From the IMG/VR virus record IMGVR_UViG_3300042691_020122, positions 1 through 25,439 of that record: a DNA stretch of 25,439 nt; one strand, written 5' to 3'. Positions 1-25,439 of the stretch are shown here, in pieces. Below the pieces are notes generated by a model. It ran no database searches. It saw only the letters and a program-made list of their open reading frames with translations, and was not told where the DNA came from. The translations under genes were made by a program, and so were the position numbers. Position 1 is the first letter of the stretch. The number at the start of each line of letters is the position of its first letter. This stretch comes from a virus.

Positions 1-47
1 CCTAACTTGAATTCGCCCGCAGAAACTGCGGAATAACACAGTAACAG
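1..47 (-). promoter_or_regulatory. attI: attI-like integron recombination site and intI upstream region (partial)
   Basis: Read on the minus strand, this stretch ends at the window edge with AAGTTAGG, which fits the first six bases of the integron core site GTTRRRY. Before it lie two direct GTTA repeats (GTTACTG and GTTATTC), like the integrase-binding direct repeats of attI1. Position fits too: attI normally lies just upstream of intI, with cassettes on the far side. A perfect 6-bp inverted repeat with a 3-base loop (17-31) sits between the repeats and the core. The core is cut by the window edge, so the cassette side cannot be seen. The assignment rests on short motifs plus position. Confidence 0.5.
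26..41 (+). promoter_or_regulatory. Putative LexA (SOS) box in front of intI
   Basis: CTGCGGAATAACACAG fits the CTG-N10-CAG form of gammaproteobacterial and betaproteobacterial LexA operators, and the right flank (ACAGTA) matches the E. coli consensus edge. The centre is less AT-rich than the consensus. It ends 6 bases before the intI ATG, where bound LexA would block transcription or early elongation. SOS control of intI by LexA is established for class 1 and Vibrio integrons; for this site it is inferred from the motif and its position. Confidence 0.5.
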
Positions 48-1082
48 ATGAGCGCCGACACCCAATCCAGGCCCCGCACAGCCGCCCACCCAGCCGCAGA
101 GCCAACAGCCCGCGGCATGCTGCAAACGCAGTTTCGGGCGGCCATGCGGGTGCGCCACTACAGCCTGCGCACTGAGCGCACGTACTGGCAGTGGATCAGG
201 CGTTTTGTGCTGTGGTCTGGCAAGCGGCACCCGCGCGACATGGGCGCCGCAGAGATCGGCCAGTTCCTGAGCTGGCTGGCCACTGATGGCGAGGTGTCGG
301 CCAGCACTCAGCGCCAGGCGCTGGCGGCCCTGCTGTTCCTGTATCAGCAGGTGCTGGCGATTGAGCTGCCGTACATCGACAGCATCGTGCGGGCCAAGCA
401 GCCAAAGCGGCTGCCAGTTGTGCTGAGCCGCGAAGAGGTGGCCGCCATTTGGCGGCACATCCCCGACGCCTGCCCGCGCGGCCTGGCCCTGCGTTTGATG
501 TACGGCACCGGCCTTCGCTTGATGGAAGCGCTACGCCTGCGCATGCAGGATGTGGACTTTTCCACAGGCAGCATCACTGTGCGCGGCGGCAAAGGCGACA
601 AAGACCGCACCGTGATGTTGCCGCGGACGCTGGAGCCGCAACTGCGCGAGTTGATGCGCCAGCGGGAGGCCTGGCACGTGGTGGACATGGCCACCGGGCA
701 TGCGGACGTTGAACTGCCGAACGCCCTGCACCGCAAGTACCCACAGGCGCCGCGGCAGCTTGGCTGGCAATTCATTTTTGCCACTGAGCACTACTGCACG
801 TGCCCACGCACTGGCGCCGTGCGGCGGCACCACCTGCACGAAGAGGGCATCCAGCGGCTGATGGCCAAGGCGGTGCAACTGGCCCGCATCGGCAAGCGCG
901 CCACCCCGCACACCCTGCGCCACTCGTTTGCCACCCACCTGCTGCAGGCGGGCTATGACATCCGCACCATTCAGACGCTGCTGGGCCACTCGGATGTTGA
1001 AACGACCATGATTTACACCCACGTGCTGCCAGCCAGCCAGGGCGGCCGGGGCGTCATCAGCCCGCTTGATGCCCTGGCGTAA
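48..1082 (+). CDS. intI: Integron integrase IntI (tyrosine recombinase)
   Basis: A 344-residue tyrosine recombinase that would insert and excise gene cassettes by recombining attI with attC sites. The catalytic set is complete: R157 (GTGLR), H288 and R291 (TPHTLRH), H314 (LLGH) and nucleophile Y323 (MIYTH). The N-terminal core-binding domain shows the typical HYSLRTERTYW and STQRQALAALLFLY stretches. The extra segment at about 222-245 (LHRKYPQAPRQLGW, then a FIFA stretch) separates IntI from XerC/D. Length is close to IntI1 (337), and the C-terminus ends in the usual SPLDAL. ATG at 48 has only a weak ribosome binding site; M24 at 117 is an alternative start. The gene appears intact and functional. 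It lies between an attI-like site and a TPP riboswitch remnant, so it belongs to a chromosomal integron rather than to the phage. Confidence 0.96.
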   Translation: MSADTQSRPRTAAHPAAEPTARGMLQTQFRAAMRVRHYSLRTERTYWQWIRRFVLWSGKRHPRDMGAAEIGQFLSWLATDGEVSASTQRQALAALLFLYQQVLAIELPYIDSIVRAKQPKRLPVVLSREEVAAIWRHIPDACPRGLALRLMYGTGLRLMEALRLRMQDVDFSTGSITVRGGKGDKDRTVMLPRTLEPQLRELMRQREAWHVVDMATGHADVELPNALHRKYPQAPRQLGWQFIFATEHYCTCPRTGAVRRHHLHEEGIQRLMAKAVQLARIGKRATPHTLRHSFATHLLQAGYDIRTIQTLLGHSDVETTMIYTHVLPASQGGRGVISPLDALA

Positions 1083-1111
1083 GCCAGCCAGGGCAGTTGC
1101 ACTACACTGCG

Positions 1112-1190
1112 CGCCTCGCTAGGGGTGCTGGCTGCGGCCGGCTGAGAAAGTCCCTTTGAACCTGAGGCGCCGTTGTTGGCGCAGGCACAC
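1112..1190 (+). promoter_or_regulatory. TPP riboswitch (thi box), apparently broken in its 3' half
   Basis: The conserved TPP aptamer signatures occur in order: AGGGGTGC (1121-1128), a P3 stem GCTGGC/GCCGGC with loop TGCG, CTGAGA (1142-1147), TCCCT closing P2, and TTTGAACCTGA (1155-1165). From 1166 the expected GG-TAAT-CC element and final AGGGA are absent. A GCGCC/GGCGC hairpin with loop GTTGTT and a CAGG that can pair with CCTG take their place, and no 3' strand of P1 follows. No thi gene follows either; the next gene is a phage recombinase. The likely explanation is insertion of the phage inside the aptamer, leaving the 5' half here. A natural variant or decayed riboswitch is less likely. 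TPP riboswitches normally repress thiamine synthesis or uptake genes. Confidence 0.75.
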
Positions 1191-1215
1191 CGCGTTTACG
1201 TGGCGTGCATGAGGT
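1160..1215. other. attL: Candidate attL (serine recombinase crossover junction)
   Basis: The riboswitch consensus is lost between about 1165 and 1186, and the recombinase gene starts at 1247. Large serine integrase genes usually sit next to their own attP half-site. The stretch holds an imperfect palindrome (CACACCGCG, TTTA, CGTGGCGTG at 1186-1207; 7 of 9 positions pair) and the GCGCC/GGCGC inverted repeat at 1167-1182, as expected for half-site recognition. The other junction is outside the window, so the core dinucleotide cannot be fixed and the borders are approximate. Confidence 0.4.
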
Positions 1216-1246
1216 AAGCCCCGCGCAGCCGATCTAAACTCAGGCG

Positions 1247-2854
1247 ATGACGCCACGGGTTTACAGCTACATCCGATTCAGCCACGCGCGCCAGGCCGCC
1301 GGAGCCAGCACCGAACGGCAGGCAGCCTATGCCAAGCGCTGGGCCGACGAGAACGGGCTGCAGCTCGATGCCGAGCTGACGATGCGCGATGAGGGGCTGA
1401 GCGCCTACCACCAGAGGCATGTGAAGGCCGGCGCCTTGGGCGCGTTCCTGCGCGCCGTCTCGGATGGGCTCATCGCCCCAGGCAGCGTGCTGGTGGTGGA
1501 GGCCCTGGACAGGCTCAGCCGCGCCGAACCGCTGCAGGCTCAGGCCCAGCTCGGCAGCATCATCAATGCGGGCATCAGCGTAGTCACGGCCAGCGATGGG
1601 AAGGTGTACAGCCGGGACAGACTCAAGGCCAACCCCATGGATTTGGTCTACAGCCTACTGGTGATGATCCGCGCGCACGAAGAGAGCGACACCAAGAGCA
1701 CCAGAGTACGCGACGCCATCCGGCGCCAGGTGGACGGCTGGAAGGCCGGCACATACCGCGGCCTTGTGAGCTACGGCCCCACCCCGAGCTGGCTACGCCG
1801 CGCAGGCGACCGATGGGAGTTTGTGCCGGAGCGTGCCGAGGCAGTGCGCCTGGCCGCGGCCATGTGCCTGCAAGGCGCTGGCACAGCGCGCATCGCCCAG
1901 GCACTGCATGAGCGTGACCTGCGCACCAGTGATGCCCCACCCACCAGCGGCGCCCTGGTGCGCCTGTTTGCGCAGCCAGCCCTGATGGGCGACAAACACC
2001 TGCAGCTTGATGGCACAGAGCACGTGCTGCAGGGCTACTACCCGCCGCTGCTGGAGCCAGCCACCTGGCAGGCGCTGCGGGCCGCGGCCGACGCCAAAGG
2101 CCGCAAGGCCGTGCGCGGTGAAATCCCGTCCATCCTGACGGGCTACGGCATCACCACCTGCGGGTATTGCGGCTCAGCGCTCAAGGCGCAGACCATGGCC
2201 AGCAAGCGCAGGGCTGACGGCAGCCTGGCTGACGGCCACCGCCGGCTGCAGTGCGTGCGCGTCAACGCGGGCGACGGCTGCCCGGTGCCCGGCAGTTGCT
2301 CAGCCGCGCCCATCGAACGCGCCATCATTCGCTATTGCTCGGATGTCATCAACCTGCAGAGGCTCTATGACGGAGACAGCGCCGCCGGCCCGCGCGCTGT
2401 AGTGGCCCAGCTCGCCGATGAGGCGCAGCGCATCGAGAGCCAACTGCAGCGGCTGACGGACGCGCTGCTGACGACAGAGAGCCCGCCCGAGGCATTCGTA
2501 CGCAGGGCCAAAGAGCTGGAGCAAGCAAAGGCCCGCTCTGATGACGCCCTGCGCGCGGCAGAGGCTGAGCTGCAGGCCGCAGCAAGAGCCGGCACCGATG
2601 GCGCACACCTGCGCTGGCGCTCCATTGCTGATGGTGTGGAGGCGCTCGACTATGACGCCAGGATGCGCGCCCGCCAACTCGTGGCCGACACGTTTTCTCG
2701 GCTCACCATCTGGATGCAGGGCACCAGGCCGCACAGCAAGCGCAGCGGGCCCATTGACGTGATGCTGACAGCCCGAGGAGGGCTGACGCGCTGGCTGCGG
2801 GTGCAGCCGTCAGGCGATTGGGTAGCCGGCGAAGAGGCCGACAGCGCCGGGTAG
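1247..2854 (+). CDS. Large serine recombinase (phage integrase)
   Basis: A 535-residue large serine recombinase, the probable integrase of this prophage. The N-terminal resolvase domain (about 4-150) contains YSYIRFS with predicted nucleophile S12 and R10, then VLVVEALDRLSR (81-92), matching the conserved D-R-L-SR motif. A recombinase domain follows (about 165-290), then a zinc ribbon with C305, C308, C336 and C345, and a coiled coil at about 395-455 of the kind that controls integration versus excision. ATG at 1247 has a weak AGG-type ribosome binding site. It is transcribed towards the lysis genes, which are convergent, with only five bases between the stop codons. No directionality factor is visible in the window. 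The protein looks intact. Confidence 0.93.
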   Translation: MTPRVYSYIRFSHARQAAGASTERQAAYAKRWADENGLQLDAELTMRDEGLSAYHQRHVKAGALGAFLRAVSDGLIAPGSVLVVEALDRLSRAEPLQAQAQLGSIINAGISVVTASDGKVYSRDRLKANPMDLVYSLLVMIRAHEESDTKSTRVRDAIRRQVDGWKAGTYRGLVSYGPTPSWLRRAGDRWEFVPERAEAVRLAAAMCLQGAGTARIAQALHERDLRTSDAPPTSGALVRLFAQPALMGDKHLQLDGTEHVLQGYYPPLLEPATWQALRAAADAKGRKAVRGEIPSILTGYGITTCGYCGSALKAQTMASKRRADGSLADGHRRLQCVRVNAGDGCPVPGSCSAAPIERAIIRYCSDVINLQRLYDGDSAAGPRAVVAQLADEAQRIESQLQRLTDALLTTESPPEAFVRRAKELEQAKARSDDALRAAEAELQAAARAGTDGAHLRWRSIADGVEALDYDARMRARQLVADTFSRLTIWMQGTRPHSKRSGPIDVMLTARGGLTRWLRVQPSGDWVAGEEADSAG

Positions 2855-2859
2855 GCCCA

Positions 2860-3111
2860 TCAGCGCGGCCAGGCTTTGACCAGCGCGGCATGCCGGGCGC
2901 GGCACTCTGCCGCCGCAGACTCGCGCACCGCGACCACCTCCAGCAGCGCACCCAGCGGCACATCACCGGCCGGGTATGCCGGCCCAGCATCGCACAGGGC
3001 GGCCAGCGCAGCCGGCGGCGGCTCAATCGCCTGCGGGCTTGGCACCGGCTGACTGCCGCAGCCTGTCAACAGCACCAGCAGGCACCAGCACGTCAGCAAG
3101 TTGCACCGCAT
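2860..3111 (-). CDS. Rz1: Rz1-like spanin lipoprotein
   Basis: An 83-residue lipoprotein, the outer-membrane half of a two-component spanin that joins outer and inner membranes in the last lysis step. The N-terminus is a lipoprotein signal peptide with lipobox LLTGC (C18), followed by a proline-rich stretch (QPVPSPQAIEPPP), typical of Rz1. The ATG at 3111 is preferred because it places the lipobox at the normal distance; a start at 3141 would add ten residues that spoil the signal peptide. The gene begins inside the 3' end of Rz in a different frame (overlap 3023-3111) and runs on past it, a classic overlapping Rz/Rz1 arrangement. Confidence 0.82.
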   Translation of the reverse strand: MRCNLLTCWCLLVLLTGCGSQPVPSPQAIEPPPAALAALCDAGPAYPAGDVPLGALLEVVAVRESAAAECRARHAALVKAWPR

Positions 3112-3409
3112 CACCACCCCCCGCCGGGCAGGCCGGCACACTCAACGCATCACGCAGACCCACCCGGGCCTGCTCAAGCTGAGCACGGATTGCAGCCCGG
3201 CCAGCCTCGTATTCAGCGGCGGCGGCCTGCGAATCACGGGCGCGCTGCTGCGCCTGCAGCCGCGCCGCCTCGGCCTGCACTGCATTGGCCTCGGCCCACT
3301 CCAGCCGAACCGCTGACGCACCAACCGAGCGACCATGCAGCCAGGCACCGCCGGCCAGCACAGCCGCGGCCACCAGCACGCCAACCGCGATCCAGCCAGA
3401 GGGCAGCAT
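3023..3409 (-). CDS. Rz: Rz-like inner-membrane spanin
   Basis: A 128-residue protein with one N-terminal membrane segment (about 5-24, rich in V/A/L) and a long Ala/Gln/Glu-rich predicted coiled coil (about 35-90), the form of an inner-membrane spanin subunit. Its partner would be the Rz1 lipoprotein encoded in an overlapping frame. The ATG at 3409 is chosen because it shares one base with the TGA of the upstream holin-like gene (TGATG), indicating translational coupling. A longer open frame to 3523 adds 38 residues that overlap the holin gene and have no membrane character. The function is inferred from form and position, since spanins have weak sequence conservation. Confidence 0.78.
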   Translation of the reverse strand: MLPSGWIAVGVLVAAAVLAGGAWLHGRSVGASAVRLEWAEANAVQAEAARLQAQQRARDSQAAAAEYEAGRAAIRAQLEQARVGLRDALSVPACPAGGGDAVQLADVLVPAGAVDRLRQSAGAKPAGD

Positions 3410-3660
3410 CACGCACCACCCGGGCCACGGGCCTGGAGCGCACTGGCCACGGCCTTGATGGCATCCACAGCCGATGTGCCGACATTCCCACCCATGTAGT
3501 ACAGCACGGTGGACGTGGCCCACATCACGAGCTGCCCGCCGTCAATCCAGGCGCAGTGCCGCGCCACCATGGCGCACGCCAGGGAGACAACAGCCAGCCA
3601 GAGCTTGCGGCTGCGCCATGCCGCGCGCCCCTTTGCTGGCACACCGCTTTCGGCACTCAT
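3409..3660 (-). CDS. Holin-like small membrane protein
   Basis: An 83-residue protein with two hydrophobic segments (about 19-35 and 44-60) joined by a short loop (CAWIDGG), with a basic stretch before the first segment. This is the form of a class II holin, which makes membrane lesions that release or activate the endolysin. The ATG at 3660 overlaps the TGA of the transglycosylase gene by four bases (ATGA), and its own stop overlaps the Rz start, so it is embedded in the lysis cassette. The open frame extends upstream to 3795, but that part lies inside the transglycosylase gene and looks like a shadow. The upstream transglycosylase also carries holin-like membrane segments, so this may be a second holin or an antiholin. 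Confidence 0.65.
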   Translation of the reverse strand: MSAESGVPAKGRAAWRSRKLWLAVVSLACAMVARHCAWIDGGQLVMWATSTVLYYMGGNVGTSAVDAIKAVASALQARGPGGA

Positions 3661-4613
3661 GACACAAGCGCCCGGTACTTGGGCAGCTCTTTGAGCATCA
3701 CGTGGCGGGAATGGTCCCGGTTGATGTCGCAGGCGCTGCGCTTGCCGTAGAGTGCGGCGCGGCTCTTGGTGCAGGTGTGCTCGACGTGGCCCCACCAGCG
3801 CTGCGGATCACACCCGGCTTTGACCTGGCAGGCCCGCCTGTCGCTCTGGACGCCGCCCAGGCCGCCGTTGTACGCGGCGTTGGCCATGGTCAAACGCTCC
3901 CACGGGTCAGACACGGCACGCAAGGCCTGCCAGTTGCCACGGGACATCAAGACCACCGCCCGTATCTGCAAATCAGGCCGCTGATAGACGTTTGCCCAAC
4001 TCCATTCACGCAACGCCGGGTGCCTGTCGCGCATGTCGGCCAGGCTGTCAAAGCGCAGCGAACCATCCGGCCGCCATGCCCTCGTGATCTGGCCCAGGCC
4101 GGCGCCTTCCTCGCGCGCCGTCTTGAGCTGGGCCGTAGGGCTCCAGCAACTGCGCAGTGACGGGCAACCGCTTTCATGGGCGATCAGTGCGGCGGTGTAG
4201 TGCGGCCATTGCAACTCTGGCCAGTGCTGCCGAGACTCAGCCAGGATGATGGGCGCAAACTTGGCAGCGCGCGGGTCAGGCGTCTGCGCGTGGGCGCGGC
4301 CGGCAAAGAGGCCGACCACAGCATTGAACACAATGCTCAGCGCAATGAGAGCCAGGCCGGCACCGATTGGGTGCTCACCAGCTTTGGCGAACAGTCGGCG
4401 GGCATCCGCCTCCTTGTAATCGTGCGTGGCCTTGCGGCCCCAGTGGGCCAGCAACAGCGCCACCATGCCAGAGCCAATGCCCAGCAGCCACAGGCCAGTG
4501 CTGGTGCCCTTGTCGGGGTCAGTGACCAGCAGGCCAACGATGGCCGCCAGAGAGCCGCCCACCATGAATTTGTACCGGAAGCGCATGGCCTTCCACCGCT
4601 CAACGATTTGCAT
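3657..4613 (-). CDS. Holin-domain / lytic transglycosylase (SLT) fusion endolysin
   Basis: A 318-residue protein that would cleave peptidoglycan during lysis. Residues 1-105 contain three hydrophobic segments (about 17-31, 41-57, 83-103) with RYKF, TDPD and GAGLALI motifs resembling a family of small phage putative holins. An AHA-Q sequence (107-110) looks like a signal peptidase site. Residues 115-260 are a lytic transglycosylase domain: E147 in AHESGC is the probable catalytic glutamate, followed by GLGQ (172-175) and AYNGG (247-251). The ATG at 4613 is chosen because GGAGG lies six bases upstream; the open frame to 4763 overlaps another small gene and has no matching character. Holin and transglycosylase are usually separate genes in related phages, so a fusion, or secretion through the third segment, is inferred. 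Confidence 0.82.
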   Translation of the reverse strand: MQIVERWKAMRFRYKFMVGGSLAAIVGLLVTDPDKGTSTGLWLLGIGSGMVALLLAHWGRKATHDYKEADARRLFAKAGEHPIGAGLALIALSIVFNAVVGLFAGRAHAQTPDPRAAKFAPIILAESRQHWPELQWPHYTAALIAHESGCPSLRSCWSPTAQLKTAREEGAGLGQITRAWRPDGSLRFDSLADMRDRHPALREWSWANVYQRPDLQIRAVVLMSRGNWQALRAVSDPWERLTMANAAYNGGLGGVQSDRRACQVKAGCDPQRWWGHVEHTCTKSRAALYGKRSACDINRDHSRHVMLKELPKYRALVS

Positions 4614-4767
4614 TTGCAACCTCCACTGGTTGACCCTTGAAAACCGGCGACAGCACGCCGCCGAGCTTGATGGAATACGCCAGCGCCAGGCCGTAATCCG
4701 TGAAAAACTCGACCGTGGCGCAGTTGATTTCAACGACCCAGGCAAATGGCTTTGACCTATCAATCAT
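4600..4767 (-). CDS. Small hypothetical phage protein (55 aa)
   Basis: A 55-residue open frame from ATG 4767 to TGA 4600 that is easy to miss. It starts MIDRSKPFAWVVEINCATVE and ends PVEVANANR. It overlaps the stop of the upstream gene by four bases (ATGA), and its last 14 bases overlap the start of the transglycosylase gene, whose ribosome binding site lies inside it. The tight coupling on both sides and the otherwise empty gap it fills argue that it is real. It has no clear membrane segment and no recognised domain. Its place at the head of the lysis genes may mean a part in lysis timing, but nothing in the sequence shows a function. Confidence 0.7.
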   Translation of the reverse strand: MIDRSKPFAWVVEINCATVEFFTDYGLALAYSIKLGGVLSPVFKGQPVEVANANR

Positions 4768-4964
4768 GGCGCACCACCACTGCTGTGCGTAAACCAGCCC
4801 TTTGCGGCAGCAAACCCCAACACCGCCACCCCAGCCAGCCAGAATATACGGGTCACCAGGCTTTTGCCGATTTGCCCATATACCTTTTCCAGCGCACGAT
4901 CAGCCGCAGCATTGGCTATGGCCTCCATGTCTTTAGTTGTCAGTGGTCTTGTATCTTCTGGCAT
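4764..4964 (-). CDS. Small single-span membrane protein
   Basis: A 66-residue protein with a charged, helical N-terminal half (MPEDTRPLTTKDMEAIANAA) and one hydrophobic segment at about 40-56, followed by a short polar tail. AGGG lies six bases before the ATG at 4964. It starts 20 bases after the tail hub/fibre gene and overlaps the next small gene by ATGA, so it opens the lysis cassette. It could be a holin accessory or antiholin, or a membrane-associated protein of unknown role. The exact family is not recognised. Confidence 0.7.
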   Translation of the reverse strand: MPEDTRPLTTKDMEAIANAAADRALEKVYGQIGKSLVTRIFWLAGVAVLGFAAAKGWFTHSSGGAP

Positions 4965-4984
4965 GATTTACCCTGAATACTTGC

Positions 4985-7900
4985 TTATCTTTTGATTGCG
5001 GCCCAGCGGAATTGCAACTCTGCCCAAAACACGGACATAACCCACCCTGACTGTTGAGTGGGTTCGGCAAAGACCGTCATAGTCAACGTCTGCCCGGCCG
5101 GCACAGTTGAATTGGCAACAATGGTAGCCGGCATCAACTCAGACACGTTCGGCGAAACCTTTTTGTAATCAATCGCTTCGGAGCCAGTAAGTTGCAGACC
5201 GAAAAACGACTTGACTGCGCCTCCACCCCCCAAATCCACCTGTGATCTGCGGTGCACAAACGCCAACGTGATTTCCACAACAACCGGCCCCGTGGTTGTG
5301 TTTGTCCAGGCCGTGGTGGCGACTGTGTGGCGGCCAGCCCCCACTGTTGTACTGCTCACCGACCCATCGGCCGGCGTGGAGAAATAAGCGTCAGTCACAG
5401 CGCCTGGCGCTAGTTGTTGCGTGGCAATATCCCGCACCGCAGACATGGGCCCAAACACCACACGGTCTGCCCTGGCGCCAACGTCCAGAAAACTCGAATC
5501 GAGATACAGCGGCTGAGTAATCACCGCAGCCACCGAACGAAACGCAACACCGTTTTTCAGGTAACGCACCGTGGCGCCGTCATACGTCACCGCCAGGCTG
5601 TCGCCGGCCGCATACGTAGTCAGCGACCCCAGCAAAACTCCACTTTCCGCCACGAACAAAACGCCGACCTCGACATATATTGCATAGTCAAGAGTTTGCC
5701 AACTATCGCTAAATGTCGGGTCAGTGTTTAATCCAACCATAAACCGCAAGTTGGCGGCGACAGGCGCAAAACTCACGAAAGCGCCGCCTGCGTAGCTTTC
5801 ACGCGAGTATGCGGCGGCATCCCATGAGCCAGGCGATGACGTCTTTTCGATGCTGTTGCCGGCAATTGCCAGCCCTCCGCTGGCCACCAGCGTGACGTCC
5901 CTCGTTGCATTGTCAGAAGGCCGGCCGGCGCCTGTCACCTGGGGCCAAAGCGCACGCTTTCCGGCCTCGGTCGCCACCGCCCTGAGCAACGCCTCACGCG
6001 CCGCGTAGTAATCGCTCCACTTGGCCTGGTCAACGGCCGGTGTAATGGGCGTGTCTGTTGTCGTGTCAGCCCACCCAGGCGAGAGCGAGCTGAGGTAGCT
6101 GCCCAGCGCACTGTGAGCCGCTGCGTAGGTGTTCCCCAGGGTCGTCAGGCCATACGCCGATGCTTGAGCGACCACACCCGCCACCTCGGCCGCAATTGCA
6201 TTCCATTCCCGAATCACTGCCGGCTTTTCTGCCGCGTCTAGATACCCGTTGCTGCGCATCGTGGCCAGGGCACTCAGCGCACTGGTGGCATTTGCCGACG
6301 CTGTGTTTGCCGTGCTCAAAGCGTTGGCCGCATTTGCCTCTACGTTCTGCGCCAGTGTGCCGCCCACCAGCGTGCCGGCCGGAGCACCGACCGTGGCTCC
6401 GTCTTGCGGACGGCCAGAGCCAGTGACCGAAGACCATACGGCACGCTTCCCGGCCTCCACCTCAACACCGCGCAGCAAAGCCTCGCGCGCCGAGTAGTAA
6501 TCACTCCACTTGGCTTGGTCAACAGCAGGCGTAATAGGCGTGTCTGATGTGGTATCAGCCCACCCAGGCGAGAGCGCGCTGAGGTAACTACCCAGCGCAC
6601 TGTGAGCCGCTGCGTAGGCGTTCCCCAAGGCCGTCAAACCATACGCCGACGCCTGAGCGACCACGCCAGCCACCTCGGCCGCAATTGCATTCCATTCCCG
6701 AATCACTGCCGGCTTTTCTGCCGCGTCGAGAAAGCCATTGCTGCGCATTGTTTGCAACGTAGACAACGCGCTCGTGGCATTCGTCGCTGCCGTGTTGGCG
6801 GCCTGAGAGGCGGCCTGCGCAGCAGCTTGAGCCGCACGCGCTTCGGTGACATCAACCAGGATCAGGTCTGTGAAGCCCTGCTCTACTGCGCTTGCACCAG
6901 GCCCCGCTGAATACTGCATCCAGTATCCAACCTGCATGTAAGCCACATTGGACGGAATAGGGCGCGATGTTCCAGCGCCAAAATCCGCTCCAACACGCAC
7001 CCATTGGTTTTGCGGCGTGATGGCACCACCGTACACATACCCCGCAAATGTGCCGCCCCAGCCTGTTGCCGCCCCAAACACCTCAACGCCCGCAGCCGTG
7101 AACATGCGCACAAACAAATAACTGTTTCTGGTGTTGCCAGTCTGCGCCCAAGCCAAAGTAGTAAGGTTATAGGTGCGTGCGCCGTCGGCGGGAATCTTGC
7201 GCTTATCTGTGACCACCACATCCTGATTGGAGCCCGTACCCTTTGAGCCCCAGTAGTGCGTGCCGATCATGCCCGCCGCAGCAGATCGGAGCCGATAACT
7301 CGACGCAGACGCCGCGTTGTGCGAACGATCCCACGCCAGCTCATCTGCAATGCCGGGGTCACTGTTCAGCACGCTGCCGCCAGTGCCCGACCTGGCCGGC
7401 ATCCTGGCCACGAGCTGCGGGCTCCACTGGCCGTGAATGCCAAGCGCGTTCACAAAGCGCGCACGGAACAGGTAGTGCACTCCAGCATTGAAGCCCGTCA
7501 ACGTGGTTTCTGCAGCGTTGCCTGGCGCTCTGGGCGCAGCGATCCAATCACCCGCTGGCAACGCACTGGCCGCCAGCCAATACTGAATCTCAACGCCACC
7601 GGAGGAAGACACCGAGCGATCAGCCGGGGCAGACCACTGCACGCGCGCCCGCGTCACCGACGTGCCATCACTCAGCAGATCGGTGCCGGCCGTCACCGCC
7701 AGGGGGCCCATCGCCGGCACATCCCCAGGGTCAGGCAGCGAGGTGTTGGGCGTCACATCCAGCACGGCAAAAGTGCCGTCTGGCTGATAGATGGCTGCCG
7801 CGGTTTCCTTCAGCGTCAGGGTGACACCGCCGGTCATTGAGAACTGCCAGTCAACCAGCTCGAAGGTTTTGGCCACCCAGCCGAACCGCGGCAGGGTCAC

Positions 7901-9412
7901 CGCCACGACGTCGAACAACTCCAGCGCAAAGGCCCGCAGGTTGCACGTCAGCACCACCGTGAGGGCGTTGCGCGCATCGCGCATAAGCACGCCACAGACG
8001 TGCTGCGCGTGGATGGTGTCGGTGACGCCACCCAGCGTAATCTCACGTGGCAGCTCGCGGCCGTCTGCGGTGATGTAGGTTGCCGCGCGCAGCTCAGGAG
8101 CCTGCACCACCACGTATTTCTGCGCCTTGTCCGATATGTTGGCGCGGTAGACGTTGACGGCCTCATCAGCCGGCGGCTCAGGCACAACCTGCACCGGCTG
8201 GGAGTCAATCACCCAATCCTCGGTGATGGTGGCCACAGGCGCACGGTAAGCGCCAGCCACTACCCGCAGTTGGCCACCGGCCCAGCCAGCTTTGCCGGCC
8301 ATGGCTTCCACCATCTCTTGAAAGGAGCCCCAAGGGTCACCGTCATCCAGCTTGCAGACGATGCCGCAGGTGTACAGCGGCAGCGTCTGCGTACCGCCAG
8401 CCGTGGTGAACACTTGCGACACGTCGCAGGCATTGGCTGCAGCGTTGAACGACGCAGCGCCGATATCTGACGCCGATACGCCACCACCGCGGCTGTACAG
8501 CGCCCAGTCTCTGGCAATCAGCGCAGGGTTTTCAGTCCACACCGTGTTGCCGGTCCGGGGATCAAGCACGCGAGCACCGCGCAGCACGGCGCTGATGTCG
8601 GGGATGCCTGTCGGGAACACATCCGGGTTGAACTCAAGGTCAACCACCAGGCACGCGATACCCGCGAACCGATGGGCAGAAGTAATCAGGTCAGGAAACA
8701 GCGGCTGCAGAACCGTGCTGAGGTTTTGGCCAGGCGCCCCAGTGAAGGTACGCACACGGACATAGCTCTGCGTCGTTGATGCCTGCCAGGAAACCGTGAC
8801 CGACGCGCCAGGCGCCCCACCGCTGGCCGTTACCACAGAGCCGCTTACAGACGTCTGCAAGGCCAGCTCGTCAGCAGAACTGCTGGCCTGCTGGACCACT
8901 GACACCGATGTGATCGTGGCACCTGCGCCTACGTTGTAGGACAGATTGCCGGCACCATCGAGCACCGCCTGAGCGCTGCTACTCGGCCGATTGGTCTGCA
9001 AATACGGAGCGGTCTGCACCCAACCTTCTGCGTCCAGCGTGACCAGCTCGTCACCAAAGTACACGCCCTCGATGGCGTCTACCTCATGGCCAGCCAGCGC
9101 AATCACGAGGGTGTAAAACTGCTTGTCAGCCCCGCGCGTGGCTTTGAACAAGATTCCGTCTACGTTGCGCACCCGGCCGTAGCAGCGGCTGCGTGGGCCG
9201 CTGACGGTGGCCGTCATCACCAGCCGGTCCTCCAGGCTGGCGTTGTAAGCCTCGATTGCCTTGCGCTTGGCCTTGCGCCGCTGGTAGTTCCCAACGGCAA
9301 TGCTGCCCGCTGCAAACGCCGCATATGTCAGCGCCGTGATCTGCGCGGCCGTCAGAACGCTGGTCGCAGTCAGCGTGGCCGTGGCAATGTATGCCGCTAC
9401 TGCTTGTGGCAC
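4985..9412 (-). CDS. gpJ-like tail-tip hub / central fibre protein (host specificity)
   Basis: A 1475-residue tail-tip protein combining a hub and a receptor-binding fibre, like lambda gpJ or the megatron of gene transfer agents. Visible parts: hydrophobic alanine-rich N-terminus (5-43), tail-hub region (about 85-545), fibronectin III-like region (about 560-665), possible carbohydrate-binding region (about 715-850), alanine-rich helical region with two near-identical 163-residue units, a lectin/SPRY-like region (about 1174-1322; GNSIEKTSSPGSWDA, then DGATVRYLKNGVAF), and a beta-rich C-terminus. Two GTG codons lie at the 5' end; the one at 9412 is chosen because GGAGG (9422-9418) sits five bases before it, whereas the GTG at 9418 overlaps that site. 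It overlaps the upstream DUF6950 gene. The C-terminal part has lower GC, suggesting exchange of receptor-binding domains. Confidence 0.9.
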   Translation of the reverse strand: MPQAVAAYIATATLTATSVLTAAQITALTYAAFAAGSIAVGNYQRRKAKRKAIEAYNASLEDRLVMTATVSGPRSRCYGRVRNVDGILFKATRGADKQFYTLVIALAGHEVDAIEGVYFGDELVTLDAEGWVQTAPYLQTNRPSSSAQAVLDGAGNLSYNVGAGATITSVSVVQQASSSADELALQTSVSGSVVTASGGAPGASVTVSWQASTTQSYVRVRTFTGAPGQNLSTVLQPLFPDLITSAHRFAGIACLVVDLEFNPDVFPTGIPDISAVLRGARVLDPRTGNTVWTENPALIARDWALYSRGGGVSASDIGAASFNAAANACDVSQVFTTAGGTQTLPLYTCGIVCKLDDGDPWGSFQEMVEAMAGKAGWAGGQLRVVAGAYRAPVATITEDWVIDSQPVQVVPEPPADEAVNVYRANISDKAQKYVVVQAPELRAATYITADGRELPREITLGGVTDTIHAQHVCGVLMRDARNALTVVLTCNLRAFALELFDVVAVTLPRFGWVAKTFELVDWQFSMTGGVTLTLKETAAAIYQPDGTFAVLDVTPNTSLPDPGDVPAMGPLAVTAGTDLLSDGTSVTRARVQWSAPADRSVSSSGGVEIQYWLAASALPAGDWIAAPRAPGNAAETTLTGFNAGVHYLFRARFVNALGIHGQWSPQLVARMPARSGTGGSVLNSDPGIADELAWDRSHNAASASSYRLRSAAAGMIGTHYWGSKGTGSNQDVVVTDKRKIPADGARTYNLTTLAWAQTGNTRNSYLFVRMFTAAGVEVFGAATGWGGTFAGYVYGGAITPQNQWVRVGADFGAGTSRPIPSNVAYMQVGYWMQYSAGPGASAVEQGFTDLILVDVTEARAAQAAAQAASQAANTAATNATSALSTLQTMRSNGFLDAAEKPAVIREWNAIAAEVAGVVAQASAYGLTALGNAYAAAHSALGSYLSALSPGWADTTSDTPITPAVDQAKWSDYYSAREALLRGVEVEAGKRAVWSSVTGSGRPQDGATVGAPAGTLVGGTLAQNVEANAANALSTANTASANATSALSALATMRSNGYLDAAEKPAVIREWNAIAAEVAGVVAQASAYGLTTLGNTYAAAHSALGSYLSSLSPGWADTTTDTPITPAVDQAKWSDYYAAREALLRAVATEAGKRALWPQVTGAGRPSDNATRDVTLVASGGLAIAGNSIEKTSSPGSWDAAAYSRESYAGGAFVSFAPVAANLRFMVGLNTDPTFSDSWQTLDYAIYVEVGVLFVAESGVLLGSLTTYAAGDSLAVTYDGATVRYLKNGVAFRSVAAVITQPLYLDSSFLDVGARADRVVFGPMSAVRDIATQQLAPGAVTDAYFSTPADGSVSSTTVGAGRHTVATTAWTNTTTGPVVVEITLAFVHRRSQVDLGGGGAVKSFFGLQLTGSEAIDYKKVSPNVSELMPATIVANSTVPAGQTLTMTVFAEPTQQSGWVMSVFWAELQFRWAAIKR
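5951..6300 (-). repeat. Direct repeat unit 2 in the tail hub/fibre gene
   Basis: This stretch nearly repeats 6440-6790 at an offset of 489 bases (163 codons). Both encode EKPAVIREWNAIAAEVAGVV and a SDYY.AREALLR segment. Most differences are third-position or conservative, so the copies are old enough to have drifted but are held to similar protein sequence. Such units are known in gpJ-like proteins as helical spacer modules. Confidence 0.9.
6440..6790 (-). repeat. Direct repeat unit 1 in the tail hub/fibre gene
   Basis: Partner of the repeat at 5951-6300; it encodes the first of the two helical units (about residues 875-991 of the tail protein). The in-frame offset of 489 bases means that recombination between the copies would remove or add exactly 163 residues without breaking the reading frame. 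Confidence 0.9.
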
Positions 9413-9837
9413 GTGCACCTCCAGGCGCGCAGCACGGCGTCAGGCCGCACTACCGCCAAACCAACCGCCGCCTGTGCCAGCCAGGCATCACCACCCTGCA
9501 CCACCAGCGCAGGGCCCTCGTCACTCACCACCAGGCCGACGTCACCAGCTTGAGCCAAAGCCGGCACGATTTCCTCGCCCAGCGCTTGCTCTGCCAGCGC
9601 CTCGATAGACGTGCCTCGCAGCACGCGGCCAGCCTGCAGAGCCGATGAGTACACGCCACGCAGCGGCGCCGCCGGGTCGTGCCCGGTGACGGCCAGCACG
9701 GCATCGGCGGCCCACAAACAGCAGTCACGCACACCCCATTCAAACGGCTGTCCCGCCCGGTCATTTACTAGGCCCGCCAGGCGCATTTGCCAATCGGGCA
9801 AGCGCAGCGCAGGCACGCGCAGAACCGCCGGGGTCAC
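9397..9837 (-). CDS. DUF6950 / NlpC-P60-like tail-tip protein
   Basis: A 146-residue protein at the place occupied by the NlpC/P60 peptidase gene (gp14) in GTA-like tail modules, between the DUF2163 gene and the gpJ-like gene. FEWGVRDCCLWAAD (32-45, with C39/C40) matches the WG-DC motif of this fold, and a GDVGLVV stretch follows at 99-105. No convincing catalytic histidine follows that stretch, as in DUF6950 proteins, so it may be structural rather than enzymatic. The GTG at 9837 is chosen because it overlaps the upstream TGA (GTGA) with a G-rich ribosome binding site; the open frame reaches 9864 with another GTG but no better signal. Confidence 0.78.
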   Translation of the reverse strand: MTPAVLRVPALRLPDWQMRLAGLVNDRAGQPFEWGVRDCCLWAADAVLAVTGHDPAAPLRGVYSSALQAGRVLRGTSIEALAEQALGEEIVPALAQAGDVGLVVSDEGPALVVQGGDAWLAQAAVGLAVVRPDAVLRAWRCTCHKQ

Positions 9838-10388
9838 TTGCGCCCCCACGAGGCCGCCGGCCACACATCGCGGTGCGTGGACTGGCTCACCAAGTACTCC
9901 AGCGCACGGTCACCGGCCGAGATGGTCTGCTGGTCACCGTCGGTGTAGCGCAAAGGCTTTGGGCGGCTGAAGATGCGAGCCATGGGCAACGCGCTGACGC
10001 CGATGGTCGGCCCATTGATCGTGAGCTGGTCCAGCACCAAGTTGCCGATCAACACGGCATCCTCCACGGCATGCGTGACGGCATTGAGGATGGCCAGGCG
10101 AATGGTGCACGCGCGCCCGCGGGCCGTCTGCGAGAGAGCGAGGGACAAGTTTTCGCTGGGCACGCCAGACAGCGTGAACTGCAACGCCTGCGCATCTCCG
10201 CTGGTGTCGCGCACGACATCGAGCGCCCCCAGTGATCCGGCCCCGAGGTATGTGTTGCCGCCCCAGACGATGGACACCGGAGAGCTGGCCAGGCGCAGCG
10301 CTGGGCTGAACGCCATGTCAACCAGCAGGGCCACCGTCACCTGGGGAGCCGAGAGTGCCGCAGCCGCGGCTGTTGTCATCGTGCGCAT
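9834..10388 (-). CDS. DUF2163-like tail hub protein
   Basis: A 184-residue protein at the hub position of a GTA-like tail tip (GTA gp13 equivalent), between the DUF2460-type and DUF6950 genes. The N-terminal part (VTVALLVDMAF, then VSIVWGGNTYLGAGSLGALD) is typical of proteins that build the baseplate hub ring and have a short beta-strand start. It is shorter than GTA gp13, covering mainly the N-terminal domain. ATG at 10388 follows the upstream stop by three bases; a second ATG at 10379 is possible. The family call rests on local resemblance and gene order. Confidence 0.72.
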   Translation of the reverse strand: MRTMTTAAAAALSAPQVTVALLVDMAFSPALRLASSPVSIVWGGNTYLGAGSLGALDVVRDTSGDAQALQFTLSGVPSENLSLALSQTARGRACTIRLAILNAVTHAVEDAVLIGNLVLDQLTINGPTIGVSALPMARIFSRPKPLRYTDGDQQTISAGDRALEYLVSQSTHRDVWPAASWGRK

Positions 10389-10391
10389 GGC

Positions 10392-10988
10392 CTACCAAAC
10401 CTCTTCAAGGTCAAAGGCCGCGCCATCGATCATGCCGGGCGCATGCATCACCGTGGCCAACCAAGATGGCAGCACAAACTCCCCGGCCGGCCTATCCCAT
10501 CGGACCTCCGAACCACTGGCAATTGACGCTCGCACGCGATGCACCACGGGCACAGAGCCCGCGCCTGCGCCGTTCAGTTGGAGGTCTGAGGCGACCATGA
10601 ACATTTGACCGCCGCATCCCAGCATGTCACCGGCACGCAGCGTGCTGTTGGCCGTGCCCCCAGTGATGGGCAACGCGGTGGCGCCACGCGACACGCTGGC
10701 CGACAACGTAGGCGACCCGCGCATGGTGCCGATGGGGAATGGACGGCCGAAGTGCCAAGCCCGCACGCGGTGAACGCCGCCGCGGAGTTGGAAAAACAGC
10801 GCCTCGACCCGACCAGCATTGACGCGGCGCGCCTGCGGCAGGGTGACGCTCATCACCCAGCGCTCCCCCACAAAGTCCACCACCTGCAGGTTGCCGTTGT
10901 AGGCGCCTCGGAATTGCTCACCGGAGCCCTGGCTGCCGATGGCGCAGCGCGCTGGCGTTAAGGCCGCCGGCCAGTCAAAGACGGCCAT
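10392..10988 (-). CDS. Distal tail-like protein (DUF2460-type position)
   Basis: A 198-residue protein directly after the tape measure gene, the usual place of the distal tail (Dit) protein that links tail tube and hub. The N-terminus (MAVFDWPAALTPARCAIGSQ) and the SVTLPQARRVNAGRVEALFF segment resemble phage proteins annotated as DUF2460/minor tail protein. No enzyme motif is visible. Its ATG at 10988 overlaps the tape measure stop (ATGA), so the two are translationally coupled. The role is inferred mainly from synteny with GTA-like tail modules. Confidence 0.65.
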   Translation of the reverse strand: MAVFDWPAALTPARCAIGSQGSGEQFRGAYNGNLQVVDFVGERWVMSVTLPQARRVNAGRVEALFFQLRGGVHRVRAWHFGRPFPIGTMRGSPTLSASVSRGATALPITGGTANSTLRAGDMLGCGGQMFMVASDLQLNGAGAGSVPVVHRVRASIASGSEVRWDRPAGEFVLPSWLATVMHAPGMIDGAAFDLEEVW

Positions 10989-13036
10989 CAGACCACCCCT
11001 TTCTGTCGCAGCATCATCCCCACGCGGCCCTCAATCTGCTGCTGCATGAGCTGCAGGGCCGTCACGAGCTCGTTGCGCGTCACCCCGGCCTGGACGTTGT
11101 AGGTGTTGTAGGTGACCGGCTGCGCGCCGCCAGAAGAAGCAATACCCAGCCGGCCATCCTTGCCACGCTTGAGCGGCATGATGGCCTCAGGGCCAGCCTC
11201 GCCCATGAGGCCCATGGAGCCGCCGCGCATGGGGAAGTACGTCGGCGCACCCACCACAGTGCCGCTGGCAAACGCCTTGACCGGCACGGGGGCGCCATTG
11301 AGAAACGCGCCGCCCTTTGCGAAGCCGAAGAGGCTTGCAATGGTGCCCAGGATGCTGCCGCCCACGCCCTTGCCTTTGGGGAACAAGTACTCCCCAACAT
11401 CCGCCGCGATGGCCTGCGCCGCCATGTCCAGCAGCATGTTGCCCCACAGCTTGCTGATGCTGTCAAAGTCGCCCTTCAGCGTTGCTTTGATGGTGGTTCC
11501 CAGGCTGTCCTGAATGTTGCGCTGGAACTCTTCAAAGAACACCGTCATGCCATCGAGCACCGGCTGCACCTCTTGAGGTATCTCGCCCATGCGCGCCTTG
11601 ACAGCTTCGCTGAATTTCTCGATGGCTTCTGTGCTGCCGACCGCACCCAGGCGGCCCTGCTCATAAGCCTCGGCCAGCAATTGCATGTCACTGCGCAGCG
11701 TCTCAAGCTGAGCGCTTGGCGTGGCTTGAATCAAGCTGTTCAAGCGCTCCATCTGCCCGTTGAATTTGCCCATTGCTTCCTCGGTTGGAATGACCCAACC
11801 GAACTCCGTCAGGCGCTCACGTGACAGTGACTCCTGCAGCTTGCCGGCAAACGCCGATTGGATCGGCTCGCCACGAATTGGCGCTTTGCCTTTCCCCGTG
11901 TCTGGCAGCCTACTAAGTGGCGCGTTTGCTGTGGCAGGCCTGGCTCGCGCATCCCGCGCGTCATACACGCCCGCGGGGAAAACAGCGTCAGCACCTGCTC
12001 GCCGCCCCAGCAACTGCTCGGAGCGCTTATCAATCTCCTGCCGCGCGGCAGCAGCATCACGCACTACGGCCTCTCGAATCTCCTTGAAGCCCGCGAAGTC
12101 GCCACGAGCCAAGGCCGCGCCCTGTGCAGCAATGGCGCCAGCCTCAACAGCAATTTGCTTGAAGACGTACACGACATTGGCGCCCAGCACCGTCAGCGCT
12201 TCAAACGGGACCATGATGCCCGCCATGAAACTGCCGTCTTTGCCGATGGCGTTGACACCACTCAGCCGATCAATCATTTCGTTGAGGGTTGGCAATGCAG
12301 CCAGCGCAATGGATTGGCCAAAGCCTTGCACCGAAGCCGACAGCCGGTCGATGTTGGCGCGGTACTCTTTTGCAGCCTTGATGCCCTCGTCTGACATCAC
12401 CTTGCCCGCACGGGCCGCCTCGTCTCCTAACCTGCGGAACTCCGTGCCGTTGTCCCGCAACAGCGGCAGCAACAACGCAGAATCACTGGCGATGGCCTCC
12501 ATGTAGAAGGTCATCTCGTTTTGCGAGATGTTGGCTTTTTGCAGGCTGTTGACGTAAAGCTGCAACGCCTCAGCGCCGCCAAGGTTCCGGAACTGCTTGG
12601 CAGTCACACCGACCCGTGGCGCAATCTTCTCGAAGAAGTCGGCCATGGGGCCCGCGCCCGTCTGCAGGAAATCTCCCACCTTGTCCTGCACATCCTTCAG
12701 GATGCCGGCCAGCTTGTCCTGCTCAATGCCTGCGGTCTTTGCGCCGTAGGCCATGCGCTGGAATGTGTCGCTGCTGGTGCCGCTGAGTTTGGCCAGGCGC
12801 TCAATGCTGACGGCCGCTGTGGCAGTCTGGTCAACAAACGCCGTGATTTGCGACACCACCGCAGTACCACCAAATACGCCCGCCACCGATGCGGTGGTGG
12901 CTTTCAACTTGGCCCAACGCGCCTCCACCTGCGCCGCATGCTTTTCGTGCATGCGCGTGGCCTGGTCCAGGTTCTGCTGGAGCGTGGCAACCTTGGCAAT
13001 CAGGTCAATGGAGAGCGTAGCAAGGGCAGCAGTCAC
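10988..13036 (-). CDS. Tail tape measure protein
   Basis: A 682-residue tape measure protein that sets tail length and passes into the host envelope at DNA ejection. The N-terminus (about 15-50) is a predicted coiled coil (LQQNLDQATRMHEKHAAQVE), residues about 150-260 are helical, and the C-terminal stretch GSMGLMGEAGPEAIMPLKRG is the hallmark end of lambda-type tape measure proteins. At roughly 0.15 nm per residue the tail would be about 100 nm (inference from length alone). It starts with GTG at 13036, overlapping the stop of the frameshift extension (GTGA). No lysozyme or peptidase domain is evident. Confidence 0.92.
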   Translation of the reverse strand: MTAALATLSIDLIAKVATLQQNLDQATRMHEKHAAQVEARWAKLKATTASVAGVFGGTAVVSQITAFVDQTATAAVSIERLAKLSGTSSDTFQRMAYGAKTAGIEQDKLAGILKDVQDKVGDFLQTGAGPMADFFEKIAPRVGVTAKQFRNLGGAEALQLYVNSLQKANISQNEMTFYMEAIASDSALLLPLLRDNGTEFRRLGDEAARAGKVMSDEGIKAAKEYRANIDRLSASVQGFGQSIALAALPTLNEMIDRLSGVNAIGKDGSFMAGIMVPFEALTVLGANVVYVFKQIAVEAGAIAAQGAALARGDFAGFKEIREAVVRDAAAARQEIDKRSEQLLGRRAGADAVFPAGVYDARDARARPATANAPLSRLPDTGKGKAPIRGEPIQSAFAGKLQESLSRERLTEFGWVIPTEEAMGKFNGQMERLNSLIQATPSAQLETLRSDMQLLAEAYEQGRLGAVGSTEAIEKFSEAVKARMGEIPQEVQPVLDGMTVFFEEFQRNIQDSLGTTIKATLKGDFDSISKLWGNMLLDMAAQAIAADVGEYLFPKGKGVGGSILGTIASLFGFAKGGAFLNGAPVPVKAFASGTVVGAPTYFPMRGGSMGLMGEAGPEAIMPLKRGKDGRLGIASSGGAQPVTYNTYNVQAGVTRNELVTALQLMQQQIEGRVGMMLRQKGVV

Positions 13037-13299
13037 TTGGCTTTTCCTTTGGCGTCTTCCGCGTCGTCATCTTTGGCGTTGAGGTAGCTGCGAACAGCCT
13101 GCAGCCTGGTCATAAGACCGGCCACGTCTTCCACCCCCAGCCAGGCGCAGATGACAGGCAAGCCGGCCCAGTCATATCCACCCATGCCGTTGGCCAACAG
13201 GCCGTGCACCCGCATGGCCACCAGGTCATCGGGCCCGGCGACCGGGGCAGCTTCGCCCTCCCATTGGCAGCCCTCGGCCACCTCCAGGAGGGCTGTCAG
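13033..13299 (-). CDS. gpT-like extension of the tail assembly chaperone (-1 frameshift product)
   Basis: An open stretch of 88 codons with no good start of its own, in the -1 frame relative to the preceding chaperone gene. It is entered at the A AAA AAC site (13305-13299) and continues with LTALLEVAEGCQWEGEAAPV to TGA at 13033. Fusion with the upstream gene gives a product of about 207 residues, the equivalent of lambda gpGT, which loads the tape measure during tail assembly. The C-terminus is highly charged (NAKDDDAEDAKGKAK). A GTG at 13281 could start a separate 82-residue protein, but the slippery site and hairpin make the fusion far more likely. Confidence 0.87.
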   Translation of the reverse strand: MTALLEVAEGCQWEGEAAPVAGPDDLVAMRVHGLLANGMGGYDWAGLPVICAWLGVEDVAGLMTRLQAVRSYLNAKDDDAEDAKGKAK

Positions 13300-13305
13300 T
13301 TTTTT
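13268..13305 (-). promoter_or_regulatory. Programmed -1 ribosomal frameshift site: A AAA AAC plus stem-loop
   Basis: The heptamer A AAA AAC lies at 13305-13299 in exactly the phase needed (ACA AAA AAC), with the zero-frame stop TGA as the next codon. Three bases downstream is a perfect 8-bp stem, CAGCCCTC/GAGGGCTG (13295-13288 with 13275-13268), and a 12-base loop. The downstream -1 frame opens into the next gene. This is the standard layout for gpG/gpGT expression in siphoviruses. The spacer is shorter than the usual 5-9 bases. Confidence 0.88.
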
Positions 13306-13655
13306 GTGGCTGCCGCCGCTTTGCTCAGGTGGTCATCCACCGCCTGAGCGATGCGCACCGCCAGGCGCGACACCAGCGCCGCGTTGTCGGTCAGCCACTC
13401 GCGCAACAGCTTCGAGTCAAACGGCTGCTCTGCGGTCAGGCCACAGCCAGGCAGAACGTCCTCCGGCGTGATGCCGCGCCAGCCGTCCACGTACTGCAGA
13501 ACCTGCTCCAGGCCGATGCCGCCGGCCGCAGCCAGCATGTGCATCTCGGTTTCAGGCGGCCGCAGAAAGCTGATGGCCTTGTCTGGCACATCATCCTTGA
13601 GGTACACCCACGAGCGGCGTTGTTCACGCAGCCTGGCAACCAGCTCGATGCTCAT
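13296..13655 (-). CDS. Tail assembly chaperone (gpG-like)
   Basis: A 119-residue protein between the tail tube and tape measure genes, the conserved position of the short tail assembly chaperone that coats the tape measure protein before the tube polymerises. The sequence (EMHMLAAAGGIGLEQVLQYV in the middle, helical C-terminus ending AAAATKN) has no enzyme motif. Its last codons form the A AAA AAC slippery site, and the stop follows at once, so most ribosomes make this short form while a fraction make the extended one. The identity is set by the frameshift structure and gene order more than by sequence. Confidence 0.82.
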   Translation of the reverse strand: MSIELVARLREQRRSWVYLKDDVPDKAISFLRPPETEMHMLAAAGGIGLEQVLQYVDGWRGITPEDVLPGCGLTAEQPFDSKLLREWLTDNAALVSRLAVRIAQAVDDHLSKAAAATKN

Positions 13656-13664
13656 GCGTCAACC

Positions 13665-14306
13665 TCAGGCAGCAACCACAAAGCCCTTCACGCGCACCGT
13701 CAGGCTGCCCGTGCCCAGCGCGTTGACGCCCAGGCTTTCACCGGGCATGGACGGCTCGCCATAAAACACCCGCTTGGCGCCATCGGCCAGCGTGATGTCA
13801 AACACCAGCGACACGCCAGCTTTGGCAGCGTCGATGATCGCCTGCATGCCAGCAGACGGCGCGGTGTAGCTCTTGACGTTCAGCGTCACGTTTTGGGCCG
13901 CCAGGAGCCCGTTTTCATTGCGCGCAATCACATCCACCAGACACGTGGTGTCCAGCTCGGAAGCCTCGCCACCGCCAACGCTGTACTGGTCCACCTCGCT
14001 CAGCACGTGCCAGGTGCTCACGGGCACAAACTGGCACGAGCCGCTGAAATCGCTGTAGCTGCTGGTGTTCAGGCCGCGCAGCTCAAAGGTGCCCGTGGCC
14101 TGGTTGGCGACGATGGCGGCCTGGCCTTCGAGCTGCACCATGCCGGTGACGTTGGTGAAGTAGCCAACCGCGCCATTGGCCAAGCCGTGTGCAGCACTGC
14201 TGGCCACGCCCGGGTTGGCTTTGGTGACGGCGGTAACTGTCTTGGCGGCTGTCATGACGTTGGCCACGCGCACAGTTACCCCGCGGCCCTTTGCAAAGTT
14301 AGGCAT
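13665..14306 (-). CDS. Major tail tube protein
   Basis: A 213-residue protein that would polymerise into the tail tube. It starts MPNFAKGRGVTVRVANVMTA, lies just before the chaperone genes, and is beta-rich. A segment at about 20-85 (VTAVTKANPGVASSAAHGLA, then YFTNVTGMVQL and FELRGLNTSSYSDF) is a small module common in phage tail proteins that resembles the FCCH-type insertion and may decorate the tube surface. ATG 14306 is chosen because GGAG lies six bases upstream; the open frame to 14336 adds ten residues without support. It is separated from the tail terminator gene by 56 bases in which no other signal is evident. Confidence 0.85.
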   Translation of the reverse strand: MPNFAKGRGVTVRVANVMTAAKTVTAVTKANPGVASSAAHGLANGAVGYFTNVTGMVQLEGQAAIVANQATGTFELRGLNTSSYSDFSGSCQFVPVSTWHVLSEVDQYSVGGGEASELDTTCLVDVIARNENGLLAAQNVTLNVKSYTAPSAGMQAIIDAAKAGVSLVFDITLADGAKRVFYGEPSMPGESLGVNALGTGSLTVRVKGFVVAA

Positions 14307-14362
14307 TTGATGCTCCAGAAGAATAGCCAGCCACAAACAGGCCAGCGGGTAAGAAACTCAAC

Positions 14363-14725
14363 TCAAACGGACCACACAAGCCGCACTGTAGTCACGTGCA
14401 AACCTGTTTCAGCATCCAGGTCTGGCGCCCTGGCAATCAGCCAGCAGGCACTGGCGGCCTCGCTGTGCTCAACAGCCAGCACCAGGGCATCGGCAACAGC
14501 CTCAGCAGCCGCGCTTGTCTCTGCCCAGCATTCGGCGTCGATGGTCCCCAACTCCTCGGCTATGGTGCCGTCCAGAGTGCGCTCCACACTGTGCTGGACA
14601 CCGTAGACCACCAGCGGCAGATCGGCGCCTTGTGGCGCAGCGCTCAGGGCCACACGTTGGCCCACCAATGCCACCAGGGGCGCATGTGCCACAGCACGCG
14701 CCCGGAAATCAATCTCGATGCTCAT
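14363..14725 (-). CDS. Tail terminator / completion protein (DUF3168-like)
   Basis: A 120-residue protein between the gp10-like gene and the tail tube gene, the position of the DUF3168 tail terminator that caps the tail tube and connects it to the head. The N-terminus (IDFRARAVAHAPLVALVGQR, then a PLVVYGVQHSVERTLDG stretch) has the family pattern of an early helix followed by a strand and a conserved turn. The length is typical of the family. Its ATG at 14725 overlaps the stop of the upstream gene (ATGA). No oddities are seen. Confidence 0.82.
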   Translation of the reverse strand: MSIEIDFRARAVAHAPLVALVGQRVALSAAPQGADLPLVVYGVQHSVERTLDGTIAEELGTIDAECWAETSAAAEAVADALVLAVEHSEAASACWLIARAPDLDAETGLHVTTVRLVWSV

Positions 14726-15288
14726 TGGCTACCCGGCAGGCTGATGCCCTTGCGCGCAGCCAGCCGCTGGATGGCCGGCCCCGCCTTGGCAATGAAAATG
14801 CGCAAAGCCTGAGGCAGCAGCGCCGCGGCTTTGGTCAGCATGCGGAACCCCGCGATAGCACCGACGGCACGCAGCCTGCGCGTGCGCCGCAGACCGAGGC
14901 GCGGACGCCCAACGCGCGTGGCTGCCGCACGAGCTTGGCGGCCGAACTCGACCCAACGCCAATAGAACGGGTCATTGGGGCTTTTTGCGCCGCGCTGGCT
15001 CTTTGGCGCCGGGCGCACGTTGACGAACACGCCGACATTCCCCAGCTTGCGCTCCCGCTTGCTGCTGCGCACCGTGATGGCATCGCGCAGCGTGCCGGGC
15101 TTCCTGCGTCCTGCGCGCACTGCCGCATCATTGCCATCGAGTACAGGCGTCAAGCGCCTGGCCTCATTGCGGACCACCCGCGCGCCGGCCGCCAACGGTT
15201 GCCGCAGCGCCTGGTTGCGCAGCTTGACCGGGAAGGCCTTCAACTGCGCCCGCAGATCAGGCAGGCCGCTTACCTTGGACTCAATCAC
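14722..15288 (-). CDS. HK97 gp10-like head-tail protein
   Basis: A 188-residue, strongly basic protein of the HK97 gp10 type, which helps join head and tail. The N-terminal half (SGLPDLRAQLKAFPVKLRNQ, then RVVRNEARRLTPV) and the middle DPFYWRWVEFG motif are characteristic. The C-terminal half carries an arginine-rich stretch (about 120-142: TRVGRPRLGLRRTRRLRAVG) and a hydrophobic helix. It starts with GTG at 15288, overlapping the adaptor stop (GTGA). GC is very high here, near 78% in places. It is somewhat longer than the usual 130-150 residues because of the Arg-rich insertion. Confidence 0.85.
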   Translation of the reverse strand: MIESKVSGLPDLRAQLKAFPVKLRNQALRQPLAAGARVVRNEARRLTPVLDGNDAAVRAGRRKPGTLRDAITVRSSKRERKLGNVGVFVNVRPAPKSQRGAKSPNDPFYWRWVEFGRQARAAATRVGRPRLGLRRTRRLRAVGAIAGFRMLTKAAALLPQALRIFIAKAGPAIQRLAARKGISLPGSQ

Positions 15289-15632
15289 CGCTCACCGTCC
15301 CTGGCGCCCGTGCTGGCAAACACGTCAATAGCCATCCGCGCACCTTTGACGTCTTGCGGCGGCCGCACAATGTCGTAGGCCACACCTTGCCACATGATGC
15401 GCTGCGTGATGCTGTCCATCAGCAGATCGGCGCGGTATCGCACGCGCACCTCAATGGTTGCCTCACTGCGCACAGCGCCGGCCTGCATTTGCTCCCGGCC
15501 GCCCGTCGTGAGCACACGAGCCCACACAGTGGCGTGATCCTGCCAACCCTTGGATTCCTGGCCAAGGCTATCCACGGTAGCCACGCGCCGCTGGAAGGTG
15601 ACGCGCTGCGTCAGTTCGCCCGCGGGGATCAC
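15285..15632 (-). CDS. Head-tail adaptor (phage head-closure protein)
   Basis: A 115-residue protein of the SPP1 gp16 / HK97 gp9-type head-closure family, which seals the portal after packaging and receives the tail. The N-terminus IPAGELTQRVTFQRR, then WQDHATVWARV and TTGGREQMQAGAVRSEATI, is the classic family signature. The GTG at 15632 is chosen because it overlaps the connector stop (GTGA) with GAGGG about nine bases upstream. The open frame extends to 15854, but that part is a shadow of the connector gene and would give an arginine/histidine-rich tail unlike the family. Confidence 0.88.
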   Translation of the reverse strand: MIPAGELTQRVTFQRRVATVDSLGQESKGWQDHATVWARVLTTGGREQMQAGAVRSEATIEVRVRYRADLLMDSITQRIMWQGVAYDIVRPPQDVKGARMAIDVFASTGARDGER

Positions 15633-16213
15633 AGCCGGTACACCCTCAAGCCATCGAGCAGCGCATCGTGGTAACGATTCGGCAGCTCCGTGACGGTGAA
15701 GCCAGCGGCCATGCTTTCGCGCATGCGGCAAGCTGTGCCGATGTGCATCAGCATCCACTGTCGGGCCTGCGCCGGCACTGCCGTAGCGTCTGCGCCATAG
15801 CCAACGGTGAAACGCACGCGCACGGCATTGGCGCTGGCGGCCGTGGCCGGCCATGCACCCGAGGATGCGGGCAGCACGTAGCCCACACCCAGGGCGTGAT
15901 CCGCGTCCAGCACGTAGGCTTCGGTGGCCAGCGTTTGCTCTGTGCCGGCCTGGCTCAGGTACTTGACACTCACCACCTCTTGCACAGGCGACAAGCCCAG
16001 CTCAATGGCGCCGGCGGGGAATGCGTCATAGATCGCCTCCCAGGTCTGCGTGATCCAGCGGCGGCCGGTTTCATGCTCAGCGGCAAGGGATGCGGATTCG
16101 ATGGCGGCCTGCAGCCAAGTGTCTTCGGCGGCATCGTCGATCTTCAGATGCAGCTTGGCCGCGGCCAGCGTGATGGGCTGGGTTGCGGGGGCGGTGATGA
16201 GTCTCAGTGCCAT
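15629..16213 (-). CDS. Head-tail connector protein (HK97 gp6 / phiE125 gp8-like)
   Basis: A 194-residue connector that forms the ring below the portal. The N-terminus (LITAPATQPITLAAAKLHLK, then AEDTWLQAAIESASLAAEHE and GRRWITQTWEAIYDAFP) is the standard signature of the gp6-like/phiE125 gp8 family. The later part (VRVRFTVGYGADATAVPAQA) and the C-terminal NRYHDALLDGLRVYRL also match. ATG at 16213 is 6 bases after the stop of a small upstream gene. Length is normal for the family. It sits directly before the adaptor gene, as expected. Confidence 0.9.
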   Translation of the reverse strand: MALRLITAPATQPITLAAAKLHLKIDDAAEDTWLQAAIESASLAAEHETGRRWITQTWEAIYDAFPAGAIELGLSPVQEVVSVKYLSQAGTEQTLATEAYVLDADHALGVGYVLPASSGAWPATAASANAVRVRFTVGYGADATAVPAQARQWMLMHIGTACRMRESMAAGFTVTELPNRYHDALLDGLRVYRL

Positions 16214-16219
16214 GATGGG

Positions 16220-16408
16220 TTACCGGATGCTGCCGCAGAGGTTGGGCGTTCGCGCGGCCGCCAGGTTTGGCGAACGGGCTGCACTGATGACAGGGCGAGC
16301 GGGCGCCGCCGATGCGCGCATTTGGTTTTCAGGCTCACCGTCAAACTGCAGCGGGTCAGCGTCCAGTGTCAGCGGGTCGTCGTCCAGGGCGAGGGGATCT
16401 AGGCTCAC
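16220..16408 (-). CDS. Small protein with N-terminal LDxDPL repeats
   Basis: A 62-residue protein starting with GTG at 16408, overlapping the upstream stop (GTGA), and ending 6 bases before the connector gene. The first 28 residues are an acidic repeat: MSLDPLALDDDPLTLDADPL, then QFDGEPE. The second half is basic and proline-containing with two near-copies (ARSPNLAA and ARTPNLCG). The tight coupling on both sides argues for a real gene. The family is not recognised; the two-part charge pattern suggests a protein-binding peptide or virion accessory protein, but no function can be assigned. Confidence 0.68.
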   Translation of the reverse strand: MSLDPLALDDDPLTLDADPLQFDGEPENQMRASAAPARPVISAARSPNLAAARTPNLCGSIR

Positions 16409-16842
16409 TGCAAGCGCTCCGCGTGCTCGCTGGCCATCACAAAGCGCTCAAGCTGCCCCAGGTCGTAGGTCGCTGGGTACGGCAGCATCAGCATCTCTGC
16501 GGCGGCCTCGGAACAGAATTTCTTGCCTGGGTTGTGGCCTACTGGCGGCAGCAGGATACCCAGCAAGCCGCGCCGGTCGTAGCGGGCCTTTTTGTTGCTC
16601 TTGAGCCAGTCGATGGGGTCAATGTGCGGGCCAGTCCATCGGTACACGCGCCATTTATCGGCGCTGCTGATGTCAATCACCTTGCCCCGAACGCCGCCGT
16701 CCAGCCACGATGCGGACACGCACAGGTGCACGCCCTGCACGGGTATCGCCACCTCGCAGTGGGCGCTGTCGCCACCGCGAAGGAGCGTCACCACGCGGGC
16801 AAAGGGCCGGGTGTCGCTGTGGCGGAAGGCGATGAGGATCAC
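16405..16842 (-). CDS. Putative permuted papain-like (YiiX/NlpC-P60 superfamily) peptidase-like protein
   Basis: A 145-residue protein in the head-tail joining region. It has the order expected for permuted NlpC/P60-like enzymes: a histidine near the start (H28 in SAHCEVAIP, with E30), and a cysteine late in the protein (C110 in KKFCSEAAAE, followed by E112). In between lie WTGPHIDPIDWL and ARYDRRGLLGILL, also typical of that fold. The GTG at 16842 is chosen because it overlaps the upstream TGA (GTGA) and GGAGG lies seven bases upstream; the open frame to 16872 is less well supported. Possible roles are peptide or peptidoglycan cleavage or a structural part of the virion. The fold call is moderate and activity is not shown. 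Confidence 0.6.
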   Translation of the reverse strand: MILIAFRHSDTRPFARVVTLLRGGDSAHCEVAIPVQGVHLCVSASWLDGGVRGKVIDISSADKWRVYRWTGPHIDPIDWLKSNKKARYDRRGLLGILLPPVGHNPGKKFCSEAAAEMLMLPYPATYDLGQLERFVMASEHAERLQ

Positions 16843-17270
16843 GCATCGCCCTCCGGGGCAAACGAACCGCACAAGCGGAAAAAGTCGTCCACTTGCTCGG
16901 CGGTTTTGCTCAGCGGCGGCCCCATCAACGCGGACACCAACAGCGGGTTGTTGCGCAAATAGTCGCGGCTGGTGAAGAAGTCGGAGCGAGCCACCTCGCG
17001 CGGCAGCTCCGGCATTTGATTGACAAGAGTATTCACCGCAGCATCAATCTGAGGCATCGTCGTGCCCAGCCAGCCCATCTGCATCAACCCACGGTATAGC
17101 TGTCGCTTTGTGACGCTCTGCGGCACCGGCTCGGGCTGCTCTCCCTGCTCTGGCGGCTGCGGAATGTCGTCGCCGTGCATGTACCAGATCACCGATCCAT
17201 CAGTCTGCACCGCACCTCGGATTGCCCCGGCCGGCATTGGCTCACGGATTGATGAGGCTGTGATTGGCAT
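16839..17270 (-). CDS. Hypothetical phage protein downstream of the fibre gene
   Basis: A 143-residue protein with no recognised domain. The N-terminus (MPITASSIREPMPAGAIRGA, then DGSVIWYMHGDD) is followed by a Pro/Glu/Gln-rich linker (38-52) and a helical region (KRQLYRGLMQMGWLGTTMPQ, then DFFTSRDYLRNNPLL). The middle and C-terminal parts recall small proteins encoded next to phage tail fibres, some of which act as fibre assembly chaperones; this is only a suggestion. The ATG at 17270 is preferred over the GTG at 17276 because GGAG (17279-17276) is five bases before it. It overlaps neighbouring genes at both ends or nearly so, in the same operon. Confidence 0.65.
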   Translation of the reverse strand: MPITASSIREPMPAGAIRGAVQTDGSVIWYMHGDDIPQPPEQGEQPEPVPQSVTKRQLYRGLMQMGWLGTTMPQIDAAVNTLVNQMPELPREVARSDFFTSRDYLRNNPLLVSALMGPPLSKTAEQVDDFFRLCGSFAPEGDA

Positions 17271-17272
17271 GA

Positions 17273-19648
17273 TCACTCCACAAAAATTGCTGCTGCCGAG
17301 AGACTCGCAGTGGATACTGGGCTTGCGCCTTGCTGCACGGACAGGCTGATGTACAGCGCGTTCGTAAGGCTCGGAACCGTCAGCGTTGCCGGTGCGCCGT
17401 TTTGGGTCGTCTGCGCATCGGGGGACACAGACACGGCTGTGATGCCGGCCTCATAGGATTGCAGCGTGGTGTTGTCCAGCACCATAAGCACACGCGGCAG
17501 CACGCCGGCTCGCACAGCACCCGCAAAGTTATTGCTGTACACCACCGTGTCCGATGCAGTGCCAGTAGTCCCAATGCGGATTCGCGGGTTTTTGTTTGCT
17601 GGGTCGGTTCCGCTGAAGACCCACCGGCTTCGCACGCCAAACTCCCGGACACCGACCAGCAGACCAGCAGGCAGCAGCACCGAAGCGAGAATCTGCTCTG
17701 CCGTCGATCCGCCTGACACGCCGTCCACCTGGGTGCGAGAGTGATAAATCATCTGCCTGCCAGCCGGGAGCCACACAGCCCCATCGCTGGCCCAGCGAGT
17801 CCCCAAAACTCCGCCAGCGCAAAGAGCGCCAAGCACGGTGTATGTGCGGCCAGCGGTGACGGTCGTAGCGCCAGGCAAATCAGCAAAGGTGGCGACTTCG
17901 TAGGAGCCGCCACCGCCGCCACCCGTGGCGGTCAGCGTGCCGCCAGACAGCAAGAGCCCCGAGCCAATCGCAATCTCTTCTGCGCCGCCAGCGCCCGCCG
18001 TAGATCGGCCCAGCAGTCGGGCCGTTGACATCGTGAGCCCGCTGGAGCCAATCGCTCCACGGCTGGCAAAGATGGTCCCGAGCGCGGTTTTGATGGTGCC
18101 CCAGGTGATACGTCGCAGCGCATTGGATGCCGTGCTGTCGGCCAGCGGGAAGTTGTCCGCATCCTGTGGTGTCGTGTCCTCGGTGGCCGCTGCGATGCCG
18201 GGGCCAGAGGGTGTGCGAGCGTCTGTGCCTTGTGCTGCGGTTGCGTAATCAGTCGCCGCAGTCGTGGCCGCAGTCCCAAGGCCCAACGCCGTCCGCTGTG
18301 CGGCAGCGTCCGCAGCCGTGAGCACGGCCCGCCCTGCTGCTGTGCTGTCGCCGATGGTTGCGGCAAGCTGCGTGCCGGTGTGCGTAGCCCTGTCGCGCAG
18401 TTGCGCATCCGTCGCGTTAGCTGTCGCACCAGAGGCAATGCCTGCCAACTTTGTGTGCTGCAAAGGCGACATAAGCCCTGCGTTTGTTCCGTCCGCAAGG
18501 GTCAGTGATGCGTCAGCACCGCTGCTGCTGGCAACAACGCCGCCAGTAGGTGACGCGGACCAGCTCAAATCGGTAGAGCCGCCACCGCCACCGCCGCCAG
18601 TGTCATCAGTGCCCCACGCCGCCGTGGTTGTGCCGGTGGCCTTCAGCACCTGCCCGCTGGTGGGCGTATTGGTGACGGTGACGCCACCCAGCGCCTTGGT
18701 AATTGCCTGCCATACCCGCTGCGCCGTCCAGGCCCTGCGGGTCGTCGCAGTGCCGGCTTCGGCTTCGGCTTGATCCACTGTGGCAGCGGTCCACTCGCGC
18801 GAGTCAGTGCCCTGCGCAGCCGTAGCGTATGCCGTTGAATCAGTCGCAGCGGCAGTGCCCAGCGTCGGGCGGCCTGACAGGTCACCGTATGCGCCGCTTG
18901 TGGCTACAGTCGCCAGCGCCGACTCCAGCGCATAGCCCGGGTGCGGATCAGCAGCACCAGCGTGTGCCGCTACAGCCGATGCAGCCGTGCCAGATGCCTC
19001 TTTGCCGTCCAGCGCGGTTTGTAGCCCAGCCACAGTGCTGATGGCCTGCGTGCCAGTGTGCGTGGCCCTGTCGCGCAGTTGCGCGTCAGTGGCGTTGGCT
19101 GTCGCACCCGCGGCCACGCCTGCCAGCTTGGTATGCTGAGCCGGCGCCATCAAGCCCGCATTGGTGCCATCCGCCAGCGGCAGCGCGGCATCCGTGCCCG
19201 TGTCGCTCACCACCGTGCCGCCCGTGGCAGATGGCGTGTAGGTCAGATTCGTGGCCCCACCGCCGCCCTCGCTCACGGTCAAATCACCTGAGCCCAGCAA
19301 GCTGTTGCCGTTGATTGTCTTGATGTTGGTGCCGCTGACCAGCACCGCCTGATACAGGCCGTTCAGCGCGGCCTTGAGGTTCGCCCAGGTCAGCCGCTTG
19401 AGCCCGCCACTGGCTGCGCTGTCGCTGATGGGCAGGGAGTCAGCATCGGCCAGCGTCGTCTTGCTTGTGGCCGCAGCAATGGCCGGGCCGCTCGGTGTCC
19501 GCGCGTCGGTCAGCCGCGAGTCACCACCCGTGACCACCTGGCCAGAGCCCGCGTCACCTGACGTTGGCAGCGGCAATCCGATGTCTCGGCGGATGTCGCT
19601 CTGATCGGTGGAGCTGAGCGGATTACCGGCGCGCTTGAGGGTGGACAT
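17273..19648 (-). CDS. Long repetitive fibre-like protein within the head module
   Basis: A 791-residue fibre-like protein. The N-terminus (about 5-45) has AGNPLSSTDQSDIRRDIGL, typical of phage fibres. The shaft (about 45-580) is rich in Ala/Thr/Gly, with repeated modules (GLMAPAQHTKLAG/GLMSPLQHTKLAG, each followed by DAQLRDRATHTGTQ; DARTPSGP twice) and polyglycine hinges (7 and 6 glycines). The C-terminal 190 residues (from about SYEVATFADLPGATTVTAGR) are beta-rich and could be a receptor-binding tip. ATG at 19648. Its place between the capsid and connector genes is unusual: tail fibres normally lie at the other end of the operon, after the gpJ-like gene. It could be a head fibre, a moved tail fibre or a collar whisker; the sequence alone cannot decide. 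Confidence 0.82.
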   Translation of the reverse strand: MSTLKRAGNPLSSTDQSDIRRDIGLPLPTSGDAGSGQVVTGGDSRLTDARTPSGPAIAAATSKTTLADADSLPISDSAASGGLKRLTWANLKAALNGLYQAVLVSGTNIKTINGNSLLGSGDLTVSEGGGGATNLTYTPSATGGTVVSDTGTDAALPLADGTNAGLMAPAQHTKLAGVAAGATANATDAQLRDRATHTGTQAISTVAGLQTALDGKEASGTAASAVAAHAGAADPHPGYALESALATVATSGAYGDLSGRPTLGTAAATDSTAYATAAQGTDSREWTAATVDQAEAEAGTATTRRAWTAQRVWQAITKALGGVTVTNTPTSGQVLKATGTTTAAWGTDDTGGGGGGGSTDLSWSASPTGGVVASSSGADASLTLADGTNAGLMSPLQHTKLAGIASGATANATDAQLRDRATHTGTQLAATIGDSTAAGRAVLTAADAAAQRTALGLGTAATTAATDYATAAQGTDARTPSGPGIAAATEDTTPQDADNFPLADSTASNALRRITWGTIKTALGTIFASRGAIGSSGLTMSTARLLGRSTAGAGGAEEIAIGSGLLLSGGTLTATGGGGGGSYEVATFADLPGATTVTAGRTYTVLGALCAGGVLGTRWASDGAVWLPAGRQMIYHSRTQVDGVSGGSTAEQILASVLLPAGLLVGVREFGVRSRWVFSGTDPANKNPRIRIGTTGTASDTVVYSNNFAGAVRAGVLPRVLMVLDNTTLQSYEAGITAVSVSPDAQTTQNGAPATLTVPSLTNALYISLSVQQGASPVSTASLSAAAIFVE
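18372..18496 (-). repeat. Direct repeat (copy 2) in the fibre gene
   Basis: This stretch nearly repeats 19050-19174 at an offset of 678 bases (226 codons). Both encode the module with QHTKLAG, GATANATDAQLRDRATHTGT. Third-position differences show divergence after an old duplication. The in-frame spacing would allow shaft shortening or lengthening by recombination. Confidence 0.87.
19050..19174 (-). repeat. Direct repeat (copy 1) in the fibre gene
   Basis: Partner of 18372-18496 and the more N-terminal of the two in the protein. A second, shorter module (encoding DARTPSGP and the following SDSAASG/ADSTASN region) is also duplicated, near 19390-19510 and 18100-18225, showing that the shaft was built by several duplications. 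Confidence 0.85.
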
Positions 19649-19657
19649 GAGACTGAC

Positions 19658-19942
19658 CTATGCGGCCTTTGCCGCCGCGTTTTGACGAACAACCTGCCGC
19701 CGCTGCAGAGCCAACGGCTTGAGCGACGCGCTACGCGCCACCGAGGGAGGCTCCGGCCGGCTCACGCACTGTTCAGTGCTGGGCAAAAACTCAGCCACCA
19801 TGGCCTGGCTCACCAAATGCACAGCCAGGCTGGTGTGGACGGTTGCAACGTCACCGGGCGAAAAACTGCCGATGACGGTGCAACAGCCCGAGCGGATGAA
19901 CTTGATTTTTTGCATGGTCAATGTGGCCGGCGCCACTTGCAT
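19658..19942 (-). CDS. Small hypothetical protein after the capsid gene
   Basis: A protein of about 94 residues between the major capsid and fibre genes. The N-terminal half contains MQKIKFIRSGC, then GSFSPGDVATVHTSLAVHLV, a small beta-type domain resembling short phage proteins often found beside capsid genes (DUF7210-like; low certainty). The C-terminal 40 residues are basic and look unstructured (LKPLALQRRQVVRQN). The start is uncertain: ATG 19942 is used, but GTG 19957 and ATG 19915 are possible, and none has a clear ribosome binding site; the last best fits the usual N-terminus of this domain. A role in capsid stabilisation is possible but not shown. Confidence 0.6.
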   Translation of the reverse strand: MQVAPATLTMQKIKFIRSGCCTVIGSFSPGDVATVHTSLAVHLVSQAMVAEFLPSTEQCVSRPEPPSVARSASLKPLALQRRQVVRQNAAAKAA

Positions 19943-19971
19943 GTGCCGGCCACTCACGTCACAAGCGACGA

Positions 19972-21138
19972 TCAGGAGGCCGGCGGCGTCAGGTCACCAC
20001 CGCGCAGGGCGGCCGGCACTTCGCTGGCGATCGCCAGGCGGCGCTCGGCGCGCAACGTGATCAGGTTGCGGGTGAAGTTGTCGCTGTCGCTCTCCGACAT
20101 GGCCACGGTGACATCCTCGCGGTTGTAAATCGTGCCGTGCTGGCGGAAATCACCGACCGCGAACGTGTCGGCCGCCATGCCCACAGACTGCACAACACGC
20201 ACGCCGAACAACATCGGGTTGCCGGCCATGTCATAAGACACACGCACGGCGTTGCTGGCGGAGGTCAGCAGCTCGATTTCAATCTGAGCCCAGTCGGCTG
20301 CATTCAGCAGGATGGCCGAAGCGGTGTAACCCGCGTTGAACAGGTCGGCGATGACGCGACGAATCAGCACCACGCGGGCCAGCGTAGAGCCCAGGGCACC
20401 AGACAGGTAGCCGTGGGGCGTGAAGTTGCCGGAGCGCATCAGGCCAGACAGGTTCGGGGCGGTGGCGTTGCCGGAAATCAGTTGGGACTCGACGCGGCGC
20501 TGCACACCGAAACGCATGCGGGTGTCGATGTAGGCAGCCAGGGCAGGCGCATCGCTGGCCAGTTGGCGGCTGATCTTGATCCAGTGGGCAACAGTAGACA
20601 CCGGCATGTTCACCAGGCTGAACGTGATGTCCGTTTCAGGCTTCACAGCGCCTTCGGCCGTTTCTGCCGCGTTGTTCACAAACGACGCTTCACGAGTGAA
20701 CTCGATGGCGTTGCTGCTCGTCGGCACCGACGCATACAGCGACTCGACGGTCAGAGCCGGGAACGCACCAGGGACAATCGCGGCCTGACGGTCAGGCGCC
20801 ACGGTGGCGGCAGCGCCGACCACGGTGTTCTTGATCTCCACCCGGGCACGCATGCCACCGCTTTCAATGGCGCCCTTGTAGAGCGCCGCGCCCACGAACT
20901 GCTTGCCCCACGAATCGCCCTTGGCCTCGCCACCTTCGGGCATGGCGCCACGGCGCTGCTCAAGTTGCAGCAGGCGGTCGGCCAACTCGCGCTGATCCAC
21001 GCCGAGCTTGTCCAGCGCGGCCTTGGTGTCGGCGCTGACCTTGCCCAGGGTCTTCAGCTCGCCCTCGGCCTTCTCCGATTGCGTTTGGAGGGTCTGCTCG
21101 ATGGTTTCGAGACTCTTGAGAATGGTGTCCAGAGACAT
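19972..21138 (-). CDS. Major capsid protein (HK97 fold)
   Basis: A 388-residue HK97-type major capsid protein. Residues 1-70 form a charged coiled coil (LETIEQTLQTQSEKAEGELK, then RELADRLLQLEQRR), the scaffold-like delta domain that the prohead protease removes. The mature part probably begins near 90-105 (SGGMRARVEIKN). Later motifs (NAIEFTREASFVNNAAETAE, HWIKISRQLASDAPALAAYI, then a VTVAMSESDSDNFTRNLITL stretch near the C-terminus) are typical for the family. ATG at 21138 with AAGGA seven bases upstream. It follows the protease gene by 33 bases, in the standard order. The cleavage site is inferred. Confidence 0.95.
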   Translation of the reverse strand: MSLDTILKSLETIEQTLQTQSEKAEGELKTLGKVSADTKAALDKLGVDQRELADRLLQLEQRRGAMPEGGEAKGDSWGKQFVGAALYKGAIESGGMRARVEIKNTVVGAAATVAPDRQAAIVPGAFPALTVESLYASVPTSSNAIEFTREASFVNNAAETAEGAVKPETDITFSLVNMPVSTVAHWIKISRQLASDAPALAAYIDTRMRFGVQRRVESQLISGNATAPNLSGLMRSGNFTPHGYLSGALGSTLARVVLIRRVIADLFNAGYTASAILLNAADWAQIEIELLTSASNAVRVSYDMAGNPMLFGVRVVQSVGMAADTFAVGDFRQHGTIYNREDVTVAMSESDSDNFTRNLITLRAERRLAIASEVPAALRGGDLTPPAS

Positions 21139-21171
21139 GATTGGTTCCTTGAGGATTGATTGACAAACGCT

Positions 21172-21906
21172 TCAGCGCACGAGCTGCTTGAAGCGCGACC
21201 GGATCACCAGCCCCGCCACACGCTGCTCAATATCGGCATACGCCTTCGCCTCACTGGCCGCTGGCTCGGCATCCCGCCCAACATGCAGCACCTGCTTGGC
21301 GCGGGCCACCAGCGCGGTGGCGGCCCCTTTGCTGAGGCCGCCTGCGTCCCGCAGAAAGCGCTCGAAATCACGCACGGTTTCCAGCTCGGCAATCGCCTCG
21401 CTCACCGCATCACTTTTGACGGCATCCACCCGGGCCGCACGGTCGGCCGGAAACGCCACCGGGCTGATTTCCATCAGGCTCGACCAGCGTCGGATGACGC
21501 GCCCGGTTTCGGTTTCGTCGTAGTCGCCTTTCTTGACCATGCCGCCAACGCTGAGCCCGTCAAGGGTGCCGTGCTTCATCGCGGCGTACACATCGCGCGA
21601 CAGAGACATATCCAGCGTCAGCTCACCCTCGACAAACAGGCCCTTCTCGTCCTCTTTGGCCGTCAGCCACTTGCCAATTGGCAAGCCCGCAGCGCCACTG
21701 GCGTTGAAGTTGAAGACCGAATGCTCCAAAAACATCTTGGGCATGCCGTTCGTGCGCAGGGTGGACTGAAACGCGCCTTTGACGATGGTGTCTCCATAGC
21801 TGTCAACACCCCCAAACACGCTGGCATAACCCGCGAAGCGGCCGGCGCCGCTGTCGTCCAGCTTCAGCTCCACATCACTGAGAGACAGGCTCTTGCGAAG
21901 AAGCAT
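21172..21906 (-). CDS. HK97-family prohead maturation protease
   Basis: A 244-residue serine protease that would cleave the delta domain from the capsid protein during prohead maturation. The family pattern is present: FAGYASVFGGVDSYGDTIVK near the N-terminus, H62 in the FLEHSVF motif, S119 in LDGLSVGG, and ME-ISPVAFPA (E146). These are the likely catalytic residues. The C-terminal part (175-240) is helical and charged. ATG 21906 is chosen because AGGAGG lies five bases upstream; the open frame to 21954 is a shadow of the portal gene. It overlaps the 3' end of the portal gene by 32 bases. Confidence 0.94.
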   Translation of the reverse strand: MLLRKSLSLSDVELKLDDSGAGRFAGYASVFGGVDSYGDTIVKGAFQSTLRTNGMPKMFLEHSVFNFNASGAAGLPIGKWLTAKEDEKGLFVEGELTLDMSLSRDVYAAMKHGTLDGLSVGGMVKKGDYDETETGRVIRRWSSLMEISPVAFPADRAARVDAVKSDAVSEAIAELETVRDFERFLRDAGGLSKGAATALVARAKQVLHVGRDAEPAASEAKAYADIEQRVAGLVIRSRFKQLVR

Positions 21907-23137
21907 TTGTGCCTCCTGTTGGTTTGATCTTGCCGAGCATGTCAATCGGCACAAGGTTGGTCTGCACGGTCAGTTGATCGGCCATCGGCGATGTGCTGCG
22001 CGGCAGGTTCTCCAACTGGCGGATTTCATTGCGCGTCATGCCGCCGTTCTGGCTGAGCTGGGCGTAAATGCCGGCGCGATCTTTGAGGTTGCCGCGCAGC
22101 AATGCATCCATGCTGAATTCCGCCTGCAAGCGCACCCGCTGGGCTGGCGTCATTACCGCCTTGCGCAGGGCCTGCTCAATGCCGACGATCACGGGCCGAA
22201 TGCTGAGCTTGTGCCAGCCATCCACAATCTGCTCAATGCCAGAGCCCCAGGTGGTCACGTTGCTGTGGTACACCAGCACGGGCGGCACGTCATACCACCG
22301 GCACAGTTCCTCGACACCGAAGTTTCGGGTTTCCAGTAGCTTGAGCTGTTCGGGGGTGAGGCTCAGAACCTCATACTTCATGCTGGCCTCAAGCACATAC
22401 AGCCTGGACATGGGGCCCGCTGACATTTCCCCGAACCGCTCACGGATGCGCTCGCGCTGTTCATTCGTCAGAATCTTGTCCACCATCAGCACGCCAGTGG
22501 GCTTGCCGCCGTTGGCATACAGCCGTGATGCAACGCCCTGCGCCTTGGCCATTTCATCGACGGTGGCACGCATGAATTCGAGCTTCGACAGCCCTATGGT
22601 GCCGTTGCCCAGGTTTTTCAGGTGCAGCACGTTCTCAGCCGCCAGAATCGCCACGTCCGCGTTGATGCGGTACTCGTACAGCACCGAGCCATCCCGCTGC
22701 ACCTCCACCCGCACCTGATCCGATGGCATGGGCCACAGCGAAACCGCCTCGCCTGTGCGCTCATCGCGCTCAATACGCACATACGCATTGCCGCGTAGGT
22801 CGTAGTTCATCATCACCGCGCGCCAGAAGTCGAACGGCGTCATACGAGCGTTGGGGCTGCTGTGCAGCAGCTCGTAAAGCCGCGTGCCACGGGCCATGCT
22901 TTTTTGCCCGTCGCCGGCCACCTGATACACGAACAGCGGCAGCGATGCGATGACGTTGGCGCGGCGCTCGATGCAGCTCCAAACGGCGCTGATTTGCAGC
23001 GCTGCGTCTGCGCTGAGCTGCGCAACCTCGGGCACAAGTTGCGCGCCCGGGAGGCCGCGCTGCACGCCCTGCGTTTCCGCCAGGGCGCGGCTGCCACCCA
23101 AACCGAACCAGCCGAGAAATGACTTCAGTGTCGGCAT
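21875..23137 (-). CDS. Portal protein (HK97 type)
   Basis: A 420-residue portal protein, the dodecameric channel at one capsid vertex through which DNA is packaged and ejected. Family features: SADAALQISAVWSCIERRAN near the N-terminus, PLFVYQV, SPNARMTPFDFWRAVMMNYD with GNAYVRIERD, VLHLKNLGNGTIGLSKLEFM, and EELCRWYDVPPVLVYHS followed by an EQI motif. The C-terminus (about 385-420) is polar and probably disordered. ATG 23137 lies one base after the terminase stop. Length is typical, and nothing suggests truncation. Confidence 0.95.
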   Translation of the reverse strand: MPTLKSFLGWFGLGGSRALAETQGVQRGLPGAQLVPEVAQLSADAALQISAVWSCIERRANVIASLPLFVYQVAGDGQKSMARGTRLYELLHSSPNARMTPFDFWRAVMMNYDLRGNAYVRIERDERTGEAVSLWPMPSDQVRVEVQRDGSVLYEYRINADVAILAAENVLHLKNLGNGTIGLSKLEFMRATVDEMAKAQGVASRLYANGGKPTGVLMVDKILTNEQRERIRERFGEMSAGPMSRLYVLEASMKYEVLSLTPEQLKLLETRNFGVEELCRWYDVPPVLVYHSNVTTWGSGIEQIVDGWHKLSIRPVIVGIEQALRKAVMTPAQRVRLQAEFSMDALLRGNLKDRAGIYAQLSQNGGMTRNEIRQLENLPRSTSPMADQLTVQTNLVPIDMLGKIKPTGGTNASSQEPVSQ

Positions 23138-23138
23138 G

Positions 23139-24842
23139 TCAGCCCACCAGCATGCCGTTGATGGCGGCGTCTATAGACTCTTCGGCGTTGCGCAGCGCGC
23201 GGCTCAAGGCCATGATCACCGCCACCGGCCCGTCAATCTTGTTCTCTACCCGCTCTTTGCGCGGGTAAATGTTGTCCTTGGCATCCCGGTGGCAAACCAC
23301 GTTGGACACCATCCAGGCCATGGCCGGGTTGTTGTCGTGTTCGAGCTTGCCCTGCAGCACCAGAGCCTCCAGTGACTTCATCGGTTCGCTGAGGTTCTGC
23401 ACGGTCTGGCGCACCTCCACCATGGGCAGCCCCTCAGCCATCAGATGGTTGGCCAGGTGCGTGGCTTGCCACGGGTCGAAGGGGACTTCACGCAGGTCAG
23501 CCAGTTGCGCCGCGTCGGCGCGTAGCTGGTCTTCGATCAGGTCGTAATCCGTCACCTCACCCGGGGTGGCCACCATGTGCCCGCTGCGCACCCAGCCGTC
23601 ATACTGGCTGTTGGCGCCGATTTCCACAGCCCGCTCTGGCAGCCAGAAACGGCCTTTTGTGATCAGGTAGTAACGATCATCCTCAGCATCGTGAAACACC
23701 ATCGGCGCCGCAGCAATGTCCACCTTGCTGGCCAGGTCCAGCGGGACCCAGCACGGCAGGTGGCGCACCTTTTCCAGCGTCAACAGGTCGTTGCCGCAGC
23801 GGTCCCATGCGCGCATGTCCATCCATGCGGCATCGGCGTTTACCCACACGTTGAGGTGTTTGGTCAGGAAATTGGCCTGCGCGCTGGGCATAGCCTGGGC
23901 CTTGGTGCAGGCCGCCCGCAGCACATCCTCAAACACGGAAACGCCGTAGTTCGGGTTGGCCTTGGGCCACACGGCTGGGTCTTGCCAGTCGTCGCCCTCG
24001 TCCAGCGTGTAGATGATCCCGAACTGGCGATCATCCTGCGTCACGCCGTCCAGAATCTTGGTGATGTGCGTGCGGCGCTCGTAGCAGATGCCGGCGCGGT
24101 CACTGCCTGCGGTTGTGATGTTCCACAGCAGCGCCTGCTCGCGCGCGCCGCGCGCCGTGTCCAGCACGTCATAAACCGCCCGGGTCTTGTGCGCGTGCAA
24201 CTCGTCGATGCTGGCGAAATGCACATTCAGGCCGTCCAGCGTGGACCCCTCGGCCGCCAGCGGCTGCAGCTTGCTGGCCGTGTGCGGCTGATAGAGCACG
24301 TGCTGGCTTACCTCAACGCCCAGGTGCATGCGCATGTCAGCGTCGCGCGCCGTCATCGCCCGCGCATCGTCAAACACAATGCGCGCCTGGTCGCGCGTGG
24401 TGGCCGCGGTGTAGACCTCGGCACCGGCTTCACCATCGGCGGCCAGCATGAACAGGCACAGGCCGGCCGTCAGCGTCGATTTGGCGTTCTTGCGGGCCAC
24501 CTCGATGTAAGCCTCAACGAACCGGCGCAGCCGCGTCACGCGATGCACCCAGCCAAAAACGACCGTCACAATGAACACCTGCCAGGGTTCAAGGGTGATT
24601 TTTCTGCGCTCGCGCGCCCACTTGCCCTTGATGTGGGGCAGCAGCTCCACAAACGCGCAGGGCCTTTCAGCCCTTGCCGCGTCAAACTCCCACGGGTATG
24701 ACGGGTCATTTTTGGCCCGCTCAAGGTCTTGCAGGTGGCGCTCGCACGCGCGGCGCACCCACTTGCACGCCACCACACTGCCCGCAACGACATCCTGGGC
24801 ATACCGTAGGCCACTCTCAGCGTAATTGACACTTTGGGCCAT
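23139..24842 (-). CDS. Terminase large subunit
   Basis: A 567-residue packaging motor of the HK97 type (Terminase_1). The ATPase domain has an adenine-binding region around LEPWQVFIVTVVFGW, a deviant Walker A VARKNAKST (115-123), Walker B ASIDELH with D213/E214, and a coupling motif NITTAG (241-246). The C-terminal nuclease domain has PLDLASKVDIAA with D369 and D375, and a later ENKIDGPVAVIMALSRA aspartate, the expected metal ligands. It starts with ATG at 24842, just after the small subunit gene, and ends one base before the portal gene. No truncation or missing motif is seen, so the gene should be functional. Confidence 0.96.
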   Translation of the reverse strand: MAQSVNYAESGLRYAQDVVAGSVVACKWVRRACERHLQDLERAKNDPSYPWEFDAARAERPCAFVELLPHIKGKWARERRKITLEPWQVFIVTVVFGWVHRVTRLRRFVEAYIEVARKNAKSTLTAGLCLFMLAADGEAGAEVYTAATTRDQARIVFDDARAMTARDADMRMHLGVEVSQHVLYQPHTASKLQPLAAEGSTLDGLNVHFASIDELHAHKTRAVYDVLDTARGAREQALLWNITTAGSDRAGICYERRTHITKILDGVTQDDRQFGIIYTLDEGDDWQDPAVWPKANPNYGVSVFEDVLRAACTKAQAMPSAQANFLTKHLNVWVNADAAWMDMRAWDRCGNDLLTLEKVRHLPCWVPLDLASKVDIAAAPMVFHDAEDDRYYLITKGRFWLPERAVEIGANSQYDGWVRSGHMVATPGEVTDYDLIEDQLRADAAQLADLREVPFDPWQATHLANHLMAEGLPMVEVRQTVQNLSEPMKSLEALVLQGKLEHDNNPAMAWMVSNVVCHRDAKDNIYPRKERVENKIDGPVAVIMALSRALRNAEESIDAAINGMLVG

Positions 24843-24846
24843 GCGC

Positions 24847-25395
24847 TCATGTGCCCTGGCTGAATTGGCCCCAGCCAGGCGCAGATTCGATTCCGGGCAG
24901 CCCCAACTGGCCGCCGTTGCTTGGCGTCACCCGCGAACGGCTGGACGGGTCCATGCCAAACGCCTTCAGGTAGGTGTGCACCTGGGCGCGCAGCGTGTTC
25001 AGCATCTGCACCGCCACCGTCTGCGCTTGATACCCTTTGTCCGTGGTGAAGTAGAACGCCGAGGCCGGGTCGAAAGTCTCGCCACGCTCGGCGGCATACG
25101 CCGCCCGCGCCGCCATGCTGGCGTTGATTGACTCTTCCATCAGCACCATGTGGCCCCAGGCCTGGCAGTAGAGCGCCAGGGCCGCGCGGTCAATGCGGCT
25201 GATGAGGCCCAGGCCTTGCAGCTCCACCGTGATGCGCTTCCACTCTTTGCGCGCCTCTTTGGTGAGGTGAGCCGGCGCATCTGGCACAACCACCTCGGGA
25301 TTGACGCCATCGGCCAGGTTGATGGGTCTTTTTCCGGGGTTTCCCGAAATGAGCTTGAGCACATTCGGCTTGGGTTGAGGTCCGCGCTGCCCCAT
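24847..25395 (-). CDS. Terminase small subunit (P27 family)
   Basis: A 182-residue P27-family small terminase subunit that would recognise phage DNA and hand it to the large subunit. The N-terminus MGQRGPQPKPNVLKLISGNP is the family signature, followed by APAHLTKEARKEWKRITVEL and DRAALALYCQAWGHMVLMEE. ATG 25395 has GGAAGGGGGGGG upstream as a very G-rich ribosome binding site. It ends four bases before the large subunit start. It is the first gene of the visible late operon; the 44 bases beyond it reach the window edge without showing a promoter. Confidence 0.94.
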   Translation of the reverse strand: MGQRGPQPKPNVLKLISGNPGKRPINLADGVNPEVVVPDAPAHLTKEARKEWKRITVELQGLGLISRIDRAALALYCQAWGHMVLMEESINASMAARAAYAAERGETFDPASAFYFTTDKGYQAQTVAVQMLNTLRAQVHTYLKAFGMDPSSRSRVTPSNGGQLGLPGIESAPGWGQFSQGT

Positions 25396-25439
25396 GGCTT
25401 AACCCCCCCCTTCCAAAACCTGCGCGCATGAAAATCCGA

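Follow-up and report, generated by a model that had tools for sequence, protein, structure and literature searches.

A temperate siphophage attachment site that carries half of a TPP riboswitch and probably directs integration into host TPP riboswitches

Introduction

Phages and islands that integrate in tRNA or tmRNA genes carry a fragment that restores the gene. The Burkholderia phage JC1, a rimO phage, has its attP 41 bp upstream of the gene for its large serine recombinase (LSR) and provides rimO with a substitute start (PMC9144972). Integrons carried by phages, for their part, have already been reported (Qi et al. 2023, PMC9892861). A search of the literature for a riboswitch as phage attachment site, covering also islands and RNA genes, returned nothing, most subscription papers being outside its reach.

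The window analyzed here is a stretch of 25,439 nucleotides from IMG/VR virus record IMGVR_UViG_3300042691_020122, in which an LSR gene, an integron integrase gene (intI), and part of a thiamine pyrophosphate (TPP) riboswitch lie side by side. Based on sequence comparison, the window very probably represents the attP of a temperate siphophage whose LSR integrates the phage into host TPP riboswitches at P4-P5, with the riboswitch being rebuilt at attR.

Results

The att region of the window

The att region lies between intI and the LSR gene (positions 1083-1246; all features of this section are on the forward strand). It contains the 5' half of a TPP aptamer (1117-1165), comprising P2, P3, CTGAGA, and the 5' strand of P4, which was delimited by its match to RF00059 and by alignment to intact copies. 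The motifs AGGGGTGC (1121-1128), CTGAGA (1142-1147), and GAACCTGA (1158-1165) are present, P2 and P3 pair, and the conserved 5' core (AGGGGTG, CTGAGA, GAACCTGA) is retained. RF00059 matched positions 1111-1205 with 29.8 bits (E 0.031) and thus below its gathering score of 54.3; the window copy is a half element, not a complete riboswitch. It aligns at E 7.7e-10 to the intact copy in the same genome and at E down to 1e-10 to TPP riboswitches of other members of the genus, and because of these matches it is considered a real TPP half rather than a chance resemblance. All of these alignments stop at GAACCTGA, the typical intact element in the genus being GAACCTGATTGAGGTAATCCTCGCGCAGGGAAGC.

Following GAACCTGA, an extra 45 bp (1166-1210) form two hairpins, after which the aptamer resumes as GAGGTAA (1211-1217); host and window sequences part only after this segment (GAGGTAATCCTCGCGCAGGGA versus GAGGTAAGCCCCGCGCAGCC). 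Hairpin A (1167-1182) is located at the P4-P5 junction (insert fold -25.3 kcal/mol, z -3.4), and hairpin B (1185-1208), which carries the GTTTA motif of the recombinase P half-site, has an equivalent in 10/10 phage-borne copies. Upstream of the aptamer half, a putative -10 element of a phage-borne promoter (CTACACTGCG, 1103-1108) was recognized by sequence comparison, as it is common to the attP or attR sites of L102, L211, and L218. The first-pass annotation of the window had correctly recognized the TPP half with its P2 and P3 pairing, the LSR gene, and intI, the latter two being confirmed by domain and profile matches. It had also placed the break in the aptamer directly after GAACCTGA, at the start of the LSR gene, which is about 50 bases too early, and had regarded the GG-TAAT-CC element as lost, whereas GG-TAA is present and merely displaced by the two hairpins.

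The predicted attP (1189-1240) consists of a P arm, GAGGTAA, and a P' arm, and forms an imperfect inverted repeat (14/24 symmetric positions, shuffle p 0.004), with CGCGTTTACGTGGCGTGCATGAGG as left half-site and, reversed, TGAGTTTAGATCGGCTGCGCGGGG as right half-site. The putative crossover segment GAGGTAA, corresponding to P5/L5 of the aptamer, is common to attB, attL, attR, and attP, and ends about 30 bp ahead of the LSR gene. The same architecture is found in seven other phages, with GTTTA at about the same place and an arm symmetry of 11-19 of 24 positions (weakest in L102, p 0.08); GTTTA is absent from the left arms of attL sites. The attB, i.e., the P4-P5 arm of the aptamer (CCTGATTGAGG-TAA-TCCTCGCGCAGG), is itself an imperfect inverted repeat as DNA, centered on L5 (8/16, p 0.03), as expected for the attB of a serine integrase. 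The sites thus display the hallmarks of serine-integrase attachment sites, namely, attP inverted-repeat half-sites that are longer than those of attB, and a short common core. A second TPP-integrating element (L092/L093, IMG 3300025303) has attP arms that are nearly perfect repeats (TTATCTTTGTAGG), and its LSR gene lies about 5 kb away from the att site instead of adjacent to it.

The phage contig and its integron

The window corresponds to bases 2-25440 of a 34,391-base contig (C280), which is also an IMG/VR contig. C280 encodes a terminase, an HK97 portal, major head and tail proteins, a tape measure, a tail fiber, an endolysin, and a DnaB helicase, and no host genes were identified on it. 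Within the window, the following genes are on the reverse strand: an endolysin-like gene (3657-4763, phrog_669), tail genes from tail fiber to tape measure (4985-13036; phrog_5616, 2048, 2854), the major tail protein (13665-14336, phrog_584), the major head protein (19972-21138, phrog_10), the HK97-type portal protein (21875-23137; TIGR01537, 238 bits), and the terminase large subunit (23139-24842; phrog_9, 592 bits). An end-to-end overlap of C280, sought as proof of circularity, was not found. In sister phages, the region to the left of the att site is phage DNA with a small gene homologous to L056:7158-7403, which is located near the right end of C280; the attP sites of L102, L104, L105, and L211 all have a homologue of this small gene upstream of the TPP half. 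C280 would then be circular, and the window would be the attP junction of a siphophage genome that is circularized, circularly permuted, or present in tandem. A tandem prophage arising by homologous recombination is possible, and an attP in mid-array would be expected there too; it was dropped as not needed.

The intI gene (48-1082, forward strand; TIGR02249, 431 bits) belongs to an integron integrase clade found in phages and lies beside the phage att end. A probable attI region with the integron core GCCTAAC precedes it (1-47, forward strand; the contig starts one base before the window, exactly with this core), and the first bases of C280, GCCTAACTTGAATTCG, are also found upstream of the intI homologues in L020 and L185. 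Homologues of intI occur in 18 viral loci; in L183, no further gene separates the homologue from the attR of a rimO-type prophage whose LSR is related. Members of this IntI-like clade (L175-L192, L020) are common on phage contigs, where they often adjoin the phage integrase and an att end, and the GCCTAAC core is present upstream of some of these genes and not others. One 60-bp attC-like site (GCCTAAC...GTTAGGC) lies just short of the right end of C280 (L056:9302-9361, equal to C280:34301-34360), and, as far as its motifs allow a judgment by eye, it seems to be oriented as in an array that is read in the direction away from intI; no other cassette contigs sharing this attC were found. These observations point to a single phage-borne integron, with an unassembled cassette array presumably separating the two ends of C280. 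A host integron beside a host riboswitch was considered and dropped: intI, initially taken for a second, unrelated recombination system next to a host site, is a phage gene with homologues at phage ends.

Attachment sites in relatives

Relatives were collected as LSR homologues in IMG/VR and by pattern scans for the TPP 5' half, with the P' pattern scan yielding 10 stretches and a stricter 5'-half pattern 7. At least nine other phage contigs, drawn from different metagenomes and from isolate genomes, show the same arrangement. An empty site is provided by G445 (locus L222), a genome from the same family that has no prophage and in which a cyclase gene, an intact TPP riboswitch, and cytX follow each other; this riboswitch reads ...CTGAGGTAATCCTCGCGCAGGGAAGC and scores 53.7 bits with RF00059 (gathering score 54.3). 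The lysogen L103 is 94% identical to L222 at the DNA level through the aptamer 5' half and departs from it directly after GAGGTAA, into the LSR gene.

Three occupied or phage forms were distinguished. In the attL form (L060/L061, L100, L103), the host 5' half leads through GAGGTAA into a P' arm ending AAAGTAAAC and then into the LSR gene. In the attR form (L060, L100, L101, L093, L218), phage genes, in several cases with a terminator behind them, are followed by the TPP 5' half, the hairpin insert, GAGGTAATCCTCGCGCAGGGAAGC, and a host gene; L093 has the variant GAGTTAA at the core. In the attP form (L102, L104, L105, L211, and the window), phage genes are followed by the TPP 5' half, the insert, GAGGTAA (GAGATCA in L105), the P' arm, and the LSR gene. 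Both junctions are present on one contig in two prophages, those of G086 (attL 101-188, attR 41636-41782) and G112 (attL 48175-48278, attR 1394-1518). The attR of L100 runs from GAGGTAATCCTCGCGCAGGGAAGCTGG into cytX (TIGR02358, under its cut-off), and further attR sites lie ahead of a TonB receptor or cytX in L093, L101, and L218. Because the downstream genes differ, being cytX or a TonB receptor, the shared feature of the target is the riboswitch. Neither a cyclase nor CytX was found next to the TPP element in loci of the window's genus. The attL of L100 (L193, G112:48175-48278) scores 46.8 bits with RF00059, its P' arm resembling the aptamer 3' half; judging from this likeness, the LSR leader of L100 might keep some TPP response.

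Sequence relationships in these relatives reveal attB, attL, attR, and attP with their junctions, together with the LSR linkage, the hairpins, and the clade, and they strongly support integration inside the riboswitch. Catalysis by the window's own LSR and the exact crossover bases are presumed from them.

The recombinase clade

The LSR of the window (1247-2854, forward strand), a phage integrase, has a resolvase catalytic domain and a recombinase domain (PF00239 and PF07508) above cut-off, and a zinc ribbon (PF13408) at 22.1 bits, just under the cut-off of 25.3; this is the domain set of an LSR. In the tree, LSRs with TPP sites form one clade of 13 (SH-aLRT 100), to which the rimO-targeting LSRs are sister. 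Two members, L108 and L112, have no TPP half directly upstream of the LSR gene; the L108 contig has a TPP att site elsewhere. L112:4620 has a palindromic att-like site (TTTAAGTTGAATGCTTGTGG-TAA-GCCTCAAGCACACATGTTAAAG) and no TPP half, and its LSR may have another target. Among 81 genomes of the window's genus, only the window's own LSR was found, and 399 genomes of the order contained only four more homologues at E<=1e-140, none with a TPP site. Most cases of TPP integration therefore rest on IMG/VR contigs, as among the genera searched a TPP-clade LSR occurs only in the window's genome. The window junction had no DNA match among 50,697 GenBank phages.

The host genome

The host genome (G000) contains a single intact TPP riboswitch (C55:2077-2177, 60.9 bits), which precedes a gene for a TonB-dependent receptor adjoining a disulfide-reductase-like gene. 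Since this riboswitch is intact, C280 is not a prophage in the host's own riboswitch: the C55 attB is undisturbed, no attR was found, no host DNA bounds the phage on both ends, and a pattern search of G000 for a 3' aptamer half flanked by phage returned only the intact C55 copy. The first-pass annotation had proposed that a temperate phage uses a TPP riboswitch as attB, which holds for the LSR clade (empty site, attL, and attR in relatives) but not for this locus, an attP with both arms. It had expected the missing aptamer half and a thi gene to the right, and had named an intact riboswitch elsewhere without an aptamer half at the right junction as speaking against its proposal; the latter situation is what G000 presents, and thiC was not detected in this genome (completeness 99.4%). 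None of the prophage-free relatives it had called for was found with the window's own flank, which is phage DNA. As thiC was not detected, the host may have to take up thiamine or its precursors, and a lysogen would then pay dearly if a TPP-regulated transporter were no longer expressed or controlled.

The riboswitch at attR

The rebuilt copies at attR keep all conserved core elements, including UAAU and GCGCAGGGA. An RF00059 search, suggested in the first-pass annotation for the two joined halves, gives 35.7-43.9 bits for the rebuilt attR copies of relatives; like the window half, they stay below the gathering score of 54.3, in their case because of the insert. The P arm folds as a hairpin in all ten phage-borne copies, often after a second hairpin, with z-scores of -1.9 to -6.3 against shuffled full inserts. 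Hairpin A of L102, L211, and L218 has kept its shape, although its apical stem has changed. When five attR leaders were folded at minimum energy, P5 formed in each of them, and P4 (CCTG/CAGG) formed in L060, L100, and L093 but in neither L101 nor L218. In the ten phage-borne halves, P2/P3 positions are 98% paired, P2 being invariant and P3 97% paired with two-sided changes in 4 pairs. Judged from these sequences, the attR sites of L060, L100, L101, L093, and L218 appear to follow the tRNA type of att mimicry, in which an intact host RNA is regained at one junction by means of phage sequence.

Host TPP riboswitches with one or two hairpins at the P4-P5 junction also exist (L065:3885-4009, L067, L068, L201). 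Those of L065, L067, and L068, in which the hairpins occupy the same position as in the window, have no prophage, and the insert of L065 resembles the P arm. Such inserts may be scars of past integration, or natural variants that gave phages their half. Taken together, folds, pairing, and the inserts in prophage-free genomes lend support to a functional rebuilt switch, which presumably still works.

Discussion

Proposed integration route

In the route proposed here, the LSR would recombine the phage attP with the P4-P5 arm of the aptamer, with crossover within GAGGTAA. At attL, the host promoter and 5' aptamer half would be left ahead of the LSR gene. At attR, the phage terminator, promoter, and TPP 5' half would be joined to the host 3' half ahead of the transporter gene (TonB receptor or cytX), the phage supplying the aptamer through the 5' strands of P4 and P5, and the host its remainder together with the gene. 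The P arm, which has to lie between the two halves, would be folded away as one or two hairpins at the P4-P5 junction, leaving the rest of the aptamer intact because of this folding, and the downstream gene would probably keep its TPP control. The thiamine gene that the first-pass annotation saw cut off from its control would thus be served, as in the relatives, by a riboswitch rebuilt from phage promoter and 5' half. That the phage carries a portable half-riboswitch (promoter, TPP 5' half, and a half-site disguised as a hairpin), which rebuilds a working ligand-controlled leader after each integration and lets an important nutrient-transport switch serve as attB with no harm to the lysogen, is considered the more plausible view of its role, with appreciable doubt. 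If so, successive rounds of integration and loss would also account for the hairpin inserts scattered among TPP riboswitches of hosts.

Alternative explanations

The strongest competitor, although still unlikely, concerns function: the TPP half could be a passenger, a host fragment picked up in imprecise excision and not under selection for a working riboswitch, integration simply swapping promoter and leader while the insert kills the aptamer. The sub-threshold Rfam scores of the rebuilt riboswitches and the absence of P4 from the predicted folds of 2/5 attR leaders are in line with this. A mere passenger would, however, hardly be expected to keep nearly all core residues and two-sided P3 changes in ten phage-borne halves, with hairpin-folding inserts in 10/10; the predicted folds moreover keep P5 in 5/5 attR leaders and P4 around the hairpins in 3/5, and the 3' half is conserved in prophage-free hosts whose riboswitches have similar inserts. 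Control of the LSR itself by the 5' half, as a degenerate or variant TPP-like riboswitch that would make integration thiamine-dependent, is much less probable. The half is transcribed toward the LSR gene, the L100 attL still reaches 46.8 bits with RF00059, and P' arms resemble the 3' half (CCTCACGCACGG); yet the window and most relatives have kept neither the UAAU loop nor the 3' strand of P4, such sites score 20-38 bits, and a likeness between P' and B' is expected from a shared recombinase motif.

The window could also be the attL of a prophage in this host's riboswitch, with the intI flank as host DNA and a thi gene uncoupled, as a 5' half does stand beside the LSR gene and relatives do integrate in TPP riboswitches. 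This is very improbable given that the P arm lies to the left of the core, unlike in the true attL sites of L060, L100, and L103, that the host TPP locus is intact with no phage-flanked 3' half, and that the disulfide reductase gene, conserved upstream of the site in hosts, is missing while intI homologues sit at phage ends. A chance resemblance or an assembly chimera, conceivable for a metagenomic assembly, has a practically negligible probability in view of the nine or more other phage contigs with the same arrangement. An attP whose LSR targets host TPP riboswitches is therefore preferred for the window.

Implications and comparison with known systems

Alongside tRNA and tmRNA genes, riboswitches would count among the RNA landing sites of mobile DNA, and the rebuilt copies would serve as a natural experiment on the amount of additional RNA that the ligand-binding arm of a riboswitch can accommodate. 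The findings also suggest that phages replace the promoters and leader halves of host nutrient genes. A serine-integrase clade with a defined, conserved target (TPP P4-P5) could serve genome engineering, and a concrete route is opened to searching for prophages at other riboswitch classes.

As far as could be found, the riboswitch as phage attB is new, while phage integrons and tRNA-restoring elements are already known. Compared with the phage integrons of Qi et al. 2023 (PMC9892861), the present contig likewise combines intI with a probable attI on a phage, together with an attC-like site, but it represents another phage group and an intI clade beside a phage att end. Compared with the TPP riboswitch of RF00059, P2, P3, the core residues, and the 3' half at attR are alike, whereas attP is without a 3' half and the rebuilt copies differ by one or two extra hairpins at the P4-P5 junction. 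JC1 and other rimO-integrating LSR phages share a homologous LSR (54%), an att site near the 5' end of a transcription unit, and a gene kept intact by phage replacement; their target, however, is the coding 5' end of rimO rather than an RNA element, and their LSRs form a separate clade. As JC1 replaces the rimO start, members of this integrase family may habitually make good the damage done at attB. With integration into tRNA and tmRNA genes, the system has in common a structured-RNA target with an inverted-repeat arm, a phage att that carries the replacement half, and an RNA rebuilt at one junction. It differs in having a cis-acting riboswitch as target and a serine recombinase as enzyme; moreover, it is the 5' half that is replaced, along with a promoter, and a recombinase arm is retained within the RNA in the form of a hairpin.
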